A DNA stretch of 53,486 nt from an uncultured Roseburia sp. (GTDB taxonomy: Bacteria; Bacillota; Clostridia; Lachnospirales; Lachnospiraceae), in assembly GCA_947088345.1 (NCBI GenBank), contig CAMUGE010000019.1:1-53486 (forward strand). Reading direction: 5' to 3'. This document shows positions 1 through 53,486 of the stretch, one piece after another. Under the pieces are notes generated by a model. It saw only the letters and a program-made list of their open reading frames with translations. It was not told where the DNA came from and made no database searches. The position numbers and the translations under genes were made by a program. Numbering within the stretch: position 1 is the stretch's first letter; each line of letters begins with the position of its first letter.

Positions 1-124
1 CGCTTTCACGCAAGAATGCCGCTTTTGCATTCTTCTAATGTTTTTCTGCGCTCTCACAAGTTTTCTACGCTTTCACGCAAGAATGCCGCTTTTGCATTCT
101 TCTAATGTTTTTCTGCGCTCTCGC
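1..124. repeat. Two-copy tandem repeat with hairpins downstream of rplK
   Basis: A 57-base unit occurs at 1-57 and again at 68-124, so the period is 67 bases. The copies are nearly identical. Each unit contains the inverted repeat AAGAATGC/GCATTCTT (12-19 with 27-34, and 79-86 with 94-101). The array lies in the gap after rplK, where rplA would be expected to the left of the window. It may be a REP-like dispersed element or an mRNA-stability structure. The window edge may cut off more copies. Confidence 0.85.
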
Positions 125-132
125 AGAAAAAC
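107..132. repeat. Perfect 11-bp inverted repeat just after rplK
   Basis: GTTTTTCTGCG (107-117) pairs with CGCAGAAAAAC (122-132) around a 4-base loop. It lies three bases beyond the rplK stop codon. Read on the minus strand there is no T-run after the stem, so a classical rho-independent terminator is unlikely. It overlaps the second unit of the tandem repeat and may cap that element. Confidence 0.7.
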
Positions 133-135
133 AAT

Positions 136-561
136 TTATTCTTCCACGGTAACGCCCATGCTTCTTGCCGTTCCGGCAATCATACTCATAGCCGCTTCCA
201 GGGACGCCGCGTTCAAATCCGGCATTTTTAACTCTGCGATCTCCTGTAATTTTGCTTTAGAAAGAACCGCAACTTTTTCTTTGTTCGGCTGTGCGGAACC
301 GGACTTAATGCTGCATGCTTTCTTGATTAATACCGGCGCGGGCGGAGTTTTTGTAACAAAGCTAAAACTTCTGTCTGCATAAACGGTGATAACAACCGGG
401 ATAATCAAATCCCCCTGATCCGCCGTTCTCGCATTAAACTGTTTTGTGAACTCTACAATATTTACGCCGTGCTGTCCAAGCGCCGGGCCAACTGGTGGAG
501 CCGGTGTTGCCTTTCCGGCAGGAATCTGCAGTTTTATATATCCTTCTACTTTCTTAGCCAT
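136..561 (-). CDS. rplK: 50S ribosomal protein L11
   Basis: The 141-residue product is the normal length for L11, which binds 23S rRNA at the GTPase-associated centre with L10/L12. The N-terminus ([20 protein letters not shown]) and the following [16 protein letters not shown] stretch are textbook L11. The C-terminal RNA-binding half carries the GTARSMG motif. The start is preceded by AAAGGAGG at good spacing. It is the last gene of the rpmG-secE-nusG-rplK run inside the window; rplA would be expected next, beyond position 1. Identification is secure. Confidence 0.98.
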
Positions 562-582
562 TGGAATTGCCTCCTTTATTCA

Positions 583-1101
583 TTACTTACTCAGCTTTAC
601 TTCTGCGAAACTTATCTCTACCGGCGTTTCGCGGCCGAATAGTTCTACGTTGATGGTCACGCTCTGCTTGCCGTGATTCATCGTCTGTATCACGCCGATC
701 GTATCTTTCCATACGCCGGCAGTTACTACGACCGTATCACCCTCGTCAAAGTCCACCTCAACGTTTTCCGCTTTAATTCCAAGCGGTTTCATTTCCAAAT
801 CGGTAAGCGGCACCGGCTTGCTTCCCGGGCCGACAAACCCGGTCACACCGCGCGTATTTCTGACAACATACCATGTGTCATCATTCATCACCATATTAAT
901 GAGCACGTATCCCGGAAACATTTTCTTCGATACGGTCTTTTTGGCGCCATTTTTCATCTCGACAACATCCTGCATCGGCACCCGCACTTCCAGGATCTGA
1001 TCTTCCAGATGCCGGTTTTCTATTGTCTTGTCAATGTTCGCTTTTACCTTATTCTCATAACCGGAGTAGGTATGAACTACGTACCAGTGTGCTTCTGCCA
1101 T
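583..1101 (-). CDS. nusG: Transcription termination/antitermination protein NusG
   Basis: The 172-residue protein binds RNA polymerase and acts on elongation, pausing and termination. The NGN domain starts with WYVVHTYSGYENKVK and contains FPGYVLINMVMNDDTWYVVRNTRGVTGFVG (given here as PGYVLINM, TWYVVRNT and GFVGPG). A C-terminal KOW domain lies at about residues 120-172 (GDTVVVTAGVWKDTIGVIQ). It sits between secE and rplK with short gaps, the standard arrangement in Firmicutes. Confidence 0.97.
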   Translation of the reverse strand: MAEAHWYVVHTYSGYENKVKANIDKTIENRHLEDQILEVRVPMQDVVEMKNGAKKTVSKKMFPGYVLINMVMNDDTWYVVRNTRGVTGFVGPGSKPVPLTDLEMKPLGIKAENVEVDFDEGDTVVVTAGVWKDTIGVIQTMNHGKQSVTINVELFGRETPVEISFAEVKLSK

Positions 1102-1116
1102 AAAAATACGCCTCCA

Positions 1117-1326
1117 TTAAAAACTTAAACCAACAAGGAAATCTATGCCGTACTGGATCACATAATCCATCAGTGCGATTACAAGTCCAAGCACGACCGA
1201 AACCGCCATCACTGCAGCCGACTGTCTTACAAGCGATTTTTTTTCCGGCCAGATAATTTTGTGAAATTCAGCCGAAAGTCCGCTAAACCAGCTTGTCTTC
1301 GGAGTATTGTTTTCAGTTCCGCTCAT
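1117..1326 (-). CDS. secE: Preprotein translocase subunit SecE
   Basis: This 69-residue, single-span protein is the small clamp subunit of the SecYEG channel. It has the conserved cytoplasmic amphipathic stretch (FHKIIWPEKKSLVRQS), then one hydrophobic helix (AAVMAVSVVLGLVIALMDYVI). The start chosen is the ATG of MSGTEN, behind a GGAAGG ribosome site. A TTG three codons upstream is possible but lacks good spacing. Order rpmG-secE-nusG supports the call. Confidence 0.93.
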   Translation of the reverse strand: MSGTENNTPKTSWFSGLSAEFHKIIWPEKKSLVRQSAAVMAVSVVLGLVIALMDYVIQYGIDFLVGLSF

Positions 1327-1362
1327 ATTGAACAACCTTCCTTTCTGACAGACTGCCTGCCG

Positions 1363-1512
1363 TTATTTTGTTTCCTTGTGTAACGTATGACGTTTACAGA
1401 ATTTACAGTATTTCTTTGTTTCCATTCTGTCCGGATGCGTTTTCTTATCCTTTGTCATGTTGTAATTACGATTTTTGCATTCCGTACATGCCAATGTTAT
1501 TTTTGTGCGCAC
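1363..1512 (-). CDS. rpmG: 50S ribosomal protein L33 (zinc-type)
   Basis: A 49-codon gene read from the sequence on the minus strand, starting with GTG behind GGAGGTGG. The product begins [17 protein letters not shown] and ends HTLHKETK. It has two CxxC pairs (CTEC and CKFC), so it is the zinc-binding form of L33. It is first in the operon rpmG-secE-nusG-rplK and lies about 100 bases downstream of a good sigma-A promoter. Confidence 0.95.
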
Positions 1513-1616
1513 AACTTCCACCTCCATTAAAATTCTTCGTATTTTTATGCAATTTTCTAACAGAAAGAGATATTAAAAAAAGGCATAAAAAAAAGACCTA
1601 CTTCCATCGCGCATTT

Positions 1617-1645
1617 ACTATAACACAACTGCTGAAAAGCGTCAA
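1617..1645 (-). promoter_or_regulatory. Sigma-A promoter of the rpmG-secE-nusG-rplK operon
   Basis: Minus strand TTGACG (1640-1645), a 17-base spacer, then TATAGT (1617-1622). This is close to consensus. The predicted start near 1610 gives a leader of about 100 bases before the rpmG GTG. The leader is T-rich and has no clear hairpin. Confidence 0.75.
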
Positions 1646-1706
1646 CTGTTTTTCTCCGGCAGGATAAAAAAATTGTAAAAACAGGCATTTTATTCAGAAT
1701 ATACAC

Positions 1707-1733
1707 TAAATTTTCACCAAATTCTGCCGACAT
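1707..1733 (+). promoter_or_regulatory. Sigma-28 (SigD/FliA) promoter of the FliD-like gene
   Basis: TAAA (1707-1710), exactly 15 bases, then GCCGACAT (1726-1733). The consensus is TAAA-N15-GCCGATAT, so there is a single mismatch. Transcription would start near 1740 and give a leader of about 200 bases before the ATG at 1941. The divergent rpmG promoter lies about 60 bases away. The rest of the gap 1513-1940 holds only these promoters and the leader hairpins. Confidence 0.7.
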
Positions 1734-1776
1734 AATATATAAGGGAATGCTGTATTTTATCAGGAATCAGCAACAA

Positions 1777-1798
1777 ATACTTAAACGGATTTAAGTAT
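1777..1798 (+). promoter_or_regulatory. Leader hairpin with ACGGA at its loop, candidate CsrA site
   Basis: ATACTTAAA (1777-1785) pairs perfectly with TTTAAGTAT (1790-1798) around the tetraloop CGGA. With the closing A this presents ACGGA, the ANGGA core recognised by CsrA when held in a hairpin loop. No T-run follows, so it is not a terminator. CsrA and FliW are encoded at 29384-30060. Binding is an inference. Confidence 0.5.
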
Positions 1799-1858
1799 CC
1801 CCGCATAGAATGAAACAAAATTTAACTGTGAAAGATTTCTTTTCATGGCCAAGACAGT

Positions 1859-1889
1859 CATATGGATGCCCAACTGTTGGGAGCATATG
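1859..1889 (+). promoter_or_regulatory. Second leader hairpin (CATATG arms, CCCAA/TTGGG stem)
   Basis: CATATG at 1859-1864 and 1884-1889 flank the inner stem CCCAA/TTGGG. An ATGGA motif (1862-1866) lies in the 5' arm. A further copy of CATATGATTTC follows at about 1906-1916. The ribosome site itself (AAGGA, 1926-1930) is another ANGGA match, so the leader holds several possible CsrA contacts. Confidence 0.45.
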
Positions 1890-1940
1890 ATTTCCGTTTA
1901 CTGTTTCATATGATTTCAAGGAAGAAAGGATGGGATTAGT

Positions 1941-3233
1941 ATGGCAACCATTGATACTGCATATCAGTATTATCTGTCAACCTACGGTAATTCAACTACT
2001 TCGCGCTATGACGCGCACAAAAAGAGTCAGCTTCGCGACGTCTACAACAAAATTGTTAAAACAAATAAAGAGTCTCCTCTTTACAAAATCAAAAATACGA
2101 ACGAAGCTCAAAAATTTGCAATTGATATTAAAGAACGGGCACATTCCATACAAAATGTCGTAGCTTCCCTCTCTGACGAGGAAGGCGGCATAGAAAATGC
2201 TTTTTCCCGCAGAATTGCAGAATCTTCAGACGAAGAGGCAGTCGGTGCGGAATATATCGGATTGGACAAATTCGCCGACCGTTCGTTCCAGTTTGACATC
2301 GAGGTCAAGCAGTTAGCGTCAACACAGGTCAATATCGGCAATTATCTGAATCCGGACAGATCTGAGATCCATGCTGGTTCGTACAGCTTTAATCTGTCTA
2401 CCACATTAAGTTCGTATGAATTTCAGTTTAATGTAGGAAGCAGAGATACAAACCAGACCGTACAGGAAAAGATCATGCGTCTGATTAATAATTCCAACGT
2501 CGGACTTCACGCCGACATTGTGAAAGATAAAAACGGTTATGGCGCCCTTAGAATCGAATCCAAAGAAGCCGGTCTTGCAGAAAACGAAGACTATCTTTTC
2601 GAAGTGCTGCCCTCGCCGGAATCCCATTCTATGAGAGCCATGCAGACTCTTGGCATTGATAAGGTATCACAGCCCGCGCAAAATTCCATGTTCCTCTTAA
2701 ACGGAGACGAACATACGGCATTTTCTAATACAGTTACAATCAACGACGCTTTTGAGCTTACGTTTAAGCAGCCGAGCAAAACAGCTGCAAAAATAGGCTT
2801 TAAGGCAGACGCTGACGCCATCGCTGACAATGTGGAATCTCTTGTCAATGTTTATAATAATATCATTACGCTCAGCAAATACCGCACCGATCTTCAACAG
2901 TCCAACCTGCTGTTAAACGATATGTCAGGTATTGCCAGAAGATACCACGAGGACCTGTCTTCCATGGGCATTCATATGGAAGAAGACGGCTCGTTAAATA
3001 TCAATCAAAATGAATTATCGGATTCCCTGCATTCCTCCAAATCCGGCAGCTATATGAATACATTAAACCGGTTTCGCGATTCTCTCGGCCAGAAAGCAAG
3101 CAATGCTTCCATTGATCCGATGAATTATATCAATAAGATTGTAGTGGCATATAAAAATCCGGGCGGACACAATTATCCGACTCCTTATATTACGTCCATC
3201 TACTCCGGAATGATGCTTGATCATATCTGCTGA
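1941..3233 (+). CDS. FliD-like (HAP2-related) orphan flagellar protein
   Basis: The 430-residue product has no signal peptide or membrane segment. Its central part resembles the FliD core: a VKQLASTQ stretch at about residue 125, then a beta-rich module (AGSYSFNL, TVQEKIMRLINNSNVGL, GYGALRIESKEAG) and later DNVESLVNVYNNII followed by DGSLNINQNELSDSL. FliD proteins show these same features in this order. It lacks the usual FliD N-terminus (GLNSGLD type) and the C-terminal coiled coil needed for capping, so it is unlikely to be a normal cap. A sigma-28-type promoter supports a late flagellar role, for example an alternative cap, a hook-associated or a filament-decorating protein. It stands alone and faces the glycosyltransferase island. 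The start ATG has AAAGGA ten bases upstream. Confidence 0.6.
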   Translation: MATIDTAYQYYLSTYGNSTTSRYDAHKKSQLRDVYNKIVKTNKESPLYKIKNTNEAQKFAIDIKERAHSIQNVVASLSDEEGGIENAFSRRIAESSDEEAVGAEYIGLDKFADRSFQFDIEVKQLASTQVNIGNYLNPDRSEIHAGSYSFNLSTTLSSYEFQFNVGSRDTNQTVQEKIMRLINNSNVGLHADIVKDKNGYGALRIESKEAGLAENEDYLFEVLPSPESHSMRAMQTLGIDKVSQPAQNSMFLLNGDEHTAFSNTVTINDAFELTFKQPSKTAAKIGFKADADAIADNVESLVNVYNNIITLSKYRTDLQQSNLLLNDMSGIARRYHEDLSSMGIHMEEDGSLNINQNELSDSLHSSKSGSYMNTLNRFRDSLGQKASNASIDPMNYINKIVVAYKNPGGHNYPTPYITSIYSGMMLDHIC

Positions 3234-3275
3234 TATGCCCGCAGCAGCATTTTATCCGAAATCTCAGTGCATTTT

Positions 3276-3320
3276 ATAAGGTCATATAACACAATTTTTA
3301 TCTGTGTTATATGACCTTAT
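3276..3320. terminator. Long perfect hairpin, probable bidirectional terminator
   Basis: An 18-bp perfect stem (3276-3293 with 3303-3320) around a 9-base loop. It lies between the convergent FliD-like gene and the first glycosyltransferase gene. T-runs after the stem are weak on both strands, but position and stability suggest it ends transcription from both sides. Confidence 0.65.
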
Positions 3321-3368
3321 TTCATTGATCGCCGCCTGACGCGCAAACGGCAAAGCGCAGGGCTGATC

Positions 3369-4529
3369 CTATTCCATGATAAGATCAAGCATTTTCTGCA
3401 GTCTGACTTTATAGCTGTGAGATTGCTTTACTTTTTGATATCCGCTTTTTGCAATTTTTCTGCGCTCCTCCTCGTGTTCCAGATAGTACCGCGCCTTTTC
3501 GCACATATCCTCTATCCCATCGAAACAGACAAGATCCTCGCCCTCCGTAAAAAAGGCGCCCATCTCTGCCTGAAAATTGGTCAGCAAAAATCCGCCCGAA
3601 CCCAAAACATCCCACACGCGCAGCGGGATTCCGCTTTTAATATCCGGTATCGTAATATTTAAATTAATCTTAGAAGCGTGAAACACTTTTGGCATCTGGC
3701 TCCAGTAGTCCACGGAACCGCGATAATGCACGCGTATCAGGTCACTCACATTACTGTTGCTGTATACATTTACTGAATGACGCTTGGACAACTCAATCAG
3801 CGCACGCCTGCGCTGCCGCTCCGCAATCTTAAATCCAAGAACCGTAGTCTGAAAAATCAGGCCGAGGTCTGAAAAAGAATCTTTTGATTTTTCCAGCTGA
3901 AAATACTGTTCCAGCTGTTCGATTATTTCTGTCGTCAACAGCGGTTCTACAAGATTAGCCCCGCTGATATTCATCTGCGCCTCCATCACGGCGTCAAAAT
4001 AACCCAGCAGATAATCCGGAAGTCTGGCTTTTAATTTATCATAGGAATTGCGCTCATACAGACTGCCCACAAAAGAGATATCGCCTCCATATTGCGCCAG
4101 ATCGTCTGCTCCTGACAAAATATCGTCGATGCGGTCGGTGTCCACCGCCAACGGCAGATGCCAGATCTTTTTCAGCCCCATCCCCTTAAACTCCAGATAA
4201 TTTGTCTGATCAAATGTAAAAATATAATTGCACGGATTAAATACTGAATTATGGTACATGCTAATCAAAGGATTGTCACATGTCCACGCCGCATATTTAA
4301 CTTTGCATTTCATACACACACCGGAAACAAGCGAAAAATAGTTGACAGTAAAAACAAGATCATATTCTTTTATACGCAGTCTTCCCGTCAGCTGCTGTTC
4401 AAACACAGGGTCTTCGTCATAATTTTCCAGTTTATACGCAAAGATATCGATACAATGGCCCATAGCCGCAAGCGTCTGTTCGATATCTCTGTAATTATAA
4501 GCCCTCCACCGGTATATCAAGATTCGCAT
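3369..4529 (-). CDS. CgeB/DUF3880-type glycosyltransferase, paralogue 1
   Basis: A 386-residue soluble protein of the CgeB-like glycosyltransferase group (DUF3880 N-terminal half, glycosyl-transferase-1-like C-terminal half). The N-terminus (MRILIYRWRAYNY) and the C-terminal signature (SGIPLRVWDVLGSGGFLLTN, then a conserved YYLEHEEERRKIA stretch) are shared with the products at 11321, 21460 and 22823. The start is the ATG at 4529 behind GGGGA; an ATG four codons upstream overlaps that ribosome site. The ribosome site belongs to a hairpin leader also found before the gene ending at 21460. It is last in the four-gene run starting at 7894. Donor and acceptor are unknown; flagellin is the likely target by context. 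Confidence 0.8.
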   Translation of the reverse strand: MRILIYRWRAYNYRDIEQTLAAMGHCIDIFAYKLENYDEDPVFEQQLTGRLRIKEYDLVFTVNYFSLVSGVCMKCKVKYAAWTCDNPLISMYHNSVFNPCNYIFTFDQTNYLEFKGMGLKKIWHLPLAVDTDRIDDILSGADDLAQYGGDISFVGSLYERNSYDKLKARLPDYLLGYFDAVMEAQMNISGANLVEPLLTTEIIEQLEQYFQLEKSKDSFSDLGLIFQTTVLGFKIAERQRRRALIELSKRHSVNVYSNSNVSDLIRVHYRGSVDYWSQMPKVFHASKINLNITIPDIKSGIPLRVWDVLGSGGFLLTNFQAEMGAFFTEGEDLVCFDGIEDMCEKARYYLEHEEERRKIAKSGYQKVKQSHSYKVRLQKMLDLIME

Positions 4530-4533
4530 ATAA

Positions 4534-4592
4534 ATCCCCATTTCTGCATTGCGAACGCAGTTCGCATCCGCTTTATGCGCCTATGCAACTTT
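4534..4592. repeat. Leader repeat, copy 1: hairpin plus ribosome site
   Basis: A 59-base element aligns without gaps to 22646-22704, with 51 of 59 bases the same by my count. Both sit directly before a CgeB-type gene on the minus strand. Each has a perfect stem TGCGAAC/GTTCGCA (here 4550-4566) followed by the GGGGA ribosome site. The rest of the 101-base gap to the upstream gene shows nothing more. Confidence 0.8.
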
Positions 4593-4630
4593 ATCGCGCA
4601 GACACAAATCGCCGTGTGATAAATTTATTT

Positions 4631-5824
4631 CTAATTGCACATCAATTCTCCATAAATATATTCCGCGCGCTGTACCCAGGTATGGTTTTTCTGTGCATAT
4701 TCATATCCGCGGTCGGCCATCGCCTGTGTCTCGTCTAAATTTCCAAATAATTGGCACACTCGCTCCGGCAGTTTTGTGATTTGCTCCAAAGAAAACAATA
4801 CCAGCTCGTCTCCGTCATGGCACACCCTGTTTAAATAATCAGATCCATCGGAGACAACGGCCGCCTTTGCAAGCATTCCGTTAAATATCCGATCATGCGC
4901 CCCCGCCTTAAACCACGTATTTGTATTTAAAATGATTTTTGCATCATTCATAAGAGGCAGAATCTGTGGCGCCAGCACCTTTCCGCCGCAGGTCAGATAT
5001 GGATTGCCGCTCCACTCACACTGATCCCAGCCAACCCCGTATGCCGTAACCGAAATTCCGTTTTCAACGAGAATACGGACAGCCTGTTCGCGAAAAAATG
5101 AAGTTGCATAGGAGTCAAGAAAACGCATTTTTACAATGATCTGTGCAATCCGCTCGTCTGAGATATCATTACACTGATCCCTCAGATAATCTTCCACAAC
5201 TTCCTCTGTTGTTTTCCAGGGATGCTGCACCAGCTCTTCCAAAACAGCTTTCGCCATGTCGCTTCCGTCTGTCTCCGGAATGGAATCCAAATCAGGTATC
5301 ATACGTCCAACCGTATAAACCGGCAGAGCCCCGGCATAGAGTACATCAATTCCCCGCTCTGCAAGCGGTTTGTGACGATGACCAAGCTCTACACCGGCAT
5401 GAGGCAAAAATTCCGTTTTCTTTATATTCTTATAAAATCTGCGGATATAACGGACATGATTTTGATCGGTACAGAGAACAACCGATGTTGTCGGAGCTGA
5501 GGCAAGCGGACGCTTAAAGTGAAACGGATGATCCATTAATATATTAATATAACAGACATTGTAATATTCCCAGATATTTACCGGCTGCTCCCCATTGCCA
5601 GGTATGATTTCCAGATTGTAGCCTAAATTGTTAAATGTCACACAGGCAGCGCCTTCTGCACTTGTTTCAAGCAGTTCCTGCAATGCTTCTTTTCCCTCGT
5701 CCCCGCTCCCGGCATAGTATGTGAATGTATGACAGCCCAGCTGATAAAACGACTGTTTCAGCTGTTCCGTAAACAAATCCAGCGTATCGTAAATACCTGT
5801 AATAAATATTATTGTTCTTTTCAT
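4631..5824 (-). CDS. CgeB-family glycosyltransferase (divergent)
   Basis: A 397-residue protein. The C-terminal half shows the CgeB-type nucleotide-sugar-binding pattern (ITAYGVGWDQCEWSGNP, ILNTNTWFKAGAHDRIFNGM, then HTWVQRAEYIYGEL), which parallels the C-terminal part of the 817-residue protein at 18932. The N-terminal half lacks the four-paralogue signature. The start chosen is the ATG of MKRTIIF at 5824, six bases after GGAG; the ATG four codons upstream forms part of that ribosome site. It follows the GT2-TPR gene by 19 bases, so it is probably co-transcribed. Specific activity is unknown. Confidence 0.7.
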   Translation of the reverse strand: MKRTIIFITGIYDTLDLFTEQLKQSFYQLGCHTFTYYAGSGDEGKEALQELLETSAEGAACVTFNNLGYNLEIIPGNGEQPVNIWEYYNVCYINILMDHPFHFKRPLASAPTTSVVLCTDQNHVRYIRRFYKNIKKTEFLPHAGVELGHRHKPLAERGIDVLYAGALPVYTVGRMIPDLDSIPETDGSDMAKAVLEELVQHPWKTTEEVVEDYLRDQCNDISDERIAQIIVKMRFLDSYATSFFREQAVRILVENGISVTAYGVGWDQCEWSGNPYLTCGGKVLAPQILPLMNDAKIILNTNTWFKAGAHDRIFNGMLAKAAVVSDGSDYLNRVCHDGDELVLFSLEQITKLPERVCQLFGNLDETQAMADRGYEYAQKNHTWVQRAEYIYGELMCN

Positions 5825-5843
5825 ATATCTCTCCATGTTCTAT

Positions 5844-6920
5844 TTACAGACCTGCAAGCTGCCTGACCGCAGGCTTATAATTCCCACACTTTTTGTAATA
5901 TTCGCGCGCTTTTTCTTTTTCTCCCAGACATTCAAAAATTACCCCTATGTTGTAGAAAGCCGAGTAGGAATTTACTCCTTTTGTCCGGCAGGACGCAAAT
6001 TCAGCCGCCTTTAAAAATTCACTGACAGCCTGATCGAAACATTCGTTATTCATATAGATTAAGCCCATCAGAAACTTAAAATCAGCCGTTCCGCCAAACT
6101 CGTCATAAATATTCTCAAAAAACAGCGCCTCCTTTGCCCGCCCGCTGTTAAGCAGCGCATAACCGTATGTTTCAACCATATCAATCACATATTCAAGCCT
6201 CGGATTTAAATCAAAGGAAAGTCCCTCGGAAAAATATGCGGTCGCCGCGCCGTAGTCTTCCGCCATATAGCAGCTTTTTCCAAGCTGATAAATAATATAG
6301 GGAAGCTGCTGTTCTCTCTCTTTTTCGTCAGACTGACTGCAGAGCCGCTCATACTCCTGCTTTAAAAGCAGATGATTTCTCTTTGCCTTTCTCTGTTTCT
6401 CATCCGGCGTCAGATCATATCCGGTATGGCAGATTACAACAGGCGCCTGATAGGTTTCATATTCTCCGCCTGAAACGGATTCCACCTGTTCATGAATCTT
6501 TCCACGATAACAGTAGAGATCTCTGGAAAAGATGCGGTTCAGCCACTCCGTGTACTCCTGTTCCAGATTATTTCGCGTAAAAAGATTTACTCTCTGAATA
6601 CGTCCAACCTGCCCGGGATGACGCATGATCAGATTTTTCAGACGGATAAGGTCACAGGATTGTATGGATTCGTCACAGTCAAGCACCAGAACAAACGGCC
6701 AGGAGGCTTTCTGCAGCGCAAAATTTTTTGCAGCAGCAAAATCATCACACCATTTAAAATCATATACATGCGGCGTATACTGCCGTGCAACTGCTTTTGT
6801 TGCATCCACGGAACCGGTATCTACAACCACAATTTCCAACGCAAGCGGTATCAGGCTTTTCAGACAGCGCTCAATATTTTTTTCTTCATTCTTTGCGATG
6901 ATACAGACCGATAATTCCAT
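5844..6920 (-). CDS. GT2 glycosyltransferase with C-terminal TPR repeats
   Basis: The 358-residue protein starts with a GT-A family 2 domain: MELSVCIIAKNEEKNIERCL, the DTGSVDAT motif and an LDCDESI metal/nucleotide motif. From about residue 200 it is helical with TPR-like repeats (IYMNNECFDQAVSEFLKAAE; AFYNIGVIFECLGEKEKARE). GT2-TPR proteins act on protein or peptide acceptors, including SunS-type S-glycosyltransferases, so a flagellin or other protein acceptor is plausible. The start at 6920 (MELSV) is 15 bases after the upstream GT8 stop; a longer ORF start lacks a ribosome site. Confidence 0.82.
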   Translation of the reverse strand: MELSVCIIAKNEEKNIERCLKSLIPLALEIVVVDTGSVDATKAVARQYTPHVYDFKWCDDFAAAKNFALQKASWPFVLVLDCDESIQSCDLIRLKNLIMRHPGQVGRIQRVNLFTRNNLEQEYTEWLNRIFSRDLYCYRGKIHEQVESVSGGEYETYQAPVVICHTGYDLTPDEKQRKAKRNHLLLKQEYERLCSQSDEKEREQQLPYIIYQLGKSCYMAEDYGAATAYFSEGLSFDLNPRLEYVIDMVETYGYALLNSGRAKEALFFENIYDEFGGTADFKFLMGLIYMNNECFDQAVSEFLKAAEFASCRTKGVNSYSAFYNIGVIFECLGEKEKAREYYKKCGNYKPAVRQLAGL

Positions 6921-6934
6921 ATTCTTTTCATCCC

Positions 6935-7894
6935 CTATGTATTCAGCATACCATAAAGTTTCTGGCACAAGGCCACAGCTTCGTCCAGATTCTGTTTCAG
7001 ACCGTTATTCTCCTTTAACAACGCCATCATAGACTGGTAGGATTCGTCATTTAAGCCCTGCAAAAAGACAGGCTCCATCAATTCAAAATAAAACGGTGTC
7101 ATTTTGGCGTAGTCCCACCAGAGCTTCTCGGTACTGTAATGTACCCCGTTATAATTCCAGGGTTTTCTTCCCGCATAATGTATAACCGTGCATTTTTCTT
7201 TGACCTGAGCATAATCCATTCCGTCCATCTCGGCGATCTGGGAAAAAACATTGTAACGTCTATTGTCAAAAAAATACGCCTCGTCTGCATGCAGGTAATT
7301 TAAAAGATCCTGGTCGGGATTGGTCAGCTGAAAGGAAAATTTTGCCGCGGCTCCCATATAGTCTGCAAATTTATATTGCTTTCTTATATTTTCCAGGTCA
7401 AATAGAATCACTCCAGAGTTAAAATACCGCACTGTTTCCGGAAATTCTGAAAAGATTTGATGCTGTGCCGAACTGAAATGTCCCTGAATCATTGGATCGT
7501 CCGCTACACCCAGCAGCTTCCCGCCGAGATCAGTCTGATAAAATTCAAACAGCGGCCCGTTTACGATAATATCCACATCCAGGTACAGGATGCGCGACAC
7601 CTCCCGCGGCAAAAGCTCGCCGAGCAGAAGACGATAGTACATTTCTCTCGACCAGCTCTCCGTTGTCGGCAGCTTTTTTATCTCATCGGAAAGATCAACC
7701 TGCAAAAAGAAAATTGTCTGCTGATAGCTGTCTGCCAGCTGCCCAAAAAGACTCCTGTCTTCCTCTGTCAGATCTGACGAGAGCAGATAAACGGTAAGAC
7801 AGTGCGGCGCTTCCTTGTGATGATAAAAAAGAGAGGTCAGTAAGACGTATGCATATTTTGAATAGTTGTGGTTGAGCGCTATGCCGATGTTCAT
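6935..7894 (-). CDS. GT8-family glycosyltransferase A
   Basis: A 319-residue GT-A enzyme of family 8 (retaining, galactosyl/glucosyl type). Seen are MNIGIALNHNYSKYAYVLL, the DXD motif in ILYLDVDIIVNGPL, FNSGVILFDLENIRK, the NPDQDLLNYL motif and the closing VIHYAGRKPWN. It resembles the two GT8 proteins at 12488 and 13492. It is first in the run 7894 to 3369 and has its own sigma-A-like promoter. Sugar specificity cannot be told from the sequence. Confidence 0.9.
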   Translation of the reverse strand: MNIGIALNHNYSKYAYVLLTSLFYHHKEAPHCLTVYLLSSDLTEEDRSLFGQLADSYQQTIFFLQVDLSDEIKKLPTTESWSREMYYRLLLGELLPREVSRILYLDVDIIVNGPLFEFYQTDLGGKLLGVADDPMIQGHFSSAQHQIFSEFPETVRYFNSGVILFDLENIRKQYKFADYMGAAAKFSFQLTNPDQDLLNYLHADEAYFFDNRRYNVFSQIAEMDGMDYAQVKEKCTVIHYAGRKPWNYNGVHYSTEKLWWDYAKMTPFYFELMEPVFLQGLNDESYQSMMALLKENNGLKQNLDEAVALCQKLYGMLNT

Positions 7895-7969
7895 ATTACC
7901 CCGATTCTATTATTCTATGTTTGTATTGGATGCAAAAGTATCATTGTCAATAAGATTGTTTCCATCTTT

Positions 7970-7998
7970 ACTATATCATATCGCCGTACCCGAAACAA
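7970..7998 (-). promoter_or_regulatory. Sigma-A promoter of the four-gene glycosyltransferase run
   Basis: Minus strand TTGTTT (7993-7998), a 17-base spacer, then TATAGT (7970-7975) with an extended TG. The leader is about 70 bases. The gap 7895-8262 also holds a small perfect hairpin TTTCCGG/CCGGAAA (8108-8125) and the cysNC terminator, and nothing else that I can see. Confidence 0.55.
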
Positions 7999-8159
7999 TC
8001 GCAAAAAAAAATCGTTACATACTCATTTTTTGCCATATTTTCAATTAAATTTTACCAAAATCGCAATGCAGGATCAAACGAAAAGAAAGAGGTTTGTGTC
8101 AATGATCTTTCCGGAAAACCGGAAACTTTTACACTTCATAGCGACAAAACTCTTCTTTT

Positions 8160-8202
8160 AAAAAAATAAGCATCCCGCTTCTCTAAAGTCGGGGATGCTT
8201 AT
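8160..8202 (-). terminator. Rho-independent terminator of cysD-cysNC
   Basis: An 11-bp stem (8166-8176 with 8192-8202) is followed on the minus strand by a T-run (8160-8166). It lies about 60 bases past the cysNC stop codon. Confidence 0.85.
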
Positions 8203-8262
8203 CACTTTCGCACATCGGAACTTTTATCCGACTGCCTTTCTGAGCAAATATTTTCTGCCGCT

Positions 8263-10083
8263 TTACAGCTCTCCCAGCGCTCTTAAAATTGTTTCAACTG
8301 CTTCCTCCATGTCGCGGCTGCTGGTATCTATTGTCAGTTCCGGATTTTCCGGCGTTTCATAAACGCTTGTAATACCGGTAAAATTAGGAATTTCTCCGTT
8401 TCTCGCTTTCTTATATAAACCTTTTACATCACGTCTCTCGCATTCTTCCAGCGGCGTGCTGACATAAATTTCAAAAAAATCTTCCCCGATAATGTCACGC
8501 GCTTTTTTTCTGTCTTTTCCATACGGGGAAATAAATGCAGTTAAAACAATCAGGCCGGCGTCATTCATTAACTTCGCCACTTCCGCAATCCTGCGAATAT
8601 TTTCCACTCTGTCCGACTCTTTAAATCCGAGGTTTCGGTTTAATCCCATTCGAATATTATCGCCGTCAAGCAGCATCGTATGCCTTCCCAATGCGACAAG
8701 CTTCTTTTCAAGCTCATTTGCAAGCGTTGACTTTCCGGAACCAGAAAGTCCGGTAAACCAGATCGTACGGGGTTTCTGATTCTTCTGCTCTGCACGTATC
8801 GCTTTCGTAATGTCGGTTTCCTGCCATACAAGATTGTTGGAACGTCGAAGCGTATGCAAAACAACACCGCAGCCGCAGGTCATATGAGAGACACGGTCGA
8901 TCAGAATAAAACCGCCCAGCGCCCTGCTTTTCTCAAATTCACACACTGCACATTTTTCGGAGAGGATCAGGTCGCATACCACCAGTTCGTTTTTGCAAGC
9001 AATCTCTGCAGGAATATGTTCCCCTGTATTCACATCAATTTTATATTTTATTTTAAGCACCGATGCAGGCAGCATCTTTGTACCGATTTTAATCCAGTAA
9101 TTTCTGCCGGAAATCAGCTGTTTATCATCCATCCAGAGCACCTCGGCCGTAAAAAGGTTTGTCACCTCGACCGCCGCGTCTCTGCCAAGAACACAGCCTC
9201 TTGAAATATCAACTTCGCGATCAAGTGAAACCGTAATCGGGGCGCCTGCACATGCAGAGGGCACTTTCTTATCCGCTGCATAAATCTCTGTTACACATGC
9301 CGTCTCGCGGCTTGGCAGAATCTGCACGGAATCGCCGACATGAAGCTCGCCCGATTCAATCTGTCCCTGAAAACCCCGAAACGCATAGTTCGGACGGCTG
9401 ACACGCGAAACCGGCATCAAAAACTCCTGACCGTCCGAGTAATCGGCAATCTCTATCTCCTCCAGATATTTTAACAATGTCTCGCCGCTGTACCATGCCA
9501 TAAAATCCGATTTTTGTGTGATATTGTCGCCCTCAGTAGCCGATACCGGTATGACTTTTAAACTCTCGGCACGAAATTCCGACAGAAACTTACTGATATC
9601 CTGTTCGATCGCATCAAATACGCTTCTGTCATATTTCACAAGATCCATTTTATTTACCGCAAATACAAAATGGCGTATTCCCATCAGGGAACAGATTCTG
9701 ACATGACGCTTTGTCTGAACAAGCATCCCCTGCGTCGCATCAACCAGTATCACAGCCAGATCGGCGAATGACGCGCCTACGGCCATATTTCTCGTATACT
9801 CCTCGTGTCCCGGCGTATCGGCGACAATAAAGCTTCTCTGTTCGGTTGTAAAATAACGGTATGCAACATCTATTGTGATTCCCTGCTCGCGTTCCGCCAT
9901 CAGACCGTCGAGCAGAAGCGAATAATCAATCTCGCCGCCTCTGCTGCCGATTTTGCTGTCAAGCTCAAGCGCCTTCTGCTGATCGGCAAAAATTAATTTT
10001 GCATCATAGAGCATATGGCCGATCAGCGTTGACTTTCCATCATCTACACTACCGCAGGTAATAAATTTCAACAAACTTTTCAT
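8263..10083 (-). CDS. cysNC: CysN-CysC fusion: sulfate adenylyltransferase large subunit and APS kinase
   Basis: A 606-residue bifunctional enzyme. Residues 1 to about 420 are the CysN GTPase: P-loop GSVDDGKST, DTPGHEEYTRNM and NKMD motifs. Residues about 435-606 are APS kinase: P-loop GLSGSGKST and LDGDNIRMGLN. With CysD it makes APS from sulfate and ATP, driven by GTP, then phosphorylates it to PAPS. The fusion matches NodQ-type enzymes. It starts two bases after the cysD stop. No cysH, sulfite reductase or sulfotransferase is visible in the window, so the PAPS could feed either assimilation or sulfation of a glycan. Confidence 0.95.
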   Translation of the reverse strand: MKSLLKFITCGSVDDGKSTLIGHMLYDAKLIFADQQKALELDSKIGSRGGEIDYSLLLDGLMAEREQGITIDVAYRYFTTEQRSFIVADTPGHEEYTRNMAVGASFADLAVILVDATQGMLVQTKRHVRICSLMGIRHFVFAVNKMDLVKYDRSVFDAIEQDISKFLSEFRAESLKVIPVSATEGDNITQKSDFMAWYSGETLLKYLEEIEIADYSDGQEFLMPVSRVSRPNYAFRGFQGQIESGELHVGDSVQILPSRETACVTEIYAADKKVPSACAGAPITVSLDREVDISRGCVLGRDAAVEVTNLFTAEVLWMDDKQLISGRNYWIKIGTKMLPASVLKIKYKIDVNTGEHIPAEIACKNELVVCDLILSEKCAVCEFEKSRALGGFILIDRVSHMTCGCGVVLHTLRRSNNLVWQETDITKAIRAEQKNQKPRTIWFTGLSGSGKSTLANELEKKLVALGRHTMLLDGDNIRMGLNRNLGFKESDRVENIRRIAEVAKLMNDAGLIVLTAFISPYGKDRKKARDIIGEDFFEIYVSTPLEECERRDVKGLYKKARNGEIPNFTGITSVYETPENPELTIDTSSRDMEEAVETILRALGEL

Positions 10084-10085
10084 TC

Positions 10086-10985
10086 CTAGAAATACCCCTC
10101 TCTTTTACGTCTTTCCATGCTTCCTGCCGCTTCATGATCAATCACGCGGCTTGTCCGCTCCGAAGTAACTGCCGACAGTGTCTCTTCAATAATACTCTCC
10201 AGCGTATCCGCGTCCGATTCGCACGCTCCCGTTAACGGATAACATCCAAGCGTACGAAAACGAACTTTCTTACTTACAATTTCTTCCCCCGGATTTAATT
10301 TCATCCTGTCGTCATCCACCATAATAATATTGCCGTCGCGGTATACGACAGGCCGTTCCTTTGCAAAATAGAGAGGGACAATTTCTATTTTTTCCTGCAG
10401 AATATACTGCCAGATGTCTTTTTCTGTCCAGTTGGACAGCGGGAAAATACGGATAGATTCCCCTTTATTTATCTTTGTATTATATAACTTCCACATCTCC
10501 GGCCTTTGATTTTTCGGGTCCCACGCATGCTGCGCATTGCGGAATGAAAAAATTCGCTCCTTTGCCCTTGACTTCTCTTCATCGCGTCTTCCGCCCCCAA
10601 ATGCAGCGTCAAACCCATACTTGTCAAGCGCCTGCTTTAATGCCTGTGTTTTCATAATATCAGTATAAGACGAACCATGGTCAAACGGATTAATTCCCTG
10701 CTCGACACCGTCCCGGTTTGTGTAAGTCAGCATCTCAATACCCAGCTTTTCCGCCGTCTTGTCGCGAAATTCAATCATTTCTTTGAATTTCCAGGTGGTA
10801 TCAATATGCAAAAAAGGGAACGGCGGTTTTTCCGGGTAAAATGCTTTCAGCGCCAGATGCAGCATTACAGAACTGTCTTTTCCGATTGAATACAGCATCA
10901 CCGGCTTTTCGCATTCTGCCGCCACTTCGCGCATAATGTAAATCGCCTCTGCTTCTAACTGCTCTAAATGTGTTAATTCTCTCAT
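10086..10985 (-). CDS. cysD: Sulfate adenylyltransferase small subunit CysD
   Basis: The 299-residue ATP pyrophosphatase-type subunit has the adenylyl-transfer P-loop ([18 protein letters not shown]), [13 protein letters not shown], the [19 protein letters not shown] motif and the typical C-terminus ([11 protein letters not shown]). It works as a complex with CysN. The start is the ATG at 10985 behind GGAGGC; the ATG four codons upstream overlaps the ribosome site. It heads a two-gene operon inside the glycosyltransferase island. Confidence 0.96.
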
Positions 10986-11002
10986 ATATGCCTCCAAAGA
11001 TA

Positions 11003-11016
11003 TGAATCCAGATTCA
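11003..11016. promoter_or_regulatory. 14-base palindrome before cysD
   Basis: TGAATC-CA-GATTCA lies about 18 bases upstream of the cysD start codon, next to its ribosome site. It could be an operator or a small leader hairpin. No known sulfur-control motif (T-box, SAM riboswitch) was recognised in the gap 10986-11320, which is otherwise AT-rich and carries the plus-strand promoter at 11231. Confidence 0.35.
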
Positions 11017-11230
11017 AAAACTGCCGATCGTCCAATACCAGTACATTCTTATTTATTCTATCCCGTAAACAGAGAATAACACGGTTATAAAGATTGGAAA
11101 AATATGGCAGTTTAAAGTATATTATTTTATTATATTGCCGGCAGATTAAAACAAAATGAAAACAAAAAATGTAAAACAGATCTGTTATTTTATATTTTTT
11201 TCATAACTTATTTTTTTAGAGCCATTCTAC

Positions 11231-11259
11231 TTGAAACAGCCAACAGCATTTTGTATAAT
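11231..11259 (+). promoter_or_regulatory. Sigma-A promoter of the plus-strand glycosyltransferase
   Basis: TTGAAA (11231-11236), a 17-base spacer, then TATAAT (11254-11259) with an extended TTG. It drives the gene at 11321 with a leader of about 55 bases and rules out any coding start upstream of it. Confidence 0.8.
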
Positions 11260-11320
11260 AGAAAAGAAAAATAACGTACAGCCAGTTCGTCATACATTGA
11301 ATCAAATAACAGAGGCATTT

Positions 11321-12475
11321 ATGCATATTTTATATTACAATTGGTCCGAAAATTCTTCCGACGATATCAAAGATTGTTTTGTACAAATGGGCTTTTCCTA
11401 TACGTCTGTCTCATACCCGGTCAATGACTACGATTCAGACGCCGGTTTTGAACAATTTCTGCAAAAAACGATATCTGAAAATAACTTTGATCTTATCTTT
11501 ACATTCAACTATTTTCCTGTTTTGTCGAAAGTCGCCGATACGCACAGCCTTCCCTATCTGTGCTGGGTCTACGACTGTCCTCACTTAACGCTTTACTCCA
11601 GACGGGTAACAAGCCCCTATACGTTCTTTTTCCTGTTTGACCGGGAAATGTGCCAAACGCTTTCATCCTTTGGCGCACTGCATGTCGCGCATATGCCGCT
11701 CGCAGTCAATACATCCCGTCTGTCTGAATATGCCGCTTCCCCCTGTAATAAGATGTACCCTATATCCTTTGTCGGAAGCCTTTATGAAAAAAACATGTAC
11801 CGCAGGATCTCATATCTGCCGGATCACCTGAAAGGATATCTGGACGGCATCATCAATGCGCAGCAGCAAATGAAAACCGGAACTGTTCTTGAAGAACTGC
11901 TGACGGACGATCTGACAAAAAAACTGCTGCAATTGATTCAACTGGACAAACAGAGCCTGTATCTTTATTCTGCGCGGGATATTTACCTCTCTATGCTGGA
12001 AGCAGAAGTAACTTTCCGGGAACGGACAAAACTGCTCACATTGGCCGCTGGACTCTGCGAAACACATCTTTTTACCGCTTCCGATCCGACGCTTGTTTCG
12101 GGCTGCATCCCGCACGGTTTTATTTCTTACACAGAGGAGATGCCGAAAGTCTTTCATAACTCGGCCATTAACCTTAATATCTCTCTGCGCTCCATACACT
12201 CCGGCATCCCGCTCCGATGCATGGATATTATGGGAGCGGGCGGATTCCTGTTGTCCAATTGCCAACCGGAATTGGCTGAGTATTTTAAGCCCGGAGAAGA
12301 CTTTGCAACCTTTTTTTCGGAAGCAGAATTTCTCGAGAAAATTGCATACTATTCCGAGCACGAAAGGGAGCGAACAGAGATTGCATATAATGGCTGCCTG
12401 AAAATGAAAGAGCGCTTTAATTATCCTGCTCTGTTTCAAAAAATGCTTGATGCTGTTTCGGCAGATATTTCATAG
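11321..12475 (+). CDS. CgeB/DUF3880-type glycosyltransferase, paralogue 2
   Basis: A 384-residue protein of the same family as those at 3369, 21460 and 22823. The N-terminus is MHILYYNWSENSSDD and the C-terminal signature is SGIPLRCMDIMGAGGFLLSN followed by an EHERERTEIA stretch. The reading frame extends upstream, but a near-perfect sigma-A promoter at 11231-11259 lies there, so the ATG at 11321 behind AGAGG is the start. It is the only plus-strand gene in the island and converges with the GT8 gene ending at 12488, with only 12 bases between stops and no terminator. Confidence 0.82.
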   Translation: MHILYYNWSENSSDDIKDCFVQMGFSYTSVSYPVNDYDSDAGFEQFLQKTISENNFDLIFTFNYFPVLSKVADTHSLPYLCWVYDCPHLTLYSRRVTSPYTFFFLFDREMCQTLSSFGALHVAHMPLAVNTSRLSEYAASPCNKMYPISFVGSLYEKNMYRRISYLPDHLKGYLDGIINAQQQMKTGTVLEELLTDDLTKKLLQLIQLDKQSLYLYSARDIYLSMLEAEVTFRERTKLLTLAAGLCETHLFTASDPTLVSGCIPHGFISYTEEMPKVFHNSAINLNISLRSIHSGIPLRCMDIMGAGGFLLSNCQPELAEYFKPGEDFATFFSEAEFLEKIAYYSEHERERTEIAYNGCLKMKERFNYPALFQKMLDAVSADIS

Positions 12476-12487
12476 CAAAACCCGAAA

Positions 12488-13480
12488 TTACTCCTTGTTT
12501 AACATGCCAAGCAGCTTTTCATTCAGCGCAAGGCTGTCGTTTAAATTGGATCGCAGCGTATTCATCTGTCCGAAAATTTCTTTTACATAATCTTCCATGT
12601 ATGTCTCGTTGATCATTCGAAAGGTAAACTCGCGGCATAATTTTGCATAATACGGCGTCTTTTTTGCATAATCCCACCAGAGCTGTTCGATATCATAGTG
12701 AACGCTGTCGGCGCCCCATGGCTTCGTCCCGGCAAAATGTATCACAGCGACATTCTCTTTTATCCATGCATAATCTTTGCCCTCATTATGCGCAATGCGG
12801 GCAAACTGGTTATACTGGGACGGATCTGCATACTGGACTTCATTCCAGTGACAATAATTCAGGATATCCTGGTCCGGTGATACAAAGGTATAATTTAACT
12901 GCTGCGCCGTCTTCATATAAAAGTCCAGGTTATATTTTTTTCTGATTTCCTTCAAATTCCATAACATAACTCCCACATTAAAGTAGACAAAACCTTTCCG
13001 GAAAAGCTCAGAAAACATCTGTCTGCGCAGCTCAAATGTATGATCCAAATCATTCGCAGACGGTTCTTCACAGACACAGAACAATTTATCCTGCCATACT
13101 GTATCATAAAACCCCCGAATATTACTATTGACAATGATATCAACATCCAGATACAGAACACGCTCTACCTCGTTTGGCAAAAGATCAGGCATAGCCAGAC
13201 GAAAATATGATTCCATACTCCATTCTGCCGTTGTGGGGAGCCGATCGGAAAACAGTTCTCTCTTTACAAATACGGAACAGATTTGCCCGCCGTATTGCTC
13301 CGCCATACTTTGAAACTCCATGATCTGTTCATCTGTCAGCTCACTGTGCAGTACATAGACCGTAATTGAAGAATCCTTGTTATTTTCGAACAGAGATTTC
13401 AGCATCACATACGCATAGTAAAAATAATTCTGATTTAACGAAACCGCCGCATTCATTCGGCTTTTATCTGTACTCTGCAT
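12488..13480 (-). CDS. GT8-family glycosyltransferase B
   Basis: A 330-residue GT8 enzyme: MNAAVSLNQNYFYYAYVML near the start, DXD in VLYLDVDIIVNSNI, FNVGVMLWNLKEIRK, PDQDILNYCHWN and VIHFAGTKPWG. It is strikingly similar to the product of the next gene upstream (13492), so the pair is a recent tandem duplication. The ATG at 13480 follows GGAGGAA; an in-frame GTG four codons earlier is inside that ribosome site. It is the last gene of the run from 24001. Confidence 0.9.
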   Translation of the reverse strand: MQSTDKSRMNAAVSLNQNYFYYAYVMLKSLFENNKDSSITVYVLHSELTDEQIMEFQSMAEQYGGQICSVFVKRELFSDRLPTTAEWSMESYFRLAMPDLLPNEVERVLYLDVDIIVNSNIRGFYDTVWQDKLFCVCEEPSANDLDHTFELRRQMFSELFRKGFVYFNVGVMLWNLKEIRKKYNLDFYMKTAQQLNYTFVSPDQDILNYCHWNEVQYADPSQYNQFARIAHNEGKDYAWIKENVAVIHFAGTKPWGADSVHYDIEQLWWDYAKKTPYYAKLCREFTFRMINETYMEDYVKEIFGQMNTLRSNLNDSLALNEKLLGMLNKE

Positions 13481-13491
13481 TACTTCCTCCA

Positions 13492-14472
13492 CTATTTGCC
13501 ATCAATCATTCCGATCAGGCGCTCACTTAGTGCAATACTGTCTTCTAAATCTTTCTGCAGCACTGCAATATTATCATAAATCTCCTGAATAAACCTCTCA
13601 ATAAAGGGATCGTTAATTGTCTTTCTTGTAAATTCCTCACAAAGGTATTCATAATAAGGCGTTCTCTGCGCATAATCCCACCAGAGCTGTTCAATATCAA
13701 AATGAAGATTATTCGCGTTCCATGGTTTTGCGCTTGCAAAATGGACTATGCGCACCTCTTCCCTGATCTGCTGGTAGCTCTTTCCCTCATAATGCGCATT
13801 GCGCGTAAACTGGTTATAAACCGCAGTCTCCATATATTTTGCCTGATTCCAGTAACAATAATTCAGGATATCCTGATCCGGTGTGACCAGCACATCCGCG
13901 TATTCCTCCGCAACTTTCATATAATCCGCAAAGGAGTACTGCTCTCTGACTTTTTTTAAATTCCAGAGCATAACTCCCGAATTAAAATAATAGAATCCCT
14001 GCTTTAATAATTCCTGAAACATTCTGGTATTTAACTGAGGCAGTTTCTCTATATTATTTTCATTTTCTATACAAACGCCAAGCAGTTTATCCTCAAAATT
14101 CAGATCATAAAATTCACGTATATTCCCATTTACAATAATATCGCCGTCCAGATATAAAATTCTCTCTACTTCCCGTGGCAAAACATCAGCCATAATTAAA
14201 CGATAATATGCCTCAATGCTCCATTCAGCCGTAACCATAAGCCGGTCCGAAAATAAACTCCTGTCGATAAGTACCGACTGCACCTGTCCGTCATACTGCT
14301 GTGCAAGTTTATCAAATGCATCCATGTGTTCGTCAGTCAACTCGCTGTGCAGCACATAGACTGTAATTGAGGACTCTGTATTATTCTCAAAGAGAGAGGA
14401 CAGCATTACATAGGTACAGTAAAAGAAATTTTGATTTAATGAGACGGCAATGTTCATCTGTTTTTTTTCCAT
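13492..14472 (-). CDS. GT8-family glycosyltransferase C
   Basis: A 326-residue GT8 enzyme: MNIAVSLNQNFFYCTYVML, DXD in ILYLDGDIIVNGNI, FNSGVMLWNLKKVR, PDQDILNYCYWN and VHFASAKPWN. It is a close tandem paralogue of the protein at 12488. The start used is the ATG at 14472 behind AAGGAAG; an internal MNIAV start is also possible. It lies 15 bases after the GT11 gene. Confidence 0.9.
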   Translation of the reverse strand: MEKKQMNIAVSLNQNFFYCTYVMLSSLFENNTESSITVYVLHSELTDEHMDAFDKLAQQYDGQVQSVLIDRSLFSDRLMVTAEWSIEAYYRLIMADVLPREVERILYLDGDIIVNGNIREFYDLNFEDKLLGVCIENENNIEKLPQLNTRMFQELLKQGFYYFNSGVMLWNLKKVREQYSFADYMKVAEEYADVLVTPDQDILNYCYWNQAKYMETAVYNQFTRNAHYEGKSYQQIREEVRIVHFASAKPWNANNLHFDIEQLWWDYAQRTPYYEYLCEEFTRKTINDPFIERFIQEIYDNIAVLQKDLEDSIALSERLIGMIDGK

Positions 14473-14487
14473 ATACACTTCCTTTCC

Positions 14488-15384
14488 TCATCCCAGTTCC
14501 CTGGAAGTAGGATTGACGCCCACCTGTTTTTCCCTGTTTAGCAAAGCTGCAAGATAACAAAATGCGCTGTTTGACAAAATCATACCCTTACAGCGACTCA
14601 TCAGCTGCATATCAATGTAATTTCTGCCGTTTGTATTTCCCCGTACAAACACGGTCTCCCGGTACTCCGAAAATCCAAGCTCTTCCCGGTGTGCCTCGCA
14701 CCAGTCAATCTCATCGGAAAAAACAAACATAGTCCAATCCCCGCCAAAGTTATGCGCAAACTGCCGGATATTTTTCGCAATACTTTCCATGCTCCCCGCA
14801 AGTTGGAGTGTGATATAATCTCCTCTGCGAATATGTACGCAGACAGATTTTTCCTGACTGATCCGGCGAAGCAGCTGCCGATTGCTCTCATCCTGTATCG
14901 GCGGAAAAGTAAATTCCTCCTGTAAGACATCGCGATATTTCGCAAAATAATTGTAATTTATCCAATAACCATGATAATAGACGTGTTCCGTCTCATTAAA
15001 ATCTAAAATCTCCGGATAATACTGATTGACGGGTATTTTCCAGACTTTTCCGTCAAACGGATTGAAATCACCGTAGATAGAAGCTGCTTCTGTAATCATA
15101 CAGACGTCCATCCCGTTTTCCATCAATGTCTGCGGAATACTTTTCCCCGCACGCTTCTGCGCCAGCATATATTCCCAGACATCCTGATCAAAACACTCGC
15201 TTAACATATGCGGTTTGATCCCGAATACCGACTCGAGTTCATAACCGTTGTGAACTGTGTTAAGCGCAAAATATGAATCATCCAGATACATGATGTCACC
15301 GTCGTGCGACAGTTCATAATACTTTGCAAATATATACTGGAACGCCTGATTTGCAAGGCCGCCGTTCAAAAACTGAATTTTCAT
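14488..15384 (-). CDS. GT11-family (alpha-1,2-fucosyltransferase-like) glycosyltransferase
   Basis: A 298-residue protein with the GT11 pattern: the N-terminal GGLANQAFQYIFA donor motif, HIRRGDYI at about residue 180 (HxRRGD motif of GDP-fucose enzymes) and the C-terminal YIDMQLMSRCKGMILSNSAF motif. GT11 enzymes usually add fucose from GDP-fucose; the sugar here is inferred. The ATG at 15384 follows GGAGG at 8 bases. It is tightly packed (4 bases) behind the GT4 gene. Confidence 0.85.
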   Translation of the reverse strand: MKIQFLNGGLANQAFQYIFAKYYELSHDGDIMYLDDSYFALNTVHNGYELESVFGIKPHMLSECFDQDVWEYMLAQKRAGKSIPQTLMENGMDVCMITEAASIYGDFNPFDGKVWKIPVNQYYPEILDFNETEHVYYHGYWINYNYFAKYRDVLQEEFTFPPIQDESNRQLLRRISQEKSVCVHIRRGDYITLQLAGSMESIAKNIRQFAHNFGGDWTMFVFSDEIDWCEAHREELGFSEYRETVFVRGNTNGRNYIDMQLMSRCKGMILSNSAFCYLAALLNREKQVGVNPTSRELG

Positions 15385-15388
15385 TCTA

Positions 15389-16804
15389 TTAACCTCCAAC
15401 CAGGCGCTTCAAGATGCTTTCAAGCTGTCTCTGATAATGCTCTGCGGAATGATTTTCTAAGGCATACCGGAAAACAGCCGCCTGCCTCTCTGACAACTGC
15501 TGCGCTTCTATCTGTGAGAGCGCGCGCATCTTTGCTGCAAGACCATCTACACTGATGTCACTAAGCCAAATCCCGCCGCAGTCATCCAGATCAAGCCCGG
15601 TCTCCGGCGTACAGACCGGAACCATCCCGGCAAGCATTGCCGTAATGACCGACGTTGACTGTCCTTCACTGCAGCTGGTCGAAACACAATAACCGCATTG
15701 ACTGCAAACAGCAAAAAATTCATCTGAATCTTTTGCCAGAAAACCATAGTATAAAATATTTTCCGCTTTCTCAATATCTTCGCGGTAAAATTGATAAAAC
15801 TCCGCTGTCACTTCGCCGACAATATGAAGTTTTAGCTCAGGCAGCTTACGGAACGCCTCAATACACAGATCCAAACCCTTGTGTATGGGACCGGCGCCCC
15901 CATACCACAGAAAATGTTTTCCGCTGTCATTTTCCTTTGGACAGGTTTGCGGTTGAAAACGTCCGCAAAAACCGGTTGCGTTGAGCTGGAAAATCCGGTC
16001 AAACATACCCTCATAGGTAGATACTGTTTTTTGATTCCCGATACAGATTGCAGCGCTCGCCCTGGAGAGAGCCGTCAAATCCAGAAAATTTGACGACTGG
16101 CGTTCAAACGGAAGCTTCGCATGATTGCGCCGTTCAAAATCTCTGAAACGCCTTAATTCCGCTATGTTTGCAAAATAAGGACTCGATTCTGTCAGATAGC
16201 AGACACAAAGCGTGTCTGTCGCTTCCATGCAGACTCTTTCAAAACATCTTCCCGCCCCTATCACCAGTTGGTATTTTTTACTGTCAATCTCTCTTTCGTA
16301 ACGTGTATTCGCAATATCTACATTATATCCGCAGTCCCGCAGCTGACTTGCAATGATCTTAACTTCAACCTGATTTGTATGACCAGCCGGCGCATCCGGA
16401 AAAAGAAAGGGATAGACAAGATATAACAGCAGCGCAGAGTATTCAAATTCTGTCTGATAATAATTAGTGAGAAGAACTTTTTGATAACTGCCCTCGTCGT
16501 GCATACAGGCAAGATACATTTTTTTTACCGAGTCTGATAGTTGTTCAAGAATATAGCCGAGATTGTGTAGTATCGTTGGATCGTTTTGCCCGGAAATTAC
16601 CGGGACAAGGCTCTCTTTGACCTCTCCCAGAGAAACGCCCGCCTCTTCCGCCGCGCCGTACAGTGAAAAAAAACATTCCAGACAATTTTCTCTGCCCTGC
16701 TGCCAGCCGCTTTGCCGCCATTCCCGGTAACTTTGTGACATTTGCTGCATTTTTCCGTACAAATTGTCCATCGCATTTAATCTATGATCCAGTTCTATCT
16801 CCAT
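15389..16804 (-). CDS. GT4-type glycosyltransferase with an N-terminal extension
   Basis: A 471-residue protein. Residues about 285-460 form a GT-B C-terminal domain (KHFLWYGGAGPIHKGLDLCI, LHIVGEV, ILYYGFL, STSCSEGQSTSVITAMLAG). The EGxS pattern and the GxxxKG-like loop fit family 4. The first 130 residues are helical and of unknown role. It begins behind AGAGG, 8 bases after the DUF4422-GT2 gene. Confidence 0.8.
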   Translation of the reverse strand: MEIELDHRLNAMDNLYGKMQQMSQSYREWRQSGWQQGRENCLECFFSLYGAAEEAGVSLGEVKESLVPVISGQNDPTILHNLGYILEQLSDSVKKMYLACMHDEGSYQKVLLTNYYQTEFEYSALLLYLVYPFLFPDAPAGHTNQVEVKIIASQLRDCGYNVDIANTRYEREIDSKKYQLVIGAGRCFERVCMEATDTLCVCYLTESSPYFANIAELRRFRDFERRNHAKLPFERQSSNFLDLTALSRASAAICIGNQKTVSTYEGMFDRIFQLNATGFCGRFQPQTCPKENDSGKHFLWYGGAGPIHKGLDLCIEAFRKLPELKLHIVGEVTAEFYQFYREDIEKAENILYYGFLAKDSDEFFAVCSQCGYCVSTSCSEGQSTSVITAMLAGMVPVCTPETGLDLDDCGGIWLSDISVDGLAAKMRALSQIEAQQLSERQAAVFRYALENHSAEHYQRQLESILKRLVGG

Positions 16805-16812
16805 TTTAACCT

Positions 16813-18915
16813 CTATTCCGCATTAAAATCAAATCCGATTTCCTTTGCCGCTTTCAGCAGTTTTGCCGGGCTGTCGTCATTCATCTGCATAATTGAACGG
16901 TCTGATAGCTCTATGACATTTGTAACAATCTTATCGGTATAGGGAAGACGCACCGTCTTTTTCTTTAACTGCCGAAACTTTTCCAGAATTTCTATAATCG
17001 GATATCCCTCTTCTTTCAGATAACTTTCTACGCAGGAATTTACTGCCGAGGAATACCACTGTATATTTTCATAATCCAGCGCTTTGCGGATCTGCTTGAA
17101 ATTTTTAAGCGTATGCGTTCTGTCATAAATCGCTTCCATCGCAGTATACAGACTTGTCCAGTACGCCTTTCTGTCCATATTTTTGGACAACGAATCTTCC
17201 GTATTTTTATAGCGATAAATAATGTCTTTCACATTCCCAATAGAATTTGCCGTGGCATACAAAACATCCAGAAAATCTGCATCTTCCAGCATCGGAACAT
17301 GTTCCCGAAACCTCAGGTGCTGCTCCTCGATCAGAGAACGGCGCACAATTTTGCTCCAGAGATAGCCTCCGATACGGATCAGATGTCTCCTTTTGGCATT
17401 ATTCAGTTCTCCGGTATCCGCATCCACAGTATATAAGGTAAAGGCTTCTTTCTTGTCAAATACAAATCCGCCGTCTACAATATCGTAATCGCCTTCTTTT
17501 GCCTTTGCATACAGTTTTTCGTACATCTGCACATCCGGCAGGTCGTCTGCGTCAACAAATCCGATATATTCCCCACTGGCCAAATCAAGTCCAAGATTTC
17601 TGGCGCCTCCGGCTCTTCGGTTCTCCGGCGACGCTATTACCCTGACTTTCTGCGGATACTGTCTCTGGCATTCCAGCAGAATGCTAAGACTGTTATCGGT
17701 GGAACAATCGTCCACAAAAATAATCTCGATATCCTCCAGCGTCTGATGCACCAGGTTCCCGATGCACCCGGCAAACTGCTCTGACGCGTTATAGACCGGC
17801 ACAATAACAGATACTTTCTTTGGCGGCATCCCTTCGTTTAAATATTCGTAGTAGGACAATGTCCCCGCCAGCTGCTTCTCAACAATCGAAAGCGCAATAT
17901 CAGACACGGGAAATTCCGAAAAATAACCTTTTGCAGCCTCCCTTGTATTTTCTCCGTGCTCTCTCACCAGATTACAGATATTTTTATAGTGTTCGGTCAG
18001 CACCGAAACCTGATTGGTAAAGGCAAGCAGTCCCGGAACACCTGCTTTTCTCTCCTGATGCATAATAAAAAGCAGCTGTTCAAGCACCGGGATCTCCTTT
18101 CGAATATCGGAGATCTGCTCCCTGATATCGGGACGCATTTTTAGATATCCGTAAAACAATTCTTTCGCCTGGTCAATATCGCCGCTGTGCATCAGCGCTG
18201 TAATTGCCTGCTTAAATTCAACCGTTTCGGCTTTTTCTGCCGTTATACCGATTTTGCAGGCATATGCGTTCAACTTCCTGGCCCTGACCCAGACATAAAG
18301 CAGTACTTCCGATAAAAATCCAAACAACCGCTTATGGTACATATCATAGGACGAGATATCGACTTTATCCCCAATCTCTAAAAATATCGGAAAAAGCCAT
18401 GCGCAATATTCATCAAACAGTTCTTTTTTACAGACCATCAGATTCCCATAGCAGCATTTGTCATCTTCCATCACTTCTTCAAACGCAGTAATATCATCCG
18501 GGTAAAGCAGCAAAATTGCGTCAGCCACTGCGTCTAACTCGGCAATGCTGTGCGCTCTCGCATAATTCTCCCTGTTTGTACCGCCAAAAGACGGCAAATC
18601 TGAAATGATCAGATCATATTCCTCTAAAATACGCTGATAGTCCGAAGCGGACATGATCATTCCGTTATCATTCAAAAAATAACGCCTGTAATGGCAGATT
18701 CCGACAATATCCGCTTCTGTTTCATTTTTCCAGATCCAGTAGATGCCGGTCAGCTCTCCATAAAATTCGTTTAAGTCCGATATATTATCTCCGGTGTCAT
18801 CACCCAAAAAACCGAGATCTTCTGAAACGGCCCGGCCAACCTGCATCGGAACATACGCCGTATCCTGCGGCGGTGTAAAAGCTCTGTGCGTCATCGTGTA
18901 TATTTTGATATTCAT
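16813..18915 (-). CDS. DUF4422-GT2 bifunctional glycosyltransferase
   Basis: A 700-residue fusion. The N-terminal 240 residues match the DUF4422 glycosyltransferase pattern (MNIKIYTMTHRAFTPP; ELTGIYWIWKNE; IVGICHYRRYF). From about residue 370 a GT2 domain follows: VSVIVPVYNASEQ, EIIFVDDCSTDNS, GGARNLGLDLASGEYIGFVD and ADDLPD. The GT2 part closely resembles the N-terminus of the next protein upstream (18932). The middle is helical and the C-terminus unknown. The two domains probably add two successive sugars, which is an inference. Confidence 0.85.
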   Translation of the reverse strand: MNIKIYTMTHRAFTPPQDTAYVPMQVGRAVSEDLGFLGDDTGDNISDLNEFYGELTGIYWIWKNETEADIVGICHYRRYFLNDNGMIMSASDYQRILEEYDLIISDLPSFGGTNRENYARAHSIAELDAVADAILLLYPDDITAFEEVMEDDKCCYGNLMVCKKELFDEYCAWLFPIFLEIGDKVDISSYDMYHKRLFGFLSEVLLYVWVRARKLNAYACKIGITAEKAETVEFKQAITALMHSGDIDQAKELFYGYLKMRPDIREQISDIRKEIPVLEQLLFIMHQERKAGVPGLLAFTNQVSVLTEHYKNICNLVREHGENTREAAKGYFSEFPVSDIALSIVEKQLAGTLSYYEYLNEGMPPKKVSVIVPVYNASEQFAGCIGNLVHQTLEDIEIIFVDDCSTDNSLSILLECQRQYPQKVRVIASPENRRAGGARNLGLDLASGEYIGFVDADDLPDVQMYEKLYAKAKEGDYDIVDGGFVFDKKEAFTLYTVDADTGELNNAKRRHLIRIGGYLWSKIVRRSLIEEQHLRFREHVPMLEDADFLDVLYATANSIGNVKDIIYRYKNTEDSLSKNMDRKAYWTSLYTAMEAIYDRTHTLKNFKQIRKALDYENIQWYSSAVNSCVESYLKEEGYPIIEILEKFRQLKKKTVRLPYTDKIVTNVIELSDRSIMQMNDDSPAKLLKAAKEIGFDFNAE

Positions 18916-18931
18916 CGGTTTTTCTCCATTC

Positions 18932-21385
18932 TCACCTTTGCTCTATAATTTCCAGCAGCTGTGATGTGCGCACATCCCACGTATGTTCCCTAAGCGCCCT
19001 CTTTCGCCCACAGTCTGCAATTTTTGTCATTTTATCCGGATGCGCCAACAGATACCTGATCTGCTCCGCTAACTGCTCTGGCCTTTCTAAATCAAACAAA
19101 ATCAGCTCTTTTTGGTCTTTCAGACGCTCCTTTAAATACCAGCTCTGATCCGATACCGCAACGGCCCCGCAAAGCATAATATTTGCAATACGCTCGGTAA
19201 AACCACCCTTGTGCCAGGACATAATATTGAGTGATATTTTGGAGTTTCTCCAGACGTTCAAACTCTCCTCCACACTCACCGCGTCGTGTAATATCAGATT
19301 GGGATTGGCAGCCAGAGGACATTTCTTCCAACTCTCTCCATAGACATGAACCGGGATTCCCTGCTCCAGTAAAATACGTATGACTTTCTCCCTGTAATAT
19401 GTCATAACTGCAAAACAAACCTGCTTCATATCAAATAAAACACTCTTAAAGGCTTCCCGGTCCAACGAAATCCGGTAATAGGACAGCGCCTGCTCAAACG
19501 CCTCCTCCGTACACAAATTTGGGTGATTTTTCATAATTAAAAGGAACCGGTTTGCAAGATAGCGTTCACTCGTCTTAGTATTTCTGATAAACAAAAGCCT
19601 CTCCCTGTAATCATACCAGGTTCCGATAAAAGTGACGTCAAGCGTTCGCTGTCCCATATCCGGAACTTTATCATTGATATCACCGCTCACAATACCTGCC
19701 GGCGGTAGCAGAAAACATGTTTTTACCTCTCTCGTAAAATAAGTTTGAATAAACTCCTGGTAATCTCTGCCGTGCGTCAATACATAGTAGTCCTGCGGGC
19801 CATTTTCCAGATGCTCTTTCATCCATAGCGGATGATCAAAAATAAAATGATACTTCGGCCCATAGATGGAATCATGCAGATTCTTTCCGTTCTGAAATTT
19901 CACGCCAAACAGATAGGTCTGAAAACCGATAATCGCCTTAAAAGTACGTCCGCAAAGACTTAGAAGTCCCTGCACGCCGCGGCTCGCCTCGTCATAAACC
20001 TCCACCTGTTCTCCCGCCGTACGCAGTGAGGCAATCAGCCGCCCGGCAAAATCGTTTAAAACATTATAACAGATGGAATCGCCTTTATATACCAGGATCG
20101 GACTTATTTTTTCCAGATGCCTGTGATATTCCTCCCCACGCGAGAGCATCTGTTCCAGGTAAGCCGTCCCGTCGTCAAACCGCCCAAGCTGCCTGGCTTC
20201 TTCTAACAGTGATTCTGTCTTTGCCAGAAAACTTCCTTCTTTTTGCAGACGCTCACTTTCATAGGCAAGTAGAAAACATTTTTTTTGAAATGCCGCCCAT
20301 GCCTGCTGTGCCTTATGTTCTTTTTGTTCCCTTCTTTTTTCAAAAATCGGGTTCCACTGCTGTATGCGGCCTTTCTGAAGCAGAGCGGAATACTGTTCCA
20401 TACAGCGTATTCGCTCCTCTTCCGTAAGCTTCTCTCCAAACATATCTGTTAAAAGCCCGACATCCGCTTTCCATAGATACGGATTCTCAAAAGAATTACC
20501 TGCATATACCGCCAGGTCTTCTTTCATCTGCAGATAAACTGCCTCGGGTATCGTCTTCCACTCCAAAAACATGCCAAGCAGGTTCATTACGGTATGGCTC
20601 TTTAAAAACTTTGCCAAAAGCTCCACCGGCATCTGTTCCGTAAGCCCCCGAATCTGATATTCTTCCATCAGCGTGGTCTGCATTTTCATACTCTGCATAA
20701 AGTTGTTCTCATCCGGATGCTTCGTACTGGATTCGGCACGTTCCACATAGTGATAAAAACTTTCTTTACAGATATAATAACTTCTGATCTCTGTGTTCAT
20801 CAGCGACTGCCAGAAATTATCTTCATACAGCGTCCCTTCCGGGAAATAAATGCCGCGTTCTCTCACAAAATCAGTCCGGTAGATTCTGGCCGCAAATGTC
20901 ACGGCAGTTCCGGATAAGATCAGCTGCTTTCTTTTTTCTGCCGTATCTACTTCCTCATAAGTCTGCTGCGGAAGACTGTCGCTGACACTTCTTACGCTGC
21001 CATCCGCAGAATCGACAAAATAACCGCCTCCAACCATCGTACAGCCGAATTTTCTTGCCGTATCATACAGTTTTTTATACATATCGGGTTCCACAAAGTC
21101 ATCCGCATCAAGAAATCCAAGATATTCCCCTGACGCGTAAGACATACCAGCATTGCGTGCCACACCCTGTCCGCTGTTTGTATCAAGGTTGACGATCAGC
21201 ACGCTGTCCGGACATATCGCCTCCACCGCAAGCAGCGCTTCATAGGTGCGGTCGGTCGAACCGTCGTTTACAAAAATAAATTCCAGCTCTTCCCTGCCGA
21301 TTGTCTGGGCTATCAGCGATTTGGCACAACGCGCAATAGTATCCTGTGCATTGTAACATGGGATTACGATACTGACTTTTTTCAT
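18932..21385 (-). CDS. GT2-CgeB bifunctional glycosyltransferase
   Basis: An 817-residue fusion. Residues 1 to about 240 are GT2: MKKVSIVIPCYNAQDT, EFIFVNDGSTDRT, GVARNAGMSYASGEYLGFLD and ADDFVEPDM. A helical link follows at about 240-430. The C-terminal part is CgeB-like (VYGESWKKCPLAANPNL, SKISLNIMSWHKGGFTERIA, REHTWDVRTSQLLEI) and similar to the protein at 4631. A sigma-28-like box lies in the 74-base gap before it. The ribosome site is weak or unusual (GGGGGCC, near the ATG). Confidence 0.85.
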   Translation of the reverse strand: MKKVSIVIPCYNAQDTIARCAKSLIAQTIGREELEFIFVNDGSTDRTYEALLAVEAICPDSVLIVNLDTNSGQGVARNAGMSYASGEYLGFLDADDFVEPDMYKKLYDTARKFGCTMVGGGYFVDSADGSVRSVSDSLPQQTYEEVDTAEKRKQLILSGTAVTFAARIYRTDFVRERGIYFPEGTLYEDNFWQSLMNTEIRSYYICKESFYHYVERAESSTKHPDENNFMQSMKMQTTLMEEYQIRGLTEQMPVELLAKFLKSHTVMNLLGMFLEWKTIPEAVYLQMKEDLAVYAGNSFENPYLWKADVGLLTDMFGEKLTEEERIRCMEQYSALLQKGRIQQWNPIFEKRREQKEHKAQQAWAAFQKKCFLLAYESERLQKEGSFLAKTESLLEEARQLGRFDDGTAYLEQMLSRGEEYHRHLEKISPILVYKGDSICYNVLNDFAGRLIASLRTAGEQVEVYDEASRGVQGLLSLCGRTFKAIIGFQTYLFGVKFQNGKNLHDSIYGPKYHFIFDHPLWMKEHLENGPQDYYVLTHGRDYQEFIQTYFTREVKTCFLLPPAGIVSGDINDKVPDMGQRTLDVTFIGTWYDYRERLLFIRNTKTSERYLANRFLLIMKNHPNLCTEEAFEQALSYYRISLDREAFKSVLFDMKQVCFAVMTYYREKVIRILLEQGIPVHVYGESWKKCPLAANPNLILHDAVSVEESLNVWRNSKISLNIMSWHKGGFTERIANIMLCGAVAVSDQSWYLKERLKDQKELILFDLERPEQLAEQIRYLLAHPDKMTKIADCGRKRALREHTWDVRTSQLLEIIEQR

Positions 21386-21434
21386 AGCTGGCCCCCGTTC
21401 TTTCCTGATGTTTCTTTTTATAGCTATTTATATT

Positions 21435-21462
21435 ATATCGGCATAAATAGTCTATTTCTTTA
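21435..21462 (-). promoter_or_regulatory. Candidate sigma-28 promoter inside the glycosyltransferase island
   Basis: Minus strand TAAA (21459-21462), 16 bases, then a perfect GCCGATAT (21435-21442). The spacer is one base longer than in the flagellin and flgM promoters. It overlaps the stop codon of the upstream gene and precedes the 817-residue GT2-CgeB gene. It would tie glycosylation to late flagellar expression. Confidence 0.45.
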
Positions 21463-22641
21463 TTTCCTGCCAAAATTATCAAATACAATCTCTAATATTT
21501 GCGGAATGATTACTTTATAACTGTAATTCGCCTGCACTGCTCTCTGTCCGTTTTGCGCTATTTCAATCCTTTCCCTTTCATGGGAAAGGTAATATTCGAT
21601 CTTCGCAAGCAGATCGTCTCTGCTCTCAAAATAGACATAATGTTCATCCGCATTGAGATGACGGAAAAAATCCGCCTGATAGTTAGTCAGCAGAAATCCT
21701 CCGCAGTTTAAAATATCCATACAGCGCAGCGGAATCCCTGAAGAAATACTGCGCAATGTAATATTCAGATTAATTCGGCTGTTGGCAAACACATATGGCA
21801 TTTCGGTGTAATAATCTGCGGTACCCATGTTTGCAGCCTTTATGACAGGAGCATTGCAATCGACCGTAAACAGCTTCAGCGAAAATCGCTCTGCTACCGC
21901 ATTTAATAATTCGATGCGCTCCAACTGTGTAATTTTTCTGTCTATAAAATAGTTTGCAAACACGTATTCCAAAGTCTGCACCCCGTAGCGGTCGAGCTGA
22001 TAACCCGACGCATTTTGCATATCGGCAATAACATTTTGCGTCAGCACTTCCTCGATAAAATGATAACCATAGACTTTGCGCTGCGCATCCATAATTCCTT
22101 CCAGATAACCGCGGGTATAATCACTAATCCCGTCCAATCTACCGTAAAAATCATGATCCTCATGATAAAGTGTTCCGACGAACGACACATCCGCGTTATA
22201 GCGCGCCGCATTCGCGGGTTTTTTCTGCAGGATTTTGTGTATCCGGCTGGGATTTACCGGCAACGGAAGATAATAAACGGTTGATATTCCTTCTTTCCGG
22301 AGTCTCGCCGCAAGCTCGCTGTCAAAAATAAATACAAAATTACATGGATTGATTATTGTATACGAAAAAACCGCCACCTGCGGACTGTCATATATAATGG
22401 AGAGATACGGAATATTATGGCGTTTACATCCCTCCGACAGCAGCGGATAGTAATTAAAAGAAAAAGCAAAATCTGCGTCATTCACTGCAGCGTCGAAAGC
22501 TTCGTCAAATGCCGCATCTTTCCGCTCCGTATAATGATCGTGAAAAAATGATATCACTTCCATTCCCAGCAGGGAAAATGTCTCTAATATATCCGCTTTT
22601 CCAAAGCAGGGCCAATCCAGATATAAAACTTTTTTTGCCAT
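21460..22641 (-). CDS. CgeB/DUF3880-type glycosyltransferase, paralogue 3
   Basis: A 393-residue protein of the four-paralogue set: N-terminus MAKKVLYLDWPCFGKADILE, a conserved VSFVGTLYHE stretch, and SGIPLRCMDILNCGGFLLTN followed by SHERERIEIAQNGQ. The start is the ATG at 22641 behind GGGGA; an ATG four codons earlier is part of the ribosome site. Its leader is the second copy of the 59-base hairpin element seen before the gene ending at 3369, which suggests that leader and coding sequence were duplicated together. Confidence 0.82.
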   Translation of the reverse strand: MAKKVLYLDWPCFGKADILETFSLLGMEVISFFHDHYTERKDAAFDEAFDAAVNDADFAFSFNYYPLLSEGCKRHNIPYLSIIYDSPQVAVFSYTIINPCNFVFIFDSELAARLRKEGISTVYYLPLPVNPSRIHKILQKKPANAARYNADVSFVGTLYHEDHDFYGRLDGISDYTRGYLEGIMDAQRKVYGYHFIEEVLTQNVIADMQNASGYQLDRYGVQTLEYVFANYFIDRKITQLERIELLNAVAERFSLKLFTVDCNAPVIKAANMGTADYYTEMPYVFANSRINLNITLRSISSGIPLRCMDILNCGGFLLTNYQADFFRHLNADEHYVYFESRDDLLAKIEYYLSHERERIEIAQNGQRAVQANYSYKVIIPQILEIVFDNFGRK

Positions 22642-22645
22642 AATA

Positions 22646-22704
22646 ATCCCCATTTCTGCATTGCGAACTCAGTTCGCATTCACTTTATACGCATAAACGA
22701 CTTT
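22646..22704. repeat. Leader repeat, copy 2: hairpin plus ribosome site
   Basis: Partner of 4534-4592. The stem TGCGAAC/GTTCGCA lies at 22662-22678 and the GGGGA ribosome site at 22647-22651. Bases at the loop differ while the stem is fully kept. A second small stem AAGCC/GGCTT follows at 22710-22725. Confidence 0.8.
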
Positions 22705-22737
22705 GTGGGAAGCCATTTAAGGCTTTGAAGCCCGCCG

Positions 22738-22820
22738 GTGCGAGAATTAGAACTTCTTTGCGCGCGAACCTGTTTCGCGTTAGCGCCTTTGCTGCAAGTG
22801 ATTAGAAGTACTTTTCACGC
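22738..22820. repeat. Dispersed palindromic element, copy 1
   Basis: An imperfect long palindrome with TTAGAACTTCT (22747-22757) near one end and AGAAGTACTT near the other, and an inner hairpin CGCGAA/TTTCGCG. It is about 80% identical to 51436-51517. It sits between two glycosyltransferase genes of one operon. No coding capacity. Possibly a non-autonomous miniature element or a REP-like structure. Confidence 0.75.
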
Positions 22821-22822
22821 TA

Positions 22823-24001
22823 TCAAATTTCAAACGCCTGTTCCATCATCCGACTTACACGAATCGGATACGTATGACAATTCCTCACCTTTTCATAACC
22901 CTGTTGTGCAATTTCCGCGCGGCGCCTCTCATGTTCCAGATAATAGGCACATTTTTCCAACAGCTCCTCCTGACTGGAATATGTCTCAATTTCTTCTCCC
23001 ACCGCAAAATAGTCCGGAATTTCGGCCTGAAAGTTTGTCATACAAAATCCTCCGCAGCCAAGAATATCCCATATTCTGAGCGGAAGCGCGCTGCGAATGG
23101 ATTTTGCCGTCATATTTAAATTTATGCGGCTCTGATGAAAAATAAGCGGCATCTCTGTCAATGTCTTTGCAAATCCTCTCGTGTGAAGACCGGGAAGCAA
23201 TGAGGTATCGCTTCCGGTATATAACTGTACAGCAAAAATTTTTGATACTGCAGAAAGCATGCGCTGCCGCTCCAACGCAGTGATCCTGGAAGCAATATAA
23301 TACTGCGATACAAGCATGCGATCCGTCCTTGCGTCTGCATACGGCAGAGACAGAAAATCCGGCGTATTTTCTTTAAAATCCTGAATTATTTTTTCCGTCA
23401 GCACTGCGTCTATAAAATAATAGCCATATACCTTTAATTGGGCCTCTATTAACCCCTGTAAATATCCCTCCAAAAATCCGCCGTCCTGCCTGAATTGATC
23501 AAATGGACATTTCTCGGTATAGAGTGATCCAACAAATGTTATATCCGATTGAAAACGCATTTTTTCCTTTTCTGACGCAGCTGCAATTACTGCCTGTTTT
23601 TGCTCTGTATTGACAGCCAGCGGAAGATAAAAAATATGTGCAGGATTCATCGGCGCAATTTCTTCATATAAAACACGGTCAAATAAAAATACACGGTTCC
23701 AGGGATGACGTATGGAAGCGGCATATAATTCTGTCACTGGAGAATCCACAATCCAACAGAGATAACGAATCTTTAAGATATTACAGACTTCAGCCAGAAA
23801 TGGGTAAAAATTTATGCTGAACACAAAATCATGCGGCTGATCCATCAGGATACGGCTGACCAAATTCACACCCTGTTCCGGTGTGAAATTTTTATTTTTT
23901 ACTTCTTCTGTGATCTCGGTCACCTGAAATCCAAACTCCATAAATGTGGAAAGCATATCCGGCTCACAGATGCTTCCGTATCGGTAAAACAGTACATTCA
24001 T
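22823..24001 (-). CDS. CgeB/DUF3880-type glycosyltransferase, paralogue 4
   Basis: A 392-residue protein: N-terminus MNVLFYRYGSICEPDMLSTF, ITFVGSLYTEKCPF, SALPLRIWDILGCGGFCMTN, then a YYLEHERRRAEIAQQGYEK stretch. It is the first gene of the eight-gene minus-strand run that ends at 12488 and lies next to flagellin. It has a sigma-A promoter and lacks the hairpin leader of paralogues 1 and 3. The ribosome site is weak (GGGAAAGG about 13 bases before ATG). Confidence 0.82.
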   Translation of the reverse strand: MNVLFYRYGSICEPDMLSTFMEFGFQVTEITEEVKNKNFTPEQGVNLVSRILMDQPHDFVFSINFYPFLAEVCNILKIRYLCWIVDSPVTELYAASIRHPWNRVFLFDRVLYEEIAPMNPAHIFYLPLAVNTEQKQAVIAAASEKEKMRFQSDITFVGSLYTEKCPFDQFRQDGGFLEGYLQGLIEAQLKVYGYYFIDAVLTEKIIQDFKENTPDFLSLPYADARTDRMLVSQYYIASRITALERQRMLSAVSKIFAVQLYTGSDTSLLPGLHTRGFAKTLTEMPLIFHQSRINLNMTAKSIRSALPLRIWDILGCGGFCMTNFQAEIPDYFAVGEEIETYSSQEELLEKCAYYLEHERRRAEIAQQGYEKVRNCHTYPIRVSRMMEQAFEI

Positions 24002-24058
24002 AATCTTTGTTTTGCCTTTCCCTGCAATCTTAAAGGAAATTTATCCTTTTATTTTTTT

Positions 24059-24087
24059 ATTATATCATGTTTACCGTTTTGAGTAAA
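24059..24087 (-). promoter_or_regulatory. Sigma-A promoter of the eight-gene glycosyltransferase operon
   Basis: Minus strand TTTACT (24082-24087), a 17-base spacer, then TATAAT (24059-24064) with an extended TG. An inverted repeat GTTTAC/GTAAAC overlaps the -35 box and might be an operator. The leader is about 50 bases. Confidence 0.65.
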
Positions 24088-24241
24088 CCATTTTCCCTTT
24101 CTGCTTCTCATTGCGCAGACAATCAGTCATGTTTTGCTGCCAGGGCAATCGAACATGGTAGATATTTCTCCGCCGCTTCATATCGGGCGCATAGTAACGC
24201 CATAAATTTAATAATCCAAAATTCGATCTTTTCTATAAAAT

Positions 24242-24273
24242 AAAAAAAGAACCGGTAAACCGGTTCTTTTTTT
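24242..24273. terminator. Flagellin terminator
   Basis: GAACCGG (24249-24255) pairs with CCGGTTC (24260-24266) around TAAA, flanked by seven A and seven T. It is symmetric, so it works in both directions. It ends the flagellin transcript about 25 bases after the stop codon. The remainder of the gap 24002-24298 carries only the glycosyltransferase promoter. Confidence 0.95.
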
Positions 24274-24298
24274 ATTATGTTTCTGTCTGTCAGACAAA

Positions 24299-25258
24299 TT
24301 AACCAAGGATGGATAATACGCCCTGTGTAGACTGATTTGCCTGTGCAAGCATGGACTGACCAGCCTGAGCGAGGATGTTGTTTTTCGTGTATTCAACCAT
24401 CTCGTCTGCCATGTCTGTATCACGAATCTGGGATTCAGCTGCCTGAGTATTCTCAGCGGTTGTATCCAAGTTAGCGATTGTGTGCTCCAGACGGTTCTGA
24501 ACAGCACCAAGAGTAGATCTCATAGCAGATACTTTCTCGATTGCTGCCTGTACGAATGTCATAGCGTTACCAGCGTTAGAGAATGTGGAAACGTTGATCT
24601 CATTGTAAAGAGCAGTTGTCGTTGTAACAGAAGCGGATACTTTCGAGAATGAAGTATTGCCTGCTGAGTTTGTTTTACCTGAAGATGTAGAGTTAATCTT
24701 GGTAGAGCCAACTTTCATTGTTGTGATGGAGTTAGCATTTGTTGTTCCTGTTGCAAATAATTTACCGCAGGACATAGCTGTGATAGATACGGAAATCTTC
24801 TGCTGAGCCAAAGCACCAACCTGTAAGTTCTTTCCTGTGAAAGATCCATCTAACAGGTTCTGTGTATTGAACTGTGTTGTAGAAGAAATACGGTTGATCT
24901 CAGATGCTAACTGGTTCATCTCAGCCTGGATTGCGTTACGATCAGATGTCGTATTTGTGTCGTTAGCTGCCTGTGTAGCGAGCTCATTCATACGCTGTAA
25001 GATAGAATGTGTCTCGTTTAATGCACCTTCAGCTGTCTGAATTAAGGAAACGCCGTCCTGTGCATTAGAAGAAGCTTTGTTCAGACCACGGATCTGATTT
25101 CTCATCTTCTCGGAAATTGTTAAACCTGCTGCATCGTCTGCTGCACGGTTTACTCTGTAACCAGAAGATAATTTCTCTGTGGATTTCGCCTGCTGACCAG
25201 TTGTGATACCTAACTGTCTGTTAGAGTTCATTGCCTGCAAATTGTGCTGTACTACCAT
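24299..25258 (-). CDS. fliC: Flagellin, filament subunit
   Basis: A 319-residue flagellin. The N-terminal D0/D1 region (MVVQHNLQAMNSNRQLGI; KSTEKLSSGYRVNRAADDAA; LQRMNELATQAAND) and the C-terminal D0 (AESQIRDTDMADEMVEYTKN, ending QSTQGVLSILG) are strongly conserved. The short central region, about residues 155-225, is rich in Ser and Thr, as expected for O-glycan sites. An unusual feature is Cys164 (TAMSCGKLF); flagellins normally lack cysteine. The gene has its own sigma-28 promoter, a CsrA-type leader hairpin, an AGGAGG ribosome site and a strong terminator. It is called hag in Bacillus. Confidence 0.98.
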   Translation of the reverse strand: MVVQHNLQAMNSNRQLGITTGQQAKSTEKLSSGYRVNRAADDAAGLTISEKMRNQIRGLNKASSNAQDGVSLIQTAEGALNETHSILQRMNELATQAANDTNTTSDRNAIQAEMNQLASEINRISSTTQFNTQNLLDGSFTGKNLQVGALAQQKISVSITAMSCGKLFATGTTNANSITTMKVGSTKINSTSSGKTNSAGNTSFSKVSASVTTTTALYNEINVSTFSNAGNAMTFVQAAIEKVSAMRSTLGAVQNRLEHTIANLDTTAENTQAAESQIRDTDMADEMVEYTKNNILAQAGQSMLAQANQSTQGVLSILG

Positions 25259-25266
25259 AATATATT

Positions 25267-25298
25267 CCTCCTTGAATATGTCGCAGCTTCCATGCTGC
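25267..25298 (-). promoter_or_regulatory. Flagellin leader: candidate CsrA target with hairpin and ribosome site
   Basis: On the minus strand GCAGC-ATGGAA-GCTGC (25283-25298) makes a 5-bp stem whose loop shows ATGGA, an ANGGA core. Eight bases downstream lies CAAGGAGG (25267-25274), a second ANGGA inside the ribosome site. This two-site plan is the known layout of CsrA control of Bacillus hag, where CsrA blocks translation and FliW relieves it. csrA and fliW are in the same locus. Confidence 0.65.
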
Positions 25299-25408
25299 CT
25301 TATTTATTGATGGGTAACAAAGATGCCACTCATCAAATATGCTATCATCACAGCCGTACGCTCTGTAAATCTTTCACTTTGAAGTAACTCTTTGTTTACT
25401 TACTTTAT

Positions 25409-25435
25409 ATATCGGATGAACTCTCCGATACTTTA
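25409..25435 (-). promoter_or_regulatory. Sigma-28 promoter of flagellin
   Basis: Minus strand TAAA (25432-25435), 15 bases, TCCGATAT (25409-25416). It differs from the consensus TAAA-N15-GCCGATAT at one position. The leader is about 140 bases. Confidence 0.85.
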
Positions 25436-25466
25436 GAATAAATTTTAAATTTTTTAAAGAAATTAT

Positions 25467-25943
25467 TTAATGCTTGTCATCCATATATTTTGATGTTCCA
25501 CCACCGGCGCGCACCATATTGTTATAGTACTGCTGAACTACTTTCTGGCTGTTGCGGACAGACTTCACCTGCTTGCGGACAGACGCAAATTTCTGCTCTA
25601 CAAGCGGCTTGTTTCTTGCCTCCTGCGCCTGCACGGAAACGCCAAGCGCGGATAACTCCCGTATCAGATCCTGCATTTTATGGATTTGAGGAGCATACTG
25701 CTCCCTGTTTGTATTTAAGGCTTCTTTTACTCTCTCATAGAGCTGTTCAAACCCGTCGTCCAGCAAATCGATCTCCTCGATCAGCGTACCTTTTCGCCTC
25801 ATATTCTGCTCAAAATCATCGACTTCCAAATTTGGGTCCTGTAGCAGCATCTTTTGTTCAATATTCAGTTCGGAGATCTGGTTTAATAATTTCTTTTTCT
25901 TTTCCAGACTCTGAATCATCATCTCAATATAATTGGTCTCCAC
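25467..25943 (-). CDS. FliT-like flagellar chaperone
   Basis: A 158-residue, mostly helical protein with heptad-type coiled coils, rich in Lys, Glu and Gln (SLEKKKKLLNQISELN; LDDGFEQLYERVKEAL). It is the last gene before flagellin and follows fliS by 12 bases. In Firmicutes, the gene after fliS is commonly a FliT/FlgN-type export chaperone for FliD or HAPs, so the call rests on context and fold. It starts at GTG behind AGGGGG. Direct similarity is weak. Confidence 0.6.
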   Translation of the reverse strand: METNYIEMMIQSLEKKKKLLNQISELNIEQKMLLQDPNLEVDDFEQNMRRKGTLIEEIDLLDDGFEQLYERVKEALNTNREQYAPQIHKMQDLIRELSALGVSVQAQEARNKPLVEQKFASVRKQVKSVRNSQKVVQQYYNNMVRAGGGTSKYMDDKH

Positions 25944-25955
25944 GCCGTCCCCCTC

Positions 25956-26360
25956 TTAAGATATCTGTACATGTGCGCCTTCCGGTGTATGCGCGGATAA
26001 GCGCATCACTTCTTTCCATGTGTCACGGAGCGTGCGCAGATGTTTTAGAATTTCGTCAAGTATTTCCGTATCTTTTTTCAGGTTTGCCTCCAACAGGCGC
26101 TGCTGGATATACACATAGACATTGTTGAAATCCTTTGCGACAGGATACTTGTGGTTTAATGTTGCCTGAAACTCCGTGATGACACGCTCTACTTTCTGAA
26201 TATTAACATTCGCCTGTTCATAATCTTTTTTCTCAATTGCAACAATCGCCAGGTTGCAGAATTTGATCGCACCTTCATATAACATCAATGTGAGTTCCGC
26301 AGGTGATGCCGTCATTACTTTATTTTTTGCATAAGCCGCATATCCGTTATTGTTTAACAT
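25956..26360 (-). CDS. fliS: Flagellin export chaperone FliS
   Basis: A 134-residue FliS. The N-terminus (MLNNNGYAAYAKNKVMTASP) and the AELTLMLYEGAIKFCNLA helix are typical, as are ANVNIQKVERVITEFQATLN and VYIQQRLLEANLKKD. FliS binds the flagellin C-terminus and stops early polymerisation in the cytoplasm. The start at 26360 (MLNNN) has GGAG seven bases upstream; a longer in-frame ORF starts nine codons earlier without a ribosome site. It lies between fliD and the FliT-like gene. Confidence 0.95.
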   Translation of the reverse strand: MLNNNGYAAYAKNKVMTASPAELTLMLYEGAIKFCNLAIVAIEKKDYEQANVNIQKVERVITEFQATLNHKYPVAKDFNNVYVYIQQRLLEANLKKDTEILDEILKHLRTLRDTWKEVMRLSAHTPEGAHVQIS

Positions 26361-26426
26361 TTTGTCTCCATTCTGCGCATATCGCACCAGATTTGTTTAT
26401 CGACAGGGACTCGTAATGCCCGAAGC

Positions 26427-26457
26427 CATTGTGCGGGCAGATTTCACCCGCACAATG
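26427..26457. repeat. Strong intercistronic hairpin between fliD and fliS
   Basis: CATTGTGCGGG (26427-26437) pairs with CCCGCACAATG (26447-26457) around a 9-base loop. No T-run follows on either strand. It occupies the centre of the 142-base gap and may be a stabilising, processing or partial attenuation structure that sets the FliS and FliT-like levels apart from FliD. It also begins after an outer GCC/GGC pair. Confidence 0.75.
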
Positions 26458-26502
26458 CTCCAGGCACTGTAAAAATCTCTGTATTCAATTAAATTCATTC
26501 TG

Positions 26503-28881
26503 TTACATACCAAGCAGACCGGACAGCTGTGACTGCTGTGACTGTAATTTTGCAAGTGCCGTTTCCATTGCAGAAAACTTCTTATAATAGTAATCTTCCT
26601 GTGCTTTCAGCTTCTCCTCCCATTTGGAAATGGTATCGGTGTAGTCGCTGTACTCTTTTGCCATTTCTTTGTCATTGTAGACTGAGAACTTGCTGCTCAT
26701 CTGTGTGCTGCCCATCTTCTTGTCGATCGCTTTGTAAAGACCGTCTGTCAGCTGCTTCATAAATTCTATCACAGAATCCGGATCGGATTTTAATGCAGCC
26801 ATGAGTTTATCGTCTTTGGATGCCGTTGAAGCGTCATCCTCATCACCATAAATATGATATGCGTTCTGCTGGTTCTCCGCTGCGTCGAAAATTCCTAATG
26901 TTGCAATACCAAATGTCGCAAGACTGACTTTCTTTCCATTTACCTCGTATGCTTTTGCCATGGAGTTGGTCATCAGGTTCATAATACTGCCCAACTGATC
27001 GTCACGCCGAAGCAGAGAGGATTTAATCTTGTCTTCCCACTTCTCAATCTCGGTATCTGACATAGCATCGCGCTCTTCGTCAGTCAACGGCTCATATCCC
27101 TTTGCCGATCCCGCGTTGTACAGCGATGTCATCTCGTTAATCAGAGAATTGTAGCTGGAGAGGAAATCTTTGATCTTATCGTATAATCCCTGTACGTCAT
27201 TGTCTGTTGTGATCGAAATCTCTCCGTCTGTCTTTGCAAGCGTATTGATGGAAAGGCCGTTAATCTCAAAATTGTTGCTCGAGGAAGTAAACTCCGCGCC
27301 GTTTAATAAAATAACGGCATCGGTACCGTCAATCCTGACCGAACCTTTTGAGTAATCCGGATGATCCAGCGCTTCCACAGCCATTCCGACTTTGTCCTGC
27401 AGCATCTCCGGCGTCTCGGTATCATTGGCAAGAACACTGTTTTCATCAAGAAACTCTTTATTTGCACTTATGGTATCTTTCCAGTTTTTTGTCAGCGTAT
27501 CTAATGTGCCGTTTGCATAAGCGGCCTGTATATCCGCTACTTTCTGCGCTGCCGCGGTTCCTGGTGTCGCATCCGTTTCATAATCCTTTACGGTATTAAG
27601 GTTGTTCCTTAAATTGGATATAGCTGCTCCATCCATCTGGTATTCATTGTTTGCAGCATCGTACGTACCAAGTCCGGCTTTCACTTCGAGTTCAGCAGCA
27701 CGAATTGCACCGTTTGTAACATTTACCTTACTGCCGGCAATCGTGAGTTCATAGCGCTCACCACTGCCGATTTTGTTTACAGTGGCGCCTGTTATTTCGT
27801 TTCCGCTGTCATCTTTGACAGTATAACCACCGCTTCCGTCATCTGTGATGGTATACGCCGTTCCGTCCTCGGCAACAAAAATACTGTCGGCGTCATCACG
27901 GTTAATCAGCTTATTCAACAGATCCCATTCCTGCGTTGTGCCGCCATTCTGTGTAAATTTATCCTTTGTATCCTGCACGCCTTTATATGCATCCGCATAG
28001 GCAAGCGCTGAGGATAATTCCGTATTCTCATCCGCCTTGTCATAAATTTCGGCGCGAATATCCTCGATATTTTGTTTTGTCAGCGCCGCATCATAAGTTG
28101 TAGTGCCGTTCTGTACGTCAGAATTGACCAGATAGTTGCCGCTTGCATCTTTGAGCAGGTTACCGGCTGCATCTTTCTGGTAATAAGAGTTGCCCGCGCT
28201 GTCTAATGCATATTTCGCAAAGTTTTCGTAATTTTCAATATTTGCCTGAGATTTTGCATTCAGTCCAAGCTTCTTAAGAGCCTCCATACCGTCTGCATTT
28301 GCTGCTGTCAGTGAAAAATCATTTTCCTTTCCGGAATCGCCGGCGGAAAGGAAGAATCGATGATTCGCAGAATCAAAGCTCGCTTTAATACCAGCGTCTT
28401 TGAATGCGTTTGTAAGATCGTCGACAGTCATATTGCCGCTCAGCTTCATGTCCGTCGTCCTGCCTTTGACGGTCACGCTTATGGTAGAACCGTCCTCAAT
28501 GCCAAGTTCAGATAATTTCGTACCGCCCCTGACACTGCTGCCAAGATTTGCGCCTGTTAAGTATCCGGCTTTTGCCGTTTCTTTCACCTCAAGAGACTGT
28601 GTGCCGTTTACGGCGCCCTCGGTTGCAGTTACGTTTACCTTAGTTGCATCCGAAACATTTACTTTCTTTGTCTTGTAGGCGGATGTAAAACGGAGTGCAT
28701 CAAGACTCTTATAAAATGTATTTACCTTTTTATTCAGTTCACTCCAGGCTGTCTGTTTCCAGCTGAGTTTTGTCTGTGCTTTCGTATATTTTTCTGTTTT
28801 TGTCCGGTATGCGGACACCAGCGCCGATACAAGTGATTCTGTATCAAGACCGGAATTTAATCCTGTCAGTCTAATTGGCAT
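26503..28881 (-). CDS. fliD: Flagellar cap protein FliD (HAP2), enlarged
   Basis: A 792-residue FliD, against about 450-500 in many bacteria. The N-terminus (MPIRLTGLNSGLDTESLV) and helical region (SWKQTAWSELNKKVNTFY, SLDALRFTSAYKTKKV) are typical. The C-terminal module (QGLYDKIKDFLSSYNSLINE; ERDAMSDTEIEKWEDKIKSS; ending MSSKF and a KLQSQQSQLSGLLGM coiled-coil tail) is also present. An extra domain of roughly 250 residues lies at about 230-500 and includes a degenerate repeat (DAAGNLLKDASGNYL). The cap controls flagellin folding at the filament tip. Start: ATG behind AGGAGG. It follows flaG by 15 bases. Confidence 0.95.
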   Translation of the reverse strand: MPIRLTGLNSGLDTESLVSALVSAYRTKTEKYTKAQTKLSWKQTAWSELNKKVNTFYKSLDALRFTSAYKTKKVNVSDATKVNVTATEGAVNGTQSLEVKETAKAGYLTGANLGSSVRGGTKLSELGIEDGSTISVTVKGRTTDMKLSGNMTVDDLTNAFKDAGIKASFDSANHRFFLSAGDSGKENDFSLTAANADGMEALKKLGLNAKSQANIENYENFAKYALDSAGNSYYQKDAAGNLLKDASGNYLVNSDVQNGTTTYDAALTKQNIEDIRAEIYDKADENTELSSALAYADAYKGVQDTKDKFTQNGGTTQEWDLLNKLINRDDADSIFVAEDGTAYTITDDGSGGYTVKDDSGNEITGATVNKIGSGERYELTIAGSKVNVTNGAIRAAELEVKAGLGTYDAANNEYQMDGAAISNLRNNLNTVKDYETDATPGTAAAQKVADIQAAYANGTLDTLTKNWKDTISANKEFLDENSVLANDTETPEMLQDKVGMAVEALDHPDYSKGSVRIDGTDAVILLNGAEFTSSSNNFEINGLSINTLAKTDGEISITTDNDVQGLYDKIKDFLSSYNSLINEMTSLYNAGSAKGYEPLTDEERDAMSDTEIEKWEDKIKSSLLRRDDQLGSIMNLMTNSMAKAYEVNGKKVSLATFGIATLGIFDAAENQQNAYHIYGDEDDASTASKDDKLMAALKSDPDSVIEFMKQLTDGLYKAIDKKMGSTQMSSKFSVYNDKEMAKEYSDYTDTISKWEEKLKAQEDYYYKKFSAMETALAKLQSQQSQLSGLLGM

Positions 28882-28896
28882 AGGGATGTTCCTCCT

Positions 28897-29292
28897 TTAT
28901 CTTTTCTCATCTAACATCAGTCCGGCCGCTTCCCAGACTTTTGCTATCATATCAAGAGTCTCCTCCGCGGGATACTCTTTCATTACTTTCTTTGACTCTT
29001 TGTCGACAATCTTAATCGTCACACGGTTCGTCTTTTCATGAATGCCGAACACCGCCTCCGAATTGCCCATTTTCTTGTTCAGGTCGCTCACGGCATTTTT
29101 AAGCTGTTCGCTGTCCCCGTAAGCGTTTCCGTTTTGTGTTTTGCCTGTCTTATCTTCTTTGACACTATTGTTTTTTTTGTCGGATATGCCGCTTTCTCGT
29201 GCAGCGGCCTGTGGCTGTACCTCCGCTGCCTGCGCGCCCGTACTTCCCTGATACATTGACGCGTCTTTTCTCGAAACTGCCTCAATTCCCAC
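28897..29292 (-). CDS. flaG: FlaG-family protein
   Basis: A 131-residue protein whose C-terminal 60 residues match the FlaG domain (LKNAVSDLNKKMGNSEAVFG; RVTIKIVDKESKKVMKEYPA; MIAKVWEAAGLMLDEKR). The N-terminal half is polar and variable. FlaG affects filament length in other bacteria. The start is taken as GTG at 29292 behind GGAGGTGG; an ATG five codons upstream lacks a ribosome site. It lies directly before fliD and after csrA, with a sigma-28-like box between. Confidence 0.85.
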   Translation of the reverse strand: MGIEAVSRKDASMYQGSTGAQAAEVQPQAAARESGISDKKNNSVKEDKTGKTQNGNAYGDSEQLKNAVSDLNKKMGNSEAVFGIHEKTNRVTIKIVDKESKKVMKEYPAEETLDMIAKVWEAAGLMLDEKR

Positions 29293-29351
29293 GTTAACCA
29301 CCTCCATGTGATATCTGCAAATCTTCCGTTAAAAATAGTTTTCTATTCTAT

Positions 29352-29378
29352 ATATCGGAAAATTGTATGTGAACTTAA
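29352..29378 (-). promoter_or_regulatory. Sigma-28-like promoter of flaG-fliD-fliS
   Basis: Minus strand TCCGATAT (29352-29359) is preceded by TTAA at 15 bases or TAAG at 14. The -10 is as good as at flagellin; the -35 is weaker. The leader has ANGGA motifs (ACGGA and ATGGA at the ribosome site), so CsrA might act here too. Confidence 0.5.
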
Positions 29379-29383
29379 CCTTT

Positions 29384-29599
29384 TTACATGAAATTCTTCA
29401 AGGATTCAAAGGCATCCGCGGAAATGGCATTCTCATTTTCTTCCTGAATCTGAACGTAGATTTCTTTCCGGTAAACAGGTACATCCCTTGGCGCGGTAAT
29501 TCCCAGTTTTATCTGATCGCCGCGAATCTCCAACACCGTAATTTCAACGTTATTGTTAATGACAAGTGATTCTCCTTTTTTTCTCGTCAACGCCAGCAT
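29384..29599 (-). CDS. csrA: Carbon storage regulator CsrA, flagellin translation repressor
   Basis: A 71-residue RNA-binding dimer with the signature N-terminus [17 protein letters not shown] and the core [20 protein letters not shown]. It binds ANGGA sites in mRNA leaders; in Bacillus it blocks hag translation and is held off by FliW. The start is the ATG at 29599 (MLALT), two bases after the fliW stop, so translation is likely coupled. The six-base extended ORF begins with TTG and is not needed. Confidence 0.97.
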
Positions 29600-29601
29600 T
29601 C

Positions 29602-30060
29602 TCAATCACCCGCCTTTTCTTTTTTCTCTTTAAGCAGCTCATAAATCCGGAATTTGACAGCAAAGTCGTCTTCCACGATCAGCTGACACCCCTTTCGGGT
29701 TGCCGTATTGATTACGACCGGCGCTTTTAAGTTCACCGCCATATCTTCCATTTTTTTCGGCACGGTAATTGTGTTTAATACATAGCAGCTCTCATCCGTA
29801 AACTCACCGAGCGCCGAGAGCATTGCATCGTCCACAGTCGGATTGTAATCAGGCAGAATACGGCTCGGATCAATTACCGGAAACGCAATATCCGGATCAT
29901 CCATAGACTGCATCCAGCGTATAAAATTGTCTTCTTTTTCTTCATCGTAGATTAACGTAAATTTTTTTAAATCCGGAAAACCGATCATACCGTTTTCCAT
30001 TGTGATAATTTTTTCTTCTTCGATATCAATTTCTCCAAACAGTCTGGTAGTCGCTTTCAT
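29602..30060 (-). CDS. fliW: Flagellar assembly factor FliW
   Basis: A 152-residue protein with the FliW core ([51 protein letters not shown] and [17 protein letters not shown]). FliW binds CsrA and, when free flagellin accumulates, is captured by flagellin and frees CsrA. The chosen ATG at 30060 has AAAGGAG six bases upstream; the longer ORF starts nine codons earlier within the leader. It overlaps nothing and is followed two bases later by csrA. Confidence 0.96.
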
Positions 30061-30120
30061 CTCCTTCTCCTTTTGCAAAGAATACAAACAGCAATAGATT
30101 TCTATATATAAGATGTTTGT

Positions 30121-30146
30121 GGCAAAAGGTATGTTAACCTTTTGCC
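30121..30146. repeat. Hairpin between flgL and fliW
   Basis: GGCAAAAGGT (30121-30130) pairs with ACCTTTTGCC (30137-30146) around a 6-base loop. It directly follows the flgL stop codon in the 93-base gap. No T-run follows, so it is at most a weak terminator; a mRNA-processing or stability role is possible. Confidence 0.7.
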
Positions 30147-30153
30147 CTTGGTA

Positions 30154-31692
30154 TCATATATAATTTAATAATGTACTTTGATTTGCTTTGGCTGCAGCCT
30201 GAAGTGATGCGGAATATGCGTTGTAAGCTGCCGTATAGTCAATGATAATATCTGACAGCTCACGATCCTCGTTGGTCGACTTTAATTCCTCGATGGTCGT
30301 CTGCTGCTGAGACATACGTTTCTTTACAAGTTCAAGCGTCTTGCCTTTACTTCCTACTACAGTCTGTGCCAAATCTATTTTTTCAAGGTATTTGTCGCAT
30401 TTTCCGATACAGGTATTGTAGAGCTTTTGCATATTATCATCGGCATAATCGCATTCCTTGCCCACAGCTGTAATCCATTTGTCCAACCGCTCCTGGGCCT
30501 CCGGATCTGCGTATTCATCCATTTTTTTCATTGCTTTTAAGTCGGTTAATTTCTGATGCGCGTCAATGGATCGCTGTACAGCTGTAATCATTTCATCCAT
30601 ATCTCTGCCAAGCGCCGCGTCAAAAACGTCGGATGCGTTTGTATTGACAGTCAGTGTCTGATTACTTGCAACCGTAAATTTCATATCCTGATATATCTCG
30701 TTGCCGTCCTCGTCAAATTTGGTATACTCGATCGGATGATTGGTATCTGTTACATCAGTACAGTTGTAATAATATTCCGGACGCAGCTCACCCTCGTTAA
30801 AGCCTGTCTTCTGATAGCTGATCGAGACATCCGCCTTTCCGCCTTTCAAATCGGATGCAAGTTCATCCGACAAGATCAGCTCGCCGGAATCTTTGATAAA
30901 TACCGCGCCGCCCGCCGGAATATCATAACCGTTTGCGCTTGCAGCCTCCCAATCCTTATAATTGTCATAGACGGTCGGCGCAATCTGCGTTGGCGTCGTC
31001 ATATTCTGCGTCGTATAGGTGATCACCGGATTTGTGGTATCGCCCGGGTCCTGTGCATTGCCGGAAACTTTTCCGTAACTCAAACGAATCCGCTGGTATA
31101 TACTTTCTTCCGGTTCGCTGATCGGATTGTCGACTGCCTGCTGCGCATTGTTCGGTATTGTCACATCCCCGCTGTAATAGCGATGCTCTTCAATATCTTT
31201 ATACGTAAATCCCTGCGTGATGTTATATGTCGTGTCTTTCTCATTCGTCATAAACGTCAGCTTTTTGTTTGTATGGAAACCGGTGAATACCGTTCTCCCT
31301 GCATAGTCGGTATTGCCCTCTGCATAGACCTGCTCTCTTAATTTCTGCATCTGTTCTAAGATTGCCTGTCTGTCGCTTTCTTTTAAATCATCGCCTGCAC
31401 CGTAAACAGCCTCGCTTCGGATATCCCTGACCAGCGTCTCCATATTGTAAATGGCGGTATCCGTTACGCTAAGCCATGACTCCGCATCGGGAATATTTCT
31501 CTGATAATACTGGTTTACCTGGCTTAAAGCGCTGCGAAGACGAAGCGCGCGCACTGCAATTACCGGATCTTCCGATGGTCTCTGAATCTTCTTCTGGGAC
31601 GACATCTGATTATTTAATCTGTCTACATTTACTTTATTGCCATTGATATTATTCGACGTATTATGCATAATCATATTGTTAGTAATACGCAT
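30154..31692 (-). CDS. flgL: Flagellar hook-associated protein FlgL (HAP3)
   Basis: A 512-residue protein, larger than the enteric FlgL. The flagellin-like N-terminus (MRITNNMIMHNTSNNINGNK; IQRPSEDPVIAVRALRLRSA; NYADAESWLS type motif given as IPDAESWLSV) and C-terminus (SDIIIDYTAAYNAYSASLQA, ending STLLNYI) are conserved. The central domain (about 190-370) is variable. FlgL joins FlgK to the filament. ATG follows AGGAGGG. It lies downstream of two flgK genes. Confidence 0.93.
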   Translation of the reverse strand: MRITNNMIMHNTSNNINGNKVNVDRLNNQMSSQKKIQRPSEDPVIAVRALRLRSALSQVNQYYQRNIPDAESWLSVTDTAIYNMETLVRDIRSEAVYGAGDDLKESDRQAILEQMQKLREQVYAEGNTDYAGRTVFTGFHTNKKLTFMTNEKDTTYNITQGFTYKDIEEHRYYSGDVTIPNNAQQAVDNPISEPEESIYQRIRLSYGKVSGNAQDPGDTTNPVITYTTQNMTTPTQIAPTVYDNYKDWEAASANGYDIPAGGAVFIKDSGELILSDELASDLKGGKADVSISYQKTGFNEGELRPEYYYNCTDVTDTNHPIEYTKFDEDGNEIYQDMKFTVASNQTLTVNTNASDVFDAALGRDMDEMITAVQRSIDAHQKLTDLKAMKKMDEYADPEAQERLDKWITAVGKECDYADDNMQKLYNTCIGKCDKYLEKIDLAQTVVGSKGKTLELVKKRMSQQQTTIEELKSTNEDRELSDIIIDYTAAYNAYSASLQAAAKANQSTLLNYI

Positions 31693-31716
31693 GACATTCC
31701 CTCCTGCTCTTTCTCA

Positions 31717-33561
31717 TTATACACCGGTCTGCTGGATTAGTTTATCGTAAATTTCTGCCATTACGGAAATCATCTTGGATGCAAGGTTATACGAATACTG
31801 GAATTTCAGCATATCAAGTCCTTCCTCATCCTCGTCAACACCGGAAATCGACATTCTCTGCGATTCGATCGTACTGCCCACATTATAATATTTTTCGTAA
31901 AAAATCTCGGACTCCTGTTTGTCTACCGATATATCGGCAATCATACATTTCAGGAAATCAGCCGCGTTTCCTCCGCGGTAAAGAGTGGTATTTTCATGTA
32001 ATTTTAACAGCTCCTCGCACAGATCATATGAATCGACGCCGCCGCTCTCAATTTCATGCTTATTGTCGTCGATGCTCTCCGGGTGCACGGTAAGACCTAT
32101 TTTATCGGGATGCGTTGCGCACACAGAAGAAATTTTTATATTGGCGGCAGTCATCTGATAGTAACAGTCATCCGTGCTTCCCGTCGGTTTATCGCCGAAC
32201 GCATACTCGTTTCCGTCCTTATCCGCTGCAGTAAAAAAAGCAAAATAGTCTGTCGGATCTCCGTTTAAATCCTCGCCTTTTTTCATAATATCATTAAATT
32301 TCTGCGTGAACGAACGCAAAAACTGGTTCATCTGCGCCATATAATAGGGAATACCCATTACATCGACTGCCGATCCGATCGACGCGGACTTTCCGTCCGC
32401 TTTTTCAATGTCCTGACTCGAAAGCGGCGCATCCAGATTAAATGTGTAGGAAGTCACTTCCCCCTTATCATTCGTCTCGAACGTAAACCCGTCATATTTA
32501 TAATCGCGTCCGTTGATTGTCAGGACTCCCTGCTGCGGCATCGTCATTGTCTCGACAGATGTAACCGACGGCGATGTCACCGTAATTTGTCTGGAATTAT
32601 CAATTTTGACAACCCCGGTAAAATTATCTGCATTGTTGCCGTCGCGTATATCAAAAAGGGCTTTCAGCGTGCCGGACATACTGTTGCCGCCCGCATAAAA
32701 TGTATTGCCTGTGTCTTTCCATTTGATACTGTAAAGTCCGTCCACATCCGACTGATTAATCTTTCTTTCACGTGAAACGCACTCCAACTGATTGTAATCG
32801 TAATCGTTGACTAAAATCTGTCCGTTTATTCTCACAGTATAATGCGTACCGCCTGTATACATATCCGGATATTTCGAATTTTCTACCGGCGCCTCTGTCG
32901 CCTCCACCGGTACAATCTTTGACAATTCGTCTACGAGCAGCGCTCTCTGATCGCGAAGCTCGTTTGCATATCCCCCCTGCACCTCAATCACGTTAATCTG
33001 TTTGTTGAGCAGCGATATTTTCTGTGCGATCGCATTGATATTGTCAACCGTGCTCTTGATTTCCTCATTCACATTGCCCTGAATATCGCTAAGCCCCTGT
33101 GCAACGCTGTTAAAATAAACCGCAAAGTCATGGGCGCTGGAAGTAAACTGCTGTCTCGTATTGACATCGCCCGCATTGGTTTTCAGAGTGTCCAGATTTG
33201 CAAACATTTTATCCATAATGGTGGAAAACCCTTCTTCTCCGGTATCAATAAAATAGTTCTCAATCTGATGAAAATAATTTAATCTGGATTCATACAGTCC
33301 GAGGGACGTCTGATTCTCCCAGTATCTGTGATCATAATAAAGATTTCTAAGCTGTGTTACGGACTCCGTTTTAACGCCTGTTCCGACTGCGCCATACGAA
33401 GTATAGGTGCGCAATGCGGAAGATGCCACTCTGTTCGCCTGCTGCTTGCAGTATCCCGGCGTTCTGACATTCGAAATATTGTTCGCTGTTGTATTTAATG
33501 CGACATGAAAAGAATTTAATCCTGACTGCGCAATGGTCAATCCAAAAAATGTCGATAACAT
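31717..33561 (-). CDS. flgK2: Flagellar hook-associated protein FlgK, second copy
   Basis: A 614-residue FlgK-type protein. N-terminal HAP1 region: MLSTFFGLTIAQSGLNSFHV and NTTANNISNVRTPGYCKQQA. The C-terminus (LDMLKFQYSYNLASKMISVM) forms the paired helix. It differs clearly from its neighbour at 33572, so it is a diverged paralogue, not a recent duplicate. It starts at 33561 behind GGAGAG and ends 24 bases before flgL. FlgK-type proteins sit at the hook-filament junction. Whether both are used together is unknown. Confidence 0.88.
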   Translation of the reverse strand: MLSTFFGLTIAQSGLNSFHVALNTTANNISNVRTPGYCKQQANRVASSALRTYTSYGAVGTGVKTESVTQLRNLYYDHRYWENQTSLGLYESRLNYFHQIENYFIDTGEEGFSTIMDKMFANLDTLKTNAGDVNTRQQFTSSAHDFAVYFNSVAQGLSDIQGNVNEEIKSTVDNINAIAQKISLLNKQINVIEVQGGYANELRDQRALLVDELSKIVPVEATEAPVENSKYPDMYTGGTHYTVRINGQILVNDYDYNQLECVSRERKINQSDVDGLYSIKWKDTGNTFYAGGNSMSGTLKALFDIRDGNNADNFTGVVKIDNSRQITVTSPSVTSVETMTMPQQGVLTINGRDYKYDGFTFETNDKGEVTSYTFNLDAPLSSQDIEKADGKSASIGSAVDVMGIPYYMAQMNQFLRSFTQKFNDIMKKGEDLNGDPTDYFAFFTAADKDGNEYAFGDKPTGSTDDCYYQMTAANIKISSVCATHPDKIGLTVHPESIDDNKHEIESGGVDSYDLCEELLKLHENTTLYRGGNAADFLKCMIADISVDKQESEIFYEKYYNVGSTIESQRMSISGVDEDEEGLDMLKFQYSYNLASKMISVMAEIYDKLIQQTGV

Positions 33562-33571
33562 AATCTCTCTC

Positions 33572-35329
33572 CTATCCAAGCTGTGTAATCAGATGCTCAA
33601 TCATCTCATTGATTACATTGATAAAACGGCTCGCCGCGTTGTAAGCATTCTGAAATTTGATCATAGTGACAAGCTCTTCGTCCGCCGAAACTCCAATCAC
33701 CTGCTGCCTTGCGTTGTCAGTCGACAAACTTCCGTCTGCCAGACTGTCCGCCGTAGCCTCATAGACATTTCCAAATGTCGCCATGTCATTTGACATACTG
33801 ATATAATAAGATTTAAAATCAATCGGCCGAAGATCATTTGGATTTAGATAAAAATCCTTTTGTTCCCAGATATCGGATAATTTCTGGATCGCATCGACCG
33901 CCACCATATCTCCGTTCTGATTCTGCATTAAATGAGGCATCAATGTCTCGTCTACCAATAATTCTTTATTGACGGAGAGACTTCGTATCGTGTACATATT
34001 CTTGCTGTCTGTCAGATCTTCTTCATTATAGATATAATATACATTGCCGTTCTCATCTGTCGCCTCTGTATAGCGGTCGCATCCGATTCGCGTAAACAAT
34101 TCCCTTGGCGGCAGCTTTTTGTCGGAACCGACCGGACAATTGTCGGCGTCCAGAATCAATGTATTTTTATTGATTACAATGTCCTTTCCGTCCGGACCTT
34201 TCAGTGTCGCCGTCCCATTTGCATCCCAGTTCTGGATATAATCAGACGCTGCGGTATTTGGGGCAAATATGTCGTTGACACTTGTTACAATCTTATGTAT
34301 CAACTGGTCTATCATCGCTTCCGCTTTTAACATAACGGACATTCCGGCATTATCATTGTATTCTTTCTGCGTCAAACCCTCAATATCGCGATAATCTGCA
34401 ACATGATCTCCTCTCGCCAGAATCAGCGCTTTCAGAGAACCCTTGTCATTTTGATTTTCCGGAGATATATCACGCCTGAAATCCATAACGTCGGTATATT
34501 GGTTTTTCTTTGGATCGGAAAGAAATTCCCAGTAAGGATCTACAAACCCCGTTGACGGGTCCTTGCGCATCCCGATATGGTTGTAACCGTTTTCATTTAC
34601 AAATTCAACACTGTCTATGGAAATTTTTAAAATACCGTCCGCTGTCTCATAGTAATCAAGTTCGACAAGACCTGCCAGCTCATCCAGCGCTTTATCGCGC
34701 TCGTCCCGCAATGTCATGGCCGTCTCAATACCCGCCGTCTCGATTTTCTTTATTGCCATGTTGCACTCGTCTATAAACTTGCCAAGTTCGTTCATGCGGT
34801 CAATATTGTCTTCTATCTGTGTATTGATGTTGTACTGGTATGTCTGCAGTCCGGAATAAACGGCAGACGCTCTGCTTATGAAAAGCTGCGATTTCTGGAT
34901 TACAAGCTCCTGGTATACACTGTCCTCCGGATATTTGGAAAGTTCCTCAAATGAAATCCAAAGATCCTCAAGCCCTTCCTGAAACGCTTTTCCCTCCAGT
35001 TCCTGAAAGTACGTCTCGACTTCACGCGAAGCCTCAGCCGTCTTATCATAAAACTGGTACCTTCCATAAGTAGAGCGGTATGATTTGTCTAAAAATACGT
35101 CTCTGGTATGACGCACGTCGCCGATTTTTACACCAAGACCGGACTGCTGTTTACTGACGGCAGCCGTCTGATTAAATGTGATATAATCTCTGTCCGAGTA
35201 AAAGACTCTCTGACGCACATAACCTTTTGTATCGATGTTGGATAAATTGTTCGCTGTCGTATTCAGGCCGTTCTGGCTGCTCTGAAGCCCGGATACGCCG
35301 ATAAATAAACTGCCAAAACCATTTGCCAT
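33572..35329 (-). CDS. flgK: Flagellar hook-associated protein FlgK
   Basis: A 585-residue FlgK: N-terminal MANGFGSLFIGVSGLQSSQN and LNTTANNLSNIDTKGYVRQR, C-terminal GVSADEELVTMIKFQNAYNA ending EMIEHLITQLG. These are the paired D0 helices of hook-filament junction proteins. The middle has long variable beta-rich domains. It follows flgN and is followed by the second flgK-type gene, so the locus carries two. Start ATG follows GGGAGGG-type ribosome site. Confidence 0.92.
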   Translation of the reverse strand: MANGFGSLFIGVSGLQSSQNGLNTTANNLSNIDTKGYVRQRVFYSDRDYITFNQTAAVSKQQSGLGVKIGDVRHTRDVFLDKSYRSTYGRYQFYDKTAEASREVETYFQELEGKAFQEGLEDLWISFEELSKYPEDSVYQELVIQKSQLFISRASAVYSGLQTYQYNINTQIEDNIDRMNELGKFIDECNMAIKKIETAGIETAMTLRDERDKALDELAGLVELDYYETADGILKISIDSVEFVNENGYNHIGMRKDPSTGFVDPYWEFLSDPKKNQYTDVMDFRRDISPENQNDKGSLKALILARGDHVADYRDIEGLTQKEYNDNAGMSVMLKAEAMIDQLIHKIVTSVNDIFAPNTAASDYIQNWDANGTATLKGPDGKDIVINKNTLILDADNCPVGSDKKLPPRELFTRIGCDRYTEATDENGNVYYIYNEEDLTDSKNMYTIRSLSVNKELLVDETLMPHLMQNQNGDMVAVDAIQKLSDIWEQKDFYLNPNDLRPIDFKSYYISMSNDMATFGNVYEATADSLADGSLSTDNARQQVIGVSADEELVTMIKFQNAYNAASRFINVINEMIEHLITQLG

Positions 35330-35360
35330 GGCGGTTCCCTCCCTGCCTTTTTAAATTCTG

Positions 35361-35873
35361 TTATTGCTTTGCATCAAATCCGCTTGTTCCCAGCAGGTCG
35401 CCTGTATTATTCGCGCTCCTGTCATAGTTTGCTGTCTCAGGCACCTGCTTCATGCTCCGCAGCAAGGTAAGGTCAAACTCTACCATCTCCAATGCCCTCT
35501 GTAAAAGTTCCTCGTTCTGCTGGTTTAATGACTGCATCTTTCCGCCTGTCTTTAAAAGTCTGTCACGCTGCTCCCTGAGCCGCTCCTGCTCCACGGGCTG
35601 TTTGTCCAGATATCCGATCAGCTTTGTGAGCGTAAGCTCCCCGGGGTCTTTACCGAGCACTGTTGCGATATCTTTTAAGACGGACGTCCGTCTGTGCGAA
35701 ATATTTAAAAGTTCGCTCGAAACATCCTGCTCTTTCACAGTCACTGCATCAAGAGCTGCGATATCGGCCTTTACAATCGCCTGTCTTTTCTCTTCCCCAA
35801 GCTTTGCCAATGTCTGGTATCTTGATTCCTCTTCGCCAAGGACTTCCAAAAGTTCTTCCATTAAACTAGCCAC
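35361..35873 (-). CDS. flgN: FlgN-family flagellar chaperone
   Basis: A 170-residue helical protein: MASLMEELLEVLGEEESRYQ, LGEEKRQAIVKADIAALDAV and ELLQRALEMVEFDLTLLRSM match FlgN, the export chaperone of FlgK and FlgL. It sits between flgM and the flgK genes, the usual order. GTG start with GAGGG six bases upstream. Confidence 0.88.
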   Translation of the reverse strand: MASLMEELLEVLGEEESRYQTLAKLGEEKRQAIVKADIAALDAVTVKEQDVSSELLNISHRRTSVLKDIATVLGKDPGELTLTKLIGYLDKQPVEQERLREQRDRLLKTGGKMQSLNQQNEELLQRALEMVEFDLTLLRSMKQVPETANYDRSANNTGDLLGTSGFDAKQ

Positions 35874-35890
35874 GATATACCCTCACTTTG

Positions 35891-36175
35891 TTAATTGTAT
35901 AGTGCATTGTATTTTTCCAATAATTTATTTGCGAAATCATTCGTATTCACATGATAATTACCAGAGTCGACTCTTCCCTTTAACTTTGCAACTTTATCTT
36001 CCCTGATATCTGAAGCATCTGCCACTGCCTGTTTTGCAATCTGGTAATCATATCCCAATGAAGAAATGGAAACTTCATCGCGGGCTGTGCTGCCTGTTTC
36101 CGCCGTTTTTGTAATTTTTGACGTTTTACCCGTTTTGTATACCGGATCTATCTTGTTGTAAGCTTCTATACGCAT
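35891..36175 (-). CDS. flgM: Anti-sigma-28 factor FlgM
   Basis: A 94-residue small protein. The polar disordered N-terminus and a C-terminal SYDYQIAKQAVADASDIREDK-type block (seen as YDYQIAKQAVADASDIRED), then KVAKLKGRVDSGNYHVNTND, fit FlgM. It binds sigma-28 until the hook is complete and is then exported. The gene has its own sigma-28 promoter, giving feedback. It starts the late flagellar operon. Confidence 0.93.
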   Translation of the reverse strand: MRIEAYNKIDPVYKTGKTSKITKTAETGSTARDEVSISSLGYDYQIAKQAVADASDIREDKVAKLKGRVDSGNYHVNTNDFANKLLEKYNALYN

Positions 36176-36216
36176 AATGGCAACTCCCTTCTTCCATGAA
36201 TTATGTTCTGTTGATT

Positions 36217-36243
36217 ATATCGGATGAATTATTTTTTTCCTTA
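36217..36243 (-). promoter_or_regulatory. Sigma-28 promoter of the flgM operon
   Basis: Minus strand TAAG (36240-36243), 15 bases, TCCGATAT (36217-36224). The -35 has one mismatch to TAAA. It lies directly beside the T-run of the upstream ATPase terminator. The operon is likely flgM through fliW-csrA or further. Confidence 0.8.
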
Positions 36244-36252
36244 GAGAAAAAC

Positions 36253-36278
36253 AAAAAAAAGTCCGCTGTGCGAACTTT
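36253..36278 (-). terminator. Rho-independent terminator of the Ter operon
   Basis: A 9-bp stem (36258-36266 with 36270-36278, one G-T pair) with loop of 3, followed on the minus strand by a run of eight T. It ends the P-type ATPase transcript just before the flgM promoter. Confidence 0.85.
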
Positions 36279-36311
36279 CTTTTGTATCGAAAACTGTTTG
36301 TTTTCCGATAT

Positions 36312-38969
36312 TTAATTGCTCTTTGTAACAGCTTTGCGCAACAGATCTACCGGTATCATCGTAATTGCAAGCAGCAGAACAATCAACCATCCTGCCGGGC
36401 CAAACGGCACGCAACTGAACATTTTACCGATAAAGTGGAATGCCTCAAACGGCACAAGCGCTGCATTGACGATAATCGCCTGTATAATTATTACTGTAAA
36501 AAATACTTTCAAAAATCCGGTATTCTCATTCAGACCTTTAAAAATACCAAAACCGTCGTCACGGACATTAAAACCGTTAAATAGTGCGCTCACAATAAAG
36601 AGAACAAAATATCCGGTCAGATGCTGTTCCTCATTTGCAAACAGATTCTGGAAAAACGGCAGTTTTAAATACAGGAAACTGACCAGAACCAGCCAGGCGC
36701 CCATAACGCCGATCTGAACCGCCATATTTTTACTGATAATGCCCTCATCCCTGCGGCGCGGCTTCTCGTCCATATATTTTGCAAGCGCCGGCTCGTTTCC
36801 AAGCATAATTGCGCCAAGTCCGTCCATAACAAGGTTAACAAACAAAAGATGCGTTACTTTTAAAGGCTCTTCCACTCCAAAAAACGGAGCGATTGCGCTG
36901 ACAACCACGGCCGTCACATTGATGACAAGCTGGAATTTACAGAACTTTAAAATATTATGATAAATTGTTCTGCCGTACCAGATCGCATCTTTGATGGATT
37001 TGAAATTGTCATCCAAAATTACAATTTTTCCTGCTTCTTTGGCCGCCTCCGTGCCGCTTCCCATTGCAAAGCCCACATCCGCCCGCTTTAATGCCGGAGA
37101 ATCGTTGACGCCGTCGCCCGTCATGCCGACAACAAGGTTCATCTCCTGGCAAAGGCGTACCATTCGGGATTTATCAGTCGGGAGCGCTCTTGCAATAACA
37201 CGAATATCCGGAATAATCCGTTTTACCTCGTCATCCGACATTGCGTTTAATTCTGCGGAGGAAATAGCCCGGTCGGAATTAGTCTTTAAAAGACCGGCAT
37301 CTTTTGCAATGGCAACCGCAGTTTCAAGACGGTCGCCCGTAATCATAACGACCTGGATGCCGGCTTTCTGTACCTCTGCTATGGCGTCTTTTGCCTCCGC
37401 ACGAACATCGTCGCGAATACCCACAAGACCGATAATGACAACATCGTCGTTGATCTTGTTTTCCGTCATAGCCTGCTCCGAATAGCCAAAGGCAAGCACA
37501 CGCATTGCTTTTTCGGCAAGCGCGTCAATCTTTTTGTCAAGCGCCGCTTTGTCGATTGTCTTAATCTCTCCGTTGGCGTCGAGATATTTCGTGGATGCGC
37601 CGAGCAGACGCTCCGGCGCGCCTTTATAGAATGTCTTGCCCTCGCTGTCTATTCTTGCCTGACTGAATTTGTTGGTGGAATTAAATCCCTGGCTTTTTGT
37701 GATTACACAGTTTTTATCTTCCGCAAGCGCATGGAATGTGTTCTCCCCAAGAAATTTCATCATTGCCTGATCGGTTGCGTTTCCGCCGATCACACGGTGG
37801 TCTGCGTCATACATAGACTGCGTATTTTTACCGATCGCAAGATTGACAAGCCGCTTTACCCGGGTGTGTTTCTCCAGATCCGCAAGCGGGATGGAATTAC
37901 CGTCAGCCGTAAAGAAATCGACAACTTCCAGCATACCTTTTGTAATCGTCCCGGTCTTATCGCTGAACAGAATATTTAACGAACCTGCTGTCTCAATTCC
38001 TTCCGCTTTGCGCACAAGTACGTTATGGTCTAACATCTTGCTTGTATTCTGCATCAACACGAGGGAGATCATAAGCGGAAGTCCCTCCGGCACAGCGCAG
38101 ACGATAATAACAACGGCAAGCGATACGGCCTCTACAATTTTTTGTATCACGTCTTTCATGCCAAGTGCAAAGAAATCGCCGACACCGCCGGCAACAATAA
38201 CAAAATGCACCAGATAAAGCACTGCGATTACAATCGCGCCGATATAACCGAACGTGGAAATCTGTTTTGCCAGAATACTCAGTTTTACTTTTAACGGAGA
38301 ATCCGGCTCTTCTTCCTGCATTTCCTCCGCCATCTTACCCATCATTGTCTTCAAACCGACTTTTCGCACATCCAATACGCCCTCGCCGTCAAAAACAACG
38401 GCGCCGCGAAACAGCGAATAACTGTCGACAAACGTATCGCCGGTAATATCTTCGGCAAGCTGTGTATCGGACGACGCGGCAGTCTTTTTGCATTCTTCCG
38501 CCTCTCCGTTCAATGCAGAATTGTCTACTCTTAAATCTCCATACACTAAAATACCGTCCGCGGGTATTTTGTCTCCCGACTGCAGCAGCACTTTATCCCC
38601 GACAACAACATCATCGACGTCAATCACAGTAATTTCACCGCTGCGGTATACTTTACACTGATCTTTTTTTGTGCTGTCTTTCAGCTCGCGGTATTTGGTG
38701 TCGCTTGCAACTCCCGTTTTTGCTGAAACAAAAGCCACAATCAGTACTGCGACAATGGTTCCCAGCGGCTCATAGATATCCGCGTAGCCGAAAAAGAACA
38801 TTACAATCATAAGCGCCGCGATAACAAGCAGTATCCGGATCATCGGGTCGCCAAATGTCTCTTTAAATTCCTCCCAGAAAGTAGTTGGCTCCGAATCCGG
38901 TATTGTATTGGCTCCATGCTTTTGTCTGGACGAAGCGACTTCCTGATCGCTTAAGCCTTTAAACTCCAT
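36312..38969 (-). CDS. Calcium-type P-type ATPase (P2 group)
   Basis: An 885-residue membrane pump. N-terminal soluble part, then membrane segments from about residue 45. Seen are the PEGLP ion-site motif (294-298), the phosphorylation motif DKTGT with Asp337, the TGDRLETA nucleotide motif, the MTGDGVND hinge and the NLVMDGLGA segment in helix M6. The order and the PEGL motif fit calcium P2A/P2B pumps; the actuator loop has LNGEAEE in place of the usual TGES. The ATG at 38969 follows GGGAGG; the longer ORF has no ribosome site. It closes the Ter operon, where such ATPases often accompany TerD proteins. Confidence 0.92.
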   Translation of the reverse strand: MEFKGLSDQEVASSRQKHGANTIPDSEPTTFWEEFKETFGDPMIRILLVIAALMIVMFFFGYADIYEPLGTIVAVLIVAFVSAKTGVASDTKYRELKDSTKKDQCKVYRSGEITVIDVDDVVVGDKVLLQSGDKIPADGILVYGDLRVDNSALNGEAEECKKTAASSDTQLAEDITGDTFVDSYSLFRGAVVFDGEGVLDVRKVGLKTMMGKMAEEMQEEEPDSPLKVKLSILAKQISTFGYIGAIVIAVLYLVHFVIVAGGVGDFFALGMKDVIQKIVEAVSLAVVIIVCAVPEGLPLMISLVLMQNTSKMLDHNVLVRKAEGIETAGSLNILFSDKTGTITKGMLEVVDFFTADGNSIPLADLEKHTRVKRLVNLAIGKNTQSMYDADHRVIGGNATDQAMMKFLGENTFHALAEDKNCVITKSQGFNSTNKFSQARIDSEGKTFYKGAPERLLGASTKYLDANGEIKTIDKAALDKKIDALAEKAMRVLAFGYSEQAMTENKINDDVVIIGLVGIRDDVRAEAKDAIAEVQKAGIQVVMITGDRLETAVAIAKDAGLLKTNSDRAISSAELNAMSDDEVKRIIPDIRVIARALPTDKSRMVRLCQEMNLVVGMTGDGVNDSPALKRADVGFAMGSGTEAAKEAGKIVILDDNFKSIKDAIWYGRTIYHNILKFCKFQLVINVTAVVVSAIAPFFGVEEPLKVTHLLFVNLVMDGLGAIMLGNEPALAKYMDEKPRRRDEGIISKNMAVQIGVMGAWLVLVSFLYLKLPFFQNLFANEEQHLTGYFVLFIVSALFNGFNVRDDGFGIFKGLNENTGFLKVFFTVIIIQAIIVNAALVPFEAFHFIGKMFSCVPFGPAGWLIVLLLAITMIPVDLLRKAVTKSN

Positions 38970-38982
38970 TTTGTCCTCCCAT

Positions 38983-39573
38983 CTAGCCGATATAACGGTT
39001 TGCAAGCTGCCCCAGACCCGGATCATTCGTCCCCTGGCCGATTGCATTAAACTTCCACTCGCCGTTATGCCTGTAAACTTCGCCAAAAATCACTGCCGTC
39101 ATCCCGGAATACTCTTCCGTCAGATTATATTTTAATAATTCCGTATTATTTCTGGCATCCACGATGCGGATAAACGCATTCTCAATCAACCCGAAATGCT
39201 GTTTTCGCTTGACACAGTCATAAATATTGACTACGACCACAATCCTGTCATACTCCTGCGGTACGCGGGAGAGTTCCACAATGATCTGCTCGTCGTCGCC
39301 CTCGCCTGCGCCCGTTAAATTATCGCCCATATGCTGAACGGTACCGGACATATGCGACAGATTCCCGAAATAGACAATATCTTCTTTCTGCATCAGCTTT
39401 CCGTCTCTTAACAGCAATGCCGAAGCATCGCAGTCAATCGGCGCCGGCTTCGGGGCAAAAAATCCTCTTTTCTGCTTTACTTCATCCCATCCAAGGCCGA
39501 TGATAACTTTGGAAAGTCCTGCATTGTCTTTCGTCAAGCTGACTTTCTGCCCTTTTTGTAAACTTACTGACAT
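38983..39573 (-). CDS. TerD-domain protein 1 (TerD/TerZ type)
   Basis: A 196-residue TerD-fold protein: [56 protein letters not shown] and [16 protein letters not shown]. TerD domains bind calcium through acidic loops and act in cytoplasmic stress complexes near the membrane. Here the DxDA site has Cys-Asp instead of the canonical DLDAxA. It starts at the ATG (39573) behind GGAGGAC; a TTG five codons before is out of ribosome range. The ATPase follows after 13 bases. Confidence 0.95.
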   Translation of the reverse strand: MSVSLQKGQKVSLTKDNAGLSKVIIGLGWDEVKQKRGFFAPKPAPIDCDASALLLRDGKLMQKEDIVYFGNLSHMSGTVQHMGDNLTGAGEGDDEQIIVELSRVPQEYDRIVVVVNIYDCVKRKQHFGLIENAFIRIVDARNNTELLKYNLTEEYSGMTAVIFGEVYRHNGEWKFNAIGQGTNDPGLGQLANRYIG

Positions 39574-39615
39574 TTTTAAGTCCTCCAAATTATAGTATGT
39601 GAAATATTCACATTT

Positions 39616-40197
39616 TTATGCAACCTCAATTCCATAATGGCCGCAAAGCGCCGCAAGACCGCCCTGGAAACCGCTGCCGATCGCATTAAATTTCCACTCG
39701 CCGTTATGTCTGTAAAGTTCCCCGACAACTACGGCAGTCTCTATGGAAAAATCTTCGCCAAGATCGTAACGGATCAGTTCTCTGCCGCTTGTCTCGTCAA
39801 TAATATGGATGTAAGCATTGGATACCTGACCAAAATTCTGTCGTCTTGTGTCGGCCTCATAAATGGTAACGGTAAATGCAATTTTTGCAATACTGTCCGG
39901 AATTTTGGAGAGATCGATCTTGATCTGCTCGTCGTCGCCCTCGCCCTCGCCGGTTAAGTTGTCGCCCATATGTTTTACGCCGCCGCTCGGATGCTCTAAA
40001 TTACTGTAGAACACGAACTCTTTTTCTGACGGGCATAAACCGTTCTGACCCAGCATAAATGCTGCGGCGTCAAGGTCGAAATCAGCTCCTGAATCAAACT
40101 GGTTTACATCCCACCCAAGACCGACTAAAATATTCTTCAGTCCCGGATTCCCCTTTGTAAGGTCTACTTTCTGTCCTTTTGATAAATTAATTGGCAT
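39616..40197 (-). CDS. TerD-domain protein 2
   Basis: A 193-residue canonical Ter[57 protein letters not shown] and [16 protein letters not shown]. The acidic loops carry all the calcium ligands. It lies 42 bases from the TerD gene at 38983 and follows TelA. Two TerD copies are common in Ter loci. Confidence 0.97.
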
Positions 40198-40250
40198 GTT
40201 TTGTTCCTCCCTTTTCTTTTATATCAATTGAAATTCCGCTGCCTGCGGGT

Positions 40251-41405
40251 TCAACTGTTCACTTTGTCCGGCATGTGGTACATTTTATTAAATTCGGCCT
40301 TGAGATTTTCAAGCCTTGCCTGATCTTCAATACGCTGTTTCTTTGCATTTTCCTGAATGCGTTTCGTCTCGTCAATTCCATTGACGATCGTACGCCATGT
40401 TGTCTCCAATGTCTCAATCCGTATGGAGCTGCCGGATGCCATCCGTGCAGTCATCTTAGACTGTTCAACCGTATTCTGCGCATTTTTAATCAGCAGCTCG
40501 TTTGTCTTTTCGTCGAGTGCGCTCATTGCTTCCGCCTGAATACGCTGGCGTTTTAACATAATTGCCTGTGCAAGCGCCTGTTTAAAAACAGGAAGCGTGA
40601 TGATAAATGCGGAATTGATCTTCCTGACCAGATTCATATTGGAAAATTCCATTGTCTTGATCATCGGAATAGACTGCATCGCAACGCTTTCCGCCGTTCT
40701 TAAGTCCTGTGTCCGCTGCTCTAACATCATCAACGCCTGCTGCAGGGAATTGAGTTCGAACTGAATCGAGTTATCGCCCGTTGTTTCCAGATCAGTCTGC
40801 CTTTGCGCAATGTAATTCTCCAGTTCCTTGCAGCCCTGTTCGCCTGCCAGAATATATTTTACAAGCTCATGATAATAGCCCACATTGGCGTCAAACATCT
40901 GGTCAAGCTTTCGGTTCGACTGTTTGATCTCTGACTCATACTGCTTTAACTGGACATATATTTTGTCCACTTCATCACCCATGGTATGATATTTGTTTAA
41001 AATTTTGTCCAGCTGTTTGCGAAGATTGCCAAATAATTTTCCAAAAAGCGACGGGTTCTCTTTCAGCTCGTCAATATCAAACTTCTCCATCACTTTTGCA
41101 AGTGTGTTTAACATTTCGCTGGACTCGTCGATCTGCGACATACTCATGCCGTTTAACACGACGTCCGACGCTTTGGAAATCTCCTCGGCCGCTTTCGCGC
41201 CGAATGTAACGATACTCTCTAAATTGTCAATTTCTATGGTGCTGACTAACGCATCCACCTCCTCGGAGCCGACAAGCTGTGTGTTCATCTGTTCCCGATC
41301 GGAAACGATATCATATTTTTCAACCACCATAACCTCATTCTGCGTCGATGTTGCGGGGTTATCCGCCACAGCAGGCGACGCCGTCCTGCTAAAATCCAAT
41401 CCCAT
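40251..41405 (-). CDS. TelA/toxic anion resistance family protein (YceH-like)
   Basis: A 384-residue helical coiled-coil protein of the TelA family: SIVTFGAKAAEEISKASD, the LFGNLRKQLDKILNKYHTMG region, and long Lys/Glu/Gln-rich helices with NMNLVRKINSAFIITLPVFK. In Bacillus the homologue YceH lies next to YceG. TelA proteins work at the membrane in tellurite and phage/envelope stress, mechanism not settled. It starts 5 bases after YceG and is followed by two TerD genes. Confidence 0.93.
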   Translation of the reverse strand: MGLDFSRTASPAVADNPATSTQNEVMVVEKYDIVSDREQMNTQLVGSEEVDALVSTIEIDNLESIVTFGAKAAEEISKASDVVLNGMSMSQIDESSEMLNTLAKVMEKFDIDELKENPSLFGKLFGNLRKQLDKILNKYHTMGDEVDKIYVQLKQYESEIKQSNRKLDQMFDANVGYYHELVKYILAGEQGCKELENYIAQRQTDLETTGDNSIQFELNSLQQALMMLEQRTQDLRTAESVAMQSIPMIKTMEFSNMNLVRKINSAFIITLPVFKQALAQAIMLKRQRIQAEAMSALDEKTNELLIKNAQNTVEQSKMTARMASGSSIRIETLETTWRTIVNGIDETKRIQENAKKQRIEDQARLENLKAEFNKMYHMPDKVNS

Positions 41406-41410
41406 TTGTT

Positions 41411-43705
41411 TTATCCTCCATTTCGTTTGAATATTTTATCCCACAGTGAAGCATGCTCCTGCCCGCCTCTTTGCCTGCTTCCGGAAACCAGTCTGAAATC
41501 AGGGACATGCAGATCATAGACATAATCGCCGATCTGATGTTCCTCCATAATCTCTCTGTCGTAATATTTTTCAACGGTCTGATAACCGGTCGGAACAAAA
41601 AAGATGACGTCAAATCCAATCAGGTTTAAAAATGCCGCCATAATACTGTCTTCCAGGGAAATGACCTGTTCTGTCGTATTGATATAAATTAATTTCGGAT
41701 TTTTTCTGGTAAAATCAAACTGCTGAATCAGGCGCACAATCTCTTTCGGAAGATTTAAGACTGTTGCCACGATTGTATATTCCATGCCGTTTTGAAACGT
41801 ACCGCGAATGTTTTTCTGATCTATCAACAGCTGCAGTTTGTTTAATATGTGATCCTGTACTTCATCGCGCAGTACTCCATAGGGATACTGCGGATTCGCT
41901 TTGATCTTTGCACGCTGTACTTTCCCGTTTTTAAAAAATTCGGTTGCATGGGAACGCATCGGATTTGGCGCTTCGGAACTAAGATACGGAACATGTTTGA
42001 CAAGATATGTGTCCGTCGTCAGGAGCGCTTTGATCTGAGACCAGTACTGCGGCATGTTTCTGTCTTTTACACCCGATATTTTGGAGAAAATAACAGGGAT
42101 ATTCACAATATCTTCCACCGTGCTGAAGTTCGGACGGTACTTTAGTTCCTGATCCCAGAGTATTGCAATTTCCTCGTACATCGTCTGAAGCGTTACGGAA
42201 ATTGCTTTCTCATACTGTCTGTTACGGTAGATTCCGGAATCCTGGTACATCATGTTGTCAAGTTCCCGCTCGGCATGGTACGCCGCCGTACCCATATGAA
42301 GTTTGGTGTTTTCACTCGGAAAATGTCTGACCGACATGGAATCCTGGTAATGTATCTCATAGAGTCTGCTGTCTTTGAGGACGCACCTGTCGTTTAAATT
42401 CGGTACAAATATCATAACGTCCACCGGAAGCCTTGAAAGCCATTTTAAAAACAACGCTTCCTTATTGCCTGCGCATGCGCCAAAATACAGAAAACATGCG
42501 ACAGCAGGCATTTGCCAGCCCGCAAACAGCCCGGACTGGTAGCGCTTCATCCAGCAGAGCAGATAGACGGCCCGGTTGGTCAGCTTATTCAGGTTCATAT
42601 CCGGCAGTTTTGCCTCCTCCAGCATCACATCCAGAAATGTCTGATGCATCAGTCGCTGCAGCTCATTGTTGGAAGCGAACCTTATATTCTGAGAGATATC
42701 TGCAAGCATCTGATCGCGCGTCTGGTAGCTTCGCCGCTTTATGGCGCCGATCTCTTCTGTAGTCGGTTCGGCCATCCTTGCCTCTACAATAAGTATTTTT
42801 CTTTTTTGATTCTTTAATTCCAGCTGCAGCTGATAAAGTTCATTCAGATAAGTCAGTTTGTCCTCCGCCCCATAGATGCAGATAAAACAATTATAATAAA
42901 ATCTGGCGTCTTTTCCTCTCTCAGGAACACTTTTTTTGCAGTCTTCCAGTCCCTTTCCGTCAATCCAGACATTTGTGCAGGGAGAGATTGCGGCGCGCTG
43001 CCCATAGAGACGCTCGTTGTCTTTTTCTTCCCGAATCTCCTGCATAATCTTTTCCAGTGAAAAATCGGGCGGGAACGCTTCTAAATGATCGAGTTTCAGA
43101 TTATCCGAATAATAATCTCTCCCATCCAGTTTTTTATAATTTTCGTCACCGTGATACTGCAGCAGCACAATATCACAGCCGCACCCCGCCAGCACGGAAA
43201 ACATCAAAAGTTCATAATTCCCGATCTCGCCTTCATACAATATTTTGGGAACTTCCTCCATTCCCAGGCGATTTACAATCGGCTCAAATTTGTAGTAGAG
43301 CCAGCACATAAATTTGATATAGGCATTTTTTAACATATTGTCATTTTTGCCCATCTGCTTTAAAACCGTAAGACAGTCATAGATCGAGTCGGCCATTTTC
43401 ACTCTCTGGCTTTTGCTCATGCGCGGCAGCCACTTTGCAAGCTTTTCCTGAAAAAAAGCAGACTGCGGCATAAAATCCTGTCCCATTATTTCATTATAAT
43501 AGGAAAGCTGTTTCTCATTTGGATTGGGCAGTTTTCCTATAATGGCAACGCCGCTTGTGCGCGCTTTCTCGAAATAGGCGCGTACAAACGTATGAATCTG
43601 TTCATTATAGCCGTTAATCCGATAAAAGTATATCCCTTTTTCATGCCTTGCGCTGTAATTTAGAAAAAAGTCATTTAATTGCTGAATTTTTTTGTGTTCG
43701 TACAT
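41411..43705 (-). CDS. yceG: YceG-family protein (Ter-system component)
   Basis: A 764-residue cytoplasmic protein of the YceG family, known from the tellurite/stress operon yceC-H of Bacillus. The start MYEHKKIQQLNDFFLNYSAR, the SVLAGCGCDIVLLQYHGDEN block and the end (AAFLNLIGFDVIFFVPTGYQ; IGDYVYDLHVPDF) fit. The family is thought to contribute to production of a nucleoside-like metabolite in Ter systems (proposed). A related C-terminal pattern recurs in the protein at 44273. It starts at ATG 3 bases after the rhomboid stop region. Confidence 0.88.
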   Translation of the reverse strand: MYEHKKIQQLNDFFLNYSARHEKGIYFYRINGYNEQIHTFVRAYFEKARTSGVAIIGKLPNPNEKQLSYYNEIMGQDFMPQSAFFQEKLAKWLPRMSKSQRVKMADSIYDCLTVLKQMGKNDNMLKNAYIKFMCWLYYKFEPIVNRLGMEEVPKILYEGEIGNYELLMFSVLAGCGCDIVLLQYHGDENYKKLDGRDYYSDNLKLDHLEAFPPDFSLEKIMQEIREEKDNERLYGQRAAISPCTNVWIDGKGLEDCKKSVPERGKDARFYYNCFICIYGAEDKLTYLNELYQLQLELKNQKRKILIVEARMAEPTTEEIGAIKRRSYQTRDQMLADISQNIRFASNNELQRLMHQTFLDVMLEEAKLPDMNLNKLTNRAVYLLCWMKRYQSGLFAGWQMPAVACFLYFGACAGNKEALFLKWLSRLPVDVMIFVPNLNDRCVLKDSRLYEIHYQDSMSVRHFPSENTKLHMGTAAYHAERELDNMMYQDSGIYRNRQYEKAISVTLQTMYEEIAILWDQELKYRPNFSTVEDIVNIPVIFSKISGVKDRNMPQYWSQIKALLTTDTYLVKHVPYLSSEAPNPMRSHATEFFKNGKVQRAKIKANPQYPYGVLRDEVQDHILNKLQLLIDQKNIRGTFQNGMEYTIVATVLNLPKEIVRLIQQFDFTRKNPKLIYINTTEQVISLEDSIMAAFLNLIGFDVIFFVPTGYQTVEKYYDREIMEEHQIGDYVYDLHVPDFRLVSGSRQRGGQEHASLWDKIFKRNGG

Positions 43706-43706
43706 T

Positions 43707-44288
43707 CTAATACCTGTTCATTTTATTTTTATTCATCACATACCCCAGGCCCGATCCTACAAATCCGCCCAGAATATGCGTCAGATTTGAGATATTGTCT
43801 GTTACAAACAGCCCGTTATAAATCTGTCCGCCAATGTAGATCACTGTAATCAGAATAAATGTAAGCGGAATAGATCCCTCTCTGATACTGGTAAATGAGG
43901 AGAGCAAAATCAGCGCAAATACAATTCCACTTGCGCCAAGCAGCTGTACATGAGGAAACAGCAGCATGTGTGCAAGCCCCGTGACAATTGCCGTGGCCAA
44001 TATGACAAACAGCATATTGGAAGAACCGTATTTTTCCTCCAAAAGCGGACCGATTACAAGTATCATCATGATATTCCCCAGAAAATGGTCCCAGTTGGCA
44101 TGGCCAAATACATGACCGATCAGTCGCACATAGGTAAACGGTTTTAACAGAGAGGAACGGTATACACTGAAAATCAGATCATTTGTCATTCCTTTTGTTA
44201 TGGCGTCTAACAGATAAGCTGCAAAACAGATTACAGTAAAGCCAAGAATAATCGGTGAGTTAAACGATATTTTTAATTTTTTCTGCAT
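43707..44288 (-). CDS. Rhomboid-family intramembrane serine protease
   Basis: A 193-residue membrane protein with about six hydrophobic helices. The catalytic dyad is visible: Ser120 in the GASGIVFAL motif and His171 in SNLTHILGG. The HANWDHFLGN motif (His68, Asn72) supplies the oxyanion residues. The start is the ATG at 44288 behind GGAGG; it overlaps the upstream protease gene's 3' end by 16 bases, so translation is coupled. Inside a Ter operon it may cleave or sense membrane proteins. Substrate unknown. Confidence 0.9.
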   Translation of the reverse strand: MQKKLKISFNSPIILGFTVICFAAYLLDAITKGMTNDLIFSVYRSSLLKPFTYVRLIGHVFGHANWDHFLGNIMMILVIGPLLEEKYGSSNMLFVILATAIVTGLAHMLLFPHVQLLGASGIVFALILLSSFTSIREGSIPLTFILITVIYIGGQIYNGLFVTDNISNLTHILGGFVGSGLGYVMNKNKMNRY

Positions 44289-45874
44289 CCTGTAAATCCT
44301 CCGATAAACATATTGATACATTCATATCCCATCGCCAGGTTGATATTCTGTGCGCTCTCAATCCCGGCAGTACTGATGCCTATGACTTCGCCGTACATGT
44401 TTAACAGCGCGCCGCCCGAACTGCCCGGCGATGTTGGCGCGGTAAACTGTATCATATCTACTGTGTCAATTGTACGGAACCCTGATATAATGCCGTCCGA
44501 AACCGAATTAAAAAATCCGAGCGGACTGCCGATGGCGACTACTTTCTGCCCGCGCGCCAACGGTTCTTTTCCCTGATAGACGGGGAGCGGACGAAGCCGC
44601 CTTGGAATACGGATCACGGCAAGATCCAAAACGGAGTTATATTTTATCAGTTCATCTGTATCGTAAATATTCTCGTCGTCTTCTATCCGGACGGAATAGG
44701 AGTAGCCCCCTCCGGTAACATGGTTGTTTGTCAGTATGTACCCCTCTTCTCCGACCATAATCCCGGAACCGGTGCCCATGACTTCGCCTTTTTTATCGCG
44801 TATCGCAATCATTACGACAGAGGAGGCAAGCTGCGCCAGTTCCTCAAACGTAAGTTCTCTTCTTTCTGACAAAGATCCTGATGCAGACCTCACACTTCCG
44901 GTGACAGGCGGCCTGCGGTTTCCCGCTCCCGAAATCCCTGCCGTACTCCCGGGAGAAGACGGCCTGCGGCTTCCTGCTCCCGTTGTGCCGGATGGAGACG
45001 GCCACCGGCTCCCGGTCGGCCTGCCTAAACCGCATTCCGGCGGCGCCCCGGCGCTGCGCCCGGAAGAAGACCGCACCTGATTGGGCAGCTGTCCGGCTTC
45101 CTGCACCGCTTTTTCTCTTGCTTTTTGTTCCCGTTTCGGATGGCGGACGTCTACGCGGATCGGTCTTCGTTCGTTGTTTGCGATCTGCTGCCCGGCCGGA
45201 AGAACACAGGCTCCAAACTCCCCAAGCACAAACTCTTTTGACAGGTTAAGCGCCTTTAACTCCACATCCAGATCAATCTGCGTCTGGAGCAGCAGCACAT
45301 CGAATCCGAGCAGCGTCAGAAAATAAAAAAACAGATAGTCCTGTTTTTTCGTAATGTTTTCTGCCGCAATCTTTACGGAAAGGCGTTCATTCCACTGCGC
45401 GAACAACCCGTCTGTGAGCCAGTCAAACCAAAAAAGGATTTTAGTGATAAAATTTTTTTCTGCAGTTTCATTTGCCGCCGCACCGCTCTTCCATTGCGCC
45501 AGCACATCGGCGCATGCTTTCCCCAAAACTGCGCAAAATTCCGGCTGTCCGTCTGTTCTTTTCGTTACAGCGCTGATTTTTCCGCTCTGCCGCCATCCGT
45601 TGTAACTGTTCTGATAATAATCAGCGTCCCCGGCCAATGTCATTGCAGGAAGCGATGAGATACGTCTGTAACAGCATCTGCCGGTCTGCATAGACGCTCC
45701 AAGCGTCTGATCCATCTGTGCAACCTGACTTTCAATTTTGTCATTCCTTCCAAGCGCACGCACAAAGTATACATCTTTGCAGTCTTTGTTAATCCCGCCC
45801 CTGATATTCTCAAATGCGGAGATTGAAAATATTCCCATAACATTATGACGAAATTTTAAGATCCGAGTTTGCAT
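44273..45874 (-). CDS. YceG-like segment fused to trypsin-like (HtrA-type) serine protease
   Basis: A 533-residue protein. The first 230 residues include LFFYFLTLLGFDVLLLQTQ and EFVLGEFGACVLP, which parallel the YceG C-terminal region of the protein at 41411. Then comes a linker rich in Gly, Ser, Pro and Arg (about 240-345) built from degenerate GC-rich repeats. Residues about 350-530 are a trypsin-fold protease: His385 (TNNHV), Asp417 (VLDLAV), Ser486 (GSSGGAL). No signal peptide, so it is cytoplasmic. It is first in the Ter operon, with a weak promoter upstream. It has no PDZ domain. Confidence 0.85.
   Translation of the reverse strand: MQTRILKFRHNVMGIFSISAFENIRGGINKDCKDVYFVRALGRNDKIESQVAQMDQTLGASMQTGRCCYRRISSLPAMTLAGDADYYQNSYNGWRQSGKISAVTKRTDGQPEFCAVLGKACADVLAQWKSGAAANETAEKNFITKILFWFDWLTDGLFAQWNERLSVKIAAENITKKQDYLFFYFLTLLGFDVLLLQTQIDLDVELKALNLSKEFVLGEFGACVLPAGQQIANNERRPIRVDVRHPKREQKAREKAVQEAGQLPNQVRSSSGRSAGAPPECGLGRPTGSRWPSPSGTTGAGSRRPSSPGSTAGISGAGNRRPPVTGSVRSASGSLSERRELTFEELAQLASSVVMIAIRDKKGEVMGTGSGIMVGEEGYILTNNHVTGGGYSYSVRIEDDENIYDTDELIKYNSVLDLAVIRIPRRLRPLPVYQGKEPLARGQKVVAIGSPLGFFNSVSDGIISGFRTIDTVDMIQFTAPTSPGSSGGALLNMYGEVIGISTAGIESAQNINLAMGYECINMFIGGFTGCRKN
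44895..45030. repeat. GC-rich degenerate minisatellite in the protease linker
   Basis: Three imperfect units of the type GGAGACGGCC...GGCTCCCG, coding Gly-Arg-Pro/Ser-rich repeats. The GC content is far above that of the flanks, which fits slipped-strand expansion inside the linker. Confidence 0.6.
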
Positions 45875-45907
45875 ATTCTCATGTATTCCCTTTCAAAATC
45901 TTTTTTT

Positions 45908-45937
45908 ATTATAACATAAGCGCTTGAAGTTGTGGAA
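45908..45937 (-). promoter_or_regulatory. Candidate promoter of the Ter operon
   Basis: Minus strand TATAAT (45908-45913) with an extended TG one base upstream; the -35 region (TTCCAC at 18 bases) is poor. It precedes the protease gene by about 35 bases. Confidence 0.4.
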
Positions 45938-46002
45938 TATAAAAAACCGATTTTTGTTAATATTTTCTTAATTTTATGAATTAATACCAGGGGCAAAAAG
46001 TC

Positions 46003-46022
46003 AAAAAAATCTGATGCCAGAT
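46003..46022 (-). terminator. Possible terminator of the DUF4132 gene
   Basis: Minus strand ATCTG/CAGAT (46009-46022) with a 4-base loop and a T-run (46003-46009). It is short but well placed, 20 bases after the DUF4132 stop. Confidence 0.5.
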
Positions 46023-46041
46023 CGCCTGAAAAAGGATTTTT

Positions 46042-49000
46042 TTAATGAATCTGGGACAAAATATTCGGGTCCTTAATTTTATTGTCCTCCGCAAACAACA
46101 ATATCTTAGACATTATCTCCGCCGTTTTCGGATCGTCGTCGACAAATGGAAGGAAAATGCGGCCTCTGTGCTGGGAGTGGACAGGGATGACATACAGCAT
46201 GGCATTTCCCTGCTGGTGTACGACGCCGCTTCCAAGATGAATCGTATACTGACCGAGCTTGCCGTCGATATAAGCATGATTTTTTTCCAGACGAACATTT
46301 TTGATTTTAAACAGTTCCAGATTGCAAGCCACAATCGCACTGCGCATCTCTATTGTGGAGTGACTTGTCTCAGGATCTACGCCGCCTGCGTGCGCAACGC
46401 TGACCGCAAGATCTACATCGCGCATCACCTCACTGTAAATAATATCCGGAATTTCTTCTATTTTAAGCCACGCGCCGGTCTTTCGGTCGGAAAATACGAC
46501 CCAGTCCAGGGTCGGGGCCTCCACATCGCTGGGCGTAAACCAGTCGGCCATCGCATAGATACGGGCGACAATATTCTCCCGATAGTATACTTTCTGCAGG
46601 CCGTCGTCGTAATCCGCAACCCAGCGGCGGCTGCGAAGCGCGCCAACTGTTCTCTGCGGCTGAATCTGATTGCCGGAAAACATCAGGGATTTCTCCTGCT
46701 TTAATTCCTCGTTCAATTTCACATAAAGTTCACGGAATACCTGCTTAAACGGCTGTTTTAACTGCTTTTCGAACAAAAGCTTCTGATAATCCTGCCAGTG
46801 TCCGCTCTGCAGCAGATCGAACGGATGTGCAATCAGAATCGTATCCTGCGGCTTGACAGGGGTAATATCCCCTTTCCAGTCAACAATGCCTTCTTCTGTC
46901 AAAAAGCCCATACATCTGGTTTGTGCCCGCTGCAGGCTTTCCTCCCGCAGAACGACAATTTTACTGTCGTTTTTTTCCATCGCGACATTTTTACTGTCTT
47001 CTTTTTCGCTGCCCCCGCGCTTTGCCTTTTTGGATGATTTTTTTGCTGCAGCATCCTCCTGCGGAATGCGTTCTCTTGCAGTGTCAAACGCACTGTCATA
47101 TTTCATAACTACCAGCGGCTTTACAATCGGACTCACAACCGGATTTTTTGCAAGTTCCAAAAATTCCCATACCTCAAATGTTGTGCCGTCCTCCATCGCC
47201 TGTTCCATCATCTGCTTTGTCCTGCTGTACTGTTCCTTTAATTTCTTATTCATCTGCTGGAAATCAAGTACAGTTTCATGCTTTTTGTATTTCGCCGGTA
47301 TTGATTTTAATATTTTTTCATCTTTCCGGCACCGAATCGTACTCTTGCCGTTTTCATCCACTGCAATCAGCAGCTCGATTTCCCCGACCGCATTCCAGTC
47401 AAAATACGGCGCTGAGATCTCGACAAGCCTGTTTTCCATGCGCAATACCAGACGTGTCACATCGTTAAATCCGGCATTCACGCTTAAATTCTGCAATGCA
47501 ATCTCTACAGCGCGACCCTCGCTGGCACGGCGCTGCGCACCGAACTGGCGGCTTTCTTTTTTAAATTTCTGAATATACTGATAACGGTCGAACAGATCGG
47601 CGTCGCGCTCTTTTCTTTTTTTGGAGAGCGGCAAAAGTCCGATACTCATCAAAAGATCCTTATTTCGCTTGCTGTCAATTTCCTCTTTCAGCGCGCTACG
47701 TTCCACCTGTCCAAGCGCTGCGTTTGCGTATTTTCTGGCCCGTCCATGCGCCGTTCCGGTTGAAGAATATTTTGCCGCATCATAGAGAAGTTTAAAATCC
47801 TTTTCCCCAAGCCTGTTGTAAGCCTCAAAAAACCAGTTGATGTCAAACGCTCCGTCGTGCAGCTCTTCCGGAGAGAGCGGCGTATATTTTGCAATCATAG
47901 ATGTTGTGTATTCGTCAAACGCTTCGCTGGTATGCGCCATAAAATAATAACAGCCGCTTGCAAACCCCGGCAGTTCAAGATATTCCTCAAGCATCGGAAT
48001 CCACTGGTCGGCATACATGGCAAGCTCTACAAGACGTTTTTTTGTGATATCAGCGCCTTTTAACGCCGCTTTTAAATCCTTTACCGACTCTTGCGGTTTC
48101 GGTCTGCAGATCTTCAGCAGATGGCTTAATACAGATTTCCGTTCTTCGTTACTTGAATAATAACTGTAGCCCCGCTGAAGCGTGTCTTTTCCCAGCGCCG
48201 TTAAAATCTGTATCATATAGTCAATCCCATAGACGACATGAATGCTGTGGATACCGGACGAAAACGGCGTCGGCTGCTCGCCGCGCTTTAATTCCACTTT
48301 TAAAACAGAGGGGATAATCTCCCGATAAATTTCATGCGCCAGCTTCATGGCAGGCATTTCGTCCCCAATCGCATCAAAGCTGTATTTTCCGTCTGCCGGC
48401 CTGATTACATCATTTCCGAAAAAGCGATTTACATCGCTCATATAGGCATTGCGCAGCGACAAAGGCCCGATCTGCTCGACTGCGCTGACCGGCCCAAAAA
48501 GTGCGTCTATGTTTAAGAACCGGAATACCGCCTTATATACCATATCTTTATCCCAGTATCCCCGGACAAAGCATTCAACAAAATCCTTCAGATACAAAAA
48601 GTTGTTACCACCGCTGTAAGAATAGCGCGATTTTTCCCTTCCTTTTTGTTTGTCATAATATTCCTGCAAACCAAATCGAATCGTAAACGAAGTTCCCCAG
48701 TCTGCATCCTCTACCTTGGAAAGCCACCCGCACAATTCATTAAAAATCGGCAGCTCTGTCGCACGTTTGGAATAGGTTTGTTCCCTGTCTCCCCAGTAAC
48801 GCTCTGTATAAAAATACAAATCATTTTTTTCGTCCAGTAACGAAAGCAGCCTCGCCACAGCCGGCAACGCCCAATGTGACATCAGCGAATCCGGCACATA
48901 CTGTTCAAACAGTACGTTTATAACTGTATTTACCTGTGAATTGTAATCAATATCCAGTCTTAAATTAACAAACGGCTGACTGCTGCCGAATATCTTTTGA

Positions 49001-49962
49001 TACAATCCGGTATTTTTTGTATAATGATTCCTCTGCGAGACACACTGCCTGTAAAAATATGTTTCCAGCAACAACTCAGGCGACTTGATTTCTTTCTGAT
49101 AAAATTCCTCCCAGATCTCACGAAACGGATATGCATCCAGCGGCGTCGCATCCGGTTCGTCATAAATCAAACGGCTCCGCTCCAGCTTATTTCCGAGTAT
49201 CATGTCCTCTTGCCAGTTCGTCACATAAGCTTTCTCCCGGTTTTCATAAATCAGTTCATCAAGACGTTTGAAAATACGCAGATAATCTTTCTCCTGATAG
49301 CCAAACAGCCTTTCCGCCTCTGTTACATCCACCTCTGCCGGCGGCAGCAAAAATTTTTTTTCTACATCGTAAAAACCGTAGCCCGGTTTCTTTAAAATAT
49401 CCTGCGCCTCGCTGGATGTGCCAGTCAGTTCATCAAGCAGAACCTGCTCTTTTCCGCTCGGATTTTTCAGTTTGGCCAGACTTTCTTTTACTGTTTCAAA
49501 GATTTTGCCGTCTTTTTGTTTGAGCCAGAGCGCAAGGTCGAGAGCGCCCATATGGCATTCTTCAGATGATGTTTTTATAAGACGGTCAATACAGCCCGCA
49601 ATCTGCCCCGCGTCCTGTTTCTTTAAAATTTCAAGCGTTCCGCTGCGTCCTTTCTTGTATTTTAAATTCTGTTCAATCTCTATGTAATCTTCAGGCAAAA
49701 GCTCCATATCCTTTACCAGATTCTGCGCGGTACTGAGCGTGTTTTCTTCCGGATTATGCAGCAGGGAAAAGAGCACTTTCTTTCTGATTTCCGATTTGGG
49801 CCGATAGAGCAGTACACGAGTAATTGCCGACCTGGAGGAGTAGTAACTGTTTTCCCCCTGTCCTGCCTGCGGAATCAGCTCCGCTGCTTCGTCCAACAGT
49901 TTTTCTTCCTGCAGCATATATGCGATCAGACACATTCGAACGACTAAATCAGAACGACTCAT
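46042..49962 (-). CDS. DUF4132-type large protein with conserved C-terminus
   Basis: A 1306-residue, largely helical protein. The C-terminal third looks like the DUF4132 family: GALRSRRWVADYDDGLQKVY, IIYSEVMRDVDLAVSVAHAG and a closing YTIHLGSGVVHQQGNAMLYV. The N-terminal 800 residues are armadillo/HEAT-like helices. DUF4132 proteins include E. coli YehI/MolR; their function is not settled. The start overlaps the 461-residue gene by 14 bases, and together they may equal one full-length protein in relatives. ATG taken at 49962 (MSRSDL); a GTG two codons earlier is possible. Confidence 0.7.
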   Translation of the reverse strand: MSRSDLVVRMCLIAYMLQEEKLLDEAAELIPQAGQGENSYYSSRSAITRVLLYRPKSEIRKKVLFSLLHNPEENTLSTAQNLVKDMELLPEDYIEIEQNLKYKKGRSGTLEILKKQDAGQIAGCIDRLIKTSSEECHMGALDLALWLKQKDGKIFETVKESLAKLKNPSGKEQVLLDELTGTSSEAQDILKKPGYGFYDVEKKFLLPPAEVDVTEAERLFGYQEKDYLRIFKRLDELIYENREKAYVTNWQEDMILGNKLERSRLIYDEPDATPLDAYPFREIWEEFYQKEIKSPELLLETYFYRQCVSQRNHYTKNTGLYQKIFGSSQPFVNLRLDIDYNSQVNTVINVLFEQYVPDSLMSHWALPAVARLLSLLDEKNDLYFYTERYWGDREQTYSKRATELPIFNELCGWLSKVEDADWGTSFTIRFGLQEYYDKQKGREKSRYSYSGGNNFLYLKDFVECFVRGYWDKDMVYKAVFRFLNIDALFGPVSAVEQIGPLSLRNAYMSDVNRFFGNDVIRPADGKYSFDAIGDEMPAMKLAHEIYREIIPSVLKVELKRGEQPTPFSSGIHSIHVVYGIDYMIQILTALGKDTLQRGYSYYSSNEERKSVLSHLLKICRPKPQESVKDLKAALKGADITKKRLVELAMYADQWIPMLEEYLELPGFASGCYYFMAHTSEAFDEYTTSMIAKYTPLSPEELHDGAFDINWFFEAYNRLGEKDFKLLYDAAKYSSTGTAHGRARKYANAALGQVERSALKEEIDSKRNKDLLMSIGLLPLSKKRKERDADLFDRYQYIQKFKKESRQFGAQRRASEGRAVEIALQNLSVNAGFNDVTRLVLRMENRLVEISAPYFDWNAVGEIELLIAVDENGKSTIRCRKDEKILKSIPAKYKKHETVLDFQQMNKKLKEQYSRTKQMMEQAMEDGTTFEVWEFLELAKNPVVSPIVKPLVVMKYDSAFDTARERIPQEDAAAKKSSKKAKRGGSEKEDSKNVAMEKNDSKIVVLREESLQRAQTRCMGFLTEEGIVDWKGDITPVKPQDTILIAHPFDLLQSGHWQDYQKLLFEKQLKQPFKQVFRELYVKLNEELKQEKSLMFSGNQIQPQRTVGALRSRRWVADYDDGLQKVYYRENIVARIYAMADWFTPSDVEAPTLDWVVFSDRKTGAWLKIEEIPDIIYSEVMRDVDLAVSVAHAGGVDPETSHSTIEMRSAIVACNLELFKIKNVRLEKNHAYIDGKLGQYTIHLGSGVVHQQGNAMLYVIPVHSQHRGRIFLPFVDDDPKTAEIMSKILLFAEDNKIKDPNILSQIH

Positions 49963-51334
49963 CGACACACGATACCATGGAAAAATAGGGATCTTTTACA
50001 AATCCCTTTTTCGGCACCTGTTCAAGTATCCCTTTTAACAGATCATACATCTGTCTTGCTTCGTCCCTGCTCTCAAACATTTCCTCCGTGCCGATAATTT
50101 TTGGTTTCCTGACCTCCTTGTCATAGATCGAAAAATATCCGCCGTCCTCCTTTTCCAGAAGACTGTAAAACATTGCGCCTGCTCCACTCATAAAAGCCGG
50201 CATAAAACATGCGACAAGTTCCATCTGATCCGGGTATTCTTTGATCACCTGCATTGCCGCCTGATTTTTTAATTCCGGCCTCTGCAGTGACGCGTTGAAA
50301 TAAGATGCCGTTATTTTCTGATTTTTTGTACCGGTTCTGATTAACTGCTGCATCGCTTCAATCGCATCGTCGGCGTCGTAAAAACCTTTTGCCCAAAGCG
50401 CACAGCTGATCGCTACGGAGTCGTTTGTGGCAAGCTGCTCTTCACAAAACGCCCCATCGCGCACGCACTGCCCCATCAGACGCATCAGTTTGTCAGTGAT
50501 ACGATCCATGCTGTTTTCATTAAAAATACCGATCCATGTGCTGACAGCGCGTTTCACGGAAGAATAGCGAACCAGATTGTTTTCTTCAATCACCGAAAAC
50601 AAATGCAAAAACGCTTCCGGACGTCCGGCATCCATTGTCTCGCAGACTGCCTGGCGTGCGCCTTCCTGCAGCCTTGCCGCCAGAAGAAATTTGCCGAGCA
50701 GTTCATAGAGCTCCTCACTCTTACTCATAACAATTCCGCGAATCATTTCATGGCTGATCATCGCCGTATTTCCCTCTCCCAGCAAAATATCTTTCAGCGC
50801 CTCCACGATTTTCCTGTTGCCGCGGTCGATCTGAGCCGCTAAAATCGCATCATAATCAAATACCTCGCATCTTGCATGATCGTAAATTTCCGGATCGACA
50901 TTTCCGGTTAAAATATCTGCCAGATCTCCGCCGTAAAATTCCAGTTTGGAAAAAGCGCGTACCAGACGCACGCTTTTTTCTACAAACGGCTCATAACTGC
51001 CGGAGCGCACACTTCTGCGGTACCACCCCTTTGTCATCTGGTAACAGTTCATCTCGTCAAGCGCATAATAAAATTCATCCTGCATCTCTTTGGGAACACA
51101 CGCTTCTACAACAGCCGGAAATTCTCCACGGTAGAGTTCACTCAATGTGCCGTATGTGCCGTTTTGCAGTAATTCCCGCATTTTTTTTACAGCAGTCTGC
51201 GGAATATAATATGCGCTGACATCCGGAAGCATTTTTGTCGCGATCTCATCAAACTTTTTTTTATCCGCTTTCGCTTTTGCAAATGCAACCCACTTTTTTG
51301 TTAATTCTCTTCTTGTCTCATAGGTATATGACAT
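49949..51334 (-). CDS. Helical repeat protein, probably the N-terminal DUF5724-like part
   Basis: A 461-residue protein of helical repeats with no known catalytic motif. It begins MSYTYETRRELTKKWVAF at the ATG behind GGGGG (51334). Proteins of the DUF4132 group often carry a DUF5724-like N-terminal helical region on the same chain, and this gene ends 14 bases into the start of the DUF4132 gene. So it may be a natural split of that protein or the result of a frameshift. The DUF5724 link is from memory and low in certainty. Confidence 0.5.
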   Translation of the reverse strand: MSYTYETRRELTKKWVAFAKAKADKKKFDEIATKMLPDVSAYYIPQTAVKKMRELLQNGTYGTLSELYRGEFPAVVEACVPKEMQDEFYYALDEMNCYQMTKGWYRRSVRSGSYEPFVEKSVRLVRAFSKLEFYGGDLADILTGNVDPEIYDHARCEVFDYDAILAAQIDRGNRKIVEALKDILLGEGNTAMISHEMIRGIVMSKSEELYELLGKFLLAARLQEGARQAVCETMDAGRPEAFLHLFSVIEENNLVRYSSVKRAVSTWIGIFNENSMDRITDKLMRLMGQCVRDGAFCEEQLATNDSVAISCALWAKGFYDADDAIEAMQQLIRTGTKNQKITASYFNASLQRPELKNQAAMQVIKEYPDQMELVACFMPAFMSGAGAMFYSLLEKEDGGYFSIYDKEVRKPKIIGTEEMFESRDEARQMYDLLKGILEQVPKKGFVKDPYFSMVSCVDESF

Positions 51335-51392
51335 ATTTTCCCCCTTTTTTTGCAAATTTCACACGAACCAACATGCCGCGGCTCTGCCGCGA

Positions 51393-51433
51393 CTCAAATC
51401 TGAGCGGAGAATCCCCTGTTTTTGGGGATTCTC
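51393..51433. repeat. Chain of small hairpins before the palindromic element
   Basis: CTCA/TGAG (51393-51404) and the perfect 10-bp GAGAATCCCC/GGGGATTCTC (51407-51416 with 51424-51433, loop TGTTTTT) lie side by side. A CCGCGG-type stem precedes them. Together with 51436-51517 they fill the 182-base gap between the small gene and its downstream neighbour. Confidence 0.7.
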
Positions 51434-51435
51434 TG

Positions 51436-51517
51436 GTGTGAGACTTAGAACTTCTCAGCGCGCGAACCTGTTTCGCGTCAGCGGATCTGCTGCGAGCTTT
51501 AGAAGTTCTTCTCACAC
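51436..51517. repeat. Dispersed palindromic element, copy 2
   Basis: Perfect ends GTGTGAGA (51436-51443) and TCTCACAC (51510-51517), inner arms AGAACTTCT/AGAAGTTCT and a central hairpin CGCGAA/TTTCGCG. It is about 80% identical to 22738-22820. The 3' end touches the stop codon of the small gene at 51517. There is no coding capacity. Confidence 0.8.
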
Positions 51518-51933
51518 TAACCGGCCAACATGGTCAGCCTGATAAACGTAAATACCAGATCATCACTCCATGGAATGGATTCGTCAAGCTTTTTCATTTC
51601 ATCCTCGCCGGCAAATATACGGTATATACCGTCTTCAAAACATTGCAGCGCATTTGCCGCCGCCTGCTCCGCCGATGCGTCTTCGCCGCCTCGCATACCA
51701 AAAGAAATCTTTCCCTCAGCAGCTTTTCCCTCGATCTGCTCTTTGGTCAGCCACGTTAAAATACGCTCTTCTTCTCTTCTTGCGTTGTAGTCACGCACGC
51801 CAAGTTCTGTCAGCGCAAGAATCAGCTGCCGCACCGTTTTTGGTTTCTCGTCAAGAACAAACGGAACAGGCGCAAGTTCCCTTGCCTTTTGCTTCCCGAT
51901 CCGTTTCATTCTTGCATAAATTGTAAATGACAT
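51517..51933 (-). CDS. Small protein of unknown function
   Basis: A 138-residue protein, MSFTIYARMKRIGKQKAREL, with charged helical middle and a C-terminal SDDLVFTFIRLTML. It matches no family I recognise. ATG at 51933 lies behind AGAGGGGGAG. It follows the SEC-C gene by about 50 bases and precedes the DUF5724/DUF4132 pair, so it is probably in one operon with them. Confidence 0.75.
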   Translation of the reverse strand: MSFTIYARMKRIGKQKARELAPVPFVLDEKPKTVRQLILALTELGVRDYNARREEERILTWLTKEQIEGKAAEGKISFGMRGGEDASAEQAAANALQCFEDGIYRIFAGEDEMKKLDESIPWSDDLVFTFIRLTMLAG

Positions 51934-51982
51934 ATGCTCCCCCTCTTTTGACAGTCCGATGCGCTTGTCAAGCTGCACTGTT

Positions 51983-53287
51983 TTACTCCATTTCATCACA
52001 ACAGTCTTCCACTTCCTGATACATCTCCCACAATTCTTCCGATTCTAACATCCTCCTGTAATAGTCAAGCCATTCTTTACAATGATAGTGTATGCTGCAT
52101 TTCCTGTCATACTCCTGAAATGTTTTAATCTTATCTTTTGCCTTTTTCTTAAGAAACATAGAAAAGGCTTCCTCTAAATATCTTCTGGTCCGATCCCTCG
52201 CCGTTTGTGCAGTTGACGCATTCTGCATCTCGGGTCGTTCCATTAACGCAAGATACAGCATTTTATCAATCTCAATACTTTCGGCGTCATAAAAGTCTTC
52301 CAGGTAGATCCTGCCCTCCTGCCGTTCTTTTGCAGACGGCGGATAATTTTTCAGCCATCTGTCCCATTCCTGCTCGCTTTCTATCATGTCCCCGGACGTC
52401 TGCGGCTTGTTCAGACAGCACTTTTTATATTTTTTTCCGCTTCCGCAAGGACACGGGTCATTTCTTCCGACTTTTTTACTGTGAGGTGCAGATTGATGTA
52501 ATTTAAGCATTCTGCTAAATTCCCGCAAGTCTTTTTCTGTCAATTTCTTCTGTTTTTGGGTCTTTGATTCCTGTTTGAACATTGCCCATCCCCGCATGAT
52601 ACCGACATCAATCGATTCCTCACACAGGCGTCTTTCTTCATATTGGAACATCTGGTCGACGCAGTCTTCATAGTAGCCGTTGACAAATGGATCCGCTCTG
52701 TCTGACTCATAAAGTTTCCACAATTCCGGCAGCATTTCGATAAAATGACACTGACAGATCAGGATTGCCAATTCCGAATATATGTAGTCGCCAATCTCCT
52801 CTTCTTCATTCACGATCTGCCGGATAAACTCCTGCAGCTCCTCCTTTGCTACATTACCGTCCAAATAGAGCTGTCCCATAACCCGAAGCATACCGCTTCT
52901 TGCATATTCATTCAGAGCCGGATTTTTTACCGCTTCTTTTATGATTTCCAGATCTCCGTTGTAAGTGATGTAGAGGATGTCTGCCAGATTTTCTGTAATC
53001 GCATCCCCTAACAGGTAATCGAGTACTTCCGAATCTACAGAGGCAAGCTGCATAATCAGCGGGAAACATGATTTCTCCCGAAATTGTCCAAGAAAAAATA
53101 ACGCATAAAAATGCAGCTCATAATTTTCCTCAAGATTGCTTTGCTCTTTCACCGCTTTTTTAATTGCAGCGCGCAGATAGGGAATGGCCTGCTCTTTATT
53201 TTCTGATATAATGCGAAATTGATCCTCCGGATATCGGTCGCTTGCGTAAGTAATCTCCTCAATCGCTTTCCGTAATGTCTCTTCCAT
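51983..53287 (-). CDS. DUF1186-like protein with C-terminal SEC-C zinc motif
   Basis: A 434-residue protein. Residues 1 to about 250 are HEAT-type helical repeats resembling DUF1186 (AIPYLRAAIKKAVKEQSNLE; LHFYALFFLGQFREKSCFPL). The SEC-C motif, GRNDPCPCGSGKKYKKCCL, lies at about residue 285. SEC-C binds zinc and in SecA contacts SecB/ribosome; in stand-alone proteins its job is unclear. A charged C-terminal helical domain follows. The ATG at 53287 fits best with the AGAGAG ribosome site; an ATG three codons earlier lies too close. A sigma-A promoter drives it. Confidence 0.82.
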   Translation of the reverse strand: MEETLRKAIEEITYASDRYPEDQFRIISENKEQAIPYLRAAIKKAVKEQSNLEENYELHFYALFFLGQFREKSCFPLIMQLASVDSEVLDYLLGDAITENLADILYITYNGDLEIIKEAVKNPALNEYARSGMLRVMGQLYLDGNVAKEELQEFIRQIVNEEEEIGDYIYSELAILICQCHFIEMLPELWKLYESDRADPFVNGYYEDCVDQMFQYEERRLCEESIDVGIMRGWAMFKQESKTQKQKKLTEKDLREFSRMLKLHQSAPHSKKVGRNDPCPCGSGKKYKKCCLNKPQTSGDMIESEQEWDRWLKNYPPSAKERQEGRIYLEDFYDAESIEIDKMLYLALMERPEMQNASTAQTARDRTRRYLEEAFSMFLKKKAKDKIKTFQEYDRKCSIHYHCKEWLDYYRRMLESEELWEMYQEVEDCCDEME

Positions 53288-53353
53288 AATTTTCATCTCT
53301 CTTTTGCTTTTTTTGTGCAGGTTGCTGTTGTTTTTTCCTTATATGATGATTTC

Positions 53354-53382
53354 ATTATATGCTTTGTTCAAAATATCGTCAA
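53354..53382 (-). promoter_or_regulatory. Sigma-A promoter of the SEC-C/DUF4132 operon
   Basis: Minus strand TTGACG (53377-53382), a 17-base spacer, then TATAAT (53354-53359). It is near-consensus. The leader is about 60 bases. The remaining bases 53383-53486 show no gene. Confidence 0.8.
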
Positions 53383-53486
53383 TATTGATCTTTCTCGACA
53401 AAGCTTTATAAAAAAAGCGGCGTTCCTGTTCTCCCGGGAGTTTGACAGTTGAATATTAGATAAATACCTTGCAGGTCGCATAAAAC

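Follow-up and report, generated by a model that had tools for sequence, protein, structure and literature searches.

Tellurite is rare in nature and is a poor guide to the role of Ter proteins. The comparative genomics of Ter-dependent stress response systems was reportedly described by Anantharaman, Iyer and Aravind in 2012. The locus studied here raises the question of role in a particular form. In the window, the whole stretch of 53,486 nucleotides from an uncultured Roseburia sp. (Lachnospiraceae) that was analysed, a Ter operon begins with a trypsin-like protease and a rhomboid. An earlier note had proposed that these two form a single proteolytic branch of a Ter variant. Are both standing parts of the system, and do they belong together?

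The operon consists of seven genes on the minus strand, positions 36312-45874, and every gene has a Pfam match. Its features are as follows.

45908..45936, minus strand: promoter-like site 5' of gene 1 (consensus match only)
44273..45874, minus strand: gene 1, YceG_bac-like domain, linker and S1C trypsin-like protease domain (Pfam, alignments)
43707..44288, minus strand: gene 2, rhomboid intramembrane serine protease, predicted (Pfam, GlpG relatives in PDB, start codon)
41411..43705, minus strand: gene 3, YceG with three tandem YceG_bac repeats (Pfam)
40251..41405, minus strand: gene 4, TelA (Pfam)
39616..40197, minus strand: gene 5, first TerD (Pfam, alignment to solved TerD proteins)
38983..39573, minus strand: gene 6, second TerD (Pfam, start codon)
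36312..38969, minus strand: gene 7, predicted PMCA-type Ca2+ P-ATPase (Pfam, TIGR01517, start codon)
36251..36285, minus strand: intrinsic terminator (folding)

From gene 1 to gene 7 the intergenic gaps are -16, 1, 5, 53, 42 and 13 nt. A GGAGG stands just 5' of five of the seven starts, the exceptions being the protease and YceG. Judged by start codons and GGAGG sites, the most likely starts are 44288 rather than 44321 for the rhomboid, 39573 rather than 39588 for the second TerD, and 38969 rather than 39086 for the P-ATPase. The promoter-like site reads TCCACA, a 17 nt spacer and TATAAT, with a TG ahead of the second hexamer. At the other end, the terminator (36285-36251) folds with -18.3 kcal/mol (z -6.0), which was equalled by none of 200 shuffles. 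Pfam, the gaps and the folding thus bore out the seven consecutive genes and the strong terminator that the earlier note had described. Its assignment of the operon to the Ter system was likewise upheld by the Pfam matches of YceG (YceG_bac three times, E 1e-119), TelA (E 1e-102) and the two TerD proteins (TerD, E 2e-84 and 2e-76), so that the TelA and YceG partners are both present in one operon. Gene 7 matched the E1-E2/cation ATPase families. The first TerD aligns to the solved TerD proteins 2kxt/2kxv and 3ibz; for YceG, a sequence search found no relative among solved structures.

The nearest named relative is L064, from an uncultured Roseburia sp. All seven genes recur there in unchanged order, and its YceG is 96% identical to that of the window. 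Between the two loci the dN/dS values are low: the protease domain gives 0.044, YceG 0.055 and the rhomboid 0.072. Since the genes are conserved in this way, chance could be ruled out.

Gene 1 is a fusion protein composed of a YceG_bac-like domain (about aa 1-235), a linker (about aa 236-335) and an S1C protease domain (about aa 336-527). Pfam matched YceG_bac at aa 35-205 (E 9e-10) and Trypsin_2 at aa 369-500 (E 3e-25). By the YceG_bac match and by a profile-profile comparison with YceG (probability 96, E 7e-9), the N-domain is homologous to the YceG repeats. The catalytic triad H385, D417 and S486 is intact in all 57 proteases of the related loci; this check of catalytic residues covered the full sets of 57 proteases and 44 rhomboids, and the structure alignments took 50 of the 57 proteases (A4) and 53 of 81 YceG proteins (A5). 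The solved structures most closely related to the protease domain include RsgI9, HtrA1, DegP and DegQ. Pfam found no PDZ domain, and judged by hydrophobicity there was no apparent signal peptide: the N-terminus is not hydrophobic, and no strongly hydrophobic stretch lies further inside the protein, so that we take the protease to be cytoplasmic. While the protease domain is under strong purifying selection (its dN/dS is the 0.044 given above), the linker evolves fast (dN/dS 0.37). A linker motif of the approximate form [VI]x[VI]x[LI]P[EPQ]R, defined after seeing the sequences, occurs in 30 of the 57 proteases, and its strict form is missing from the window's protein. Across the 80 loci described below, a stricter pattern, also post hoc, was found in 27/56 proteases and 6/10 ATP-grasp ORFs and in none of 1,112 other ORFs of at least 120 aa. 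The YceG-like domain is missing altogether from nine proteases of one clade, with no trace of it in the 1.6 kb upstream, which means that docking through this domain is not required everywhere. In a plasmid search no match covered 80% of the query, and the best 10 of 715 matches concerned the trypsin part only.

Gene 2 is a predicted rhomboid protease of only 193 aa (Pfam Rhomboid, E 3e-20) with GlpG relatives in the PDB. It has three NCBIfam matches, and in each of them it stays under the equivalog cut-off. The dyad S120 and H171 is intact in 44/44 rhomboids, and H63-H68-N72 is kept in the 42 rows that reach that region. Rhomboid remnants were seen at two loci, L114 and L123.

We then turned to the best 80 of 481 related YceG loci, a set that leans to close relatives and overlaps with the family sample used below. 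Fourteen with less than 2.8 kb upstream of YceG were dropped, leaving 66 informative loci, in which genes on the same strand within 3 kb upstream of YceG were counted. The protease was present in 50 and the rhomboid in 33: both in 26 loci, the protease only in 24, the rhomboid only in 7, and neither directly upstream in 9. The idea that the two genes are peculiar to one genome was rejected on this recurrence; at these 66 loci they are neither confined to a single genome nor far from Ter genes in relatives, and they can be regarded as standing parts of this Ter variant, as the earlier note had supposed. Their constant co-occurrence did not hold, with 24 loci having one and 7 the other. Presence of the protease and of the rhomboid was statistically independent (Fisher p 0.77), and on the YceG tree their states change separately (11 and 15 changes), so that the single proteolytic branch is not supported.

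The protease subfamily was also searched for in whole genomes. Nine of 150 Lachnospiraceae genomes carried it (E 2e-64 or better), all nine of them YceG-positive; it was found in none of the 134 YceG-negative genomes of this family sample, and in 7 of the 16 YceG genomes no such protease was seen. At phylum level it occurred in 3 of 398 genomes (E 3e-86 or better), again all YceG-positive, in a search that scored at most three candidates per genome and may have missed some. In the samples searched, the subfamily is limited to YceG genomes. Its position varies in a few cases: the fusion lies outside the YceG operon at L155 and L156, and in G076 it sits on a different contig, followed by other genes. 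At L132 the protease is adjacent on the other strand (counted as no protease in the 66 and as protease-bearing in the module comparison below), and at L119 the N-part of the fusion stands at the operon 3' end, at a contig end (counted as no protease). As a separate observation, relatives of YceG are encoded in three unannotated faecal records named Bacteriophage sp., which may be contigs of bacterial origin.

In many related loci the Ter metabolite module lies next to the operon, and its genes there are ATP-grasp, PRTase-TRSP, StiP-PELOTA, C-C lyase and HAD; two of these, ATP-grasp and StiP, have Pfam labels that link them to Ter or tellurite. In the window's genome, StiP and PRTase-TRSP lie on another contig, and the C-C lyase was not found. 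Among the 41 full-length loci (39 of the 80 were left out as not full on both sides), the module stood alongside in 30 of 34 with the protease versus 2 of 7 without it (p 0.003), an association not significant in tree-independent pairs, of which 4 lie on well-supported branches. The DUF5724/DUF4132, HEAT-like and SEC-C genes that lie upstream in the window were tried as members of the system and rejected, as they recur in 0/41 full-length loci and 0/80 relatives.

The last gene raises the matter of calcium. The P-ATPase scores above the curated cut-off of the NCBIfam model for PMCA-type Ca2+ ATPases, TIGR01517 (550 vs 507 bits), and Ca2+ transport is predicted for it. TerC (PF03741) had no match in the window's genome, which is 90.5% complete, in a search whose control was positive in 9 of 14 known genomes. 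It is not constant in Ter systems, being missing from 23 of 31 YceG genomes, and is nearly absent family-wide (1 of 150 genomes over the cut-off), which makes a contrast between TerC and the pump within the family uninformative and leaves only 15 outside genomes to count. There, none of the six genomes whose YceG locus includes a P-ATPase had TerC, against eight of the nine whose locus has no such pump (Fisher p 0.0014, uncorrected for kinship, the 15 genomes clustering in families, with three of f89, two of f14 and two of f61). In the TerC-bearing genomes the pump was scored at the YceG locus only, and the six outside pumps were assigned by BLAST with the window's pump as sole reference, those of L160 and L165 at less than 40% identity.

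We propose that the operon would be the membrane-linked core of the Ter stress system (TerD, TelA and YceG) in a Lachnospiraceae form, with a docked HtrA-like protease and a Ca2+ pump, and with the rhomboid as an optional accessory; we put the probability of this reading at about 0.5. The cytoplasmic HtrA-like protease would be tethered via its extra YceG-type domain, most likely by docking to the assembly of YceG, TelA and TerD, with the protease domain held on a flexible linker. TerD may read a Ca2+ or stress signal and thereby direct the cutting of proteins, damaged or regulatory, that are close to the membrane and the pump, and the PMCA-type pump would occupy the place that TerC has in some relatives. 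The rhomboid would act separately on the membrane side, where it might, say, cut or escort damaged pump or secretion substrates. The fusion in gene 1 suggests a predicted protein-cutting step in the Ter stress system of many gut Lachnospiraceae. We consider it unlikely that Ter in this family is outright a Ca2+-controlled proteolytic machine, in which the pump would have displaced TerC and the S1C protease would have been plugged into a YceG/TelA/TerD sensor complex via its YceG-family domain; such a machine would turn stress on metals or the envelope directly into localised proteolysis, with the rhomboid as an optional membrane-side attachment.

Other readings deserve to be weighed against the same data. 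One is that the protease and the rhomboid form a single cascade, with a membrane cut followed by cytoplasmic finishing or with one activating the other. In its favour, the order protease, rhomboid, YceG is fixed in 30/30 loci having both, and in the window the first two genes share 16 nt. However, the independent presence, the 24 and 7 loci with one gene alone and the separate changes on the YceG tree make such a cascade quite unlikely. We hold it equally doubtful that the protease is a specific switch that matures a Ter component, such as an N-terminally extended TerD, StiP or the pump, rather than acting on damaged proteins: its association with the module hints at a partner there, and the recurrent linker motif, with its stricter pattern also in ATP-grasp ORFs, points the same way, but the association loses significance in tree-independent pairs, and the motif is post hoc and in its strict form missing from the window's protein.

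A role as a defence or conflict effector, in which the YceG-like domain would sense phage or nucleotide signals and unleash suicidal proteolysis, seems very unlikely to us. Passages of PMC7159879 describe trypsin-like peptidases as frequent effectors in predicted conflict systems, where TerD domains occur too, and the fast-evolving linker would fit; against this, the protease domain itself is under strong purifying selection, and a set of metal and metabolite genes is conserved together with the operon. PADLOC, given the six proteins of genes 1 to 5 and gene 7, found no whole-length match to a defence-system protein model among them; it reported only partial matches, those of gene 1 confined to the trypsin domain (RT-Protease, 51 bits) and a weak one of TelA (18 bits), and on this result the defence-island reading was rejected. 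Passive assembly, in which the protease and rhomboid are unrelated house-cleaning genes hitch-hiking on a mobile Ter block, would agree with their repeated gain or loss, with the rhomboid remnants, and with the proteases placed elsewhere (L119, L132, L155, L156 and G076), but we judge it highly improbable, for the protease shares the YceG domain, stands directly upstream of YceG at most informative loci, and, across the samples searched, turned up in YceG genomes only.

On the preferred reading, that of a docked protease with an optional rhomboid, the fusion of a Ter-specific domain to a conserved protease would offer a biochemical handle, since the substrates of the protease would reveal the purpose of the Ter system. 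An exchange of TerC for a Ca2+ ATPase, if true, would tie the idea of metalation by bacterial TerC to calcium handling in major gut bacteria.

Compared with known proteins, gene 1 shares the catalytic domain and triad of the HtrA/DegP family (S1C), but it has a YceG-type N-domain in place of a PDZ domain, apparent signal peptide or membrane anchor, and scores 108 bits on the HtrA/Do model TIGR02037, against a cut-off of 416 bits. A TerD-trypsin fusion in Pseudomonas syringae, YP_273108.1, has been in print since 2008 (PMC2605481); like gene 1 it has a Ter-family domain N-terminal to a trypsin-like protease, but that domain is TerD and not YceG, and in the passages of that survey it is one protein, given without an operon. 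Gene 2 belongs with the GlpG-type rhomboid proteases by family and S/H dyad, but differs in its small size, its place inside a Ter operon and its scores below the equivalog cut-offs. For Bacillus subtilis, we take YceCDE to be TerD-like and YceH to be TelA. The yceC-yceD-yceE-yceF-yceG-yceH operon, of the sigma W/B/M regulon, likewise places YceG in a multi-gene stress operon, but as given in the passages of PMC3498285 it is without a protease or rhomboid, unlike the window. Its YceF is MeeF of the TerC family (PMC10550928), a protein reported to assist in metalating exported enzymes; the window's operon has nothing that corresponds to it and has the Ca2+ P-ATPase. The literature matches listed, which did not extend to the 2012 comparative-genomics paper on Ter systems by Anantharaman, Iyer and Aravind (taken here as cited in PMC12054061 and PMC4633105), showed no YceG-trypsin fusion and no Ter rhomboid. 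With the Ter-dependent stress response systems in general, the window shares TerD, TelA and YceG, and its relatives add the metabolite module; it differs from them in that its genome is without a TerC found, in the PMCA-type pump at the locus, and in the YceG-trypsin fusion and rhomboid that stand upstream of YceG.

We found the seven genes described by the earlier note at 36312..45874 at the positions it gave. All seven run on the minus strand, and Pfam bore out the domains it assigned to them (YceG-like/trypsin fusion, rhomboid, YceG, TelA, two TerD and a P-ATPase); the strong terminator at the operon end is likewise present, and three starts needed moving, to 44288 for the rhomboid, 39573 for the second TerD and 38969 for the P-ATPase. 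Intergenic gaps of -16, 1, 5, 53, 42 and 13 nt mean that the operon is tightly packed, and one upstream feature was noted:

45936-45908, minus strand, promoter-like site (consensus match only)

The terminator is immediately followed, also on the minus strand, by ORFs at 31717-36175 that by eye resemble genes for flagellar hook-associated and regulatory proteins of the FlgK, FlgN and FlgM types.

In gene 1, a linker joins an N-terminal YceG_bac-like domain (N-domain) to a trypsin-like domain (Pfam). Profile comparison also identified the N-domain as homologous to YceG, which itself contains three YceG_bac repeats. The protease domain groups with HtrA-type S1C proteases, its nearest solved relatives including RsgI9, HtrA1, DegP and DegQ. 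Since Pfam found no PDZ domain, and hydrophobicity alone indicated no signal peptide and no convincing membrane stretch, gene 1 should act in the cytoplasm. The catalytic triad is intact in all 57 proteases compared, and dN/dS between the window and its nearest named relative (L064, uncultured Roseburia sp.) was lowest in the protease domain (0.04), higher in the N-domain (0.19) and highest in the linker (0.37). Nine proteases, all of one clade, lack the N-domain, nor did the 1.6 kb preceding them show a trace of it; a tenth short protein, at locus L102, is truncated by the end of its contig. The otherwise fast-evolving linker carries up to three copies of a motif of approximate form [VI]x[VI]x[LI]P[EPQ]R in 30/57 proteases (e.g. 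at loci L069, L071, L080 and L089; 0.5 expected by shuffling), a pattern picked after the sequences had been seen. A stricter form occurs in 27/56 proteases, 6/10 ATP-grasp ORFs and 0/1,112 other ORFs, and the linker of the window protease has a degenerate form only.

For the neighbourhood survey that the earlier note proposed, we retained the best 80 of 481 YceG relatives in named genomes. Protease, rhomboid or both recur upstream of YceG in most of the 66 loci with at least 2.8 kb upstream of this gene (both 26, protease only 24, rhomboid only 7, neither 9). The notion that the two always co-occur was not upheld, as their presence is independent (p 0.77) and 24 + 7 of the 66 loci hold one alone. 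All 30 loci with both, among the full 80, keep the order protease, rhomboid, YceG. On a YceG tree of the 66 loci and the window, the protease state changes 11 times and the rhomboid state 15 times. Because rhomboid remnants persist in two loci (L114 and L123), some absences appear to be recent losses. The rhomboid dyad is intact in 44/44 proteins, and known rhomboid relatives cleave within membranes. The rhomboid is best regarded as an optional part of the system.

In a Lachnospiraceae sample of 150 genomes, one per genus, YceG_bac occurs in 16 and the protease subfamily in 9 (E 2e-64 or better), all of which carry YceG. In eight of these nine the gene immediately after the protease is YceG or the rhomboid; the G076 protease is the exception, being encoded on a separate contig and followed by different genes. 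The protease subfamily was not found in the remaining 7 of the 16 YceG genomes, in two of which (G016 and G020) the contig ends within the cluster. A rhomboid accompanies the operon in 3/16 (the window, G054 and G016), the G076 contig being without the stretch upstream of YceG. Across the phylum, YceG_bac was present in 16/398 genomes and the protease subfamily in 3/398 (E 3e-86 or better), both counts including the window's genome, and all three protease genomes have YceG. In G475 the fusion stands at the opposite end of the operon in convergent orientation, and in G300 fusion and YceG are on different contigs. The two viewed of the six next matches have other architectures, with InlB-like repeats or a copper amine oxidase N-domain. 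Three short, unannotated human faecal records named 'Bacteriophage sp.' (MT836648.1, MT838549.1 and MT837772.1) hold YceG relatives at 57, 40 and 31% identity; these are likely misassigned bacterial contigs, or else phage-borne Ter genes.

Operon flanks in relatives contain further Ter-associated genes, one example of each typed by Pfam and the others by BLAST. In the 41 loci for which each flank extends to about 10 kb, we counted ATPgrasp_Ter in 8, PRTase_2-TRSP in 26, StiP-PELOTA in 31, C-C_Bond_Lyase in 31 and HAD phosphatase in 37. None of these metabolite genes lies near the operon in the window; StiP and PRTase-TRSP sit together on contig C42 of the same genome (90.5% complete), in which the C-C lyase was not found. 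This genome (G000) has further TerD genes on contigs C3, C10 and C21 (loci L052, L053 and L054): one adjoins an AIM24 gene, a pair stands beside a phosphoesterase-rubrerythrin ORF, and at a contig end stands a fusion of TerD with a vWA domain of the TerF type. No full-flank relative (0/41) has the DUF5724/DUF4132 genes that lie upstream in the window, and they are also absent from the surroundings of YceG in all 80 related loci. Here (46042-51355) DUF5724 spans two overlapping ORFs, one of 463 aa (model positions 12-403) and one of 1308 aa (408-1214, with DUF4132 and DUF7737), either a natural split or a frameshift. Further upstream, a SEC-C/DUF1186 ORF (51983-53296) gave partial PADLOC matches to the candidate defence models PDC-S12 and E1-E2, at most 37 bits and all over the SEC-C region.

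The operon P-ATPase scores above the PMCA-type Ca2+ cut-off. TerC was present in 8 of 31 YceG genomes, none of the eight in the family; this absence is background, because only 1/150 family genomes has TerC over the cut-off (98/398 in the phylum). The 15 YceG genomes outside the family are more informative: TerC occurs in 0/6 with a P-ATPase and in 8/9 without one (p 0.0014, uncorrected for kinship), P-ATPase presence being judged within the stretch fetched around YceG. By coordinates, TerC falls within that stretch in 4/8 (G288, G377, G463 and G544). Exchange of a membrane ion module between P-ATPase and TerC is thus moderately supported. Eleven related loci (L094, L098, L108, L109, L111, L112, L114, L115, L117, L123 and L125) keep the operon core with a distant P-ATPase, 32-35% identical to that of the window.

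TerD proteins bind Ca2+, and the first TerD of the operon aligns with solved TerD proteins. We infer that in the Lachnospiraceae form a Ca2+ pump would be coupled to a TerD/TelA/YceG sensor, at which the YceG-type domain may hold the cytoplasmic protease. For TerC, PMC10550928 reports that the B. subtilis proteins metalate exported enzymes. Neither a YceG-trypsin fusion nor a Ter rhomboid was found in the literature searched, which comprised the titles and abstract starts of the matches listed, together with some passages (PMC2605481, PMC7159879, PMC3498285, PMC10550928, PMC12054061 and PMC4633105) and lay outside the comparative genomics of Ter systems by Anantharaman, Iyer and Aravind (2012). 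A TerD-trypsin protein is on record in a passage of PMC2605481. Without asserting priority, we regard the Lachnospiraceae operon as a previously unseen form within the known Ter systems.
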